Source: Asparagopsis taxiformis (lineage: Eukaryota > Rhodophyta > Florideophyceae > Bonnemaisoniales > Bonnemaisoniaceae). From it: 64,000 nt of DNA. The notes below the pieces were generated by a model that was not told where the DNA came from, did no database searches, and saw only the letters and a list, made by a program, of their open reading frames with translations. The DNA lies in NCBI GenBank assembly GCA_030407315.1, contig JALQPE010000740.1:1-64000 (forward strand), read 5' to 3'. The position numbers were made by a program, and so were the translations under genes. Shown here piece by piece: positions 1 through 64,000 of the stretch (the stretch's first letter is position 1; each line of letters starts with the position of its first letter).

Positions 1-800
1 CCCCTAATCCCCTAATCCCCTAATCCCTAATCCCCTAATCCCCTAATCCCCTAAATCCCCTAATCCCCTAATCCCCTAATCCCCTAATCCCCTAATCCCC
101 TAATCCCCTAATCCCCTAATCCCCTAATCCCCTAATCCCCTAATCCCCTAATCCCCTAATCCCTAATCCCCTAATCCCCTAATCCCCTAATCCCCTAATC
201 CCCTAATCCCCTAATCCCCTAATCCCCTAATCCCTAATCCCCTAATCCCCTAATCCCCTAATCCCCTAATCCCCTAATCCCCTAATCCCCTAATCCCCTA
301 ATCCCTAATCCCCTAATCCCCTAATCCCCTAATCCCCTAATCCCCTAATCCCCTAATCCCCTAATCCCCTAATCCCCTAATCCCTAAATCCCCTAATCCC
401 CTAAATCCCCTAATCCCCTAATCCCCTAATCCCCTAATCCCCTAATCCCTAATCCCCTAATCCCTAATCCCCTAATCCCCTAATCCCCTAATCCCCTAAT
501 CCCCTAATCCCCTAATCCCCTAAATCCCCTAATCCCCTAATCCCCTAATCCCCTAAATCCCCTAATCCCCTAATCCCCTAATCCCCTAAATCCCCTAATC
601 CCCTAATCCCCTAATCCCCTAATCCCTAATCCCCTAATCCCCTAATCCCCTAATCCCCTAATCCCCTAATCCCCTAAAATCCCCTAATCCCCTAATCCCC
701 TAAAAAAATCCCCTAAATCCCCTAAATCCTAATCCCTTAATCCCCTTAATCCCCTAATAAATCCCCTAAAAAATCCCTTAATCCCCTAATCCCCTAAAAG
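1..800. repeat. Telomeric repeat array (chromosome left end)
   Basis: About 100 head-to-tail copies, dominated by the 8-mer CCCCTAAT with interspersed CCCTAAT (7) and CCCCTAAAT (9). The array decays after about 690 into variants such as CCCCTAAAAAAAT and CCCTTAAT before unique sequence starts near 800. The C-rich strand reads 5' to 3' from the window start, the orientation expected at a left chromosome end with the G-rich 3' end on the other strand. The G-strand unit ATTAGGGG is related to the TTAGGG class but longer by an A and a G. Confidence 0.97.
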
Positions 801-1640
801 ACGTTCCTATTCTTTTTCGAGCACAGCAAGACGTTTAGCAGGACCTTTCTGTTCTCCGACTTTTGCTACAGCAAGACGGTCTTCTGCTCCTTTTGAGGTG
901 TTTAAAGGTGCACCTCTAGAGGAATGTCTCTTATACTGCTTTGGAACCAACAGGAATCACCTCTTCAGTCACGACAATTGGAGTGATTTCCTGTTCTTGC
1001 TCCACGACATCAGAAACTCCCTGTTCTGCTTGGGCTTTGGCAGATAATCTCTCTTCTGCTTGAGAAAAATCAGGAGTTTCCACTTTTTCCTTCTTTATAG
1101 AATTATTTCCCTGTTCTACTTATGCCACAGCATTTTCTTCCTCTTCTGCTTTTTTCACCAACAGAAAGTGCTTGTTCTATTTCTCCGGGGGTCATACGAC
1201 TCCGTTCTCTTTCCTCTTCGACCTTGGTAAACTACATTGCCTTTGTCCCCGTAGCATATTCCAGTTTGTCATAAAAACTGTTTGGAAACATCCCGTTCTT
1301 GGTTCTCAGACTTCTTCTGTCTATCACGTCTTCATGTAAGTCTACAAGGACGAAAAATGTGCTTTCCAATGCGATGATCAGTATCCCTGTCCTCTTTCGA
1401 GTTTTCTGCTCTCAAACCCGTTCGCACGAATTGCTCCATCACTAGTGCTGCAGCTGCAGACTTCTTCAACCACTTGCGAACGACCTCTGACATTCAATTT
1501 GTAAGGATCAACTTGCACCTCAGACGAACTATACTGAGCAATATTGATGCTTGTCTCACTCGCTAAAGGAGAATTAATCTTTTCCGCTACTTCTTCGCCA
1601 CTACATTCAACCGTTGCGAAACCTTTCCCGGCTTTCATTC
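801..1640 (-). pseudogene. Subtelomeric coding remnant, acidic/Glu-Gln-rich
   Basis: The minus strand holds short open stretches interrupted by stops and frame changes. One reads EQEITPIVVTEEVIPVGSKA just inside the telomere (roughly 935-1030), preceded by a Gln/Glu/Ala-rich stretch. Another open stretch of 86 codons runs 1638-1378 on the minus strand and is also Glu/Ser-rich. Recurrent words (cttctgct, ctgttct on the plus strand) suggest the ancestral protein was repetitive. No family is recognised. It looks like an eroded gene or gene fragment rather than a working one. Confidence 0.35.
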
Positions 1641-2476
1641 GATCTAATGAACTCGTTCACCACAACGCTTTGTCCTATGCTCATTATCTCATTACTTTAT
1701 GCAGAATGATTGTTATTCCATCCGGGCTTACCTTACTCAACATCGTTTTGCTATGTTGTATCGCATTCCCTAAACACAAACCCGGCCAAGATGTATCCAT
1801 TTCCGTTTATTACGCAGTGATGCTCTAAGAACTAATACTGAATATGATTTTCTCATGCACGTAGTTCCTACTCGTATACTCTACCATATTCTCGGCCCTA
1901 TTCACAAGGTGAAAACAAGATCTCTCGTTAAATCATACTCCGTGTGATATCTTAAATTGGCATAAATTTATATATTGCAATGCAGATTCACTGCTCGCTT
2001 GCAACATGAAAATTATAAAAATTCTTCGACACTGCTGTCTCCTAACCGCCACCATCCACGTGGCCCGCTTAGCCTGCCTGCCAAGTGTTCTCAAAGCATG
2101 CAATGACGTCATCCATATATACCATCCACATCATCACTGGAAGCGCGGACTCCTCGTCCAGGAAAGTGCGCCATTTTTCTTACTCTTCACCTCCCCCTTT
2201 CCTGTTGGCCTCATATGCTAGTGTTTTTCCTATATTTCTGTAGTGATGACGTCATTCTAGACAATAAAAGGCGGTCGATCATGTGCGCCTCTTCTGCCAG
2301 ATCATGTGCTTCCAAGCATAATTCGCACCCTAGGCATCGTTTTACTGGGCCTCCCATCCCACCGCTCTGTTTCGAAATTATCCCTCTATTGTTCTCCTAC
2401 ACGTCTTTTCCGCCCGTAGAGTACTACTTAAACGACAGATTCTGGAAATCCCTGTTTCCATCTCCATATCCATCGG

Positions 2477-2546
2477 AAAACAAAGGATCAATAATTACGC
2501 TCTGGAAGCGACCGCTTCCAGAGCGTAATTATTGATCCTTTGTTTT
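2477..2546. repeat. Perfect 34-bp hairpin/cruciform in S1
   Basis: Arms 2477-2510 and 2513-2546 are exact reverse complements (34 of 34) separated by a 2-nt spacer (ac). The S2 copy has another long hairpin at the equivalent position (61143-61245) with different arm sequence; see findings. Confidence 0.95.
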
Positions 2547-3249
2547 ATACCGGTATAGATGGTACGTCTCCACATTTCACGCCACTAACCCAGTATTCTA
2601 TTCGTTTTCTCAGGTTTCCAGTCGGTGAGTTTTCCACTTCTCCTTTCATTTATCTTCCTCTCTTACCACTTCTCCAATACTTTTCTTATCTCCTCTGCCC
2701 GTGAGTACCTATCTCAACTTGGAATGCAATGGTATTCGTTAAGGTACGTTAGTCTCCTGGTAACCATCAGTTTCCCTCTCCAATTCAACGTCACTAACTT
2801 GTTTCCTTTCTCTACATCATTTTTTCTTCTTCTCTTCATTTCCTAGCTTATTCATGCAGCTCAATCAGTTGATAGATTTCTAGACTTTTCTAGTAGTTTT
2901 AGTTTTACTCGTCGGAATAGTGTTAGTTGTAGTAGCATTTTTACATAGAGATTGTTTATTCTCAATGTAGCCTGCGCAAATAAAAAAATCCAGAGTGAAG
3001 CTTCCCATATCGCACCCTCTTAGATTGCTACCTATCCTACCGCGTATACCTCTCGCTAGCTCATAGTCATTACGAAATAAAAATTCCTAGCCGTACTATT
3101 CTGTCCATTCCCATATGAATACCGTCCATGCCCCATCCTCATAGCGCTAGAACTGCCTTCCTCTACCCCAGAAAGATGCCCACGACAGCGTGACGCTCCA
3201 TCTCATCCACCACTCCCAGACACCGAATTTTACTATATCAGGACACTAC

Positions 3250-3570
3250 TTTTACTGTCTCCAGGTGCTGCCCAGGGCAGCACGAAATACTGTCTCCAGG
3301 TGCTGCCCAGAGCAGCACGAAATACTGTCTACAGGTGCTGCCCAGGGCAGCACGAAATACTGTCTACAGGTACTGCCCAGGGCAGCACAAAGTACTGTCT
3401 ACAGGTACTGCCCAGGGCAGCACAAAGTACTGTCTACAGGTACTGCCCAGGACAATGAAAATCACTGTCTCCAGGTACTGCCCAGGACAGTGAAAATCAC
3501 TGTCTCCAGGTACTGCCCAGGACAGTGAAAATCACTGTCTCCAGGTACTACCCAGGACAGTGCACCGTGT
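3250..3570 (+). repeat. 35-bp minisatellite with nested palindrome (S1)
   Basis: About nine tandem copies of a 35-bp unit. Each contains the 19-bp dyad GTGCTGCCCAGGGCAGCAC or a decayed version, framed by ACTGTC. Because 35 is not a multiple of 3, the plus ORF over it reads the repeat in successive frames, so it is not evidence for a protein. The array is expanded in S2 (48955-49325). Confidence 0.9.
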
Positions 3571-3689
3571 TGGTCCCATCTATTGTCCCAGGCAGCGTAT
3601 TTCACTATCCGGCCATGTTGCCTTGGCCAATACAAAACACTATCCGCCAACACTGCCCAGTACAGTAAATTACATCATATCCAACTATT

Positions 3690-3910
3690 GAATAAATCAT
3701 TAATTTTTACTGTCTCCATTCACTGCCTCAGACAGTACTGTGAGACAGTGTTTTTTACTGTCTGCAGACAGTGTTCCGTACTGTCTGCCAGACAGTGCAA
3801 ATCACTGTCTCCAAGTGTGGCATTAATTTTCATTTGCCGCATAGTGATTTTTACTGTCTCAGACAGTAAAAATCACTGTCTCGCAGTACTGTCTGAGGCC
3901 CCCTTTTCAA
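3690..3910. repeat. Cluster of ACTGTC/GACAGT inverted motifs
   Basis: Many short complementary words (ACTGTC, GACAGT, CAGACAGT) alternate and could fold into stacked hairpins. The same arrangement is conserved in S2 (48640-48830), so it predates the duplication. No coding function is seen. Confidence 0.7.
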
Positions 3911-3920
3911 CACCGTAGTG

Positions 3921-4408
3921 AACCACTGCCCCGACTAAATGCGTCTCAGGTTATACAGAATTATATATACCGTCATCATACAACTCATACATATTATAAA
4001 CTACACTGTAATCCAGACAACAAGCCAGTCGTCGTGGCCCTTCCCTCACAAACAACCCCTCATACATATTATCCACATCGGTCCTATTGCAATACTCCGT
4101 CAGTGACTTCCAAGTCATACCAGTCTCCTTCATACACATTATAACAGTTCCGCCTCACAATACTGTCCCGTTCACCTACGTAATACTCAGACTTGTCTGC
4201 ACCGAAAACCCGCCCGTGCACTACAGTTCCGCTGTCGGACTTCACCTCCACCACTGTCGGACTTACATTCCAGACACTTTTACACACCCCTATTGTCCCG
4301 GTTCCAGTCTGTTTTCTCCCAGCATCACCGTCCGACCAATAGGACTTGGATCCTGTGTACCTCCGATCCCAGGATCCTGCACGGGACTGGACTTGAAAAC
4401 GCCGTAAC
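3921..4408. other. Intergenic stretch with degenerate short repeats
   Basis: The motif catacatatta or cataca(c)attata recurs several times (for example near 3987, 4063 and 4132), giving a weak tandem structure. On the minus strand a 149-codon ORF (4533-4084) runs through it, overlapping the start of the plus-strand Cys-rich remnant. It matches no family I know and shares the repetitive Tyr-rich tail. I see no firm gene. Confidence 0.4.
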
Positions 4409-5446
4409 ATGGTAATAGGGAGAAGTGGGTCTCCAGCTACATGTCTTGTGATATTCAACGCGAAGTATTTCCATACAGTCTTGAAACCGACGTGGGCTTC
4501 CTTCGGGAAAGATGAAATTAATGGCCATGCCAACTATGGTGGCCATTTTGTGTCATGGGCTGAACAATCGGTTCAATGCCGTCGACAGCTTTTATATTCG
4601 GCAGTAGATGGATCTTCATCAGATATATGTGCAGTTCTTTCGGATGATTCTTCGGTTTGGTGCGATGTATGTAAGTTTACATTTCCTACCACTGAGCATG
4701 ATACGCTTCGATTACCTTCAGACTGTCCAATTCGAGAATACAAGACAAAATCAGGCTCCCAGATTCATGGAGAGAAATGTGGAAGAGCCCCTCTCAAAAT
4801 ACAAGCTGAAACTAAGAATGCTACCAGAGCCAAGAACACCGGAGAAATACTTGGAAGCACGGTTTCGAGAGACATTTCATTCTGTTCTGCAACATCAAGA
4901 AAGGTTACAGCACAGATACATGAATTTCATCAGCGAATATCCAAGCTTTCTGGAAAGTGTATAGTGTGTATTGTCGAAAACAATGAATGGCATGATACGA
5001 AAAATTCCTGTCTGAAGAACAGATGCTTCCGATGCCTTCTCCCAGGACATGACGCAGCAAAATGTCCCGCTCTAAGCTCATCCGCTATAGAATCCCACAA
5101 AATTTCATTGGGTATTCGTTTTCTCTGCTACGCATGTCGCATGAATGAGTTCAAGGGTGAGCCGCTTCATAGGGACGGAGAGTTCGGATCGAGAAAGCGA
5201 TGTCCGATTTTGGCGTCCCTTCATCTCTGTTTCCTGCTAGCTTCAAGATCTTCCAGTCGCAATGATCTCGAGCATGCCGAACCTGGGTACATTTGCTGGC
5301 CTTCTGTTATTTCCCAAGCTCCGGGAAAACACGTCAATGCCGCTAAAGAATTGTTAGACTGGGCAACCTCTACCTCAACAAACGGCTCTCTGAATCTGAT
5401 GGATGTTGTGAAGGTCTTTTTCAGTTTAAAGAATTCTCCAGCCTAG
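4409..5446 (+). pseudogene. Cys/His-rich subtelomeric protein remnant
   Basis: A 345-codon ORF. Its second half is protein-like: a CIVCIV pair, WHDTKNSC, then CFRCLLPGHDAAKC (C-x2-C-x4-H-x4-C, a zinc-knuckle-like spacing), then CYACRMNEF and GEPLHRDGEFG. Between 4760 and 4964 another frame (the ORF at 4608-4964) looks more coding-like, with a charged helical stretch ending FISEYPSFLESV. The real gene therefore probably crossed frames here, and this copy is broken. Cys-rich tails of this kind accompany some helicase-like subtelomeric genes in fungi, but no helicase motif is present in this window, so that link is only a suggestion. An actual function is unknown. Confidence 0.45.
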
Positions 5447-5721
5447 TCTAGTAGCTCAGGTAAATACAGAACTGTTGTGATTAACCTCTGCTGCGAATAA
5501 GCGCATAATACGTTGAATTACCACTTCTCTTCTCCCGACCGAGTCGAGAACACATTGGCAAAGTGCTGGTACTACAGGCCAAGTGGTAGGGACATGGCAC
5601 ATTTTTTAGCTTCAGCTCAGTGTCGCACAGCTCGTAGAGTAGAGCAAAGGCATGGTAGTCGAAGACCTCGTCTGCAATCAATTCTGCCGCAGAAAAAAAA
5701 TTATCTAGTGAATTCTGATCA

Positions 5722-6444
5722 GTGCCTCCCCGCAAAGCGAATCTCGTCCAGAATATCGAAAAAATTAGGAATTACGATTTTGTCCAAATCAAAGCCGCAT
5801 TGAATAATTTTCTTCTGCCACAAAAATTTGAAAATCCATCAATCCAACATTCTAACGCATACTCCCTGAATGAAATATACCTAGGGATACAAGCGCGCAA
5901 GTCAGAAGTCTTGGACATCAAAAAGGAGCTCACCGAGTTGGAGCGTGAATGGAAAATTGACACACACACCACTCTCACGCAACTCAACGAAGAAGGCCTC
6001 AACCCTTATCCACACGTCACAATCGATCACACGCTGGCCGAATGGATTAACATCCTCAAGACCAAACAAGATCAAGTGGAAAAGAAACTGAGAACAAATG
6101 ACCTTCTCAAACGGAGAGCCAAACAAAAATGGGCCACTCAGAAAGCCGCGAGGCTTGAAGAGGAGAGAACCAATATGATCCTAGAGCAACCCGCTCAGAA
6201 TCAAGCTGATGATTCGAGGATCAAAGCCATGGAACTCAAGGTCAAAAAACTGGAAAGGCAACTAGCAACCGCCCTCCCAAAAGGAGGAGCCAAGCCGACA
6301 AAAGCTGTTGGTGGAGGCCAGAGCAAAAAGCCCAACCAGAAACAGCCACACAAGAACGGAGGAAAAGGAAACAAAGCCAAGCCCGGTTCCGCAAAAGACA
6401 CCCAAGGACGCCCGGGCCCCTCCAAGCGTTCAACACGCCAATAG
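5722..6444 (+). CDS. ORF1 of Penelope-like element: coiled-coil, basic tail
   Basis: 240 codons. Residues about 50-165 are rich in Glu/Lys/Leu with heptad-like spacing (coiled coil). Residues about 185-240 are Lys/Gly/Gln/Pro-rich and strongly basic, as expected for RNA or DNA binding. It ends 8 bases before the RT ORF in a different frame, so the pair was probably made from one transcript by reinitiation or frameshifting. Some endonuclease-less Penelope-like elements carry a coiled-coil ORF1 ahead of RT, which fits. No enzymatic motif is seen. The start codon at 5722 is the first in frame; the upstream boundary is uncertain. Confidence 0.6.
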   Translation: MPPRKANLVQNIEKIRNYDFVQIKAALNNFLLPQKFENPSIQHSNAYSLNEIYLGIQARKSEVLDIKKELTELEREWKIDTHTTLTQLNEEGLNPYPHVTIDHTLAEWINILKTKQDQVEKKLRTNDLLKRRAKQKWATQKAARLEEERTNMILEQPAQNQADDSRIKAMELKVKKLERQLATALPKGGAKPTKAVGGGQSKKPNQKQPHKNGGKGNKAKPGSAKDTQGRPGPSKRSTRQ

Positions 6445-6452
6445 GCGTAAGT

Positions 6453-8198
6453 GTGGACAAATTCTCTCCTGAAGCCAAAGCAGTTCTCAAGATCGGACAC
6501 AAATTCGCGTTCAACAAACGACTCAAGAACTCAATGGCACTACTTATCAACAACGTCCACGATAAGTTTCAGGGGAGAATCAATACTCTTTCGTCACAAG
6601 AGAGGGACAACTGGAAGGCATGGAAACTCAACTCATTGAGATACATCGCCCGTCTCACCCCGAGACTCAGTGAACCTCTGACAAGAGTATTGAAGAAGGG
6701 CATACAAGACCTCAAAGAAATGAATGTCATCGTGAAACAAGCAGACAAAAATTTCGGCCTTGTTGCAATTCGAGGAGACATATACAATGGGATGCTCATG
6801 GAAAATCTAAATGAACCCACATATGTCAAGGTGGATAGCTTCCCCCACTCGGAGATCCTTCAAAGAATGACGAATATACTCAGACTCACAAAGAGTATAA
6901 GACAATGGGAAAGACAGAAAATGATCAAGTTTGCTGAAGAAGCAAAAGAAGCCTGCCCATTCTACGTCATCCCCAAGCTTCACAAAAAGAAGCTAGGAAG
7001 CAGACCCATCTCCCCACAGCATTCTTACATGCTTGCACCCTTGAGCAAAGCCTTGGCTAAAACACTTCAAGGGATATCTGATGGCATTTTGGAAATCGCT
7101 AAGGACTCAAGAGATGTGGTAAGAAGATTGGAAACCTTCAATACAGACACACCATACGTGTTTGTGACGTATGACGTTGAGAAACTATACCCCAGCATCA
7201 ACCTACAAGATGCAGTGGAGACATTACAAAGGAATCTCGAAGTCATGCAAGAAGACAACAACTTCTGGACGAAAGTCCTCAAGCTAATCATGTTCAATAA
7301 CTACGTGACAGCTCGAGGACAAACCTACAGGCAGATGGTAGGCACCGCGACAGGCACACAAGTCGCACCGCCATTCGCCAATTTGTATCTATACTTCAAG
7401 TTCAAAGAAGTACTGGAAGACGAAGATATTCTCTTCCAAAGCAGATACATCGATGACGGATTGCTCATGGTCAAGACACTGGAAAAAGCGAACCAAGTCA
7501 TGACAAGACTCAATCAGGCATCGAATCTAAGCCTCACACATGACATAAGTTCAGAAACAGCGACCTACCTCGACATCACGGTCTACAAAGGAACAAGATT
7601 CAAGGAGGAACGGACTCTGGACTTGAAAGTCTACTTCAAGCCAACCAACAAGCTTCTCTACCTTCCTGCACGAAGTCACCACCCTGGCACAATGAAGACA
7701 GGGATCGTCACCGGCGAAGCAATTCGCACACTGCGAAACACAAGTGACAAGACAGAATGGTTGAAGGCAATGGCTCATATCTTCAAAGGACTCTTACAAA
7801 GAGGCTACGACCCACTGAAGATCAAACAGAAGTGGAGCAAGATCAAGTTTGAGGACAGGGAAAGGTACATCTTTGAAGAAACGACAAGGGAGACACAAAC
7901 AAAAGACATTGTGTTGACCTGGTACAATGATGACACCTACAAGTATTGGAAAGGACTTCTCGCCAAACACCCGATGGAAAAAGTATTAATACAAAAGAAA
8001 CCGGGAGCCTACGACAAGAAGCAACAGACAATTATGGATAACTGGCCTCCGACAATCATTTACCATGAGTTCGACAAGCTCGGAAAGAAAGTGATATCGG
8101 CCAAAGCTAGCTGGGAATATCCGAAGCTCAACCAGGTCCCCAACCAGAGACCGAAGGGTCCCAACTTTGGACCACTTGAGCCCCGAAATACCCCATAA
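6453..8198 (+). CDS. Reverse transcriptase, Penelope-like
   Basis: 581 codons, uninterrupted. The RT domain occupies about residues 90-400. Visible motifs are VIVKQADKNFGLVAI, FYVIPKLHKKK followed by RPI, catalytic block A in FVTYDVEKLYPSI (residue about 236), GTATGTQVAPPFANLYL (block B, about 297), and block C RYIDDGLLM (about 332). Blocks D/E follow with a TYLDITV segment. DVxxLYPSI together with GTxxGTxxAPxFANLY suits Penelope-like elements more than LINE or LTR elements. The C-terminus (residues 480-581) is basic and Pro-rich with no GIY-YIG nuclease, so a target-site nick would have to be supplied by a chromosome end or a break. The full length suggests a recent insertion. Confidence 0.8.
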   Translation: MDKFSPEAKAVLKIGHKFAFNKRLKNSMALLINNVHDKFQGRINTLSSQERDNWKAWKLNSLRYIARLTPRLSEPLTRVLKKGIQDLKEMNVIVKQADKNFGLVAIRGDIYNGMLMENLNEPTYVKVDSFPHSEILQRMTNILRLTKSIRQWERQKMIKFAEEAKEACPFYVIPKLHKKKLGSRPISPQHSYMLAPLSKALAKTLQGISDGILEIAKDSRDVVRRLETFNTDTPYVFVTYDVEKLYPSINLQDAVETLQRNLEVMQEDNNFWTKVLKLIMFNNYVTARGQTYRQMVGTATGTQVAPPFANLYLYFKFKEVLEDEDILFQSRYIDDGLLMVKTLEKANQVMTRLNQASNLSLTHDISSETATYLDITVYKGTRFKEERTLDLKVYFKPTNKLLYLPARSHHPGTMKTGIVTGEAIRTLRNTSDKTEWLKAMAHIFKGLLQRGYDPLKIKQKWSKIKFEDRERYIFEETTRETQTKDIVLTWYNDDTYKYWKGLLAKHPMEKVLIQKKPGAYDKKQQTIMDNWPPTIIYHEFDKLGKKVISAKASWEYPKLNQVPNQRPKGPNFGPLEPRNTP

Positions 8199-8295
8199 TA
8201 GTTTCGATACAAACACCCCCCTTAGAACCCCCTACGGGAGCCCTAGAGGTACATAAATAGCAGGTAGGTAGGACCAGTCCCTGACCCCGAGAGGT

Positions 8296-8334
8296 AAGGA
8301 GCTGAAGAAGACATAAAGTCGAAACGTTCTCCTT
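8296..8334 (+). ncRNA. Candidate minimal type-I hammerhead ribozyme
   Basis: Stem I is AAGGAG (8296-8301) pairing with CTCCTT (8329-8334), 6 of 6. The core CTGAAGA is at 8302-8308. Stem II is GAC/GTC (8310-8312, 8318-8320) with loop ATAAA. The core GAAA is at 8321-8324, then CGTT. Stem III would be the minimal A-C/G-U pairing with cleavage after GUU. Hammerhead motifs with very short stem III are known near the ends of Penelope-like elements, and the location 98 nt after the RT stop fits. GUU is not the best cleavage triplet and activity is unproven. Confidence 0.5.
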
Positions 8335-8616
8335 CTCACCAATCGGCGTTCAACTTGGTACTGGCTCGAAACATAGCCTGCCTGCAACTCAACCTCTATC
8401 TGCCTCTCCCCTACCCCGGAAGGAGTCAAGCCACATACTCCCCCTGCAGCGGAGAAGCCCCTATCCCCGAACCCCGAAGCTCACGTTCGAGAGCGAAACA
8501 AGCCCCCGAGACAGGCTTTTTCCCCCTAAGACGACGCACCTCAAACGAAAATTTCGCACCCCCATCCCATCCCCGAACTGCCCCTATCCTGCCGCTCAGC
8601 ACATCCATTGAAGCCC

Positions 8617-8639
8617 AATCCCCTGAAAAATCCCCTAAA
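8617..8639 (+). repeat. Interstitial telomere-like scrap
   Basis: Two imperfect C-strand units, AATCCCCTG and AATCCCCTAAA, separated by an A-run. They resemble the degenerate edge of the terminal array (700-790) and lie in the same orientation as the real telomere. They fall between the Penelope-like element and the truncated gag of the Ty3 element. Two short units could also be chance. Confidence 0.4.
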
Positions 8640-9227
8640 GTGAATACCATTCCATTGGAGACGGAGCCTCACGAAGATGCCACTGGAAGTGGGGAAATAT
8701 TCGCCGTCGGCATGGAAGGAGAACCACCGCTCTCATCGGAGTCCCCGGCATCTTCGCTCACAAGGGGCTCCAGCGGGGTGACGCGCCGGGAGGAACGTAC
8801 TACGTTCCTGGGTAGTACCCCGCGAACGTAGCGTCAGCTGGAATTGAACCTGTCGGACAACATACATTCCAACGAAAGGAGGGTGGAAGGCTACAACCGG
8901 CCGACCAGCCGTACAGAATACCCGAAGACAGCGTACCCCCGTCCGCAAGGGATGAGACGGACACACGTCAAGTGTCTAATCTGTCGCAAGAAAGGACATG
9001 TCATGACGCAATGCCGGTTGTTGCCTCGCGAAGTGCGTATGACGATCAAAGACGCGCAGGTCAAGGATCCATTCAACCGCCAAGAATTGGAGCAGCTCCG
9101 TGCTCTGGTCGTAGAGCCGGATACTAATACTCCGCTTGGTGGAGAGGAAGATCACTCAGATGATGATAGTGATGCATCGTCAGATGCCGCCCCTCACCCG
9201 GAAAACGAGCTGGAGGAGGTGATGTAG
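8640..9227 (+). pseudogene. gag remnant with CCHC zinc knuckle
   Basis: Two open stretches in different frames (to 8831, and 8844-9227). The second contains CLICRKKGHVMTQC, a C-x2-C-x4-H-x4-C knuckle typical of nucleocapsid, followed by an acidic Asp/Ser-rich tail. No capsid domain precedes it. Gag of intact Ty3-type elements is usually several hundred residues, so most of it is lost. Function when intact: RNA packaging. Confidence 0.6.
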
Positions 9228-9277
9228 GGGAACCGCCTCCGTACTCTACAACGCTCAGTAAAGCGGTACTCGCAAAT

Positions 9278-9998
9278 TTGCCGCTGATGAGCGTTGACAA
9301 AGTCGATCGGGAAACTACGGCCCCCGGACGACTTCCCCCTGACGCACAGGAACCGCCTGGGAGGCTCGTGACTACAGGAAGTAGGAACGTAGGCCAGGCC
9401 GTTTCTGTGATAGCCGTTGGCACACGGAACTACCGTGTGGACGCCATGTTGGGCGTATCCAAGTCAAGCTACAGCTATTTGGCTGCTGTGCTGGACACAG
9501 GCGCGAGCCTCAGCATTCTAAGGCAAGGCTCGCTGCCTTTCGACTGGAGAGAGCGGTTTTCAGTTGATAAACTGTCTGCGAACGTGAAGGTCGTAGACGC
9601 GAACGGCCGACGCATACCACCCGTTGCAGTGGTGGTTATGCAAATATTGGTTGGTCGTTCTCCGCTTAGACAGCGCTTCCTGGTTGTGGAACATTTAGCA
9701 GTACCCTGCATTCTGGGGTGTGATTTTATCGATACCCACGTTGAGGCGATATACCCTCGGAAGCGAGTATTTGTGCTGCAACACAACCAAGAACGTATAC
9801 CGATAGGGTGGAGTAAGGCTCCGCCCCCGAAGACCCCGAACGGAGAAAAAGCCTCGGCCAAGCCGAAGCAATTCTCCATTCGAGTCGCTAGACCGGTCAT
9901 ACTTCCATCCGGGAAGGTGACTAAAGTGGCTGCCGTAGCCAACGACTCGTGCACGAGGGTTCTGATACCCAAGAAAACAGCTTCTCAACTGGAAGGGA
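9278..9998 (+). pseudogene. Ty3 aspartic protease region
   Basis: The catalytic motif AVLDTGASLSILR (about 9485-9523) and the flap/ILGCDFIDTHVEAIY signature (about 9709-9753) define a retropepsin of about 110 residues. It would act as a homodimer to mature Gag-Pol. The frame stays open to 10165, but from about 9996 onward homology-like sequence moves to the RT frame (net +1). Whether this is a programmed frameshift or a mutation cannot be told; the internal stop further on favours decay. Confidence 0.75.
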
Positions 9999-11099
9999 GT
10001 GCAAATGGCGAATGGTATCGCCACGGTAAGGCCGCTCCTGCCGTTCGATGTCGAAGTTGCAAACTTCGGGAAGAAGGAAATCCGTCTACCAAAGGGTATG
10101 GTATTGGGTACCACAGACGGTCCCCCAACTGCATTACTCCTCGTCGGAGAGGAAGGGGACCATAGCCCCAATGACGCACGGCCCACCAGCGTCACACTAA
10201 TCCCCACTCATGCCCGAGAAGAAAGCAACCGTGAGGTCGAACGGACTCCCGATTGGAAGGAAATTGTCTGCAAAACCATGGAGTTATCCGACACTTCTTT
10301 GCAGAAGGAGATAGTCAAGATGCTGGAAAAGCACGCCTCCATGTGGAGTGGGCACCTGGGGGAGATCTCTGCGACAGAGCACCGTATCGAGCTCAAGCCG
10401 GATACGAAGCCAGTTCGCCAAGCCCCATACCGAGCGGTACATAAGAACCGCGAGATTATCACTGCACAAGTGCAGGAGATGTTGAAGGCTGGGGTTATCG
10501 AACCCGCCCAGACGGAATGGGCAAGCCCCGTGGTTGTTGTTCCGAAGAAGGACGGCTCGTCACGTTTCTGCGTGGATTATCGCCGGCTGAACGCAGTCAC
10601 CGTCAAGGACGCATATCCAATACCGCGTATGGATGACTGCATAGACTCCTTGGGGGAGGCAGCGATATTCACAACGCTCGACTGCAATAGTGGGTACTGG
10701 CAAATTCCCATTGCCGAGGAAGACAAGGAGAAGACGGCCTTCACGGCGCACGTTGGCTCCTACCAGTTCATTCGAATGCCATTCGGTTTGACGAACGCCC
10801 CCGCGACGTTCCAGAGGGCGCTCGATATCCTCCTGTCAGGAGTCAAGTGGCAATTCTGCCTTGTGTACCTTGACGATGTCATCATCTTCTCTCGCAACGA
10901 GAAGGAACACGTCCATCACGTGGACACCATACTGGCAATTCTGCGGCAAGCAGGAGTCACGCTCAAATTCAAGAAGAGCGAGTTCTTCCGCAAGAGTGTC
11001 GACTACCTCGGCCACAGAATACGGCCGGGTAAGCTGGAAGTCTTATCTACCGGCCTACAGGCGATTCAAGAATCGGCATACCCGAAGACGCAGACGTAA
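9999..11099 (+). pseudogene. Ty3 reverse transcriptase, cut by TAA
   Basis: 366 codons containing the full RT fold: WASPVVVVPKKDGSSRFCVD, YRRLNAVTVKDAYPIPRMDD, FTTLDCNSGYWQIP (block A), MPFGLTNAPATFQR (block B) and the catalytic CLVYLDDVIIFS (about 10858-10893). The YLGH block follows. The frame ends at TAA 11097-11099, and the next codon continues the same frame straight into LRSFLGSCNVYRRF, normal Ty3 sequence. The stop therefore interrupts what was one Pol frame. All visible RT catalytic residues are intact. Confidence 0.85.
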
Positions 11100-13886
11100 T
11101 TGCGTAGCTTTCTGGGTTCTTGCAATGTCTATCGGAGATTTGTGCAATCCTACGCCAAATTAGCGTCTCCGTTAAACGAACTTCTTAAGAAGGGCATGCC
11201 TGTGGAGTTGGGCCCGCCGACCCAGGAGCAGTTTAGCGCCTTCGAGGCATTGAAGACGGCATTGGTGTCGCCACCAGTCCTCTGCCTCCCGCACGCTGGA
11301 TGGCCCTACACGTTGGACGTGGATGCTTCGGATGGACAGATGGGTTGCGCCCTGCTGCAACAGCAGGACGACGGCATACTACACCCGGTAGGATATTGGA
11401 GTAAGTCTTTGTCTGATACCCAACGCCAGTACTCCACTACGGAGAAGGAATGCCTCTCCGTGTTCTGGGCAATTAGCTTACTACGCCCCTATCTCGAGGG
11501 AACACGGTTTACCGTGAGAACGGACCATAATTCACTCACGTGGATCTTGTCCATTACTCCATCGGAGGGAAGACTCGCCCATTGGCGGCTGAGACTCTCT
11601 GAGTTTGACTTCGACATTCAGTATCGACCTGGGATCAAGAATGTCGTACCGGACGCATTGTCTCCGATCGAGACTACCGGAGAAGACCGTACCCCACTGG
11701 AGGAAGACATACCGACGTTCTTACTCCAAGAAGGGGAGAGACGGAACCCGCTCGCGACCGAGGAAGAGGGTTGGCATTCCCTCATGGACATGTATCCAGA
11801 ACCGTTGGACCATGCTGTTCCCTGCTTAATAGCGGTACAGGATATCGTCCCTGAGAATATCTCGGAGAACGAGTGGATCATGGCACAGTCTCACGACTCT
11901 CTTTGCCAAACACTCCTTCACAAGAGTGACTCCGACGCGGACTCTCCATACTCTTTAACAGAGCAAGGGATACTCGTACGCCAGTCCCCCTCTACGGGGG
12001 AGCGTCAGGTCGTTGTCCCCGAATCTCTTCGGCCCAGGCTACTGCATAGCTACCATTACTCTGCGGTGGCAGGTCATCCAGGCATAAGAAGGATGTACGA
12101 GACCCTTAAACAGGGTCTGTACTGGCCAACGATGATCGTGGATGTATACGCCACCGTGCGAGGATGCGAGACGTGCGCGAAGGACCGTATTCAACTGTCC
12201 AAGCACACTAACCCGCTCAAGCTATTTCCGGCTGTGAAGCCGCTAGAGGATGTGGCAATCGACCTCATGGGGCCACTGCCGCGGACTTCACGCGGTCGCG
12301 TGCACGTTCTTGTCATAATGGACCGGTACTCCAAGTTGTGCCGACTGGTGGCCATGCGCTCGATACAAGCGCACTTAGTCGTGAAGGCATTCGTCGAAGA
12401 ATGGGTATTCACGTACGGGGCACCACGTACCATCCTTTCGGATAATGGTCCACAATTCCGCTCGAAGGCGTTTGTCGATGCATGCGTCATACTCGGCGTC
12501 AAACCGATGACCACCACCACTTATCACCCGCAGACAAACGGGCAGGTGGAACGATTTAATCGGACGCTCGCATCCATGCTGAGACACTACGTATCCGATG
12601 ACCATCGTAATTGGGACGAATATTTGCCTGTCCTTGCATACGCGTACAATCGCTGTATACATCGTTCGACGAATACTACACCATTCGAGTTGGTACTGAC
12701 ACGCCCGCCGCCAAAACTCGGCTTGGCAGAACTACAGCTGGAAGCTGACTCCGTTACCTGGACACGGGCGACGTGGAAGGACCGCCTACGCCACCAATAT
12801 GCTAAGGCGAATAGGTCTCTTGCGAAGATGCAAGCCCGCTACAAGAGGGATTTTGACAAGGCGGTCCGGTCACCGAACATACGCCTACGCGCGGGAGATC
12901 AAGTTTACTTAGACCTCCGCAACACGTCGCAGGAGACAACGATACTCGGTCGAACGAGGAATAAGTTAGACTTCCAGTCCATGGGTCCGTATACCGTCAT
13001 TTCTAACCACGGCCACACACTGGATGTGATGATAGATGGGATACCCGAACGGGTAAGTTCGGACCGCGTACGACCAGCGGCCAACACTCCCCTGGAGGAG
13101 AAAGACAACCTGGATGTTGGCGGTGACACACCCGCTAGGGTTGAGGAAAGGGACGGCGTCCCCTGCGTGGAGCCGGAGAGCCAGGGCGAAACTCCCCTCC
13201 CCCACTCGCCAGTGAGGGTGGAGAGCGACGAGGCCACTAGCCACCGTGATGGTTTGCCCGACCAAGAGGTCCAAACCGCGCCCACAGCTGCTAAGCTGAG
13301 CGAGAATTCACGCCCGCTAGGGCCTACAAACGACCGGCGAGGTGTCGAGGCAGCCACCCTGCCTAACGAGGAGGGTGACGCCTCCAACGGTCCCCACGAG
13401 GACGCTAATCCTGACGATAATCAGTTCTTCAAGGATGGTGCAAAAGATACGCCAGAGAGCACGAGCAGTGGCTTAAGTCATCCTGTACCGGGTGAGAACC
13501 CACAGGATGCCGGCCCCCGCAAGTCCCCTACGCGGGACTCGCGGGAGCCTCGCCGCTTCTCAAGATGGAAACGCCGACAGGCTAGGGTGACAGCCATACC
13601 AGCTAAAGAGCTGAATGAAAACGAGGACGATGGGTACTCGACGCGGGAGTACACCATTGATGACCTCCAAGAGGAGCGAGTTGATGACGCTGGAAATTCG
13701 CGTTTTCGCGTGCGCTGGCTCGGTTATACACCCCAGGCCGACACCTGGGAGCCAGAGGCCAACTTACCGCCAGCCATGGTTGCACGCTTTCGGAGGCGGA
13801 TTGAGCGGCAGCGAGCGCGCCAAAATCGGCCTAATCACCGCCGCCATGCGCGAGTGGCGCTTGTGGCCAGCGTGCATCTATATTAA
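11100..13886 (+). pseudogene. Ty3 RNase H, integrase and chromodomain
   Basis: 928 codons open after the TAA. RNase H: PYTLDVDASDGQMGCALLQQ, YSTTEKECLSVFWA, RTDHNSLTWI. Integrase zinc domain: H-x4-GHPG...CETCAKD (HHCC). Catalytic core: DLMGPLPRTSRGRVHVLVIM, ILSDNGPQFRSKAF and YHPQTNGQVERFN (D, D, E). An acidic/Pro-rich linker of some 250 residues follows. The C-terminal chromodomain reads YTIDDLQEERV, then FRVRWLGYTPQADTWEPEAN. The chromodomain marks a chromovirus; in that family it steers integration to marked chromatin. The Met at 11100 is not a natural start: the segment is the continuation of the RT frame. Confidence 0.88.
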
Positions 13887-14934
13887 ATTCCGAAATTTTG
13901 GAATTTTTGCGCACCACGGTGCACGGCCATGCCGGCCTAATCGACGATGCCACGTGTGGAGGAAGCTTGTTGCGCGCACACGCGGAAATTAAAATTTGGA
14001 AATTTCCGAATTTTTGCGCACCACGATGCATGGCCATGCAGGGCCACTCGTGCCCACCAGGCGCGAGCCCGAGATATCTGGCACGGATGATTGCCAGCAA
14101 TGCTGTCTCGTGTGGGCCATGGCCCCGTTCTGATCAGTTGAATTAGAAACTGACTACGGGACGGAATAATCCTGGCGCTCACACGGTGCGTACCCACGAG
14201 ACGCGTTGTAACGCGGGCAGTGCTCCGACTGAGCAACCATTGCGACTGTCAAGTCGGGCAAAGTGTTCCCCGCTTGATTCACAAGCTTGATACGGGTGGC
14301 TACCCGGGAGTTGAGATACCTTTTTGGAAATTATGGGCGAATCTATGCCGTTTTGCGCGTTCGACACCAAAAGTCACGCTCCGCCGTTGGGGCGTACACG
14401 TAACACACGCCGGGAAGGGACCCAATTAGAACGGACATCTCCTGCACTAACGCAGTCGAATTACGCGAGAAGGATCAGCGGATGTGAAAACGCTCGTTGC
14501 AAGTCACACCCCGTGGCGCGCTGAGTGCCCATCTAATTGGCAACGAACGGACCTGCCAACCGCTACCGGCAGGGTAATATACAGATTGTTAAGCTGGAAG
14601 GGAGGCGCGCCATGGTACATGACGCGTCGTGTACAATTGGATTTCACGCTACTCGGCCTGGGGTGACGTCGCCAACCCGAGGGGCCGAGACGCCAGATAC
14701 GTACAGACGCTAGTCTGGAGGAAGACAGGGACCCGCCCAGCCGACTAGTAGGCGGGCTACGAGTCCGCGACCGCGTCATTGGCCCTGCCTGGGCAACGCA
14801 GAGTGTACTATGTGCCTCAGGATGCGTGAATTAACTACGGTTAGTAGGAACTGATACGGGCAAAAATTCGCAGGTTACAAAAATTTGACTAAGTCAAAAA
14901 TTTACCACTCCAAGTGGGCATCTGAAAGAGACGG
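13887..14934. other. Non-coding 3' region of the Ty3 element
   Basis: No gene seen. The left part has two diverged copies of a roughly 110-bp segment containing gaatttttgcgcaccacg and a GC-rich tggccatgc core (about 13900 and 14010). The remainder is unique, mostly balanced in composition, with several short ORFs in all frames that look random. Confidence 0.6.
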
Positions 14935-14945
14935 CGTCCCACGCC

Positions 14946-15560
14946 TAAGTCGAAGGGCGGTTCTTACTCCGGCTGTTAAGCGCGAATTTGACTTGCGGGT
15001 CGAGTCCGGCATTACACTTTAGGCCCATTTCCGCTGCCTCCGCAGGAATTCGACCCACGGCGCCCGCGCAAGGCGCGTTTGAAATACGAAAAACGAACTC
15101 TCATCTACACGACTAAGTCGAAAGTTGGTTTTTAATTCGGCCACTAAGCGCGGATACGACACACTGGTCGGGTCCGACCCTGTTCGTTAGCCCCTTTCTC
15201 ACTGCTTCTGCAGAAAGATGGTCAAGGATATCATCACCAAGTGCATTTGAGGTTTCGACAGAACGGGGTGATCGCACCACTACCAAGTCCAAAGACGACT
15301 TTTATTCCGGCTGCTAGGCGCTAATACGACTTGCAGGTTGAGTTCGGCACCGTGTCTTAGGCCCTTTTTCACTGCTTCCGCAGGAATTCGGCTAACAGTG
15401 CGACCTCACAGCACGTTTAGGCGCTTTGAAACGGATCAAATCGCGACACGCCTAAGTCGTCAACTGGTCTGAACGTAAAGTGTATGACGTCCATACGACT
15501 GTTAAGTCGGAACAAGGGACTCGTCTTGGGCCTATTACCGCTGTTTCTACAAAAAGATGA
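14946..15560 (+). repeat. Four diverged ~170-bp tandem repeats
   Basis: Units begin near 14946, 15113, 15284 and 15453. Each starts with (t/c)aagtc(g/c), then a ttctta(c/t)tccggc-like box, then (t/g)(t/c)gagt(c/t)cgg, then a conserved ttaggccc...cactgct(t/c)c(c/t)gcag box. The periods are 167-171 bp. Copy four is the most diverged. They sit just before the polypurine tract. Confidence 0.7.
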
Positions 15561-15644
15561 AGGACGATGTAGCCCTGAGGGGCATCCAACTCCCACAGCT
15601 CATCCCGCTGGTTTCCAATTGGCTACTTGCTGAACTGTGACTAC

Positions 15645-15657
15645 AGAAAGGGGGAGA
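15645..15657 (+). promoter_or_regulatory. Polypurine tract of Ty3 element
   Basis: AGAAAGGGGGAGA on the plus strand, the expected primer site for plus-strand DNA synthesis at the inner edge of a 3' LTR. No clear TG-starting LTR follows directly (next bases cgttaactacccc). The LTR has been lost or replaced, or starts unconventionally. Confidence 0.55.
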
Positions 15658-15698
15658 CGTTAACTACCCCCAACGACATGTTGTTTTGACAAAACACA

Positions 15699-15704
15699 TT
15701 TATT
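15699..15704 (-). terminator. AATAAA poly(A) signal for the antisense ORF
   Basis: AATAAA on the minus strand, about 50 nt after the stop of the 1060-codon minus ORF. Transcripts of that gene would end close to, and facing, the polypurine tract of the Ty3 element. Confidence 0.45.
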
Positions 15705-15754
15705 GAGAGGTTGCTGATGATTATCAGGGTAAAAGGCTAAGAGCTGACAACTAG

Positions 15755-18700
15755 CTACTTAGCCGAGCGACGTGCGCGAGTACTACGAGCCCCACGCGTG
15801 CTACGCGGAGCTACTGCCGGAGGCGGAAGGGTTTCTTCCTCATCGGAAGACTCACGCAAGCGCTTGCGGACACGAGGCCTACGAGCCGCACCCGCCGGTG
15901 GGATCGACGCACCCCCGCGAGTTCGCGCCCCAACCCTACGTCCCGTAGTCTCAGACCCGTTGTTCACTGCCGCAGGAGTGTTAGCGGCGGCAGTACGGGA
16001 AGCCGAGGAGCCCTGCGACCCCGCTACCGAACCTTGGGGGCCCTTCGTCGCACTACCCCGCGCGGTGCCAGAAGAAGCACCCGCTGAAGCATTCTTCGTT
16101 GCTGAAGCACGTGGTGCGGGTCCACTCCTGGGGTTGTTGCGACCTGTAGCCGTCACCGTGGGCGTGGGACCGGCAACTGGGTGGACGATAGAGATTTCGT
16201 CCGATAATTGTGTCTCCCTCGGAGTAGCAATAGCCCCTCCCTCGGCCGCAGGTGGTGGACGCGAGGACACCGGATTAGGACGTTCGGCTGGTGGAGGCGG
16301 CATAAGCATGGGAGTGACAGCGGCTGCGCTGGACGAAGGAGGCATACGAGCTGGCGATGGAGTGCTCGGCCCAGCTGCATGCCCCACTCCCGTAGTGAGA
16401 TGAAACGTGGGCTCCCCGCCGGTCGGCGTAACATCTGCTAGTGCCTGAGCCTCGCCCTGAAGGCGCACGCTATCCAACTCCATCATCCCGGCCACGGCAG
16501 ATTCGCACATCCCCTGTACTTGGGAACGAATAGTCGCCAGTCGACGTATAGCGGCGAGTATCAACGGCCCTTGATTCACCAAGTTGTTCTTGTAATTATC
16601 GCGAGTGGCGATGATAGGTGCCTGCGCATCCCGCAGCTCTGCCAACGCCCGCTCGTGAGCAACACGACTTGTCTCCTTCTCTTGGACGAGAGCGCTTTGG
16701 CCCTCAGTGAGTTCCCTTCGTACCGACTCCAGTACTTCTACTGTTCTATCCCGCTTCTCTAGCTGGCTGGTCAGGCTCCGAGCTTCGGCGTGCCACTTGT
16801 CTGCACGAACCCGCTCCGCGTTGAGCTCCTGTCCCATCTCGTTGAGGAGTTTGCGCAGTTCCCCAGGAGACTGCGCATCCGCAGTAGTGTGAGACGCCGG
16901 TGCCGCCGTCACAGCGGAAGATGAGCCAGCGCCGGGGTCACCAGGGGGAACACTAGGGGTAGTACTCGACAGTCCCTCTTGGATAAGAGTACGCAAGGTA
17001 ACGGATTCGAGCCGTGCGGCCTTCCACCGGTCAACATGTGCCGATATGGCCGTCCCCATAATGACCGACAAGGGGATGGCTAAATCCAAGGTTACGCCAA
17101 AGAGCGGAGAAGATAGGTCTATCTCTAGGGTGCTTGGATTGAGTGGCACCCACTTCGATGTGCGGCGGGTGGGTTCGTAGGCCGCCCCAGGCGTGGGGAT
17201 AAGGGGTATCGTATCCCAGTCAGTACGTTCATGTACGTCGTATAGATGAGCCAATGCGCGAGGCGACATCTCGAAGAATTCATGCTCCCGTCGGAGGCCG
17301 CTTGGACGCAGTACAGGCTCGACACCGAGACGCTTGATGTCGGTGAACACCCGATTGGGGAGTTCGTGCATGCGATTCTGCGTGACGATTAACTCCAGCC
17401 AGGAGGCAGCATAGTAACAAACCCATTCGGTGTGTGCCATCTTGTCGAGCACACTGCAAAGCACTTCGCTGTTGCGGCCCAACATGTGGGACCACGCGTA
17501 GCGGTACACCACCGGCATCGGGAAGGCGCACTCGAATATGGGTGTGCTCATCCACGCGGGAAGCGGAACGTAATGTTCGGTACGCAAACGGCGGGGCATG
17601 TTGTTGTACTCAACGTCCTTGAACGTGACAATGACACGAGCTTCGCGGCTGAGAAGCCGGTGTGGAGTGTTATTGCTCCCGTAAAACGAGCGTCGCAGCT
17701 CCATTCGCCACTCGCGCGTCCAGCGACCACGCGTCCACCGGGGAGGGAACACCTTCAGATCCCGGGGAAGCAGCCGAGCATCTACATCGCTGTAGTCATC
17801 CACGAGGGCGTGGTACCCGCTGAGGACGACGAGGCGGGCGATGGCCCGGACCATCACTTCGTCTTCCTCTTCGCAAAGGTGGTACAAGTCTACTGGAAAG
17901 TAGGAAGGGATGGGGATACGGCAGGTGCCGTGTTCCATCCGTTTGCGCACGCAGGTATCAACGTCGCGAGGACCATTCGTGTCCCGTATGGCTCTAAACC
18001 GATTGAGTATCGCGCGTTTGGGGCTCAAACCCATATGCTCCGCGTACCCGCGGTAACCCGGTGAATTCCGAAGAAGCTGGCCAAACGCATCGCGGTCACG
18101 CGGAAACACCTCGGTGTCGATGCTATGCATCCACTCACGAATCTCGCGGTCACGACGCTCTTCAGGCGAGGGTTCCGGATGATTATTCCGCGCAGGCGCC
18201 TTGGCGTACGGGTCAACAAGGCCACTGTCGTTGGCCACTGCCCCTCCCTGGGAGGAAGAACCCCGCAAGTGGGTTTGCGCCGCCGCGCGAGCGTCCGGCG
18301 GTAAATTGTCAATCATTGACATAATTTCGCGCACCCGTCGCTGCGTCGCCGCGGAGCCTCCTTGTTCGCCTTGGGAGCCCGGACCCCGCTCGCCCGAGTT
18401 ACTAGGATGTTGCTGCGTAACCGTAGGTGAGGACGCACTAGCCACCCCCGGAGCTGGGACCGAAGGTGGGATTGATGGGCGGCTACGCCCCGCAGACCTG
18501 CTGAAACGATCCGGCTGGTAAGCCGCGAGAGGATCAGAGACTTGAGGGCGTGACGAAGACGGATTCCCGCCCGGGTGAGAATCTTTTGGATCCCCACCAC
18601 CACTGGCTAGGACTTCCATCACGGCTGAAAAACCGGGGTCAATGCGTGGGGCAGGCGCGACAAAAGGGTGCGCTGCAGGACCGAGGCCGCCGCTAGAACC

Positions 18701-18937
18701 GGTTTGAGGCCGTGAATTATCACCATTGCTGGTGTGGCGCGACGAACTCATAGCGCCCCAAGTGGTCGCTTCTTCCGCCTGCTGGTCGTAAGGATGATGG
18801 GAGTACGAAGTGGAAGGTGCTAAGAACGGAGGATTTGGGGGAGGTGACATGGAAAAACACTGCGCCTGCGCAGGAGCTTGGCAATTAAGAAGGGGAGAAT
18901 GTGGGACACTGCGCTTCTGCAGGGGGCGAGCATGCAA
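15755..18937 (-). CDS. Large LTR-associated ORF, gag-like architecture (unrecognised)
   Basis: 1060 codons, intact. Residues 1-260 are Pro/Ser/Gly-rich and disordered. About 260-640 is a globular, Arg/Trp/Tyr-rich region (HYVPLPAWMSTPIFECAFP, then WVCYYAASWLELIV). About 690-790 is a coiled coil with charged heptads. The tail is Ala/Ser/Thr-rich and ends in an Arg-rich basic stretch (ARTRGG, RRPRVRKRLRESS, STRGARSTRARRSAK). This order resembles a Gag-like structural protein, but I recognise no capsid or zinc-knuckle domain. A diverged relative with the same architecture lies at 45001-47796, also downstream of a TGTAGGAC-starting LTR-like sequence. Either it is the first ORF of a separate minus-oriented LTR element, or an antisense accessory ORF of the Ty3 element. 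The start could be internal (Met near residue 30 or 64). Confidence 0.6.
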   Translation of the reverse strand: MHARPLQKRSVPHSPLLNCQAPAQAQCFSMSPPPNPPFLAPSTSYSHHPYDQQAEEATTWGAMSSSRHTSNGDNSRPQTGSSGGLGPAAHPFVAPAPRIDPGFSAVMEVLASGGGDPKDSHPGGNPSSSRPQVSDPLAAYQPDRFSRSAGRSRPSIPPSVPAPGVASASSPTVTQQHPSNSGERGPGSQGEQGGSAATQRRVREIMSMIDNLPPDARAAAQTHLRGSSSQGGAVANDSGLVDPYAKAPARNNHPEPSPEERRDREIREWMHSIDTEVFPRDRDAFGQLLRNSPGYRGYAEHMGLSPKRAILNRFRAIRDTNGPRDVDTCVRKRMEHGTCRIPIPSYFPVDLYHLCEEEDEVMVRAIARLVVLSGYHALVDDYSDVDARLLPRDLKVFPPRWTRGRWTREWRMELRRSFYGSNNTPHRLLSREARVIVTFKDVEYNNMPRRLRTEHYVPLPAWMSTPIFECAFPMPVVYRYAWSHMLGRNSEVLCSVLDKMAHTEWVCYYAASWLELIVTQNRMHELPNRVFTDIKRLGVEPVLRPSGLRREHEFFEMSPRALAHLYDVHERTDWDTIPLIPTPGAAYEPTRRTSKWVPLNPSTLEIDLSSPLFGVTLDLAIPLSVIMGTAISAHVDRWKAARLESVTLRTLIQEGLSSTTPSVPPGDPGAGSSSAVTAAPASHTTADAQSPGELRKLLNEMGQELNAERVRADKWHAEARSLTSQLEKRDRTVEVLESVRRELTEGQSALVQEKETSRVAHERALAELRDAQAPIIATRDNYKNNLVNQGPLILAAIRRLATIRSQVQGMCESAVAGMMELDSVRLQGEAQALADVTPTGGEPTFHLTTGVGHAAGPSTPSPARMPPSSSAAAVTPMLMPPPPAERPNPVSSRPPPAAEGGAIATPRETQLSDEISIVHPVAGPTPTVTATGRNNPRSGPAPRASATKNASAGASSGTARGSATKGPQGSVAGSQGSSASRTAAANTPAAVNNGSETTGRRVGARTRGGASIPPAGAARRPRVRKRLRESSDEEETLPPPAVAPRSTRGARSTRARRSAK

Positions 18938-19095
18938 ATTAATTGCATCAAAAACAGCTAAGGAGCTGGGGAGGATCGCTGAGCGGTCGCGAGTGCGTAC
19001 GGACGTGGCTGAAGGATCGGGAACAAAGGTAACGGGCGCAGCGAGCGATGGATCCGAAGGGTTGGCGCCAATCTTAACTCGAATTCACGGACACG

Positions 19096-19933
19096 TGTAG
19101 TAGCGCGGGGCGACAGCAGGGACGCGAGCCTTTCCACGCGTGTACGCCGGCGCGCGTACACGTCACTCTACACTAGTAGGGACACTATTAGCTATAGTGT
19201 CAATATTAGTTTACTGTAGTAGAAGTACACGAAAAGTGTCAGTGTAGTGGGGAATTTGTAGGGACCACAAGGTCCACCCCACTGGTTGGCCAGGACCATC
19301 GGTCTTGGCCAACCGAGATCCGACTTTAACGTATTTAGTACGGTGACTCACCGCAACGGATGCAATAAAGTCAGCACTATTGTGGACTACATCCTATTCG
19401 CCTGGAAAGCGCCTTACAACCGCTCTTCAGCGCGCAACCTCTCTCGCGAGAGTAGATCTACGATTCCGAATCGTGTTCCGTCGCACGTGAACCGCACAAC
19501 ACACCGCGACGCGCCGTGACGCCGAGTCACGGCTGTGCAGGAGACTCCTACCGCGAGGTAGTAAGACCAGATCCGGTGCTGGCAGTCGCGCACCCCATCC
19601 GGTCCGACTCGCACAAGGAGATACTCCGTTCGGAGGATTCGCGAGCCCAGCTAACCTTTAAGTAGGTTGGGGACGGCAGACCGAAATACTCCTGGTCGGA
19701 GGAATCTCGTGGAAGACCCGCTCTACCACTCTACCGATTTCTTAGTCGAAGGCCGTTACAGGACTCGATCCTCGAGTATTACTCATTTTCCTCCTTTCGG
19801 AATCCGACTGATCACCGCCGATTGGAGATCATTTCTACAGCGTACTCGCTGGATCAGGGCTTTCCTCGTTGTCGCTTGCGCTACTCCGTTTCCGGAGAAT
19901 TCTATCGCTTCGCAGCGAGAAATAAGTCCTACA
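19096..19933 (-). mobile_element. Solo-looking LTR (838 bp)
   Basis: Begins TGTAGTAG and ends CCTACA on the plus strand, giving the 5'-TG...CA-3' ends and short inverted ends (TGTAG/CTACA) usual for LTRs. Read on the minus strand it starts TGTAGGAC, like the sequence at 44012. It lies 158 bp upstream of the minus-strand 1060-codon ORF, so it would be that gene's 5' LTR and promoter. I find no second copy in the window, no obvious tRNA primer site beside it and no polypurine tract to its left, so orientation rests on the ORF. Confidence 0.55.
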
Positions 19934-19936
19934 GTA

Positions 19937-21376
19937 CGCACAGTTCCACTCCTTTTCACCGTACAATTAATTCCATTCCAGCGATTTGTTCCGTTCGCAA
20001 GCGTTCCAGTTCGACTGTACGTGTCCAGAACGGTGCGAAATATTAATGTCGGCGCGAAATGTTATACTATAACGTATGTGATTGTAGTACAATCACATAC
20101 AGCAGTGCATCCAAAAGAAGCCGTTGCCACAAAAACTAGTTTCCCAAACTTCGCATACATAACAGATTATAGCTTAGCTTGTCAGTGTGAGTGGGTGAAC
20201 ACATCTATTTAGCCGAAACATGCCGCGCGGACGTCAGCTCAGTGATGCTGAGAAAGCAACTATCTTGGCACACTACCATCATGGTATGAGCCATGTTGAC
20301 ATTTCCCAAGAAGTTGTAAGGTGTCGCAGCACTGTCCAAAAGTTTCTGGCACGTCCAAAAGTGAAACAACAGAAGAGATGGGTGGCTAGGAATAAAAAGC
20401 TGACAGAAGCAGCTGAGCGAGCACTTATAAGGGAGGCGTGTAACGAGGAAATGAGCCCAACAGAGCTGAAAAAACACTTCACGCTGAGTGTTAGTTTGAG
20501 GCGTGTACAGCAGATACTGAGTTCTGTTTCATATTTGAGATATGAAAGCATGAAGAAGGGCTGTATTAAGCTTAAAATGCATCGAAAAATGAGACTCACT
20601 TGGGCTAGGAATCATTTGGAAACAGGAACGGATTGGAGGCGTCACATCTTTACATATGAAAAGAAGTTCATTCTGGATGGTCCTGACGGACTCGCATGCT
20701 ACTGGCACGATTTACGGAAGGAAAGAGAGATCTTTTCGAAACAACAGCAGGGTGGTAAATCATTGATGATTTGGGGGGCTGTTGCTTACAATTATTTATC
20801 GAATCTATATATACTAGATGGATCTGTAGACTCTGCACGCTATTGCCAGACGCTTCGTGAAACACTTCTTCCCTTTGCTCAAAAGCATTACCAAAACAAT
20901 TGGTTGTTAATGCAGGATGGTGCAAGTGTGCACAGGTCTAATGAGACGAAAAAGTGGCTGGCAGACAACAGATTGTGTGCAATTGAGTGGCCTGCAAAAA
21001 GCCCTGACCTCAACATTATTGAGAACGTTTGGGGAATGCTTGCAAGAAAAGTTTATGCTGGTTGCAGACAGTTTAGCGGACTTACGGAACTTGCCGACGC
21101 AGTGCTTGACGCATGGAATGAAATTGATATTCCGACTGTCCACAGGCTGTACGAATCGATTCCCAAACGCCTGCTTAGTGTGGTAGACAGCAAAGGAGGT
21201 CCGACGAAGTACTGACTTCAATAAACCAGTTCATTGAATCTAGCTGTATGTATAAAATTTCGCACCGACACTAATATTTCGCACCGTTATGGACACGTAC
21301 AGTCGAACTGGAACGTTTGCGAACGGAACAAATCGCTGGAATGGAATTGTACGGTGAAAAGGAGTGGAACTGTGTG
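19937..21376 (+). mobile_element. Tc1/mariner-type DNA transposon, 1,440 bp
   Basis: Flanked by TA at 19935-19936 and 21377-21378. The terminal inverted repeats are about 126-130 bp (19937-20066 and 21251-21376), with over 90% of positions matching by eye; both begin C(G/A)CACAGTTCCACTCC. One transposase ORF lies between. The TA site is one base beyond the end of the LTR (19933). A 27-bp palindrome (13-bp arms, 20074-20100) follows the left repeat. The low divergence between the repeats suggests a fairly recent insertion. Confidence 0.9.
20220..21215 (+). pseudogene. Tc1-type transposase, first catalytic Asp lost
   Basis: 331 codons with no stop. The N-terminal paired-like helix-turn-helix region is RGRQLSDAEKATILAHY, then VVRCRSTVQKFL. 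The catalytic domain contains FTYEKKFILDGPDG, LMQDGASVHRSNETKKWL and SPDLNIIENVWG. In this family the first motif is normally (S/T)DE-KF, supplying the first acid of the DDE triad. Here the codon is TAT (Tyr) where GAT would be expected. The second Asp (MQDGA) and the Glu (IIENVW) are present. The protein should bind the terminal repeats but not cut. Otherwise full length. Confidence 0.85.
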
Positions 21377-21378
21377 TA

Positions 21379-21999
21379 CCGTGTGAAATGAATCGGGCTT
21401 GAGGGTGAGAACAGTCGAATATGGGGTGGTGCGACACTTAAATTTCGCACACTGTACTGCAATAGTCTCACATTAACACAATGCTTTTTGGAATGCAATG
21501 CTCACGCTAGAAGTTTTATAAAAGCGATATAAAGCCAGAGTGCTATGCTAAATTCTAATAATTTCTAGTAATTTTTTTCTGCCTCATATGAGGAAATTTT
21601 AGTGTCCGATAGGCACTAGAAAGCGATGAAACTCTTTTTGAAAAACAGATTAATTTGCCCATTTTGTACTTCGTTAGTATTTCTACCTCGTTCTACAATG
21701 CAATTTCGGTTGCGCTCCGCTGTTTCGTCGACAGGGCGTAACAACTAGGACGCAATGTTGACCGCACCCAATCACAGCCAAAGCCTCTGTGGCTTTGTTG
21801 AACTAATCCGAACATGACCACAACAATTCAACAAGTTCGGTGCAATCATTGCGAGTTAATGTAATGAATTCCGAAATCTTACATCAAGGCTCTATGTGCT
21901 ACAACTTGAAGTTGAATCGTAAGGATCGTGACGTTTTCGTACATAAACAAACCAGATGGCCCCACTTCCCCTCACTGATACCCATCCAACCAACTTAAC
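21379..21999. other. Intergenic, upstream of secreted gene 1
   Basis: No gene seen. It is AT-rich, with the sequence right of the transposon resembling a short extra fragment of its inner repeat (a tttcgcac word near 21440). The last 100-200 bp before 22000 presumably hold the promoter of the secreted protein gene; no TATA box is clear. Confidence 0.5.
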
Positions 22000-23319
22000 A
22001 TGTCGCACTTCAGACTGCTCTTCCTAGTCGCATGTGCACTATGCCTTGTTTCCGTTCGGTCGGCCATCATCACAAACCGACAGCGCCAGGAAGTCGAAGG
22101 GAATGAGTCAGAGGAGATTGAGCCAGGGCTGAACGGAGAGATATGTAGTGTGGAGCTCAATTTCACTTGCGAAGGTAATAGAGAGTGCGTACAGTATCTG
22201 GGAGGTACCGATTTCATTCCCTGTCCTGAAGGTCTTAGTTGCATCTGTCGAGAACCCAATGTGGAATTGCGATCTTGCAGTTGTGACGATCCAACTTGTC
22301 CAGAGGGTGAGGTATGTGCACAGTTCGTTGAGGCAGAGAACGTCATGGAATGTGTCAATCCCATCATTTTCATTGCCGTTCTTGCAAGGTTGAGAATATA
22401 CGAAGAAGCTGTGTGCCCCCCTCAAGGTGAAAGCTCGTCAAATTCACCTAGTGAAATTATCCCCTCTCCAACTGTCACGCCTGAAGTTATGACGTCCCCA
22501 TCGGCTGAAAAAAGCACAGAACCGACGACAATGGTCATTGAGACCGATGAGCCAGTGCCTTCAATTACACCATCCGTTACGCCGGACGAAATCACCATGC
22601 TTCCAGTACCGCCCACTGCAGTTGCCACAATGGATGTGATTCCGACTGGCGAGTTGATGCCGACAGGTGAATTGATGCCATCCATAGAAGCGACGCCATC
22701 CATGGATGCGATGCCATCCATGGATGCGATGCCATCCATGGATGCGATGCCATCCATGGATGCGATGCCATCCATGGATGCGATGCCATCCATGGATGCG
22801 ATGCCATCCATGGATGCGATGCCATCTATGGAAGCGATGCCATCCATGGATGCGATGCCATCTATGGATACGATGCCATCAATAGATGCGATGCCATCCA
22901 CGGATATTGAAATGATGGGGACTGCTACGCCATCACCTACTTCAAGTGCATCAACCTCAGCTGTACCCACTCCCACAGACGACGGTGTTTGCATTGATGT
23001 GGAGCATTTGACCGAGTTCAACAAGGATCAACTGGTGTTTGATGAGCATTATCATGCTCGTGTGTTGTGCGACTCTTCCGGTAGTTGCGCGACACATGGC
23101 CATATGGTGCACTACAAGGGTGCAGCCATGATGATGAAGACGTATTGCAAACAAGTTGGATGCACACAACAGGTGAAACTGGTCAACAGCCCTCGTTATA
23201 AGCGCGGAATGCGTGTGACATCGCGTACGGAGGGTCTAAGCTTCACTGCATTTGCAGCACGGTATGAGACACGAGCTGAAGAAATCTCTCTTGCCATGAT
23301 GAGCAGGATAGGATTGTAA
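22000..23319 (+). CDS. Secreted Cys-rich protein with hexapeptide repeats (paralog 1)
   Basis: 439 codons. Residues 1-22 form a signal peptide (MSHFRLLFLVACALCLVSVR). Residues about 45-145 are Cys-rich (at least 12 Cys, in pairs suggesting disulfides: CSVELNFTC, CPEGLSCIC, CSCDDPTCPEGEVC). About 150-225 is Pro/Thr/Ser-rich, a likely O-glycosylated stalk. Near-perfect copies of PSMDAM follow (about 232-303). The C-terminal domain (about 327-439) is conserved with the neighbour at 24097: DDGVCID, VLCD(S/A)SGSCAT, then MMMKTYC and VNSPRY(K/R)RG. I recognise no family. The layout (signal, Cys module, extensible stalk, conserved head) suggests a cell-surface or wall protein. Confidence 0.8.
   Translation: MSHFRLLFLVACALCLVSVRSAIITNRQRQEVEGNESEEIEPGLNGEICSVELNFTCEGNRECVQYLGGTDFIPCPEGLSCICREPNVELRSCSCDDPTCPEGEVCAQFVEAENVMECVNPIIFIAVLARLRIYEEAVCPPQGESSSNSPSEIIPSPTVTPEVMTSPSAEKSTEPTTMVIETDEPVPSITPSVTPDEITMLPVPPTAVATMDVIPTGELMPTGELMPSIEATPSMDAMPSMDAMPSMDAMPSMDAMPSMDAMPSMDAMPSMDAMPSMEAMPSMDAMPSMDTMPSIDAMPSTDIEMMGTATPSPTSSASTSAVPTPTDDGVCIDVEHLTEFNKDQLVFDEHYHARVLCDSSGSCATHGHMVHYKGAAMMMKTYCKQVGCTQQVKLVNSPRYKRGMRVTSRTEGLSFTAFAARYETRAEEISLAMMSRIGL
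22690..22906 (+). repeat. 18-bp coding minisatellite (PSMDAM)
   Basis: About twelve in-frame copies of CCATCCATGGATGCGATG, nearly identical in the middle and diverging at both ends. It lies inside the secreted protein gene and lengthens its stalk. The unit is a multiple of 3, so copy number can vary without breaking the frame. The minus-strand ORFs over it (SHPWMA repeats) are artefacts of the repeat. Confidence 0.95.
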
Positions 23320-24096
23320 AATGATAATAGACATATTGATGATTTGTGTTTTCACAAATTGTGTTGTACTAAAAGTCTAGTGAGGTGATGACAAATTGGC
23401 GAAGGATTGATTACGAAGGAATTAATACAGACGAGGGGACGAGGGAAATTGGAGTACTTTCGAAGCCAAGCAGCGTTATGGTTTGAGTAAAGTATGAGAG
23501 CTTACGCGGCATCACGGTTTGAAAGAACAGCACTTACAAAAATGACAGATGAAAGTTGTGACATGATAAACATTTGAATAGCGTGAGACTACAAGACGTC
23601 GATGAAGAGCATCATACAAGCCACAAGAGGGCTATAAAGTTGCGGTGGGAGCGATTAGCTGTGCAACCACTTTCCTCTAGTCTATGAGAAGAAATTACGA
23701 TGACCACCTTCCTCACCATACAGAGTGTTATATTGCTTGGGGTTATTTGGTTCTAGTCGGTCGAGGTCGAAGTACTTGCCAGGGGTAATTACGATTGTCA
23801 CAGAGCAATTACTGCAAACATATTGATGACGTGTTAATACAGCACGGAAGCGACGCCATTGGGCAATGGGGGATCGTAGTAAGGCGTGCAACTGTAAAGA
23901 ACTTTGCATCATATGCCGCCCGATTAGTGAGTACACGTAGTCGGTCTTAATCGTCCCCATTGTAATCCATCATGATATACAACAAGGTGCCTCATCCAAC
24001 GAGACGCCATCTCTTTTCCCCATCATCTAACACCTACTTCAACCATTTCAACTAGAATCTTGCTCATGCATATTTCCCTTCCGCACTAATCACGAC
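23320..24096. other. Spacer between the two secreted-protein genes
   Basis: No clear gene. A 92-codon ORF on the minus strand (23960-23682) has no recognisable domain and I do not call it. The region presumably holds the 3' end of paralog 1 and the promoter of paralog 2. Confidence 0.5.
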
Positions 24097-25116
24097 ATGA
24101 ATTTGCAATCCACTTGCTTGCTTTTTGTCGTTCTTCTACATATTGCGTGTTCCAACGCCGCAATAGTTCATCAGGCGTCAGAAGGGACCACCGAGGCCAT
24201 TGGCGGCCTATCCGGAGCCATTTGTTCCCCCGAATTAGGCACCGACTGTCGTGGATCTCGAGTCTGTGTAAACGGGGAAAATTTCAGACGGGCAATACCT
24301 TGTGACGACACCGATCTTTGCTATTGTCGCCAAAAAAGACGTGCACTTAGGAGGTGCAGTTGCAAAAACCGAAAATGTCCAGACAACGAAGAATGCGCTC
24401 GGCTCGTTGAAAATCCTGATAAGACGGAATGCGGAGGAATTGGTGCAATTTCATCAACCTTTAGTGCATACATGCCACTTGAGTGCCCAGGGGATTCGCC
24501 AGAACCAACAGATGATGCACAGTTTGTTGTTGATGAGCCTTCTCCAGTAATGTCGGAACCTGCGCAGACGACTGATGTGGATATGATCGTCACACCGACA
24601 GCCACTGTGGATATGCTCCAACCATCTAAGATGCCTGAAGCAACAGAGCAATTTGGGATGGAAACAATTGTTGAGACGGCGACAGCAACATTTGAAGAAG
24701 AGTCAGCGACACCAGAAATTGAGGTCGCAACACCGACGCCATCTGCAACGGCGACGCCTACACCGCAGAGCACAGATGATGGCGTATGCATCGATATAGA
24801 GCACTTGGAGCAATTTGAGCAGCAAGATCTTGTGTTTTCATCACATTATCGCACAAAGGTTCTATGCGATGCTTCAGGCAGCTGCGCGACGGGCGGGCAT
24901 ATGGTTTCTTTCAACGGACAACACATGATGATGAAGACTTACTGCGAAATGGTCGAATGTAAACCTGCTGTCAAACTTGTGAACAGCCCAAGATATCGAC
25001 GCGGCCTGCGGATCAAGTCGAGATCGGAGGGACTAGAGTTTACTGCGTTGGCAGCGCGATACGCAAGCAAGAGCGAAGAAGTAGCATTGGCGTTTATCAG
25101 TCGCATGGGATTGTAG
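24097..25116 (+). CDS. Secreted Cys-rich protein (paralog 2)
   Basis: 339 codons; a tandem duplicate of the gene at 22000. Signal peptide at residues 1-22 (MNLQSTCLLFVVLLHIACSN). The Cys-rich module spans about 38-125 with the same order of cysteines (CSPELGTDC, CDDTDLCYC, CSCKNRKCPDNEEC). The Thr/Pro/Glu stalk lacks the hexapeptide repeat and ends in ATPTPSATATPTP. The C-terminal domain matches paralog 1 closely (DDGVCID, VLCDASGSCATGGHMV, MMMKTYC, VNSPRYRRGL, ending SRMGL). The two copies thus differ mainly in the stalk. An AATAAA follows the stop within about 20 nt. Role inferred: extracellular or wall-associated. Confidence 0.8.
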   Translation: MNLQSTCLLFVVLLHIACSNAAIVHQASEGTTEAIGGLSGAICSPELGTDCRGSRVCVNGENFRRAIPCDDTDLCYCRQKRRALRRCSCKNRKCPDNEECARLVENPDKTECGGIGAISSTFSAYMPLECPGDSPEPTDDAQFVVDEPSPVMSEPAQTTDVDMIVTPTATVDMLQPSKMPEATEQFGMETIVETATATFEEESATPEIEVATPTPSATATPTPQSTDDGVCIDIEHLEQFEQQDLVFSSHYRTKVLCDASGSCATGGHMVSFNGQHMMMKTYCEMVECKPAVKLVNSPRYRRGLRIKSRSEGLEFTALAARYASKSEEVALAFISRMGL

Positions 25117-25310
25117 ATTGAATTAAAAATAAATTGAAAGTTGAATATTTTGTTGAAATTTGTTTCACAAAGTCATTGACACGACTGTAAGCGCACACAC
25201 CTCACAAGTAGTGTCTCTGGACAAAGTCAACGGACCGCATCACAACTCCACTTCTCCTTCCGACCACATCACTACTCAATCTTCCCGTTCCGATCCTCAC
25301 ACACTCCAAA

Positions 25311-25787
25311 ATGTCGTGCCCAGCCGCCGCCTCCTTCTTCGGCTTTGCCGGCGCCGCTTCCGCTCTCATCTTCTCCAATTTGGGCGCCGCCTATGGAACC
25401 GCCAAGGCCGGTGTCGGCGTGTCCTCAATGGGTGTCATGCGACCCGAACTCGTCATGCGTTGCATTATTCCCGTGGTCATGGCTGGTGTGTTGGGTATCT
25501 ACGGATTGATCGTTGCTGTCATTCTCATCGGCCAGATCGCCGACACAAACTATCCCTACTTTGTCGGATTTGCTCACTTGGCATCGGGACTCTCCAATGG
25601 CCTCTCCGGTCTTGCCGCCGGTATATGTATTGGAATTGTGGGTGATGCCGGTGTTCGTGCCACCGCTCAACAGCCCAAACTCTTCGTCGTTATGATCCTC
25701 ATTCTAATTTTCGCTGAGGCTCTCGCTTTGTACGGACTCATCGTCGCCCTCATTCTTGCCGGTAAGACGTCTACTGCTGGTTGTTAA
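25311..25787 (+). CDS. ATP6V0C: V-type ATPase 16-kDa proteolipid subunit c
   Basis: 158 codons, the usual length of subunit c. Four membrane helices are visible: residues about 8-32, 48-74, 84-110 and 123-150. The proton-carrying glutamate is in helix 4 ([18 protein letters not shown]), and the conserved loops [16 protein letters not shown] and [19 protein letters not shown] are present. It forms the rotating ring of the Vo sector and moves protons into vacuoles and endomembranes. Codon use is strongly biased to C-ending codons compared with its neighbours, as expected for a highly expressed gene. Confidence 0.95.
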
Positions 25788-25980
25788 TCCAATTGAGCGA
25801 TCTCAACTTATACCCATGCATAGATCGGTTGCAGCCCTACATGGCACCGACCGCGCTTCATCGTTTTGTATCGAGTAAACTAGTTGCGACAACCGCTAGA
25901 TTTCTCAACTCATTATGTCAATCATTAGTATTGTTTACTCAAGTGACCTATCTCGAAAACATTTGTCTACGTCACCAAAA

Positions 25981-27429
25981 CTACTCCGAAACTGGACCCA
26001 TCCCTCGAACCGCTCGGAACACATTTGCAATCTGCACTTGTGAACACGCTTTCTCGAGGAACGGGTGTCTCAACAAATCCGGAACGGTATATCTCAAACT
26101 ACGATCGCGCGTCAAGCACCCTCGAACAAAATCCGCAAATTCTACACTCCACATATCCGGCCTCTTGAACCCTTGTATCGTTGCACCAGACCGAATTACT
26201 TCCATTGCCTTTCCGCTTTCCATCCCAAACAATGGCGGCACCCACTCTGCGCATTCGACTGATAGAATGCCAATCGACCATACATCGGCTCCGTAATCAT
26301 AGTACGAGCTGCGCACCGTCTCCGGTGCCATCCACCAAGCAGTTCCAACAATCGTATTTCGCTTTGGCGTGTCCTCCGTCAGTACAGCAGTGTATTCAAA
26401 GTCGCCGAGCTTGATTTCACCTGACGAGGACACAAGTATATTGTCCGATTTGATGTCGCGATGCATACATCGATGTGAATGCATGGTCCACAAACCCAGC
26501 AATGTCTCGCGCAAAATGTATGCGATATGCGATTCGGACAATAGATAGCCCTTGACGCGCAGAAAGTCGAGTACGTGTGTCAGGCATCCAACATCCATTG
26601 CTTCCATCACAATCCAAACCGAACCTTCAAACGAATAGGCCTCATGGCACTGCACAATGTTAGGATGACGAAGGGCGTGCATCGTGCGAATTTCATTCTC
26701 CAACGCCTTGCTTTTGGCGCGTGTACTGGGCGAAACTCTCTTCAACGCCACACGGCTGGTAGGATTGGCATAGGGCGTTGCAAAATACACACTGCCCGAA
26801 CCGCCCTTACCGACTGGTTGAAAGGCATGGAAATGGAGTCGTGGGTCAACATCGACGTACATAGGCGGCAAAGAAGATACGCGCTGTGTTTGTCGTGCGG
26901 GGTCAGAAGTGGCGGAATTAGAATTGAGCACAGAGTCTTTACGTTTGACGGGAGCATTTTCGGATCGTTCGAGAGAATTGTGGTTTGAATTTTCTTTCCC
27001 TGGCGGCGGCAAATCAGTAGTGTCCAAGGTCAGATCTCGCATTGCGCGACGATGAACTCGCGAGGCATTTCGCTCTGTGAACGGTTCATCGAAGGGTACC
27101 GGGGACGGTGGAGTTGCGGATCGTTGCTGAGCGCGTGTGGAGATGCGGGCAATGTAGCGCTCGTATTGGACTTCCACTGCTTCGGAGGGGTCCGGGGGGA
27201 GGGATTCCTGCTCGAAAATCTCAGTGACTGGATGACGGATGGGCTGGTCTTCAGTGGAGAAGAGTGGAGATTTGGAAGGATTGACGCGGGTGACATTAGT
27301 GGGTGTGGAAACGTGCGGCTTGTTGGGAGAAGGTGTGAATTGGGGTCTTTTGGAAGACTTTTGCGGCGAATCGGATGACTTTTTCGGGGAGAGCGAGTTG
27401 AGAACGCGACGGAAGGTCGTGTGTTGCAT
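25981..27429 (-). CDS. STE20/PAK-like Ser/Thr protein kinase with DFE in place of DFG
   Basis: 482 codons. Residues 1-190 are a Ser/Pro-rich, probably disordered arm. The kinase domain is about 200-460: Gly loop GKGGSGSVYFA (207-217), catalytic Lys in VALKRV (230), alpha-C Glu in KALENEIRTM, HRDIKSDN (323-330), metal-binding motif KLGDFEY (343-345 DFE), activation segment with GTAWWMAPE (362-370), YGADVWSIGIL, and HPFL near the end. HRDIKSDN and the substitution GTxxWMAPE are typical of the STE20/PAK group, and the hydrophobic WSIGI helix fits. The Gly of DFG is Glu here; the Asp that binds magnesium is kept, so catalysis is possible. No CRIB domain is seen in the arm. Converges towards the plus-strand V-ATPase gene with a gap of about 190 bp. 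Confidence 0.88.
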   Translation of the reverse strand: MQHTTFRRVLNSLSPKKSSDSPQKSSKRPQFTPSPNKPHVSTPTNVTRVNPSKSPLFSTEDQPIRHPVTEIFEQESLPPDPSEAVEVQYERYIARISTRAQQRSATPPSPVPFDEPFTERNASRVHRRAMRDLTLDTTDLPPPGKENSNHNSLERSENAPVKRKDSVLNSNSATSDPARQTQRVSSLPPMYVDVDPRLHFHAFQPVGKGGSGSVYFATPYANPTSRVALKRVSPSTRAKSKALENEIRTMHALRHPNIVQCHEAYSFEGSVWIVMEAMDVGCLTHVLDFLRVKGYLLSESHIAYILRETLLGLWTMHSHRCMHRDIKSDNILVSSSGEIKLGDFEYTAVLTEDTPKRNTIVGTAWWMAPETVRSSYYDYGADVWSIGILSVECAEWVPPLFGMESGKAMEVIRSGATIQGFKRPDMWSVEFADFVRGCLTRDRSLRYTVPDLLRHPFLEKACSQVQIANVFRAVRGMGPVSE

Positions 27430-27732
27430 GGTGAGAATCGAGGTGGATGCGGGGGGGATCAGTGGATGGGTTGAGTGGAGCGGGAGGGCGGAGCATTAAA
27501 GAAAGGGCGCATATTGACTGGCGGCAATGATGAAGAGGAAAGTGGAGACGCTTGGCGAAATTGAAGGAAGATGGTTGAAAGGACAGCAGATGATGTGTCG
27601 TAAAGGGATCGATCATGTCGAGCGAGTGCTCGTCATTGTATTTTATCAAAATATTTTGATACAATCCACGTCATGCACTACATTCGGACATATCATCGCC
27701 AAATGAACGGCATTCTTGTTGAGCCAACTCAT

Positions 27733-28189
27733 CTACACAATTCGCCCGCCTCGACGCCGCTCGTTCTCGTCTTTGATTCTCTGCCGTGCATCCAGTCGGA
27801 ATAGTCGCGTCAATTCAGCATCATTCATTCCCTCGAACACCGCGTCATATCCGCCAGCTTCGTACAATGCGCGCACCTTTCTCGTCAGCGCTTCGCGCGT
27901 TTCCTTGGGCTCCAACAGTGTCCATAGCCACTCAGGGTACTCGCTGTCTTGCTGTATATTGCAGATTGCCAGATGATGTCAGTCGATGTGCGCGTGTACA
28001 AACTGATGCCCAGTTGCGATCTCCTACCTTTTCTGTTGGCGCTTGCGAGCTGTCTTTATATATATTGAGACGTGCAAAGCTGTCGTGCGATGCGCGTGTC
28101 ATTGTCGGATGCTCGCGCACCGGACGCATACGCCGCACTAGTGCACCGATGGCTGGTGAGCCAACAGCAGATCGCATGTGGCCGATCAT
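27733..28189 (-). CDS. MRPL54: Mitochondrial large-subunit ribosomal protein mL54 (two exons)
   Basis: Two exons: 28189-28028 (54 codons) and 27951-27733 (72 codons plus stop). They are joined in phase 0 across a 76-nt intron, giving 126 residues. Exon 1 is Arg/Ser/Ala-rich and lacks acids at its start (MIGHMRSAVGS...), like a mitochondrial presequence. Exon 2 begins with the mL54 hallmark DSEYPEWLWTLL and ends with the basic RLDARQRIKDENERRR helix, as in other eukaryotic mL54/MRPL37 proteins. The start at 28189 is the first Met that leaves a short presequence; an upstream in-frame Met is possible. Without splicing neither exon gives a sensible protein. Confidence 0.85.
27952..28027 (-). other. 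76-nt spliceosomal intron
   Basis: On the minus strand the donor is AAAAG|GTAGGA and the acceptor ATATACAG|CAAGAC. Removal joins APTEK to QDSEYPEWLW in frame. It contains a CTGACA-like branch candidate (cgactgacatc) about 30 nt before the acceptor. It is the only intron I can support among the host genes. Confidence 0.8.
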
Positions 28190-28322
28190 GTCTACGCCGA
28201 GTTTGCCTTCGTGTCGAGACGTACGCCGGTCGGTAAACTGCCAACAAATATTTTTCAAATACGCACTCGTAGAATTAAATCGTGTTTCATGCACAGTTGA
28301 TCTTTTGTTTACAAATACTCTC

Positions 28323-30869
28323 CTACTCGGCCTTCTTGATAAACCCACCTGTTGCCCTCTTCCTGAACAGTGCATGCCTAATAACTTGTCGGCTCTTTGG
28401 TAACTCAGCAGCAGCGGCACTACTCTTACGATTAAACTCCGAATATCTCAACCCACTCGCCCCCGTCAAGGCTGCCAACGTTGATTGTCGACGACGTGCA
28501 AGCCCCAAACCTCCTCCAGGACCGTTTCCAGCAAGTGCGCGTTCCTCTTCGTCCACATCCAGTCTTTCCGTCGCTTCATCCTCATTAGCCGCCAGTACAG
28601 CTGCTAGCAACTCAAGTTGTTCTTCCTTTCTTTCGAAATCAAGCTTCGCCTTGTCCATCCCGTCTAGATGTGTTATCACCTTGAACGCGTACCCTTGGTC
28701 AATCAGAAATTGCTGCCTCTTCGATGAGTAGAACATTTCCTGAGTATCGGTCGACACCAAAGAATAGAAAAAGGCATTGAAATTCTGTCCAGAACGCGGT
28801 TTCGGACGCAGAATTCGACCAAGTCTCTGCGCCTCCTGCCTACGCGATCCATAATGCGAACTCACTTGAATCAGAACATTAGCTTCCGGAATATCAATTG
28901 AAGTATCTCCAACTTTGGACAGTAGAATTGTTCCCAGCTTCGGATTATGCTGAAAATTTGCAAGGATCCGCAGTCGCTCCGTTTGCGTTGTGGGTCCATA
29001 GATGTACGGTCTCTGCAGTCTCCGCGCGTACATCTGCAAAGCAAATACGTTATCTGCGAAAATAATCACCTTGTCCCCTCGCGCCTCATGGTAATTCACG
29101 AGATACTGACACATCCGAAACTTGTTTGGATTCATTGCGTACAGCAATTTTCGTCGCGCCGGAGTTGATGACAAATACTCGCGGTAAAATTCCTTTGTCA
29201 TCGGGCACCACACTTCGGCACATTGAACGGTAGCAAGATAGTTGTCCCTTTGAAGATCCAGCCAATTTGCCTCGTACAGTTTTGGTCCGATCAAAAAGTT
29301 GATATCTCCAATCTTCTCATCCTCTCTCAGAAGCGTTGCAGTAAGTCCTAGCTTGCAATGTGCCTTGATGATTCCAATAACTCGACGAAAAACATTCGCT
29401 GGTACGACATGTACCTCATCTAATAGCAGGAGTCCCCACTCCTTTTGCTTCAGCTCGTTTAGCATCCGCTCAGATTCTGCCGCTCGACGGCCGCTGTGCG
29501 ATATCATTGAGTATGTGGTGACAGTAACGCCACCATAAAAACTCTTGTCTTTCGGACCACCGCTGGAAGCCACAAAGCGCCCAATATGGTCACGAGGCAT
29601 TGTACTCCAAGTTGCAAACTGATATCGCCACTGCTCAACAGAAACCGAACTTGTACATAGACAAAGAACCGGTTTCTTGATTGTACAAGCGGCCGTCACA
29701 CCGACAAGACTCTTACCGGCTCCACAGGGCAACACAATAACACCCGAACGTGCGCGACCATTGCCAAACATCTTTTGCAAGCTCTTCTCCTGATAGGGAC
29801 GGATTTTGGCGATCGGTTTCAAATCTAAATCAATACTGGGGTTCACGGTATCATTTCGGAAATCGTACTCTTCCATCAGAGGATAATCAAGTTCAATTGC
29901 TCTTCTCTTCACATGTTCTACTTCTTCGGCGCGCACTTCAAACTCAAACGCTTTCTTCTTCGAACCTCCTATGAGGCTAAGGTCTGGGTTATCGTCATCG
30001 TCTTCTTCGTCCAGCGCCTTTGTCAATGCGGCAAGTGTAGCGGCATCACTGACGGCTTCCTCACCACCAGCAAGTACCACGCCTTGATCTTCTGTTTCAA
30101 CTTCGGTACCACCTTTTCTTTCACTTTCAGGAACGCGAGCTGCTGAGATTTCGGGATCTGCTAGAAAATTCCTCAACACAGCTTCATCCAAAGTCTGTAC
30201 AAGATATTGGCCTTTCTTCAAAACCAGCTTGGTTTTGCCGTACGTCTTGGTGCAGTCGCGAATAAACTTTGGTACTTCCTTCGGGAGGGCAGTCTTGCAT
30301 AATTTGCCAAGAGCTTTGATGATGCTCTCCGAATCCAGTCCAACAGAGACGGCGGCATAGAGTGCATAAGGGGTAAGTCGATATTCATGCAATTGTTCTG
30401 GTCTTGAAACAGGCTCGGCAATGGCGACGAGAAAATCGTATGCCTGTTTGTAAATCGGGGAGAAAGTCTCTAGGAAAATCCTCTTATCAGCTGAGACGTA
30501 TACGGGACGTGACTGATGATCTGGTCGTAATGCTAGAGAGCTAAAATCACGAATGCCAGCTTCTGAACCGTCCTCTTCATCGCTTTCTAGATTGAATGTC
30601 GCTTCACGGGCAGCACGTGGAATCAAGGGGAGGGTGTTGTCTTCATCGTTTTGAGGAGGATTTGGTGGGGGACGATATTCTGAATCATCGGAATCGGCAC
30701 CATTTTCCTTTCGTCTGCGCTTCTTCTTATTGCGCTTACGTTCCTTGCGCTCCTTCTTGCGCTTTCGGGACTCGCGACGTGCGGCTTCCTCGGCTTGAGT
30801 GCGCGGGGTGTACTCGGCGGCATGGTCCGCATGTGCGGGAGTTCGACTGCTGCCGACGTTGTCGGCCAT
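28323..30869 (-). CDS. ERCC3: TFIIH DNA translocase/helicase XPB (Ssl2)
   Basis: 848 codons, normal for XPB. The Lys/Arg-rich N-terminus (KRKKERKERKRNKKKRRRK) is a nuclear signal. The damage-recognition-like N-domain is about residues 125-330. Helicase motifs: Q-like PYQEKSLQKMFGNG, I VLPCGAGKSLVGV, II LLLLDEVHVVPA (DEVH), III LTATLLREDEKI including the XPB RED motif, IV KVIIFADNVFAL, V LLSKVGDTSIDIPEANV, VI QEAQRLGRILRPK. The C-terminus ends with a conserved basic tail after YAFKVIT. It opens promoter DNA for RNA polymerase II and works in nucleotide excision repair, in the nucleus. Head-to-head with the DNAJC21 gene. Confidence 0.97.
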   Translation of the reverse strand: MADNVGSSRTPAHADHAAEYTPRTQAEEAARRESRKRKKERKERKRNKKKRRRKENGADSDDSEYRPPPNPPQNDEDNTLPLIPRAAREATFNLESDEEDGSEAGIRDFSSLALRPDHQSRPVYVSADKRIFLETFSPIYKQAYDFLVAIAEPVSRPEQLHEYRLTPYALYAAVSVGLDSESIIKALGKLCKTALPKEVPKFIRDCTKTYGKTKLVLKKGQYLVQTLDEAVLRNFLADPEISAARVPESERKGGTEVETEDQGVVLAGGEEAVSDAATLAALTKALDEEDDDDNPDLSLIGGSKKKAFEFEVRAEEVEHVKRRAIELDYPLMEEYDFRNDTVNPSIDLDLKPIAKIRPYQEKSLQKMFGNGRARSGVIVLPCGAGKSLVGVTAACTIKKPVLCLCTSSVSVEQWRYQFATWSTMPRDHIGRFVASSGGPKDKSFYGGVTVTTYSMISHSGRRAAESERMLNELKQKEWGLLLLDEVHVVPANVFRRVIGIIKAHCKLGLTATLLREDEKIGDINFLIGPKLYEANWLDLQRDNYLATVQCAEVWCPMTKEFYREYLSSTPARRKLLYAMNPNKFRMCQYLVNYHEARGDKVIIFADNVFALQMYARRLQRPYIYGPTTQTERLRILANFQHNPKLGTILLSKVGDTSIDIPEANVLIQVSSHYGSRRQEAQRLGRILRPKPRSGQNFNAFFYSLVSTDTQEMFYSSKRQQFLIDQGYAFKVITHLDGMDKAKLDFERKEEQLELLAAVLAANEDEATERLDVDEEERALAGNGPGGGLGLARRRQSTLAALTGASGLRYSEFNRKSSAAAAELPKSRQVIRHALFRKRATGGFIKKAE

Positions 30870-31460
30870 GGAATTGGGCTGTTTGCTGCGACCTCAAAAG
30901 TGGAGAGGGAGGAATGGGCAACATTCAGAGGCGTTTGGTCTGTCGCAAATTCGATGCGGCAGGCGCATGATCGGGGTGAGCGCGAGCGGTGGAAAGAATT
31001 GAAATGGACGCAGTGTGTGATGGAGGAGGATGGCGTGTACGTTGGGTATTTATCGAATTCAACATGACAATTTTCAATTATTTTGCCAAACTTCAACAGC
31101 GCAGCATTCGATGCGGTTCATGCACCAAATTGTGATGTCTCACAACCCCGAAACTATTTCAACCTTGCTCAGCAGTTGAGTAGGAAACTTCATCCTAATT
31201 GCAATCTTGTTGAGCGCATCTGATGACGTGGACGAACGCCATCTGCTCCATTGTTCTAGAAACAAGCGCCTTGGGAGAACTATCGTTGCGACTGAAGATG
31301 GCGAATTATTAAACTAACTGTAGTATACACGTGGCCGCGTTAGACAGCAATGCCTCAGTCGTTCCCAGCCAACGCCGCGACCACACCTTATGGCGGACGT
31401 GCGCTGGTACCCAAGTGACTATCTACCATCCTGTTTAGGTGATCACCAACGGCAACTGCC
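30870..31460. promoter_or_regulatory. Divergent promoter region, XPB / DNAJC21
   Basis: 591 bp between two divergent start codons; both promoters must lie here. No TATA box is evident. The 200 bp next to XPB are G/A-rich on the plus strand. No other gene is seen. Confidence 0.55.
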
Positions 31461-33176
31461 GTGATGCCAGCCCTCAGAAAATGTCTCTACGACATTTTGG
31501 GCGTTGAAAGAGATGCAGACGATAGTCAAATCAAAAAGGCGTACAGGCAACAGGCATTAGCCAATCATCCTGACAAAAACCCGGACAATCAACAGCAAGC
31601 TGCTGAATTATTCAAGCAAGTCCAACATGCCTACGACGTACTATCTGATACACATGAACGCGCATGGTACGATTCCCATCGCACCCAAATTCTTCGTGGA
31701 AACGACACCCTGTCAAACCCCGACCAACCGGCCAGCCCTAGCTCTGCGACCGACGTTGACATTTTCGCCTACTTTGCTTCGACATGCTATGAAGGATTCG
31801 GAACCGATAGTGAAAGCTTTTTCACTGTATACGCTGATGTGTTTGACAAACTATGGACTGAAGAGCGAGAGGCCGCCGATGAGGCCAATGCGCAGCTGCA
31901 CACTGCACCTCCATTCGGAGGCTGCAATGCGGAATGGGACACAGTCCGCAACTTTTATCGCGAATGGGAGTCGTTTACATCAGTGAAATCCTTTTCATTT
32001 GCTGATAAGTGGAAGCTCACTGAAGCGCCAAATCGCGACTATAGGCGTGCGATGGAGCGCGAAAACAAGAAGGAGCGCGCCAAACTCAAAAAGGAATTTG
32101 TATCGACCGTGCGCGCGCTAGTTTCCTTTGTCAAGAAGCGGGATCCACGCGTTGCCGCGCACCTTCAGAAAGAGGAACTGGAGCGTCAAGAGCGTGAGAT
32201 TCAGTCCGAACAGCGCAAGTTGGAAAAGGCTCAGCAGCGGAAGAATCTTGCTGCTCAAACTAGAGCGGCACGCGACCAGGCGCTCGAAGAGGACGCACAG
32301 GCTTTAGATGAAATTCTGGCCAGTCATGCACTCGATGAGCGAATGGAGAGACGGAAGAGGAAAGGAGCTGTGCATACAAGTTGTGCATCAGACTTGGACG
32401 AGGAAGGGGAAGACGCCGATGATGATGCAGAGGATGAAGCGGCGGATGCTAATTCTGAAGATAGAAGCATTGCAGTCGATGCGAATGATGGGGTTGCTGA
32501 TAGTGACAACGAGTCGGAGGAAGAAGATTTGTACTGCGTGGCATGTCGAAAGTTGTTCCGGACGGATGCGCAGAAAATCGATCATGAACGATCGAAAAAA
32601 CATAAATCTGCGGTCGCGAAACTTCGCAAGCAAGTGCAGGAAGAGGAAGAGCAATTTTTGGCACGCCAAGTGGGAAATATAAATTTAGCAGAGCAACGGG
32701 ACTCGCCGCAAGAAGGTTGTACTCGGTTGAGTCATGAGGATGAAATTGAGGATGTGAATCAAGGTGTCGACAGTCATGACGCGCACTCCGATACGGAATT
32801 GGCCATTGCGGCATCTTCTATGTCGAGGAAGAAGCAGAAGAAGCGCAATGCAAAGCAGCAGAGACAACAAACGGTCGACGACACAACTGGAAAGGAAAAA
32901 TCGACAACTAATGGTACTGACTTGAATGTGAAAGCAGGAGGTCAGCTGGACGAAAAAGTAAACGAAGACCAAGGAGCTGTTCTGTCCAAGAAAGAGAAGA
33001 GGAGGCTGAAGAAAAAGAACGAAGCTAACGCGTCAGCGGGTAACAAATCGCTGCAATGCAATGTGTGCAGTGTCGAATTTCCATCGCGGACTAAACTGAT
33101 GAAACACGTTCATGATAGTGGACATGCTTTGCACGTCGAGAGCACATCGACGAGGCGGCGGCAGAAGAAACATTAG
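31461..33176 (+). CDS. DNAJC21: DnaJ homolog, DNAJC21/Jjj1 type
   Basis: 571 codons. The J domain at the N-terminus (residues about 5-75) has KCLYDILGVERDADDSQIKK, the HPD tripeptide in ANHPDKNPD, and YDVLSDTHERAWYDSHR. The conserved Jjj1 middle region is VYADVFDKLWTEE, then PNRDYRRAMERENKKERAK. Long charged helices and acidic runs follow. There are two U1-like C2H2 zinc fingers: YCVACRKLFRTDAQKIDH...H (about 355) and CNVCSVEFPSRTKLMKHVHD (about 533). This order (J domain, charged region, paired fingers) identifies the cytosolic factor that works with Hsp70 and Rei1 to recycle the shuttling factor Arx1 from pre-60S ribosomes. The first Met pair (MMPALRK) is used as the start. Confidence 0.9.
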   Translation: MMPALRKCLYDILGVERDADDSQIKKAYRQQALANHPDKNPDNQQQAAELFKQVQHAYDVLSDTHERAWYDSHRTQILRGNDTLSNPDQPASPSSATDVDIFAYFASTCYEGFGTDSESFFTVYADVFDKLWTEEREAADEANAQLHTAPPFGGCNAEWDTVRNFYREWESFTSVKSFSFADKWKLTEAPNRDYRRAMERENKKERAKLKKEFVSTVRALVSFVKKRDPRVAAHLQKEELERQEREIQSEQRKLEKAQQRKNLAAQTRAARDQALEEDAQALDEILASHALDERMERRKRKGAVHTSCASDLDEEGEDADDDAEDEAADANSEDRSIAVDANDGVADSDNESEEEDLYCVACRKLFRTDAQKIDHERSKKHKSAVAKLRKQVQEEEEQFLARQVGNINLAEQRDSPQEGCTRLSHEDEIEDVNQGVDSHDAHSDTELAIAASSMSRKKQKKRNAKQQRQQTVDDTTGKEKSTTNGTDLNVKAGGQLDEKVNEDQGAVLSKKEKRRLKKKNEANASAGNKSLQCNVCSVEFPSRTKLMKHVHDSGHALHVESTSTRRRQKKH

Positions 33177-33372
33177 ACGATCTCTTTTACATTTAAAATA
33201 TGTGACTAATAATGGGTGGTCATCATCCGTTTGCACTTTCGACCTTTCTCCAAACAAACCTGTCAACCCACTTTTCGTGGACCGATGTTGCCAGAGCCTC
33301 TCTACCTTTACTGAGTTCGCAACTGCATGTATTCCCAACCATCCTAGTCTTCGCCATCCACACTAGATAGAG

Positions 33373-33996
33373 ATGCCATCCGCAGCCTTTGCCGCTCCTC
33401 TCGCTCTGCGATGTTCGCCGCTTCTTTCTTCGGCCTTGCCATGTCTCGCACCTCGCACCCCAAAGCTTCTCGCACCCGTAGGAAGAACTGCTATCCGACA
33501 GGTGAAACAAACTCTGACCATGTCAACGGTATCCACAGAAACAGAGCGATTGGAGAAACAAGCAGCTTCGGAGCCAAAGTATAAACTGGCTCTATTGTAC
33601 GATAGCGACTGTCCACTATGCGTTAAAGAGGTTAATTTCCTGCGAAGGCGTGCGCAGAAAATGGCACCACTTCCCACAATCAAGTTTGTGGACATCGCGA
33701 GCGACGATTATTCACCCGCCGAAAATGCAGGTATTGATTACGAAACCGCTATGGGTCGCATTCACGCCATCGAGGAGAATGATCGAGTCATTGTCGGTGT
33801 TCAAGTATTTCGCAAAGCATACGAGGCTGTGGGGCTTGGATGGGTGTATGCGGTAACTTCTCTCCCTGGTGTGGGTGCTGCCGCAGATTTTCTGTACAAC
33901 ATTTGGGCCGATTACCGCTTGCAGCTTACGGGAAGACCGCCGTTAGAGGAAGTGATGCGAATGAGGCGATCAGAGGCGGAAAAGCCTTGCCGATAA
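33373..33996 (+). CDS. DCC-type thiol-disulfide oxidoreductase-like (DUF393), possible plastid protein
   Basis: 207 codons. The domain begins at about residue 75 with LALLYDSDCPLCVKEVNFLR, the D-x2-C-x2-C signature of the DCC/DUF393 family, and continues with IKFVDIASDDY, AMGRIHAI, GVQVFRKAYEAVGLGWVY and a final WADYRLQLTGR. Residues 1-50 are rich in Ser/Ala/Leu/Arg/Pro without acids (MPSAAFAAPLALRCSPLLSS), like a plastid transit peptide. A Met at residue 51 offers a cytosolic start. Family members are predicted redox proteins whose substrates are mostly unknown. AATAAA lies about 90 nt after the stop. Confidence 0.85.
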   Translation: MPSAAFAAPLALRCSPLLSSALPCLAPRTPKLLAPVGRTAIRQVKQTLTMSTVSTETERLEKQAASEPKYKLALLYDSDCPLCVKEVNFLRRRAQKMAPLPTIKFVDIASDDYSPAENAGIDYETAMGRIHAIEENDRVIVGVQVFRKAYEAVGLGWVYAVTSLPGVGAAADFLYNIWADYRLQLTGRPPLEEVMRMRRSEAEKPCR

Positions 33997-34176
33997 TGTT
34001 AGACTACCGACAACAACGCGCCTCACTTTGAATTTGAAATGCTCATATTCGAATATGATGACCGTGTTTCCGATCTGATTCATCAATAAAAATTTCAAGA
34101 TTCCAGACCTTTGTTTCCTTCAACATTTGTTGATGTACTCGTCTGAAGCAATCCGGTTGTTACTACAAATCCAGAC

Positions 34177-35427
34177 ATGTTGCCAGGAGGTTTTCATCGC
34201 CGAGCAATTTGGCGTTCGTTGCCCAATCTTACTCCAACTGCCGCTACTTTTCTTGGCTTGCGACTCGGTCGTGGAGTTATCCTGCGCATATCTGCCCTTT
34301 TGGCATTGCGCTCAATCGTTTCACTCGTGCATCTTCCCATCGACTCCTCCGTGCTCAACTATGTCTGGAGCTTTCTATTTTCATCCGTTCAGGCAAGTGT
34401 TGCTCTGGCAGCTGCTGCAACATATCTCGATTGGGGCGGTTTCTTAGGCTTTATTGGCTCGCGTTTATTTGCTCCAACCGACGCTCCATTCGTTGATCTC
34501 TATGCCGCCATCGTGATGCTGTCGGGCCCACTCGCTTCAATTCTAGAATCTGCAATTGTCACTTTCGAACTGATGCGGATCTCTAGAAAGCTTGAGGCTC
34601 GAATGTTTGCTGTTCAAAACATTGGCGGAGGGCATGGCTGGTGGTATAGTATATTGTCACTCTCTGCACTTTGCCTCATCCTAACCTCTCAGATTGCATA
34701 CGTTCTGCATGTGATGTGTCCAAACTTATTACATCTTGTTATCCTTTCACTGATGTTGGGCTTTCTCAGTGTGTCGTTTATTTCTGATGATGGTAATGTG
34801 CTGGAGGGGGCATCACTTTCTCTCTATTGCGCAATTCTAATCTTACTGGGCTATTCTGAGGAATTCGGGACACCGTCAATAGCTTTCCATATTCTAGCAC
34901 GCTATGCAAAAACTCAACCAAGTCACTCTATTACACTTTTTGGCTCAATGTACGATACTCGCTCCAAGGAAACGGGGGCAATGATTCTGGCATTCACCAG
35001 CCTACTCCTGCTAATTTCGTTAGCCCGCGCTCCGCGTCTACTTCGAACGATTCTAATTGGCGCGGATGCGCTCAAGCGCGAAGAAGAGCAGAAGGAAATC
35101 ACAGAGAGAGCCAGCCACCCTTCAAGCTCTGAAACTCCAGATCAAGAGCAAAACGCGCCAGGTCCGTTCCTTCCCCTCGTCCAAACAGAGTGGTGGATAC
35201 CATTACTGAATGCTTTCTCCGTGATTACGGTAACATTTCGTTTCTTGGTTTGGGCAGGCGAAGTGCATCAAGGTGAATACTACCCACTCCTGTGTAGAGT
35301 TGTCCAGGCGATCGCTGCTTTAACATTTTACATATGTTATCTACGAGCAGATGAGATCCAGAAAAGGCAAAACACACCAGTTCCTGTACCACAGCGTGAC
35401 ATTGCAGGAAACATTATTTCAGAATAG
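34177..35427 (+). CDS. Multi-pass membrane protein, unrecognised
   Basis: 416 codons, about eight or nine hydrophobic segments (for example residues about 30-50, 70-95, 110-130, 155-180, 185-205, 215-230, 270-290, 350-370, 375-395). A hydrophilic Glu/Lys/Ser loop (about 298-335) precedes the last two, and a short polar tail ends the protein. A conserved-looking loop reads SDDGNVLEGASLSLY. The N-terminus is Arg-rich rather than a cleavable signal. I do not recognise the family; general candidates are an endomembrane protein or transporter. Nothing in the neighbours points to a role. The start at 34177 is the first in-frame Met. Confidence 0.7.
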   Translation: MLPGGFHRRAIWRSLPNLTPTAATFLGLRLGRGVILRISALLALRSIVSLVHLPIDSSVLNYVWSFLFSSVQASVALAAAATYLDWGGFLGFIGSRLFAPTDAPFVDLYAAIVMLSGPLASILESAIVTFELMRISRKLEARMFAVQNIGGGHGWWYSILSLSALCLILTSQIAYVLHVMCPNLLHLVILSLMLGFLSVSFISDDGNVLEGASLSLYCAILILLGYSEEFGTPSIAFHILARYAKTQPSHSITLFGSMYDTRSKETGAMILAFTSLLLLISLARAPRLLRTILIGADALKREEEQKEITERASHPSSSETPDQEQNAPGPFLPLVQTEWWIPLLNAFSVITVTFRFLVWAGEVHQGEYYPLLCRVVQAIAALTFYICYLRADEIQKRQNTPVPVPQRDIAGNIISE

Positions 35428-36728
35428 CCTTAATGTATTGTAGTGTTGTTTTCTGCGAACTCGTTGTTCGCCTGTACATGTAAATCTCTGTTTCTTCCGC
35501 TCCATCACTGAAAGATGTGAATACGATGTGGTGGTGCTGTATTTGCGAAATATGGAGTGTGTGCCTACATGAGTTTGCCGCAATCCCCCCTTGAAAGTTG
35601 CACAGTGCAACGCGCAATAAAGCTCCCCGCAACGCAAGACGCGATTTCCTTCAACTAGACGCTCATCTCGATTCATGTTCCACAGGTGCACAATATAGCA
35701 ACCGCAATGGTTCAACAATACCTACTTGCAAATGACACCCTATCCCGGATTTACCTGACAATTTCGTGCCGACACATAATTCCCTTATAATCGGCTACTT
35801 CAAAAGAAAGCTTGATTGGCGTGTCACGTTGCAACGTATCCGTAGAACCATCTAGGAACCACCGGTACTGCTCCTAAATGTATCCCAATTGCACCCTGGG
35901 TCTCTCCCAGAAGTGGCATTATGTGGAATAAAAAAGCGTGAATGGTTGCAGAAGAATGCTGTGAGCGAATGGTGAGAATTTCATCATTGGGAAAACCGTC
36001 ATTCTTGTCCACAATATCGTTAACGTTAAACATTAGCTTTGACAACAGAAGTGAAAGTGGTGCATGTGGTACAACCCTGGGCTTGATAACAACATTGTTC
36101 ATCACGACAAGGTGTCCAGGCCAGGGGAATCTCATACTTGAGATTCATACTGCAGGTGTCTGACATAACTTAACTACCACTAGATGCGTCGGGTCGAGCG
36201 ATCTGGCGCTGAACATCTCCAATTACACCCATCGCTGATTCCGAAGCATTTTCTCATCGTCGCGAATTTATTCTTCAAAACTCAAGTCATGGATGAAAGG
36301 CAGTTCTTGAATTGTTCACAATTGCGCAACTAATTTAGGTTTCTGGCGTCCGAGTTATCGACGATGCTGGGGCTATGAGTAGAGAAAGATCGTGATGAGA
36401 AGCTGCGGTAAGAGTTTATCATTATTTATTCTGTATGGGAGGGTACCGACTCTGCAGAGCTGTCTGTTGGGATCATTCCGTCCTATCGAGCTGGTATTCC
36501 ATGTGAGCACATCGATGATTTTGATACAGGATTTGATTCAGATTCAAGCCTTTACGAAGCTGTACTGTGACGGACGGCACGGAGAGATGCATTGGCAAGC
36601 CGGTGAGTATCGCGATCAATTTTAGTGATGTTCGGGAGAAATATCGAGTTTTTGAAGGCCTATGCTATCGAAGTGTTTTCTCAGATCAGTTTGGCACCTA
36701 AACAACAAAAGCCCAACACAGGAGATTT
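35428..36728. other. 1.3-kb spacer with no firm gene
   Basis: Contains overlapping ORFs of 70-105 codons on both strands. The longest is a 103-codon minus ORF (36135-35824) with protein-like composition (PRVVPHAPLSLLLSKLMFNV) but no recognisable domain. An unannotated intron-containing or decayed gene is possible; I cannot support one. Confidence 0.4.
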
Positions 36729-37484
36729 TCATAGAATATCAGGGGATGTATTGTCAAGTTGGTTCCTCACTGATAGCACTTTTATGGCGTAGTCGATAAT
36801 TTGAGCCTTGGATTTGACTACCGTTCCGGCCGGAGGAGCAGGAAGCATCTTTCGTAAGGTTTCCATCTTTTCATTCAACTTTGCTCGAGATCGTCGCGTA
36901 TGAATCTTATGAAATTCGCGTCTTTTTCGGCTTCGAATCTCTATAGCAGTCGAACCTGCATGCAGCTTTTCTGAAGATGCATCCAGAACGTGGTCCTGTC
37001 GTGGATAAGCCAACGATTCAATAATGTTGGGGTCTTTTGTCCGATACGTGATGTTCGCAGCTGTGTTGCTGGTGCCCACAAAATCACCTTTTCGTCTAGA
37101 ATCGGAAGATAGCGTAATTTCAAACTCAGGAAAGCTCACAGGGAGCTCTCCACTTGGTGGTGCATCATCTTCACCCATCATCTTGAGATCCCCAGTTTGT
37201 ACTGAGATATCGCCCAAACCTTCAGCAAGAAATGCGCCCTTCGAAGATTGGCATTGCTTTTGCAAGGAAGTCTGCACTGCTTCTGGTAGAGACAAGAGCT
37301 CAAGAATGTACTTCTCTGTGAGTGCAGCATTCTTAGAATACAAGTTGAGATTGCTGTGGATGTCGGCATTTAAGCACGGTGTGTCTGCTGGAGTGCGTTG
37401 TTGTTCTTCGACAGCACGACATTCGGGCTTGCTAAGGAAATCGGGCTGGACTGCCATCAAATCTCTTCTGCCATTCATTTGCAA
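36729..37484 (-). CDS. bHLH-type transcription regulator
   Basis: 251 codons. Residues 1-180 carry no recognised domain. The C-terminal part (about 190-247) is a basic helix-loop-helix: SRKRREFHKIHTRRSRAKLN (basic region into helix 1), EKMETLRKMLP, a loop with Pro/Gly, then VVKSKAQIIDYAIKVLSVR (helix 2). The Glu that contacts the E-box in most bHLH basic regions (ERxRR) is Thr here (HTRRSR), so E-box binding is uncertain. The hydrophobic positions of both helices are kept, so dimerisation is expected. Nuclear location inferred from the basic region. Confidence 0.8.
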   Translation of the reverse strand: MQMNGRRDLMAVQPDFLSKPECRAVEEQQRTPADTPCLNADIHSNLNLYSKNAALTEKYILELLSLPEAVQTSLQKQCQSSKGAFLAEGLGDISVQTGDLKMMGEDDAPPSGELPVSFPEFEITLSSDSRRKGDFVGTSNTAANITYRTKDPNIIESLAYPRQDHVLDASSEKLHAGSTAIEIRSRKRREFHKIHTRRSRAKLNEKMETLRKMLPAPPAGTVVKSKAQIIDYAIKVLSVRNQLDNTSPDIL

Positions 37485-37945
37485 TACGAGCTACTATGTG
37501 CAGCTGCGGTAAGACATAAATGGTGTGTAAGAGAAAGATTGCAGCAACTCTAGACATTGGGTGAGAAGTTAAAGGCAATACGAGCAGATTCGAAAATGAC
37601 GGAGGCGGGAGAGATTAGCGCACACGTCATGCTATCGTGATGAGAGGAAGGCAATGGGATGGGACTACAATTCTCAAGTTTAAACATTCAAAGCGGCGCC
37701 AATCGAGTTGAAAATTTTGAACATGTAAAGTTGGAGCTGTTCAAGATGAGTAATTTGAACAGAATTTTGGCAGTCTAGAGGCGCATGTGCTAGGCGGTCA
37801 ATGTTGAAACAAGTAGACTCGGGACAGTGGAAAGGTTTTCTGGACGAAAGGCAGTGCTTCTCTTTACACATAGTGGGAGGATGTCAAGAGTGATCTGAAT
37901 ACATATTGGGGGAGTGCCATCAGCGGGTACTTGTGAAACAGAACG
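37485..37945. other. Upstream region of the bHLH gene
   Basis: No gene seen in 460 bp. It should contain the bHLH promoter (next to 37484) and the 3' end region upstream of the small membrane-protein gene's stop at 37946, since both genes point left. Confidence 0.45.
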
Positions 37946-38260
37946 TCATGGAACATCAGGGTTTAATTGGTTGGAAGTTGTAACCTGTTGAGTGGGGGTG
38001 GACTGGGATTGCGGTTTGGCTGATATGCCCTGGAGGGAGGTGATACGATAGCGACGGAGTATCCAGTAGCCGCCCACAGTGAATAAAACGACGACGACGA
38101 GGAAACCTAGCAAGGCAGAAACGACAATGCGAGGGGCAAAGACGGCGTTACTGCTGTGCGACTGTTCGCTATCGCTTGCGTCTGTAGGATCCTCCGGTGG
38201 AGCTTGAATAGCGGCAGCTGAGAGAGCAGAGAGTAGAAGGAGAAGGGCGAATGAAGACAT
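37946..38260 (-). CDS. Small type-I single-pass membrane protein
   Basis: 104 codons. Signal peptide MSSFALLLLLSALSAAAIQA (residues 1-20). A short acidic luminal part (PPEDPTDASDSEQSHSS) follows, then one membrane helix (about 46-68, SALLGFLVVVVLFTVGGYWI) with a stop-transfer RRYR and a Ser/Thr/Gln-rich cytoplasmic tail. No family recognised. The signal, helix and stop-transfer order is strong evidence for a real gene despite its size. Confidence 0.65.
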   Translation of the reverse strand: MSSFALLLLLSALSAAAIQAPPEDPTDASDSEQSHSSNAVFAPRIVVSALLGFLVVVVLFTVGGYWILRRYRITSLQGISAKPQSQSTPTQQVTTSNQLNPDVP

Positions 38261-38395
38261 GAGGTTAGTGAGCTGGCATGTGTTGGCGGACTTTAGAGCG
38301 CATCGAATGGCGGTGGGTGTGATAACAAGTGAGCAACGGACTGTAGTAGCTTACAGTGTTTTAATGTGTTATTAGTGTATCAAATTGTTATTCGT

Positions 38396-39001
38396 TTACA
38401 TATCGGGCGTCGCGCTGTCGTCGTTGGCGCTATCGAGCGTTGTGAACACGATGCGACTCTTGCCGAGTTGGGGCGCGCGCGGCAGCAAGTCCACACTACA
38501 ATCTTGACTGGCGCGCAACAGAATTTCTAGACCTTCCGACATCTGGCTCATCAATAGCGGCAACTCCTGCGACTGACTGTGCGCTTCGCTCTCGCTATGA
38601 TCGCTGTGACTTGAAGAGGCGGCGTTGTGCGTCGGCGCCGTCGAACTGTTCACTTGCGTCGCACTCGGCGCCGCTTGATCGCCGCTGTCATTGTCGACAC
38701 TATCGACGACCGGCTCGCGCAGCGATGGCGACAGCATGTCATGCAGCCAATCCTCAGCCGACGAATGAAGTAACCGACGCAATCGGCTCTCTAATTGACT
38801 GCCGCGCGGAAAGAACGCCCACGCTGGACGTCGCGCTCGTTTGGCTGCCGGCGCCGCCAATGCATGCGGACTGCGATGTTTGGCACGACGCGAGTTGCAT
38901 TCACTGCCCGCTCGTTGCATTTGGACTGAAGTAGTTGGCAGCGCACATCGCACTCTGCCAGACCGCTTCGTTTCGGTGGCTTCGTTTGGTGTCCGAGCCA
39001 T
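38396..39001 (-). CDS. Hypothetical basic/Ser-rich protein, probably nuclear
   Basis: 201 codons. The N-terminal half is Arg-rich with a likely nuclear signal (PAAKRARRPAW) and a short helical patch (LESRLRRLLHSSAEDWLHDM). The middle is Ser/His/Glu-rich low complexity. The end has a hydrophobic helix-like stretch (PLLMSQMSEGLEILLRASQ) and a conserved-looking SRIVFTTLDSA. No domain recognised. It lies head-to-head with RCL1, with 205 bp between the start codons, so a shared promoter region is likely. Confidence 0.55.
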   Translation of the reverse strand: MARTPNEATETKRSGRVRCALPTTSVQMQRAGSECNSRRAKHRSPHALAAPAAKRARRPAWAFFPRGSQLESRLRRLLHSSAEDWLHDMLSPSLREPVVDSVDNDSGDQAAPSATQVNSSTAPTHNAASSSHSDHSESEAHSQSQELPLLMSQMSEGLEILLRASQDCSVDLLPRAPQLGKSRIVFTTLDSANDDSATPDM

Positions 39002-39206
39002 GGTCGGAGGTGGTACTAACTAAATAAAGATCTGCCGCCGAACAAAGATGCAGAGCGCGCAACTCGCTGCCTTTCCGTACACTCGTCAGTTGGCGGGAAA
39101 CTTTTCAAAAAAATTTCATAATATTTTCATCTCATCATCTTCGTCGCCCACACGTCGTCCGCGACCGACATTGCCCCCCTGCACGTCGCCACTTATCTCT
39201 TCGACC

Positions 39207-40361
39207 ATGGTGGCAGCAACAACAACTTCAACTCTGACATTTTCAGGTGGCGCATATCTCCGACATCGTATCGTTCTATCTACACTGTCTTCCAAGCCGA
39301 TTCGTATCACTGACATTCGGGCTGATGACTCGGAGGCGCCGGGACTTTCTTCCGCTGAGGTGTCCTTTATTCGACTAATTGACAAACTCACCAAAGGTGC
39401 CGTCATTCAGATTAATGAGACCGGCACAACGTTTTTCTACAAACCTGGCCTTCTGTTTGGAGCAAACAACATCACCCATGACTGTCATCCATCTCGTCCC
39501 GTGTCTTATTATATTGAACCGCTTCTCATGCTCGCTCCGTTTGCAAAGAATCCATGCAACATAGTGTTGCATGGTCCAACACATTCAACAACAGACCTCT
39601 GTGCAGATACATTAGCCGCGGTGTCCATCCCACTTCTGCGACGACTGACGCCAGCAACACCAATATCTCCACAACTAACCGTGCGCAAAAGAGCAATGGC
39701 ATCGGGTCCAAAGTTGAACGGAGGCGGGCGTGCCGGACATGTTCAATTCCGATGTGAACTGGCGACATCAAAGATCAAACCTGTTGAATTGATCGAAACA
39801 GGCTACGTCAAGCGGATACGAGGTATTGCCTTTGCCAATCGCGTCTCCCCCAACCATATCACTCGCATGGTAGATACAACTCGAAAAGTTCTCAACCAAT
39901 TTTCTCCCGATGTCTACGTTCACACCGACCATAACAACAACGCTGACTGCGGTGTTGGATTTGGACTGCATCTAATCGCGGAGACGACCGAGGGCTGCTT
40001 GGTGGGCGCAGATTGGTCAAGTTCGGATGCGGCGGTGACTCCAGAACAAGTAGCCAAGCTCGCGTGCAATATGCTTTTGGAAGAGGTAGAACATGGTGGC
40101 TGTGTGGACACGAGCAACACATGCCTTGCCCTGTTATATTGTGCACTAGCGGAAAGTGACATCAGTCGGGTGCGAATTGGCAAATTGAATGAAGCATCGA
40201 TATCATTTCTGCGGGATGTGCAAAAGTTCTTTGGCGTTGTGTTCAAGATTCGCGTCGAAGATAGCAGCGACAGTGACAACGACGAGTCGCAGCGTCATGG
40301 CGGCGTAATGATGTCGTGCATCGGTGTTGGCTTGAGTAACATCGCGCGTCAGCGCTTTTAA
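39207..40361 (+). CDS. RCL1: RNA 3'-terminal phosphate cyclase-like protein, rRNA processing (RCL1)
   Basis: 384 codons from the Met at 39207, chosen because it has a good context (gaccATGg) and starts just before the fold (LTFSGGAYLRHRIVLSTLS). The frame is open upstream to 39048, but that part is Ser/Pro/Thr-rich and not needed. Family marks: PIRITDIRADD, EVSFIRLIDKLTKG, GTTFFYKPGLLFG, YYIEPLLMLAPF, GGGRAGHVQFRC, IRGIAFANRVSP, GVGFGLHLIAET, and VDTSNTCLALLY near the end. The catalytic His of true cyclases is replaced by a VD/ST context, as in RCL1. RCL1 works with Bms1 in the small-subunit processome, in the nucleolus. AATAAA begins about 10 nt after the stop. Confidence 0.92.
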   Translation: MVAATTTSTLTFSGGAYLRHRIVLSTLSSKPIRITDIRADDSEAPGLSSAEVSFIRLIDKLTKGAVIQINETGTTFFYKPGLLFGANNITHDCHPSRPVSYYIEPLLMLAPFAKNPCNIVLHGPTHSTTDLCADTLAAVSIPLLRRLTPATPISPQLTVRKRAMASGPKLNGGGRAGHVQFRCELATSKIKPVELIETGYVKRIRGIAFANRVSPNHITRMVDTTRKVLNQFSPDVYVHTDHNNNADCGVGFGLHLIAETTEGCLVGADWSSSDAAVTPEQVAKLACNMLLEEVEHGGCVDTSNTCLALLYCALAESDISRVRIGKLNEASISFLRDVQKFFGVVFKIRVEDSSDSDNDESQRHGGVMMSCIGVGLSNIARQRF

Positions 40362-40625
40362 AAATGGATTGTAAATAAAATTTTAAATAATTTTGGAGAA
40401 ACTTGATACTCACTACAGCAATGCCATGCCTTGTCGCAGACAATTACAAGGCCAAGTCCAGTCCGGTCCAGCCAAGCCTCAGTCTCGCCTCGTCTGTCAA
40501 ATCAAACGCGCTTCCCTCTCACCAGCTCTACCTTTCTCGCAACAATCGCCTCAGCAAATCCACTGCCACAAATCTACATCTATACCAACGTTGCGAGCGA
40601 AAAAGCTCCATTCTTTTCAATCCTT

Positions 40626-41342
40626 ATGTATACCGGCTCGAGCGGACCATACCGTCATAATCCGCAGTCTTCGCACGCGACATGGAACCCAGCACCACCT
40701 CGCCCGCCAAGTGATCAGCCAAACGCAGCTGCCACCAATGCGAACAATACAAACGCAAGTAATCATGTGCAACAACAAGCGCAGTCGGGCACTAACACCG
40801 CCGCCTCGAGCGCGGACGGACTACCAGAACCTCCCAAAACTTTTCCTGAACTGGAAGCCATGCCGCTGAGAGACCTGCGTGTGCTTCAGGACGAACGCGC
40901 AAAGTTCCACGACTTTGTGTCCAAACATCAGCATCAAATGGTTGTGGATGAATTTGTCTCGCGCATTCGTGCCAGTGTGGAAAAATTCGAACGCGAGCAC
41001 GAGGCCGTCACTGAAAAGATTGGCGAAGTCGTTGACGAGGACCAACTTGCAGAGCTGCGAAGCAAGATTAAGGATTTAGAGGAGGAAGTGAAGGGCTTGC
41101 AGGTGCTCAAGGATGAATGGTTGGAGCATAACTCTCCGGAGCGTCTCATTGAACGATTGCGAATTGCAGTGCGCGAGTCTGAGACCGTTAGTCAAGGCCT
41201 TGAGAAGAGCATGCTGTCCAGTTCCATGAATTTTGATGAGTTCCTTGAACAATACATTGCCTGTCGGAAAAAGTATCATGAACGATGCATCAAACTTGAA
41301 GAACTGAAGAAACATGCCAAGATACGATCGCTTGCACGGTAA
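40626..41342 (+). CDS. VPS37: ESCRT-I subunit VPS37 (Mod(r) domain)
   Basis: 238 codons from the Met at 40626; the frame is open to 40431, but the extra residues look like leader. Residues 1-70 are Pro/Asn/Gln/Ala-rich. From about 70 the Mod(r) region: PPKTFPELEAMPLRDLRVLQ, HQHQMVVDEFVSRIRASVEK, long coiled-coil helices, then SSMNFDEFLEQYIACRKKYH, the typical C-terminal VPS37 motif. It bridges VPS23 and VPS28 in ESCRT-I, sorting ubiquitinated cargo into multivesicular bodies at endosomes. It lies directly downstream of RCL1 (about 265 bp). Confidence 0.88.
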   Translation: MYTGSSGPYRHNPQSSHATWNPAPPRPPSDQPNAAATNANNTNASNHVQQQAQSGTNTAASSADGLPEPPKTFPELEAMPLRDLRVLQDERAKFHDFVSKHQHQMVVDEFVSRIRASVEKFEREHEAVTEKIGEVVDEDQLAELRSKIKDLEEEVKGLQVLKDEWLEHNSPERLIERLRIAVRESETVSQGLEKSMLSSSMNFDEFLEQYIACRKKYHERCIKLEELKKHAKIRSLAR

Positions 41343-42435
41343 CACTAGTTATCCTATTTAGAATTTCGGACCAATGATGCTGCTCTATGCCCTGCGTGCG
41401 TGTACGCGTGCGCTCAAAACGTGGATACGCAACGGCCACCAAAGTTCAACTTGTAATCCATTGTGGCTTCGTTGTAGTCACTAAAACATAAAGTTGACCG
41501 TCGCAATGACTGCACCTTTCTCGTTTCATTCTCCGCTACCATTCTTTGTAAAGCACTTTTCTAATTTATTTTGTGTCCACCATAACACATCATCTTTCTC
41601 TCCAGTTCCGACCACCCAAATGGTTTACTTCTTCAATCACTCAACAACTGCTTATTACCAATTCCTTTTGGCACTACCACTTCAATCTGTCGACATATGA
41701 GCACTCTGCGTGACGACAAGCTAATGGCGCATGGAGCAAGAGCACGGATGGTCCAGGTCTATTTTGATGTTGAACATTATATACCCAGCGAGCATTTGAA
41801 GCCGGAAGCTGGTGAGTTCGTAGCATACCATGTACACTATCAAGCTTGCGAAAAGATCAGAATTGACGTCGAATACTGGGTGAAACAACATTCGCCACAA
41901 AGGACGATGACATGCTGGGATGTCATTTTGCAGCTCCAAGTATTGTGAGATGCTGGCACCAATACATACAGTTACGTTGCAATGATCGCACATTTAGAGA
42001 AAATAGGCAATGCTTCCTTCTCAATTTGACCAAATCTCACGCAGGTGCGCAGTACTCTCGCACCTTAGATCAACATTGCTTGTGCATGTGTAGCCACCAA
42101 GTTCCGTAATATGGCTCAATGTCTGATATGCTCTAATTGTCCCTCTCGGGAATCTCCACTCCCAATAATCCGGAAAATGACGGAACGGATGTCCTACTGG
42201 ACGACCGGGTAGAATGTGCGCTAAGGAAAGCATTGTCAAGATTACCACTGTAGTGGTGTCACCCTGTTGGAGAAGTTTGGCATTTCGGTTCTTATTGTGT
42301 AATTTGGTGCAGCGGCGGTGCAGGCACGGCAGTGCACATGTTAGGGTTTTATTGGTTGAGATTGAACTCATTTTTGAATAAAATTTTGAGGTTTACCAAG
42401 CGTCTCTTGTTTCGGCTAAACTTTAGAGTTTAGCT
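41343..42435. other. 1.1-kb spacer at the right edge of the gene island
   Basis: No supported gene. An 83-codon plus ORF (41697-41948) and a 116-codon minus ORF (42371-42021) overlap no known family. A small hairpin, gctaaact-ttag-agtttagc, sits at about 42415-42434, just before the Harbinger-type palindrome. From here rightwards the sequence is mobile-element material. Confidence 0.45.
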
Positions 42436-42478
42436 GTGAATTTCTGAATGCACCCACTGGGTGCATTCAGAAATTCAC
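42436..42478. repeat. 43-bp perfect palindrome: two Harbinger-like ends head to head
   Basis: Arms 42436-42456 and 42458-42478 are exact reverse complements around a single C. The right arm reads outwards as GGGTGCATTCAGAAATTCAC, typical of a PIF/Harbinger inverted repeat. The left arm is the same end in the opposite direction. Three bases (act) separate the two GGGTGCATTC ends. Confidence 0.9.
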
Positions 42479-44011
42479 CACTTGACTACTTCACTACTTT
42501 TGAGCCAATGATTGTACAAGGAAAGTAGTTGGATGTCTACCACTTTGAACGTGGAGTAGTTGTCTACTCCGCTCCTTACACCCCAGCGCTCGTTATAAAA
42601 TGAAGTCATACATCGGAAAACAGACTGTCCTTCGCGATACGAGGGCCATAGTCTGAACAAAAAGAGACCGTCGGATTATGAATCGAACATTTCCATCTTG
42701 TTGAGGATGGATTCCGATACGTTGGACCTGATGTGCCTTGTAGCTGCTTATGCATCGTTGACCGTTGCAATAGTTTCACAGCGAAAACCTAGACGCCGTC
42801 GAAAACGGAACAGGCAAGTACAACCATGCTGTTTGCGACCAGCCCTTCTCAGCCCCGTTGGTGATGGGAGTACAACACCGTGGAGAAGACTGCTCAAATA
42901 CGGTTCTAATCGAGACTTCATTACTACGTTGAATTTCACTCGGAACGACTTCTTCAACATCCTCCTTCCATATTTTGAAATGGAAAGGAAGGGGGTAAAC
43001 TTCGGGAGCCCATACAGGATGGGACCAAAGGTACGAGGAAGGCGCCCACATGTTACCGGAACGGACTTACTGGGAATTGCTCTGTGGTACTTGAAAACGA
43101 GTAGGAATCAATACGTGATGTGTCCTGTGTTCGGATTTGTGCCAACATCAATTAATGTGTGGCTAGACTACGCACTAGAAGTGCTTCTACAAGTCGTGGA
43201 AAAGAAGGATCGTCAAGAATTTGTTGTGAAATGGCCTAGTTCCGATGAGATGATACAAAGCAACAATTTGCTGAAGGAGAATAGACAAAATGGTAGTATT
43301 ATGGACGGGATATTTGCTGTAGTTGATGGTGGTTGCATTCCTTGTGAAGAATATACGGACAGAGACTTAAAGAACGCATACAATGAAGGATATACGCAAA
43401 GTGTTGAAGTTACTAACTTGTTTTTTAGGAACTTTGAAGGAGAAGTTATTCATGCAGGGGTGAATTTCCTCGGCAGTTGGCACGATAGCAAGCTTGCATA
43501 CGCGTCTGGACTTATATATCCAAAACCGAGCAACAGAATGGCACCACCAGGATTTGCAATTCTTGGAGACAGCACATTTGTAGTAGAGAGGAAAGTCAGT
43601 GACGGGAAAATAGTGCGATCGAGAAAAATTAATGAACGGGCATTCATACCGGAGTCGCTAGAGCTGGCTGCTATTGACACAATTCTCCAGCGTGTCATGC
43701 CCAGTGAAAGGAAATCTGCTGAGTGGGGTGCTAGAGCTATGAAAGGGAAATTTGGACGTTTGAAAAGTTCCTTTATCAGCAGAAATTTCTAAACGAAAGA
43801 GGCTTCTTCGTCTATGTGTTCACCTTTTCAACTTTCGAACTCGATATGTTGGATTGAAGCAAATACGCACAACATTTTCAAAGGATGGAACATCGCAGCC
43901 TTGGATAGAGCAGTAATGAAATACGTAGAATCTTATTCATCCAGTTTTACCGTCTCTTTGTTTCGAGGGAAAGTATTGAAGTATCACAGCTTTCAGATCA
44001 TTTAAAGCCTC
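42459..44011 (+). mobile_element. PIF/Harbinger DNA transposon, right end missing
   Basis: The left terminal repeat starts at 42459 (GGGTGCATTCAG). The transposase gene follows at 42698. No matching GAATGCACCC occurs after 43800; instead the sequence changes at 44012 to the TGTAGGAC start of the next LTR-like element. The right end was probably lost at that junction. Harbinger elements often encode a second Myb-like ORF, which is absent here. Confidence 0.7.
42698..43916 (+). pseudogene. Harbinger (DDE_4-type) transposase with 1-nt frameshift
   Basis: A 364-codon frame ends at 43792, but the family C-terminus continues in the next frame to TAA 43914-43916 (LLRLCVHLFNFRTRYVGLKQ, then IRTTF). 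The switch maps to the A-run at 43763-43766, consistent with one inserted A. Catalytic region: FAVVDGGCIPCEE (first Asp), NFLGSWHDSKLA (second Asp), AEWGARAMKGKFGRLK (Glu). Upstream helical region: GTDLLGIALWYLKTSRNQY. Apart from the frameshift the gene is full length and lacks introns. Confidence 0.88.
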
Positions 44012-45000
44012 TGTAGGACCAGCCGGGGTGGCGATCGCTAGGGGAGTTCTAGAATTGCAGCCGTGTCAGGGCGAGGTGAACCGTAACGCGCTGGTTGAAT
44101 TTGCGTTCGCGCGTCGCTCGGTCGCGCTGGCGAACGGGTGGTACAACGGCTGAACGCGTAGGGAACGATCGCAACACGGGATTCGCGGGCCGGCGCAAGC
44201 CGTGATCTCAGGGGGAGATCACCGAGTAAACTCGAGCACAACGCGATCCACACAGGGGTCGTAAATCCCTGGCCTAGTGGCGTGCGACGCAACGCGCGCT
44301 ATCGCGATGCGACGCGGTTCGAAGATCGATTTATGCGCAGCGCGCACGCGAACGTCGGCGATCGTGAGCAACCCGCCCGCAACGTTGTAACGTAATCGGT
44401 CCTCGCGATTCGCTAAACGCTTAACTCGTAGCTGCGAAGATGCTGGCTGTTTATTGGTAAGGTGCGAAGCAGAACAACCATTAGTAGCTAACTACCTAGG
44501 ACAGGTTGTCCTTGCGCGGCCGGCCGGCGGCCGCTCGCTCGCACGCAAAAAGGGAAATATTTGGGAAAAAGACTTTCGTCATAAAAAACCCAAAAAGGGG
44601 AAATAAAGGGAAATTCGCAAAAGGCGCTACACGTGGCGCCAGCTCGCAGGTTCGTTCGCGCGCACGCGTTCGCTCAGGCGCGCCGTGACACGTAATCGGA
44701 TCGCTACGCGTACGCTCGCTTACTAACTAACTAATTCGCGGATGCATGCGGACTCAGCCAGACGCAGTCGTTACGAGCGCGCGCGCGTCGACCGAATAAA
44801 TTGTACCACACTCCCCCCGACTAACTCCACAGCGCGTCCTCGCGCGTCATCTTCTCACGCATACCTTCCGTTGCTTCTTCTCGCGTCTGCTTTTCTCTTT
44901 CCTCGTTCTTCTCCTTCGCTGTCACTTTCCTTCCTCTTTCGTTCTCTCTCCTCTACTCACGTTCTCCGTTTCGCCATCGTTGCCCGCTCCTTCGTCGCGA
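44012..45000 (+). mobile_element. LTR-like and leader region of a second retroelement
   Basis: Starts TGTAGGACCAGCC, sharing TGTAGGAC with the minus-strand start of the LTR at 19933. It is very CpG-rich and full of gcgcg/cgcgc words, with a polypurine-like aaaaaggggaaataaaggg stretch near 44590. The end of the LTR is not clear; ACA at about 44809 is one candidate. The 190 bp before the ATG at 45001 are C/T-rich (tctctttcctcgttcttctc), as in strong 5' leaders. No second LTR is seen in the window. Confidence 0.45.
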
Positions 45001-47796
45001 TGGCGCACGACGATGAATCTCTTCCTGGCTGGCTTCGTGCCGGCGTCGCTCCTGGCGACGAAATGACGACGCCTACTCGCACGCCGACTGCCGCTCCGCG
45101 CTTCGCAACTCCTTTGCCGGCAAGTCCTGAGAGCCCGTTCTACCTTCCCTTAGCCCAGGCATCGTCCATCAATGCGCCTGTTCCGGCGGTCGCGAGCGGT
45201 TCCGATGCGAACAGCGCCGATGCGACACCAAACGTCGTCGAGACCGTGGACGTCACGGGTACGCCGGCGTTGGTGACTGGCGGCCATTCTTCTATCGGCG
45301 TTCCTCTCCGCTCCATACCCGCTCCTTCCTCCGTATCCCTTCCGTCGGCCGCGCAAAATGCTCCCATCCCGACGCCGCGCGCTCGTTATGAAGATCCGTC
45401 CGCGTTTCGCTTTCTGCCGCGTACGCTGCCAACGTGGTCGGAGCTAAGCAGGTTACAGTATTATCCGCGCCGCTTTCAATGGGACCGCATCGCCGACGTT
45501 AATCGCTACGCTGTCCTGCCCGGTCATCGTAACGCGCAAACGGTATGGGACGCGCGACGTGAATCGGCGTTGTGCGACTTGGCCGTACCCGCGAACCTGC
45601 CATGCGACGCCTATTTCCTCGAAGACGCTGCTGACGAACGGCTCGTACGCCACTTGGCGAGGCTCCGTACAATGCGTCGCGACGAATTCGCGCATCTCGA
45701 TCCGTGGGCGGCAGCGCCAAGCGCTGGCTTCTTATTAGACGGGGGCGTTCCGTGGAACGACGTGGAACACGAGGGGGCGACGAGCGAACCTTGGTTTCTC
45801 GACGCGAGTATGCGCCCCGAGGCGCGCCGCGAATTACGCTTGCGTCGCACGTCCGGATACTTCGTCACGCACCGCGACGTCGAGTTCCGTGAATTCCCTG
45901 AAGATCGTATCGGCGCTTTCTTCCCTCGTTACGACGCGCGCGACTGGCCTGAAGCACCCGAATCCTTGTCGGTTCCTTTGCCTTGCGTCTTCCATTACGC
46001 GCCGTCTGTCCTCCTTGGTCTTAACGTCCCCGTCGAAACGCGCTCGTACTTCTGGGCCGTTGCTTTAAGCGAATGGGTCGTAATGGTAGCGTGTGCGTGG
46101 CTCCATATCGCTTATGTCGAGCGTCGCATAGTGCGTTTAAGCGATAAACTTATCGCTGGTATCGAGCGCGTCGGCGGTCGTGCGCGGCGGTTCGTATTCT
46201 ACGGCACACTTGGAAAGTCTTCTATCGGAACATCGCGCTTGCACATGGGACGAAACGCCCGTCTTCGACGTCGCGCCGGGTATCGATTTCAACGAAGGCG
46301 GCCAATGGTTGCCGTAGAACGCGGAACGCGGCAGTGTGGACTGGGCGCACGGTTCGCTCGGTGTCCATCGTCACACCGAGATTCCGCATCTTCTGTTAAA
46401 ATCGCCGCGAAACCCGTCGCGCAGCGCGTTCGCGCATCTAGAAGCCCATGACGTCGTGACCGTCGATGCCGTATTGTCCGCGTTATCAACCAACGAGCTA
46501 CACGTGATGCGTGCGACCAACTCGCGAGAGTACGCGCAATACCTCGGCATGGCGGCGTTGCTTGCCGTAGAGCGTCGGCGCTTTCGAGACGGTCGGTATT
46601 CGCTATTTTCGGAGGCGCCCCGAGCTCCGATCGACGTTACCCAGCTTGACGCAGCGCTGCGGGCGGAGTACGTCAAGGTATACAACGAACTGCAGGAACT
46701 AAAGAAGGCCACTCAGGGTCAAAGTACTGCGGCGGCGTCAGGCGAAGCGAGCGCTAGTGGGGCCGCGGCGGGTGCTGCAGCCAACGTAGTTTCGGCCGTG
46801 GTTGACGACGCGGTAGCGAGTGCGGCCGCGGTCGCTGAAGGCGTGGCATCGATTGCACCAGATGCGGCTGAACTGCGAACTCGACTGGCTGAGGCCGAAC
46901 GAGACCGCGAAGAAGCGTTGTCGCGCGTGACGTCCATTGCGCAAGCTCGCGACGACGCCTTAGTCCGCCTCGACGAAGCGAATCGGGCGCGCGACGCCGC
47001 GCACTAGACGCGAGACGAGGCCCTGTCGCTTTTGCAAGGGGCGAGGGAGGCGCTTACAAAGACCGAGGTCCGCGAGGTGGCGTTAAAACGCAAAGTCGAC
47101 GAAGATGCGGTGCGTATCGAACGCATGCAGACAGACATCAATACGATGATGGGTCGGGCGGGTGCGCACAGGAGAAGCGAAGAAGACCTTCGCGCTAAGG
47201 TGACGGAACTTCAAACTCGCTGCGACGCGGCTTCGGTGGCGCGCGAAACGGCGGAACGGGCGCTTGTCGAAGTAGAAACTAACCTTGGGGCCGAGAGGGA
47301 ACGAGCGGCTAGTCGCCTTACCGCGGTGCGCGATGAGTACCAAGCGCGCGAGCGGGAGACCGTACGACAAGTCCAAGATACTATCGAGCGCGCGCACCGT
47401 TTGGGTACGGCGTTGAATAACGTTGTGGGTTACCTGAAGCGGTCCCCCGCGGGGTCGGTTGACGAACAAGAGTCGGCCGGTGAAACGCAGTCTGTAAGTG
47501 GGCTGCGCGCGGAAGCATCGGTGCGTGGCGCCTCCGAGGGCGTTGGCGTGGGGCGCGGCGGCACTCGCCCTACGACGAGCTCGCGTGCGGCTGCAGCCTC
47601 GGCGGGTCGGGCAAGCATTCCTCCACTTCGAATTGGCGTACATGATGGGCGCGTCGTTCGGGTGTTGAATCCCGAGCGGCGACGCGGTCACCAGGCAGAT
47701 ACGGCTTCAATCCTTGCTCGTTCGCGCGGTACTGCGGGTAGTTCGTCGAGCCGTCGCACGCGTCGGGACGGCGACACGCGCGCACCACAGTCTTAG
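45001..47796 (+). pseudogene. Gag-like ORF, second copy, broken (coiled-coil, basic tail)
   Basis: Same architecture as the intact minus ORF at 15755-18937: Pro/Ser/Thr-rich start (MAHDDESLPGWLRAG), Trp/Arg/Tyr-rich globular part (RARYEDPSAFRFLPRTLPTW, then PLPCVFHYAPSVLLGLNVPV, then WAVALSEWVVMVACAWLHIA), long coiled coil (about 46860-47420), basic Arg/Ser tail (SSSSRRTRRDGDTRAPQS). Three breaks: a shift from the first frame to the next near 46150-46200, a TAG at about 46315, and a TAG at 47005-47007 inside the coiled coil, after which the same frame resumes. Primary sequence similarity to the other copy is low, so they are distant relatives, not recent duplicates. An AATAAA lies about 45 nt after the stop. 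Confidence 0.65.
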
Positions 47797-48608
47797 TTCT
47801 CGCTCCGTCTTGTCGCCTGCTTCGCTGCACCTCCTTCTTAGAATAAACTTGTCTTGCTTTGTGTACGCCTTTCGTTCCTTTACCCTTGGCGCTTCCCTCG
47901 AATCGCGAATCATTCGCGCGGCGGCGCGGCCGAAGCATCGTTGCGTGCGGCTTATGCGCTACCACGTCACGGTAAGGGCGCGCGTTCCGCGGCTTGAAAC
48001 CGTACTTGCCAGATGTCTGCGTCGCTGTTCGGGGGACACATGTACGACGCGCCTATTGTACGCGTGCGGAGTCGGGGCGCGTGAGACGGCGGGCGGTCTC
48101 TTGCAGCGGCAGCGTAGCGCTCGTGCGTTTTGGCAAGGAAGGTTGGCGAAAGGGAGGAATCGCAACGTGCATCTTTCGTCCGATGAGAAGGGGCGAGGGA
48201 CAAAGGAGGGAGTGCGGTAAGCTGTGAGGGGAAGTTCGTCGCCGTTCGCTGGCGCCGTCAGCTCGCCGTGCGTGATTCCCTTCGTCGCTCGCTAATTTCG
48301 TCGCCTATTCGCTTCGCACTACAGCGCTCGTCGCTTCGCTAGGCGGATTCGTCGTGCGCTTCTTGTGACTAGCGCGGGTCGGCGGGGTTGTACTTGGGGG
48401 TTTATGCGGGGGCTACGTTTTTAGTAGCATGCCTCCGTCTTTCGTCTTCGTCCTTCCGTTAGAGGGGGAGGCATGCACGTAGGTAGCATTTCATTCCCAG
48501 TAGAGACCCGCGTCCTTCCAGGGGCTGGCGTCATTCCACCAAGTCCATACGTTCCGCTGCCAAGCTGGGCGTGTGATCGACCAATCAGGTGACGACAGCG
48601 AGGTACGA
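47797..48608 (+). other. Region downstream of the gag-like pseudogene
   Basis: No gene with recognisable content; GC-rich and continuous in character with the retroelement. It contains a 168-codon ORF (47714-48220, Arg-rich) that reads as random GC-rich sequence. The inverted words gcatgcctcc and ggaggcatgc (48429-48475) form a hairpin with a roughly 28-nt loop. It ends where the S2 element begins. Confidence 0.45.
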
Positions 48609-48954
48609 CACTACGGTGTTGAAAAAGGGGCCTCAGACAGTACGGTGAGACAGTGATTTTTACTGTCTGAGACAGTAAAAATCACTATGCGGCAAATGAA
48701 AATTAATGCCACACTTGGAGACAGTGATTTGCACTGTCTGGCAGACAGTACGGAACACTGTCTGCAGACAGTAAAAAACACTGTCTCACAGTACTGTCTG
48801 AGGCAGTGAATGGAGACAGTAAAAATTAATGATTTATTCAATAGTTGGATATGATGTAATTTACTGTACTGGGCAGTGTTGGCGGATAGTGTTTTGTATT
48901 GGCCAAGGCAACATGGCCGGATAGTGAAATACGCTGCCTGGGACAATAGATGGA

Positions 48955-49325
48955 ACCAACACGGTGCACTGTCCTGGGCAGTACCTGGAGACAGTGATTT
49001 TCACTGTCCTGGGCAGTACCTGTAGACAGTACTTTGTGCTGCCCTGGGCAGCACCTGTAGACAGTACTTTGTGCTGCCCTGGGCAGCACCTGTAGACAGT
49101 ACTTTGTGCTGCCCTGGGCAGCATCTGGAGACAGTATTTCGTGCTGCCCTGGGCAGCATCTGGAGACAGTATTTCGTGCTACCCTGGGCAGCATCTGGAG
49201 ACAGTATTTCGTGCTGCCCTGGGCAGCACCTGTAGACAGTATTTCGTGCTGCCCTGGGCAGCACCTGTAGACAGTATTTCGTGCTGCCCTGGGCAGCACC
49301 TGGAGACAGTAAAAGTAGTGTCCTG
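48955..49325 (-). repeat. 35-bp minisatellite with nested palindrome (S2)
   Basis: About ten copies of the same unit as 3250-3570, here in reverse orientation and more homogeneous (gtgctgccctgggcagcac dyads). The ORFs of 178 and 210 codons over it are repeat artefacts, read in three frames in turn. Confidence 0.9.
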
Positions 49326-49430
49326 ATATAGTAAAATTCGGTGTCTGGGAGTGGTGGATGAGATGGAGCGTCACGCTGTCGTGGGCATCTTTTTGGGGTA
49401 GAGGGAGGCAGTTCTAGCGCTATGAGGATG

Positions 49431-49464
49431 CGTCTGTGTTCTCGGAAATGGACGCGGACGTCCA
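49431..49464 (+). repeat. Left terminal inverted repeat of the 11.1-kb element
   Basis: 34 bp starting CGTCTGTGTTCTCGG and ending GGACGTCCA. It mirrors 60523-60556 with two mismatches. GGACGTCC inside it recurs throughout the element. Confidence 0.92.
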
Positions 49465-49759
49465 CAACCTCTAGTACACCTAGTATTACTAGGCGGACGT
49501 CCATGTTCTCCAGTATTTTTGGATGTCCGCCTAGAACCGGACGTCCATGCGGTCTAGTACGTCTAGTATTACTAGGACGACATTCATTGTTTCTAGTACC
49601 ACGGATGTCCCCCTCGGGATGGACTTCCGCCATGTCTATGTCAACCTAGGACGGGCGCCGGTTCAGAAATTCAAAAATTTCGACCCCAGAAATTTCTGCC
49701 GCCTTGCTCGACATGGATGTCCGCATCCATCACGGCGACCACTCTATTTTTCCTTGTCG

Positions 49760-50730
49760 GTCGACTCCAATTTCGTCTTTAATTTTTTCATCCTCTCGCT
49801 CACACCCCCTTCCATTTGGTGCTCACCTCCCCCGTACTGTACCTCAAACACCCCCAATACCACTCTAGAACGCATTTTCAGCTACCTATCCCCGCTTCCA
49901 CGGTGCACACCTCCATTCCATACCTACTTTTCTGCTCTACCGTACAGATTTCTTATAACCAGTCCTCATACTACCTCAGAATAGGGAAAACATCCCCTAT
50001 CCCCTCGACCATGCTCTCCCCCATCACCTTTGCAACGTATTGTTCTTCAATACCCTCTCTCCTCTTCCTTCAACCCCTCTCCTTCGCCCTCTCCACAAAA
50101 TTCCCCTGTAGCTTACTCTTCGAAAACCTCTCACTCCTCATCCCGTACCCGACCTGCTCCACTCCTCCCTCCCTCACCTGCTACATGCCCCCACGCCATC
50201 CGCATCTTCGATACCGTATACACCACCACCACCACCACCGGCCCACGCTCCCGCTCCGACGCCGTCTCCCCAGAAACCTCCCCGCTCTGAACCACATATC
50301 AACCCCCCACTTCGCACCCATCCTCCCACTCTCGTCCCTCCCCAAATACAATAACCCCCTTCTTCTCCATCACATCCCCACTCACCAAAGCCAGAACAGA
50401 CGCCACCCCCTTCCCGCCTCTTTCTCCTCACTTTCCTAAAAAACCCCTCCTCTCGGCGCCTTCAACCGCACCCTCCTACGGTCCCACCTAAACACCTCCT
50501 CCGCCCTCACTACCCCAACACCCCGCAGTGTCTCCCCAATCCCATCATATGCTCGTCGGCACTCCTCTCCGAATCACAATCCAATCTAAACCCGCACTCC
50601 GTACATTTCCACCTCCCCCTGTACTATTCCAAGATTGCATCCCTCCAGAGAACACATCCTCATACCACAGAAGAATTTTCTTCCTCTCATACCTCATCCT
50701 TAAAACCTCCATCAGCTCCATCTAAATTTC
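49760..50730. other. Strongly C/T-rich segment
   Basis: About 1 kb with very few G on the plus strand (ccaccaccaccaccaccgg and similar). No gene; the 207-codon plus ORF over it (Pro/Ser/Leu/His/Thr only) reflects composition. Opposite in skew to the G-rich part at 58200-59900 on the other side of the element. Confidence 0.6.
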
Positions 50731-50893
50731 GATGTAAATATTTTCTCCACTATGCAATCTCAAACATGTATGAACGTATGCCTTTCCGCTTTGTCAACCC
50801 TGAATATTGGTACTCATGTATTCATAAAATAGGGCCACCCACATCCCTATCCCGTTCTGCAAGCTTTACAAACCACTAGACGCATACTCCACA

Positions 50894-52981
50894 ACTATAC
50901 AACAAACACTACTCGCTATTTCAGACGACGCGGTACACAAATAGCGTAGTCTCAACCTTCCGTGAGGCCTTCTCTGATGCGTACAAGTGCGAAACACGTC
51001 TAGACGTACATCAGAAGTGAGCGCGGGATTTTTCGGCACAGGAGATGCTGGGCCACCAAATTGATTTTTCGGAAATTTTAGAATTTCTGGGCTGGCCAGC
51101 AATGCAATCGAGCTGGACATCCACCGGACGTCCATTTCAGGTTGGTCGTGAGAGAGTGGGGCGGGAACATGATGAAACAAGGACCAAGACATGTCCCTGA
51201 CGTGTTGAGCCTGAAATCGACCCTTCGTAAGACGCGATTTTGGCTTACAGTTGGTGCTTACAGAAGCCAGTGATGACCCCGGTCGGGGCGGCAGCCGGTT
51301 CCTGGGGCCGTTGTGGCCAAATTAGACACCTTGATTTGAATTGAAATTTGGGCTATTCTCAAAAACATGCACATGTGAACATGTTTTTGAGATGGGGGTC
51401 TGCCGTACGGCACAATCGACCCGCCCAAATCGATGATTTTTCACAATTTTTTTCTGCCCGAAATTTTAGAATTTCTGGGCTGGCCAGCAGTGCAATCAAG
51501 CTGGACATCCACCGGACGTCCATTTCAGGTTGGTCGTGTGCTGCCCACATCCATGCATTGCAGCAACTAAGCAGGCGGGCTCACTACTCATACAAAGTGC
51601 ACGTAGCATGGGCAGCATGATGGATGAGCAGTGTTTGTCGTGAGAAAGTGGGGTGGGAGCATGTCGAAACAAGGACCAAAACTTCGCCCTGGCGTATTGA
51701 GCCTGAGCCTGGAATCGATCCTTCGTGAGATGTGGCTTTGCTTACAGTTGGTGCTTACAGAAGCCAGCGATGGCCCCGCTCGGGGCGTCGGATGGCTTCT
51801 TCTGGGGCCGTTGTGGCCAGATTAGACACCTTGATTTGAATTGAAATTTGGGCTATTCTCAAAAACATGCACATGTGAACATGTTTTTGAGATGGGGGTG
51901 TGCCGTACGGCACTTTCGACCCCCAAATCGATATAATTTTGCAATTTTTTTTCTGACTGAAATTTTAGAATTTCTGGGCTCGCCAGCAATGCAATTGAGA
52001 TGGACATTCACCGGACGTCCATTTCAGGTTGGTCGAGTATTGCACATGGATACAGTTTTGCAGCTATTTCTCAGCCCAACATTTTAGAATTTCAGGGCTG
52101 ACCAGCAATGTAACCGAGGCGGACTTCCACTGGACGTCCATTTCAAGTTAGGCTAGTGCTGCACATTTGCTCGCATCGCAGCAACTAAGCAAGTGTTGAG
52201 AGCACCGAGATGCCATGCAGACAAGAGGGAATCGGCTGCAAACGGCTTCCCTGGTCGGCAGCTGGATGTCTGGATGTCAATGGCTGCAAGCATGGAAATC
52301 TTGCTACCGCACGGCGCATACACACTGCAGCAGCACATCACTGACGCATGCGAAAGTTGGGTGCTGCAGTGCGTGGTTGTTTGTGTGTTTGTGTGTGCAC
52401 GACGAACCTTGTGGTATCCCTAGGCGTGCACTGGTGCAAAAATTTGGACTGCCCCATCGGTCGTACTTTGACGCATTTACATGCATCGGAGAACGACCAA
52501 GGAGGTAGAGCAGCAATCGCTGTTGGCTGAGCGTCCAAATTGGAGGGCTTGGGACAATGGTTCTATAGCAGTCATTTATAGGACGCCCACCGTTGATGAC
52601 TGAGATCCACGGTGGGTTTAGTATTCATGGTGTTGTCCTGCATTGGCGGATGTCGAAGACGAGTACTTCCAGTGAGCGTCCAAGCTGAACAGCTGAGTGG
52701 GTAAGTGAGCGGGGAGGGGCCGCTCGGGGCGCTTGGTAGCTTCTGGGGCCGTTGTGGCCAAATTAGAATCAAGCCTATGTCCGGCGGACGTCCTGAATTG
52801 CTTTATTTTTTGGGCTATTCTCAAAAACATGCACATGTGAACATGTTTTTGAGATGGGGGTGTGCCGTACGGCACTTTCGACCGCCCAAATCGATGTATT
52901 TTTGCATTTTTTTTCTGACTGAAATTTTAGAATTTCTGGGCTCGCCAGCAATGCAATTGCGCTGGTCATTCACCGGACGTC
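50894..52981 (+). repeat. Left arm of 2,088-bp inverted repeat
   Basis: Pairs with 55611-57698. It is itself built of recurring modules. One holds aattttagaatttctgggct plus accggacgtcc (near 51080, 51465, 51960, 52085, 52925). The other holds a palindrome, caaaaacatg...catgtttttg, followed by gccgtacggc (near 51360, 51860, 52820). Repeats of these two modules give the shadow ORFs seen in this area. Confidence 0.92.
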
Positions 52982-55610
52982 CATTTCCATTTCAGATCTA
53001 CTGGTTGCACTAGGCCTGAAAGTGTTTCTGGATAGGGCCGAATAACGACCTGGGCAGCACGCACTGCGTAAGATGATCTGTGTGATGCAGACTGCAAGGA
53101 TTTCTATGGTGATTCTGGCTGGGGAATGTGGTAAGCTTGATTGTTGCGTGGCTTTGTATCTCCTTGCCTGCCATTTTGCTTGGATATTTACACGAGCGAT
53201 CAAACCGAAGACGCCGACTCTGCACAACTACCAACTCTCCTAGCTTCGAGTCAGCGCCATCCAATTGCAACTTGTGACACTCAAGACGAATACGTTGTGC
53301 TGATCTCTGCAATGAAAATTGAGTTAGTGCTGCAGTTCTTTTGGGCGATGCCAATATGCAGGGATACTGTTTACACCTTTTGGGAGTCAAGAAGTTCTCG
53401 GATTGCAAATCAAATCAGATCATGGTAGAATATCTGACTTTTCTCTCTTCCCTTCACCACATCTGCATCCGGAGCTGAGCCAAGCTGAGCTGGAGGGAAC
53501 CCGGCCGCTGACCCCTGTCATTCTCATAAACATCTTTAATGCAATACTATTCGTGTATGGTAATGTAAGTGCTAATGAAAATGTATACAAGTCTAGAATA
53601 AACGTTGCAGTGGTTCTTTGTAGCTATCGATACTTGCTAAAAATCTGTAGCTTTTGCTTCTCGCATGGACGAGTTGCAGTCTTTGTGTTTGTTTCATTTC
53701 TGCCACAAACGAGAGGCAATCAGGGTCTGTGTTCACATAGAGAATGATTTAATATATGCGCTCATTGCCGTCGTAGATACTTTTAACAATGGCCAGTACG
53801 TTTCTCTCGGCCGCCGCCGGGTACGGTCGGACTGAAAGATCGGGGAGATGTGTGGAGAGTAGTGTTTCGATAGAGACGAACGTTGCGATGGATGGAATGG
53901 TGATGATTTCATGCTGAAGCGATGGGAGATGGATGGATATGGTTGAATGAAATCTAGTATTCCGAAGGAGGCCTTTTCTCGAGGAAGAGGCATTATATTC
54001 TCACAAAGCATGTAGATACTGGTTTCCAGTTTGGTATACTATTGTAGCTCAATTCACATCTTATCTACACGTACGTATGGAGAGAGATCCAAGTGTGCGT
54101 GGCACAGGTCCAACGGTGAAACAACGCAGTATGAAACTACCACAGATAAGGCGGCGTACAAAATCCTCGACTCAAGGCAGCTCTCAGGCTTTCGTGAGCA
54201 CCGACTTCGTTCCACCAAGAAGTTGCGGAAATATGTGCTGGTCTAACTTGATACGACCATAGGACAGTTTTGCTCCCTAAGCAATGAGCGAAAAATCAAT
54301 GATTGCGCGTGTCGTCGGTACGGTCTTGTAATGTTGGCTCAACCAATAACATCTAACGTTGAGTTATCCACCCTCCGCCGTGTCGCGTCGCGTCGTAAAT
54401 TTGCACAGAAAATTTGTTTCAAATCTTTGCTCCAATTATCAGCTCAAATACGGCATTGATCTCCAGCTTCATCTGGACAGAAACACCGATCGCTCGATGT
54501 CTGTCTCAAATAAATCGCAGTCAAACGCCATGCGGAAAGTTTCATCGCTTCCCGTTGCGACTGAATCTGCAAACGCCACACAAAAATTTGCCCTTTCCGC
54601 GTCCGGAACGAACGCCGACTACATGTCGTCAGGTTCCTGATCGACTGGATCGATGGAGCTTGCTCTGCAGGAGAGCAGGACAGGCGGTTTGTTATGCCTG
54701 GACAATTTCCATACCGATCTCCCTTCTTGAGTGCAAAATTACGAGTCTAGAAATTGACCTGCATCGGCTGCTGTATCACATCTGTGCTAAGGATTGATGA
54801 TACCCGTACCGCTGAGAAATTGCAGCTCTGGTAACGTGGGGATGATGTGCTGAACACGCAGAACGCTGATCCATAATGGGACTGCTTCATAGGCATAGTA
54901 CGGAATGTATTGAGACAGCCCAAGCGAATTCAGGAGGGAGCACCAGGGCAGTGCGCGGTGACTCAGCAGATACCAGTGGTGAGTGGTCTAAATGGGGCTA
55001 CACACGAGTTTGTCAATGAACAGTCTAGTTTAGTTTGGAAATGTTTCGGATGGATGGTATGTTGTAAATGTCGACAGATTTGAGGAAGCGATAGAAGCAA
55101 TCAGCACCGTGTAGTTGCATCAAGGCTTTAGTGGCCATTGCTAGAGAACTTTCTCCAATGCCCTTATTGCAGGATGGGCAGAAAACCCGGCCGGCTTCGA
55201 GATTGAAGAATTCATTGCGCAGATTGAATGAATGCAATTGACGGAGAATGCAGAAGTATACAATGGTATCGTTTTGCAGGGTGACGTAGGGGAAACATGT
55301 TGGGCTTGTTGGAAATGCTGAGAGCGATGATGAGATCCAGTCGTTTCCGTCGTAGATGGCAGTGCTTGTTTTCTGCACGGCTAGCTTGTCTGCTGGGCGA
55401 CTGGACGGTATTGGCGTACGATGAAGCGGGACTGGTGGTGTTTAAATGACATTTTTTGTTTGAAGATGGATGTATGTGTGCGACTAGAATGTAGTAAGAG
55501 CATGAAAATGTTTATGTTTGATGGGCGTCGCATGTTGGGGGACTTTATGTCGTGTGGGGCAATAATGTCTCAGGTATTTGAAGCAGACAGCAATCGCTTG
55601 AGCGCATATA
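52982..55610. other. 2.6-kb spacer between the inverted arms
   Basis: Unique sequence without a recognisable gene. The best ORF is a 117-codon minus one (55378-55025) with a CPSCNKG pair and a protein-like composition (FCILRQLHSFNLRNEFFN). It might be a captured gene fragment, but it has no known domain. Other ORFs look random. Confidence 0.45.
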
Positions 55611-57698
55611 GACGTCCGGTGAATGACCAGCGCAATTGCATTGCTGGCGAGCCCAGAAATTCTAAAATTTCAGTCAGAAAAAAAATGCAAAAATACATCG
55701 ATTTGGGCGGTCGAAAGTGCCGTACGGCACACCCCCATCTCAAAAACATGTTCACATGTGCATGTTTTTGAGAATAGCCCAAAAAATAAAGCAATTCAGG
55801 ACGTCCGCCGGACATAGGCTTGATTCTAATTTGGCCACAACGGCCCCAGAAGCTACCAAGCGCCCCGAGCGGCCCCTCCCCGCTCACTTACCCACTCACG
55901 CTGTTCAGCTTGGACGCTCACTGGAAGTACTCGTCTTCGACATCCGCCAATGCAGGACAACACCATGAATACTAAACCCACCGTGGATCTCAGTCATCAA
56001 CGGTGGGCGTCCTATAAATGACTGCTATAGAACCATTGTCCCAAGCCCTCCAATTTGGACGCTCAGCCAACAGCGATTGCTGCTCTACCTCCTTGGTCGT
56101 TCTCCGATGCATGTAAATGCGTCAAAGTACGACCGATGGGGCAGTCCAAATGTTTTGCACCAGTGCACGCCTAGGGATACCACAAGGTTCGTCGTGCACA
56201 CACAAACACACAAACACCACGCACTGCAGCACCCAACTTTCGCATGCGTCAGTGATGTGCTGCTGCAGTGTGTATGCGCCGTGCGGTAGCAAGATTTCCA
56301 TGCTTGCAGCCATTGACATCCAGACATCCAGCTGCCGACCAGGGAAGCCGTTTGCAGCCGATTCCCTCTTGTCTGCATGGCATCTCGGTGCTCTCAACAC
56401 TTGCTTAGTTGCTGCGATGCGAGCAAATGTGCAGCACTAGCCTAACTTGAAATGGACGTCCAGTGGAAGTCCGCCTCGGTTACATTGCTGGTCAGCCCTG
56501 AAATTCTAAAATGTTGGGCTGAGAAATAGCTGCAAAACTGTATCCATGTGCAATACTCGACCAACCTGAAATGGACGTCCGGTGAATGTCCATCTCAATT
56601 GCATTGCTGGCGAGCCCAGAAATTCTAAAATTTCAGTCAGAAAAAAAATTGCAAAATTATATCGATTTGGGAGGTCGAAAGTGCCGTACGGCACACCCCC
56701 ATCTCAAAAACATGTTCACATGTGCATGTTTTTGAGAATAGCCCAAATTTCAATTCAAATCAAGGTGTCTAATCTGGCCACAACGGCCCCAGAAGAAGCC
56801 ATCCGACGCCCCGAGCGGGGCCATCGCTGGCTTCTGTAAGCAACAACTGTAAGCAAAGCCACATCTCACGAAGGATCGATTCCAGGCTCAGGCTCAATAC
56901 GCCAGGGCGAAGTTTTGGTCCTTGTTTCGACATGCTCCCACCCCACTTTCTCACGACAAACACTGCTCATCCATCATGCTGCCCATGCTACGTGCACTTT
57001 GTATGAGTAGTGAGCCCGCCTGCGTGGTTGCTGTAATGCGTAGATGTGAGCAGCACACGACCAACCTGAAATGGACGTCCGGTGGATGTCCAGCTTGATT
57101 GCACTGCTGGCCAGCCCAGAAATTCTAAAATTTCGGGCAGAAAAAAATTGTGAAAAATCATCGATTTGGGCGGGTCGATTGTGCCGTACGGCAGACCCCC
57201 ATCTCAAAAACATGTTCACATGTGCATGTTTTTGAGAATAGCCCAAATTTCAATTCAAATCAAGGTGTCTAATTTGGCCACAACGGCCCCAGGAACCGGC
57301 TGCCGCCCCGACCGGGGTCATCACTGGCTTCTGTAAGCACCAACTGTAAGCCAAAATCGCGTCTTACGAAGGGTCGATTTCAGGCTCAACACGTCAGGGA
57401 CAGGTCTTGGTCCTTGTTTCATCATGTTCCCGCCCCCTCTCTCACGACCAACCTGAAATGGACGTCCGGTGGATGTCCAGCTCGATTGCATTGCTGGCCA
57501 GCCCAGAAATTCTAAAATTTCCGCAAAATCAATTTGGTGGCTCAGCATCTCCTGTGCAGAAAACTCTCGCACTCATTTCTGATATACGTTTTGACGTGTT
57601 TTTTACTTTTAAGCATCAGGAAAGGCGTTACGGAAAATTGGGACTACGCCACTTGTGAGCCGCGTCGTCTGAGATAGCGAGTAGAGTTTGTTGTATAG
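55611..57698 (-). repeat. Right arm of 2,088-bp inverted repeat
   Basis: Reverse complement of 50894-52981 with the same length. Inner parts are almost identical. The outermost roughly 150 bp (57550-57698 against 50894-51040) are clearly more diverged, about three quarters matching by eye. Confidence 0.92.
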
Positions 57699-58239
57699 TA
57701 TTTATATTGTATTCCAAATGTGCGTTCGAGACCTCGTTTGTAATGTTCTCGTGGTTTTGTGGGTATCAGTTTTGTGCTCACTTCTGGCAGCCCAATGGTG
57801 GAATGTGCCTGAGCGATCAATCATCACCGCTAGGTCACACATTTTGCTGGCAACGTGCGCTTGGAAGGACGAATGACCGCCGTGGGAGATGGATTTTCAA
57901 TTAATTCATTTGAAATAATAAAATTATATTAACTGCGAACTTCATGGAATAAGTTTGTGCTTTACAGTGGATATTACAGGGATCATTTAAGGGAAGCAAA
58001 TGGATTGTGATATATATGATTATACCATTCCGATGTTCTCGATCCGGATCTCATCATTCGGGAGTTCAGAGACCATGGCTTGGGCCATTATTAATCTCAA
58101 TACCGGCGATGATATGGAGTATGCACAGCAGGACTTAAGCTGACGTTGAAAGCTGTCCAGTCGACGCCGCAGGTTAACCTGTGGAGTTCCACTTCTCCGC
58201 CGTCACTGGCTGAGGTTCTTTGGTCGTGTTTCCTTTGTT

Positions 58240-59650
58240 TGGTGTAGAGGATAGAACGACGGTGAGTATGCCAGTTTGGAGAGTATGCAGCGAGGGAAGC
58301 GTGTGTTTTGAGTCGTACTGTTGTCGTTGATGCGATATTGATTCATTAGAAGCTTCGTGAGTCGTGGTTTGCATGTTGTGAACCATGGGAGGCAGGTAAG
58401 TAAGTGAGTCTCGCGGGTGTGCAATAAGGGATGCATGGGTTTTTAGTCTGACTGTTCTGGTTCATTTTGATGTTGTATAGGTGGTGCAGGAATAGTGATG
58501 AAGTAAGGTAAGTTTCATTGAGCTGAAAGACGGGTTTCGCGATGAAATGGAATGCTGACTACATTTTTTCGTTGCACGATTTGTGAATTATTGGTTGTAT
58601 TGTTTGTATGATGCAACGAGATGAAGAGGTTAAGTGCGTCCTGAGGGTATGAAGCGAGGGAAGTGTTTGTTTTAAATTTGACTGTCGTCTTTTATGCAAT
58701 ATTTATTTATTGGGAGCTTAGTGAGTCATGGTGCATATTTGCTGAAGGGTGGAAGGGAGGTAGGCGAGCATTTGAGGGGTGCAGTGAGTGGAATGTGGGT
58801 TTTGAGTCTGACTGCTGTGGTTGATGTTGATTTTGTGTAGGTGATTCTGGAATGGTGATGACGGAAGGTAAGTTACATTGAGCGCCTAGTTAAGTTGCGC
58901 GAAGATATGGAATGCTGACTACATTTTTTTGTACAATTTTTGACTTATGGTTTCTATTGTGTGCAGGATACAACGAGGGTAAGTAAGTTCTGAGGGTATG
59001 CAGCGAGGGAAGCATGGGTTTTCAGTCCGACTGTTGTTGTTGATTTCGATTTTTTGTAGGTGATGCAGGAATGGTGATGACGGAAGGTAAGTTGCATTTA
59101 GCGCGCAGTCCGGTGGTGCGAAGATGCGGAATGTTGACTTCATTTGTTGGTTGTGAGATTTTCGACTTTTGGTCTGTATTGTGTGTAGAATGAAACGAGA
59201 GTAAGTGAGTTCTGAGGGTATGCATCGAGAGAAGTGTTTGTTTCGAATCTGACTATTGCAGTTAATGCGATATTTATTCATTGGAAGCTTATCCAGTCAT
59301 GGTGCGTATTGTGTCGAGCGAAGGAAAGTGCGGAAGTTTTGAGAGTATGCTGAGAGGGACATGTGGGTTTTGAGTCCGACTGTTGTTGTTGATTTCGATT
59401 TTATGCAGGTGATGCTGGAATGGTGATGACAGAAGGTAAGTTTCATTGAGCGCCAAGACTTGTTTTGCGAAGATATGGACTGCTGACTTTGATTATTCAT
59501 TGCAAGGTTTTTGCATCATGGTTTGTATTGTGTGTAGGATGGATGAGAGGTAAGTAAGGGATTTTCTAAGATATCTGGCGTGGTAAGCGTTGCTTTTGAA
59601 TCTGACTGTTGGGGTTGATGTTGTGTATGTGATGCAGGAGTGGTGAAGCA
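58240..59650 (+). repeat. Tandem array of microexon-like units
   Basis: Units of about 220 bp, some with an extra 130 bp. Each contains segment A (27 nt, GTGATGCAGGAATGGTGATG...) and segment B (12 nt, such as GATACAACGAGG). A copies: 58481-58507, 58841-58867, 59060-59086, 59409-59435. B copies: 58967-58978, 59189-59200, 59538-59549. All these are preceded by a YAG-type acceptor (ttttgtag, tgtgtag, atgcag) and followed by GTAAGT or GTAAG. Further degenerate copies lie at 58249, 58610 and 59629. Both lengths are multiples of three. See findings. Confidence 0.75.
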
Positions 59651-60000
59651 GGAACGGCAGGACTCAGGGAGAGTGAAGAAGGGATCTAGGAAGATGGGGA
59701 ATGAAGCTGTGAGGTGTTTCTGGTATGTGTATATTTTCGGGCATACGATAGAAGTAAGAGTGGGTTTCAAGTCGTGTAAGATTTTGCTGACCATGTTCGT
59801 GTTTCATGTCTTGATGATTTAATGGGCTGGGGTGGTGTCGAGGAAAGCGGGGATGGAATTGGGAAGGAGCAGATTTTTTGTAATCTAGGTCGTGAGGGTT
59901 CTTGAAGTATGTGCGGATGGTGGTGCATGGCGTTCGGATGGTAGGGAGAACGCGATAGTGAGGGAGATGGGTGATCGACGGTATGCTGACAGGTATTTTG

Positions 60001-60120
60001 TATTCTGGCTGGATACGTATTCCATATTCTAGCTGGATACATATTCCGTATCCTGGCTGGATACGTATTTCCTATTCTAACCGGGTATTTATTTCCTATT
60101 CTGACCAGATATGTATTTCC
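60001..60120 (+). repeat. 24-bp tandem repeat, five copies
   Basis: Consensus TATTCTGGCTGGATACGTAT plus ttcc, five units with a few changes each and a partial sixth. It encodes an octapeptide repeat in the 62-codon plus ORF (YSGWIRIP-like), which I do not call a gene. Confidence 0.85.
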
Positions 60121-60251
60121 TATTCTAGAGAGACGTATTGTATACCAGCAGTTTCGTAAATGAGAGAATAAAATACGGTCCGATATGGGCCCTCAATTTA
60201 CCATCCGCTGTAATTTCTTCCCTCCCGGTTTTTGCTGATATATTGTATACT

Positions 60252-60424
60252 GAATGTCGGGTCCTAGGATCCCGCTGAATGTACTAGAGAAACCGGATGT
60301 CGGGTCCTAGTACTCCGCCGAACGTACTAGAGAAAGTGGATGTCGGGTCCTAGTATTCCGCCGAACGTACTAGAGAAAGTGGATGTCGGGTCCTAGTATT
60401 CCGCCGAACGTACTAGAGAAAGTG
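60252..60424 (+). repeat. 43-bp subterminal tandem repeat, four copies
   Basis: Units run from GGATGTCGGGTCCTAGTA to TACTAGAGAAAGT and lead directly into GGACGTCCGC next to the right terminal repeat. Subterminal repeats of this kind are typical transposase-binding arrays in some DNA transposons. Confidence 0.88.
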
Positions 60425-60522
60425 GACGTCCGCATCCAAAAAATTTTTATTTTTTTTTCGGACGCGGACGTTCATTTGTTCTAGTAAATCTCGGGGCCGA
60501 CTAGGACCCGTACTAGAGAGAC

Positions 60523-60556
60523 TGGACGTCCGCGTCCACTTCCGAAAACACAGACG
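60523..60556 (-). repeat. Right terminal inverted repeat of the 11.1-kb element
   Basis: Reads TGGACGTCCGCG... and ends AAACACAGACG, followed by the duplicated TG (60557-60558). Matches 49431-49464 inverted at 32 of 34 positions. Confidence 0.92.
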
Positions 60557-61142
60557 TGGGGCATGGACGGTATTCATATGGGAATGGACAGAATAGTACG
60601 GCTAGGAATTTTTATTTCGTAGTGACTATGAGCTAGCGAGAGGTATACGCGGTAGGATAGGTAGCAATCTAAGAGGGTGCGATATGGGAAGCTTCACTCT
60701 GGATTTGTTTATTTGCGCAGGCTACATTGAGAATAAACAATCCCTATGTTAAAAATGCTACTACAACTAACACTATTCCGACGAGTAAAACTAAAACTAC
60801 TAGAAAAGTCTAGAAATCTATCAACTGATTGAGCTGCATGAATAAGCTAGGAAATGAAGAGAAGAAGAAAAAATGATGTATAGAAAGGAAACAAGTTAGT
60901 GACGTTGAATTGGAGAGGGAAATTGATGGTGATTAGGAGACTAACGTACCTTAACAAATACCATTGCATCCCAAATTGAGATATGTACTCACAGGCAGAA
61001 AAGAAAAGTAGTGGAGAAGTGGTAAGAGAGAAAGATAAATGAAAGTAGAAGTGGAACACTCACCGACTGGAAACCTGAGAAAGAGAAAACGAATAGAAAA
61101 CTGGGTTAGTGGCGTGAGTTGTGGAAACGTACCATCATGGTT

Positions 61143-61245
61143 CATATCCGTTGGAGACAAAGCAACAACTTTGGCTGTAGAAGCAGTATAGATCATCTAT
61201 ACTGCTTCCAAAGCCAAAGTTGTTGCTTTGTCTCCGACGGATATG
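61143..61245. repeat. 51-bp hairpin/cruciform in S2
   Basis: Arms 61143-61193 and 61195-61245 match at 48 of 51 positions around a single base. It sits at the position homologous to the S1 hairpin (2477-2546), between conserved flanks (tttccatct(c/t)catatcc(a/g)tcgg on one side, gatggtacgt on the other). Confidence 0.93.
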
Positions 61246-62207
61246 AAGATGGAAACAGGGATTTCCAGAATCTGTTGTTTAAGTAGCACTCTGCGGGCGG
61301 AAATGACGTGTAGGAGAACAATAGAGTGATGAATTTGAAACGGAGCGGTGCGATGGGAGGCCCAGAAAAACGATACCTAGGGTGCGAATTACGCTTTGAA
61401 GCACATGACCTGGCAGAACAGGCGCAAAATTATTGTATCTTCTACCGCCTTCTCTAGTCTATAATGACGTCATCACTACAGAAATATAGGAAAAACACTA
61501 GCATATGGGGCGTACTGGAAAGGGGGAGGTGAAGAGTAGGAAAAATGGCGCACTTTCCTGGACGAGGAGTCCGCGCTTCCAGTGATGATTTGGACGGTAT
61601 ATATCGATGACGTCATTGCATGCTCTGAGCACACTTGGCAGGCAGTCAAAGCGGGCCACGTGGATGTGGGCGGCTAGGAAACAGCAGTGTGGGAGAAATT
61701 TTATAATTTTCATGTTGCAAGCGAGCTGTGAATCTGCATTGCAATATATATATTTATGCTAATTTAAGATATCACACCGAGTACGATTCAACGAGAGATT
61801 GTGCTTTCAACTTGTAAATAGGGCCGAAAATGGTAGAGTATACGAGTAGGAAGTACGTGTATGAGAAAATCAGATTCAGTATTAGTGCCTAGAGCATCAC
61901 TGCGAAATAAACGGCCGTTTTCCGGAAATGGATACATCTTGGCTGGTTTTTGTGGTTAGGGAATGCGATACAAGATAGCAAAACGATGTTGAGTCCGGAT
62001 GAAATAGCAATCAATGTGCATAAAGCAATGAGCATAGGGCAAAGCATTGTGGTGAACCAGTTCATGGGATCGAATGAAAGCCTGGAAAGGTTTCGTAACG
62101 GTTAAAAGTAGTAGTACTGTATTGAGATAGTAGTCATGTCATAGAAGTTTAGAGTTGTATTCTATGCAACAAAACTGAGCGAAGAAGAAAAGAACAAAAA
62201 CATCAAG

Positions 62208-63332
62208 ATGGCTCCGAGACGGACTCCTATTCGAAAGAAAACCACAAGTCGTAGGACAAAGGCGAGATTCGATTCACTCAATGTGGCCAGTCCCAGTAAA
62301 CAGCTTCCTGGGAAACTGCAGGGAGAAATCCGCAGCAGTGATGCAGCCTGCATGAACAAAGAAATCCCGAGAGGTAATGAGCTACGACGTGAGTGTACCA
62401 CAGATGACCTATTGGAGTCCCCAATCCCTATGGGTGACACAATAGAAGGTTGTATTGATGTGTACAGCAACAACGATGAAGCTGGAAGTGACATCTACGT
62501 AGCATCGAGCACGCTAATGGAATCGGAAGAAGCAACCGGACGAGGTTCTGATTCCATTTCAACTGGAGGCCCGATAGACCGAAATGCTGGGGATGAAGCA
62601 TGTGGTGATTTCAAGGCATTACTACAATGGCCTGCGATGTATGGGGCTCTTCAGCTGAGTGGAACTCAAAGAATGACAAGAGCCCACTATGAAGGTACCC
62701 TGTTCGGAATGAATTTCCGCAGAGATCCAAGTGAGCACGTCCCGTCGGACTCTGTGATGCGACAGAAGATACTACCATTCTTGAGGAAACACTGCTATGC
62801 AAAGAGCTGTGACATCGAGTTTCCGATAGACCTTCGAAAGAGCGGAGCAAGAGCTGCACAGCATCGAGGTGCAGTAGGAACCCGTGGAACAACAGATGAC
62901 AGAGACAATTGTGGAGGAATGGCGAAAGTTCGTATTGTACTCCCAAGCACATGGGCTCTGAAAGATGTCCAGACTCGACCAATCTTTGAAGCATTCCGCA
63001 GTGATGCGAACAATCGAAGCTCGGAAGGAGAAAAATCAACCGCAGAGTGCAGCATTGAAGATTCGTTCATTGCAAAGTGCAGGAGGGGTGTTTTGAGCGA
63101 CCCATTCGTTCGCACAGCAGTTGTTCCCATTGACAGCGATGGGAAAAAGGGTTTGAAGCACATTTATGTACCTGATGGAACAGCAATTCGAATCCGATGT
63201 CATCCAGGAGCTCGTCAGGTTGCCGTCATCGAAAGAGCAAAAGGGTTCAGGAAGAATGACAGAGATGGTGGGAACCGAAGAGGAGAAGAGTGGCGGTTAC
63301 GTCGTTGTGGGAACTTCATGCTAGGACCATAG
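62208..63332 (+). CDS. Transposon-associated protein, N-terminal ORF (KDZ/CACTA-like, tentative)
   Basis: 374 codons. The start is Lys/Arg-rich (MAPRRTPIRKKTTSRRTKAR). A mid part is helical, LLQWPAMYGALQLSGTQRMT then RAHYEGTLFGMNFRRDP, resembling the short conserved stretch seen ahead of the catalytic domain in Plavaka/KDZ-like and CACTA-like transposases. No DDE residues are identifiable here. The ORF ends at 63332, while the protein sense clearly continues in another frame from about 63260, so a frameshift or an unspliced intron lies near 63260-63330. It starts about 90 bp beyond the S2 border. Confidence 0.5.
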   Translation: MAPRRTPIRKKTTSRRTKARFDSLNVASPSKQLPGKLQGEIRSSDAACMNKEIPRGNELRRECTTDDLLESPIPMGDTIEGCIDVYSNNDEAGSDIYVASSTLMESEEATGRGSDSISTGGPIDRNAGDEACGDFKALLQWPAMYGALQLSGTQRMTRAHYEGTLFGMNFRRDPSEHVPSDSVMRQKILPFLRKHCYAKSCDIEFPIDLRKSGARAAQHRGAVGTRGTTDDRDNCGGMAKVRIVLPSTWALKDVQTRPIFEAFRSDANNRSSEGEKSTAECSIEDSFIAKCRRGVLSDPFVRTAVVPIDSDGKKGLKHIYVPDGTAIRIRCHPGARQVAVIERAKGFRKNDRDGGNRRGEEWRLRRCGNFMLGP

Positions 63333-64000
63333 TTACCTATGAGGCTCGACACGACGGTGAGCATGATGTGCATGTCGAAAAATATCTGCAGCCGCGAATG
63401 TCACATCTATTGGAATGGGAGAGGCAGCATGCTCTGCGAGCGATATCGCAATGTGTAATCGGAGCAGGAGCCAAGGGAAAAGGAACACGAGCTGGGGACG
63501 TGATAACCGTTCTATTACCAATTGGAATGGAAGAGGGTGATATTGTTCCACACGTCGTATTAGTGAACAGGTATTTGAAAGAGCAGGTCGGAGAAGCATC
63601 CACCATGTTACTTTGCTTTTCACCGGGCGCGAGCTTTGCTGAAGCCAGAAACCCGCCCGATAGACTAGGAAGCCCCAACTATGAAGAAATTCGTGTTTCA
63701 GGGGTGTTCTCGGATGGTTTCGGAGACCACAGGTCGCAATGGCACCCAGTGTCTCCGCGAGAAGATGCACCATGTTGGGGAAAGCTGGAGGATGGTCGAA
63801 ACTACTTTGTTTACCGATTTCTCCTTTACATGGATGACTTTGAACCATTCACAAGCAGGAAGGGAAGTTTTGGTGGATGCTATATGTTACCTCTCAATCT
63901 ACCGCCTCGGAAAAGGGGAAGCTACCAAGCGGTTCGAGTGATTGGTTTGCCACCTCCGGGAGTGTCCACAAATTGTGTATTGCGATATATCGTTCAAGAT
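63260..64000 (+). CDS. Continuation of the transposon-associated protein (runs off window)
   Basis: Frame 2 is open from about 63260 to the last base without a stop. It reads TIVTYEARHDGEH from 63326. Key stretch near the end: YFVYRFLLYMDDFEPFTSRK, then GGCYMLPLNLPP and VRVIGLPPPGVSTN. A segment of the type (L/Y)-x-DD-FE followed by a Y-x-LPLNLPP box occurs in several large eukaryotic transposase families (KDZ, CACTA-related). That is the basis for the call, made from memory of the pattern only. The catalytic part would lie beyond the window. Confidence 0.5.

Follow-up and report, generated by a model that had tools for sequence, protein, structure and literature searches.

A giant non-autonomous transposon of the red alga Asparagopsis taxiformis belongs to a new Plavaka lineage with a predicted adenine methyltransferase-SET cargo gene

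The window analyzed here, a 64,000-nucleotide stretch of DNA from the red alga Asparagopsis taxiformis, harbors at positions 49431 to 60556 an 11,126-bp element that we assign, as a non-autonomous form, to a new Plavaka lineage distinguished by its termini, its cargo, and its red-algal host. We put the probability at about 90% that, as the whole explanation, this 11-kb form is a non-autonomous cut-and-paste DNA transposon that depends for its movement on a Plavaka-type DDE transposase acting in trans. Elements that reach ~20 kb and have the same 34-bp ends and subterminal repeats would supply this transposase, the product of their P1 gene would act on the 11-kb form, and integration would duplicate 2 bp of no fixed sequence.

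The boundaries are exact to the base. The 34-bp terminal inverted repeats, at 49431 to 49464 (plus strand) and 60523 to 60556 (minus strand), match at 32 of 34 positions, and a TG target site duplication lies at 49429 to 49430 and at 60557 to 60558, with no strand assigned to either. The filled site, S2, reads ...ctatgaggaTG[element]TGgggcatgg..., and the empty site in the paralogous S1 (1600 to 3920) reads ...ctatgaggaTGgggcatgg..., its unoccupied target dinucleotide being located at 3134 to 3135 on the minus strand (CA on the plus strand, TG on the minus strand). The preliminary description had placed the ends, the TG duplications, and an empty site near 3134 exactly here, and the sequence that it considered common to S1 and S2, up to gaggaTG and from TGgggcatgg, aligns at 87% over 1600 to 3135 and at 92% over 3134 to 3920.

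The paralogous, subtelomeric nature of S1 and S2 would also suit a reading in which S1 has lost an ancestral segment and the 11 kb are immobile. The genome speaks against this. With two positions of the query left two-fold open and up to two mismatches allowed, the 34-bp end has 1352 + 1382 = 2734 matches in 141.5 Mb (backward-pattern control, 0). A matching 2-bp duplication, comprising many different dinucleotides, flanks 14 of the 16 elements read at both ends (chance, 1.5e-15), that is, 13 pairs beyond the window element; the two pairs without it are C11 and C12b. Exact empty sites were found in four cases, the window site and three nested insertions, two of them within P2 genes (C20 and C3130) and one within a P4 gene (C2258). 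The joined flanks of the nested insertions align without gaps to uninterrupted copies over 113 to 118 bp, at 97 to 99% identity. The direction of insertion rests on these three interruptions of family genes for which uninterrupted copies are at hand; together with the varied duplications they argue strongly against deletion instead of insertion, a reading to which we assign a negligible probability. Of the follow-ups suggested in the preliminary description, the pairing of genomic ends and the alignment of empty sites thus both had a positive outcome.

So did the search for a transposase-bearing copy with the same ends: such copies reach 20,044 bp, in an element (C52:39208-59251) flanked by TA/TA. 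When mates were sought 10.0 to 12.1 kb from 15 ends, they were present for 6 and absent for 9. Eight of the mate-less ends (C9a, C9b, C10, C18, C23, C26, C27, and C28) are probably those of gene-bearing forms of other lengths, since P1, P3, or P4 matches lie a few kilobases inside them; the ninth is C20b. Genome-wide counts (up to two mismatches), which may be inflated by haplotype duplication in the assembly, are 993 for P1, 966 for P3, 921 for P4, and 328 for the non-autonomous interior. P1 copies and gene-less interiors add up to 1321 (993 + 328), against 1367 end pairs; transposase-gene copies and gene-less interiors together account for the ends of the family. If all of the roughly 1,300 copies were full-length, they would occupy, as an upper figure, about 24 Mb of 141 Mb.

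The transposase of a gene-bearing element with the same ends matches the Pfam family Plavaka (PF18759; E = 2.8e-23, 83.1 bits versus a cut-off of 26.3). Residues D283, D398, and E699, C418-x2-C421, and H675-x3-H679 of P1 are invariant across 20 aligned sequences, and the reading frame is open in all 44 copies scored from 2569 candidates. P1 thereby shows the features by which Plavaka is defined in the sections of Kojima 2025 (PMC12730594) cited here, the DDE triad and, between the second D and the last E, C(2)C and H(3-4)H, and the 2 bp duplicated in 14 of 16 pairs agree with the 2- or 3-bp duplication of Plavaka. The likeness to fungal PlavakaA and PlavakaB, as described in those sections, covers the Pfam Plavaka transposase, the D, D, E residues together with the C(2)C and H(3)H motifs, and the 2-bp target duplication. 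It does not extend to the host or to the termini: the family ends, CGTCTGTGTT..AACACAGACG, match neither the 5'-TGT..ACA-3' of PlavakaA nor the 5'-CATCA..TGATG-3' of PlavakaB. Nor do they match the 5'-CA..TG-3' termini of the CMCT clade, as they start and finish with CG, although the same sections ascribe CA..TG to that clade "in most cases" and thus not exclusively.

The preliminary description had set CMC elements aside because the ends are not CACT-like; the transposase is nonetheless of the CMC/EnSpm-like Plavaka type. Its suggestion of an undescribed family therefore stands in part: the transposase belongs to a described group, the termini fit neither published subgroup, and the cargo is new to the open-licence literature searched. 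Its alternative, a giant non-autonomous derivative, describes the 11-kb form well, in that about 328 copies share the same interior and the same ends also flank gene-bearing copies. A search of 5.8 billion proteins (about 8000 candidates scored) yielded 43 homologues of P1, one at 98% and the others at no more than 41%, and the viral_contigs collection contained no confirmed relative of the transposase, P3, or P4. In the available text of that literature, none of the Plavaka elements described comes from a red alga or carries an adenine methyltransferase.

The 4-kb foldback noticed earlier in the 11-kb form consists of two 2.09-kb arms at 98% identity (50894 to 52984, plus strand; 55608 to 57699, minus strand) around a 2.6-kb loop (52985 to 55607, plus strand) specific to the non-autonomous subfamily, in which a 36-mer has about 328 genomic copies. 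Arm 1 contains subterminal repeat units, at about 85%, that are also present in the 20-kb element. Of the 7 copies read, which include the window copy, 5 have the loop in the opposite orientation. The array reported as decorated with splice sites (58251 to 59650, plus strand) is built of tandem repeats, and its splice-donor-like GTAAGT motifs are confined to a single strand, with 10 on the plus strand (0.5 expected; at most 4 in 100 shuffles) and 0 on the minus strand. Both reported minisatellites are present on the plus strand, a 24/48-bp repeat at 59993 to 60128 and a 43-bp subterminal tandem repeat at 60254 to 60430. In agreement with the initial impression that no recognizable transposase gene lies inside, no protein family exceeded the cut-off in the 10 ORFs scanned of the 54 listed between 49000 and 61000, and neither tblastn with P1 to P4 (E ≤ 1) nor the transposase profile (E ≤ 10) found anything in the element.

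Apart from its edges, the 2.6-kb loop is without a counterpart in the gene-bearing C52, and a form with about 328 copies of its own could represent a separate family that is driven by an unrecognized mobility factor and has come to resemble the others at its ends by recombination or convergence. Yet the shared sequence extends well into the element. The 5' region (49431 to 51494, plus strand) is 94% identical over about 2.06 kb to C12b and 95% identical over 1.8 kb to C52, and the 3' region (58657 to 60556, plus strand) is 81 to 83% identical over 1.9 kb to both; moreover, no gene was detected in the scanned part of the 11-kb form. We regard a separate family as quite improbable and retain mobilization in trans by the Plavaka-type transposase.

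From the 3' end inward, the usual gene order is P1, which reads inward, P2 and P3 on the opposite strand, and P4 on the strand of P1. P2 is a protein of 713 aa with sub-threshold matches only, over about 190 to 255. P3 is a predicted adenine DNA-methyltransferase fused in one ORF to a SET histone-methyltransferase domain. It matches N6_N4_Mtase (PF01555; 3.1e-15, over the cut-off) and SET (PF00856; 1e-6, 29.6 bits versus a cut-off of 22.4), and over short stretches the PDB entries of DpnA (4e-8) and CcrM (0.002). DPPY at 508 precedes the SAM-binding DPFxG, here DPFSG at 746 of P0001, as in beta-class methyltransferases; we take DPPY to denote specificity for adenine rather than cytosine. The protein search described above returned a single cluster of P3 homologues, at 99%.

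P4 would combine a weak ParB/DndB-like motif with a putative 2OG-Fe(II) dioxygenase, an assignment that relies on conserved residues. Residues H866-N-D868, H941, and R957, which resemble the HxD...H...R pattern that 2OG-Fe(II) dioxygenases carry in a double-stranded beta-helix fold, are invariant in three homologues, and one of the three homologues scanned (P0003) has a sub-threshold DndB match (0.016). P4 has no Pfam match at E ≤ 0.1, the Tet_JBP family that was sought included, no NCBIfam match at E ≤ 1, and no PDB match at E ≤ 5 (single sequence) or ≤ 10 (profile). The AlphaFold2 model of P0003, built from 3 aligned sequences, is unusable (pLDDT 38), and the same protein search (about 8000 candidates scored) found three homologues of P4, at 33 to 37% over about a third of the query.

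This cargo is likely to have a chromatin role directed at the family itself. P3 and P4 would determine the chromatin state of the copies that belong to the family, either by shielding these from silencing or by keeping their dose low, and such control would have allowed about 1,300 copies to accumulate. That P3 and P4 are instead chance passengers that take no part in transposition is rather unlikely. Their functions are predictions from sequence, and some P1 copies have partial cargo, namely C100, which is palindromic, and C12b, which lacks P4. However, the three genes occur nearly one to one, 17 P1-P3-P4 triplets among the matches listed are canonical (P3 is inverted in 4 of 21), and the frames of P3 and P4 are open in 43/43 and 36/37 scored copies, respectively. 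In addition, pN/pS of P3 between two copies is 0.17 (p = 2e-4), the lowest of the three genes tested, P4 not being among them.

More tentatively, it is possible that the self-directed role extends to an epigenetic kit in which P3 is the writer and P4 a DNA-targeted oxygenase, the two setting the chromatin of all copies in trans, gene-less 11-kb passengers included. The transposon might thus supply much of the DNA methylation of a genome in which no cytosine-5 methyltransferase domain was detected, by a search whose responding controls were all prokaryotic and which a divergent or intron-split gene could escape. A genome search for MT-A70 (PF05063) gave 0 matches, with its controls silent as well.

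Individual cases of chromatin-modifying enzymes in transposons are on record, with TET/JBP carried by fungal elements and SET by those of oomycetes. According to the cited sections of PMC12730594, some fungal Plavaka members carry a TET/JBP dioxygenase, where the algal family has the predicted adenine methyltransferase-SET fusion and the Pfam-less P4. Oomycete HarbingerS and MuDR elements likewise are DNA transposons with SET histone methyltransferase genes; they belong to other transposase superfamilies, and those sections do not mention an adenine methyltransferase fusion. EnSpm-Plavaka of the green alga Auxenochlorella (PMC12633428) resembles the present family as a Plavaka-type cut-and-paste element in an alga, but the available text mentions neither accessory chromatin genes nor a giant non-autonomous partner. 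In the Plavaka giant repeats of Amoebidium, the available text of PMC11244446 describes other genes, often tyrosine recombinases, and tandem clusters of up to 50 kb, in contrast to the four-gene unit with defined ends found here.

The novelty lies in the cargo of the larger element, which joins a predicted adenine methyltransferase and SET in one ORF and includes P4 as well, in a family of nearly a thousand copies, and a large Plavaka expansion is hereby placed in a red alga. The family offers a clean system in which to ask whether DNA and histone methylation encoded by a transposon shields or restrains that transposon, and it also lets one ask whether the adenine methylation of some eukaryotes may come from transposons.

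The element at window positions 49431-60556 (11,126 bp) of C740:1-64000, in an assembly of 141.5 Mb and 3156 contigs, has 34-bp inverted ends that differ at two positions, with TG on either side. A paralogous subtelomeric copy of the site (S1, window 1600-3920) is uninterrupted across the target and has a single TG; the coordinates, ends, TG duplication, and empty site of the preliminary description were borne out to the base. The telomere at the window start (1-800) consists of an unusual 8-mer, (CCCCTAAT)n, reading TTAGGGGA on the other strand.

With at most two mismatches, the 34-bp end has 1352 forward and 1382 reverse matches in the genome, while its backward control pattern has none. For the element's first 270 bp, with 40 of 511 candidates scored, there are at least 40 genomic sites whose identity rounds to 100%. 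Flanking dinucleotides match in 14 of the 16 elements read at both ends, the window copy included (TG, TG, AT, GA, TT, AA, CA, TA, TT, CG, TA, TA, AT, and AT; chance probability, 1.5e-15), which upholds the proposed pairing of ends with a 2-bp duplication. The other two are C11 (AC/TA) and C12b (TG/TT). C11 may be rearranged, since its left flank lies inside a copy of P3 (one of four genes, P1 to P4, of larger elements with the same ends) and its right flank has no match there. Mate windows were fetched for 15 ends from the search lists: six have a mate at 10.0-12.1 kb, all with matching duplications, and nine have none in that range, eight of these with family genes a few kilobases inside the end. 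Three elements are nested in genes of other family copies (C20 and C3130 in P2, C2258 in P4). When 15 joined flanks, less one duplication, were compared with four reference sequences, those of the three nested elements aligned without gaps over their full 113-118 bp at 97-99% identity to uninterrupted copies, so that exact empty sites, including that of the window, number four. At C1739, the first element is followed, 93 bases past its end, by the start of a second 3'-type end in back-to-back orientation.

Nine elements were retrieved by pairing ends; three of these contain another interior, one with long ORFs. The longest gene-bearing element (C52:39208-59251; 20,044 bp; TA/TA duplication) carries, inward from its 3' end, P1, then P2, P3, and P4. 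P1 is frame-broken in this copy, P2 (713 aa) and P3 (1084 aa, stop to stop) lie on the opposite strand to P1, and P4 (1268 aa) has a near-end sequence unlike that of most copies, its frames elsewhere mostly being about 1331-1364 aa. The 1037-aa stop-to-stop frame of P1 in C100 has a Pfam Plavaka match (2.8e-23), supplying the transposase-bearing copy that the preliminary description had said to look for. An alignment of 20 sequences shows no variation at D283, D398, and E699, and C418-x2-C421 and H675-x3-H679 stand between D398 and E699. This is the order given for Plavaka, a DDE with these C and H pairs, in Kojima 2025 (PMC12730594); the transposase belongs to an already known family. The element's termini rule out membership in PlavakaA and PlavakaB as defined there. 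The same paper reports Plavaka with TET/JBP cargo and mentions SET cargo in other superfamilies. Other records of Plavaka come from a green alga (PMC12633428) and, in the form of giant repeats, from Amoebidium (PMC11244446); among the papers and passages that the literature search covered, none places Plavaka in red algae or combines it with a DNA adenine methyltransferase. C100:220010-230550 is a 10.4-kb head-to-head palindrome that has two 3'-type ends, is flanked by a matching CA/CA duplication, and carries a transposase gene in one complete and one partial copy; judging from this element, insertion appears possible with two ends of the same type.

In P3, an N6_N4 methyltransferase domain (3.1e-15) precedes SET (1e-6), both above Pfam cut-offs. 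Its DPPY and DPFSG motifs follow the beta-class order, and the PDB sequences that it matches best, over short stretches, are those of the adenine methyltransferases DpnA and CcrM. A search of 5.8 billion proteins, in which about 8000 candidates were scored, found a single cluster for P3, presumably from the same or a sister organism given its 99% identity, and three distant homologues for P4. The N-terminal half of P4 shows DG-HR residues of the DndB/ParB-like kind, one homologue giving a DndB match below threshold, and an invariant HND...H...R set at the C-ends of its homologues resembles, in its residue pattern, that of 2OG-Fe(II) dioxygenases. Single-change codons compared between copies give a pN/pS of 0.17 in P3 (p = 2e-4, from 12 synonymous and 7 non-synonymous changes), of 0.34-0.46 in P1 (p 0.002-0.04), and of 0.40-0.69 in P2 (p 0.004-0.20), without correction of these p-values for seven tests.

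Short patterns (at most two mismatches) gave 993 copies of P1, 966 of P3, 921 of P4, and 328 of the window-element interior; P1 and interiors sum to 1321, near the 1367 end pairs. Reading frames are open in all 44 P1 copies scored (of 2569 candidates), all 43 of P3 (of 4135), and 36 of 37 of P4 (of 4968). At full length, the P1-bearing and window-interior forms would sum to 19.9 and 3.6 Mb; both are upper estimates, given that some copies may be truncated and that the assembly may include both haplotypes. Among the matches listed, about the first hundred for each gene, 30 contigs are common to P1, P3, and P4; they hold 21 triplets, and 10 of the 30 have none. Seventeen triplets are canonical (P1-P3 spacing, 6311-6339 bp; P3-P4, 5.2-7.9 kb), and the other four (C110, C119, C135, and C213) carry P3 in reverse orientation between its neighbours P1 and P4 (P1-P3, 7563-7929 bp), which makes two arrangements of the large element.

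Elsewhere in the window, a possibly Penelope-like reverse-transcriptase ORF (4397-8198; RVT_1 just below cut-off) lies near the telomere and S1, and pieces of an LTR-type polyprotein (RT, RNase H, integrase, and chromodomain) occupy 9173-13886. Tc1-like (DDE_3) and DDE_Tnp_4 transposase ORFs lie at 20199-21215 and 42599-43792. Two long ORFs look alike, 15755-19084 (-), without a Pfam match, and 44727-47796 (+), which is itself repeated, as the left flank of C12b matches 47448-47498 at 96%. Long single-exon nuclear genes (e.g., XPB/ERCC3 and RNA 3'-phosphate cyclase) are also present. In the assembly, 11 of 13 phycobiliprotein domain matches fall on contig C469, as would fit a phycobilisome plastid. 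Taken with the long single-exon genes of the window, this points to a red alga as the host, or less probably to a glaucophyte. An exon-by-exon search of the assembly, which can miss divergent or intron-split genes and was positive in 10 of 14 control genomes (these 10 all being prokaryotes), detected no cytosine-5 DNA methyltransferase domain.

Both forms share a splice-donor-like array (window 58251-59650) with motifs on one strand only, directed outward, away from the transposase gene. GTAAGT occurs six, four, and two times in C52, C12b, and C100 and never on the other strand; for the window and C52, its count is above that of every one of 100 shuffles, but in C12b and C100 it does not pass the shuffle maxima of 4 and 3; GGTAAGT is above all 100 in each of the four. 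Since tandem duplication alone could yield the number of motifs, we claim no function for the array.

The ends and foldback arms of the 11-kb form consist of terminal and subterminal repeats of the larger element, to which it is about 94% identical at the 5' end (over 2 kb), 81-83% at the 3' end, and about 85% in the arm units. Past its edges, the 2.6-kb loop matches nothing in C52. The loop is turned the opposite way in five of seven copies read, the window copy being one of the seven, as expected if recombination between the 98% identical arms (50894-52984 and 55608-57699) flips it. Palindromes of GGACGTCC and TACTAG/CTAGTA motifs are repeated at both ends of both forms, TACTAG concentrated at the ends and GGACGTCC found in the arms too; by analogy with the subterminal repeats of EnSpm elements, both are candidate transposase-binding sites. 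Because no match to P1-P4 was found in the window element, nor any protein family above cut-off among its scanned ORFs, its simplest mover would be P1, supplied in trans by the gene-bearing copies.
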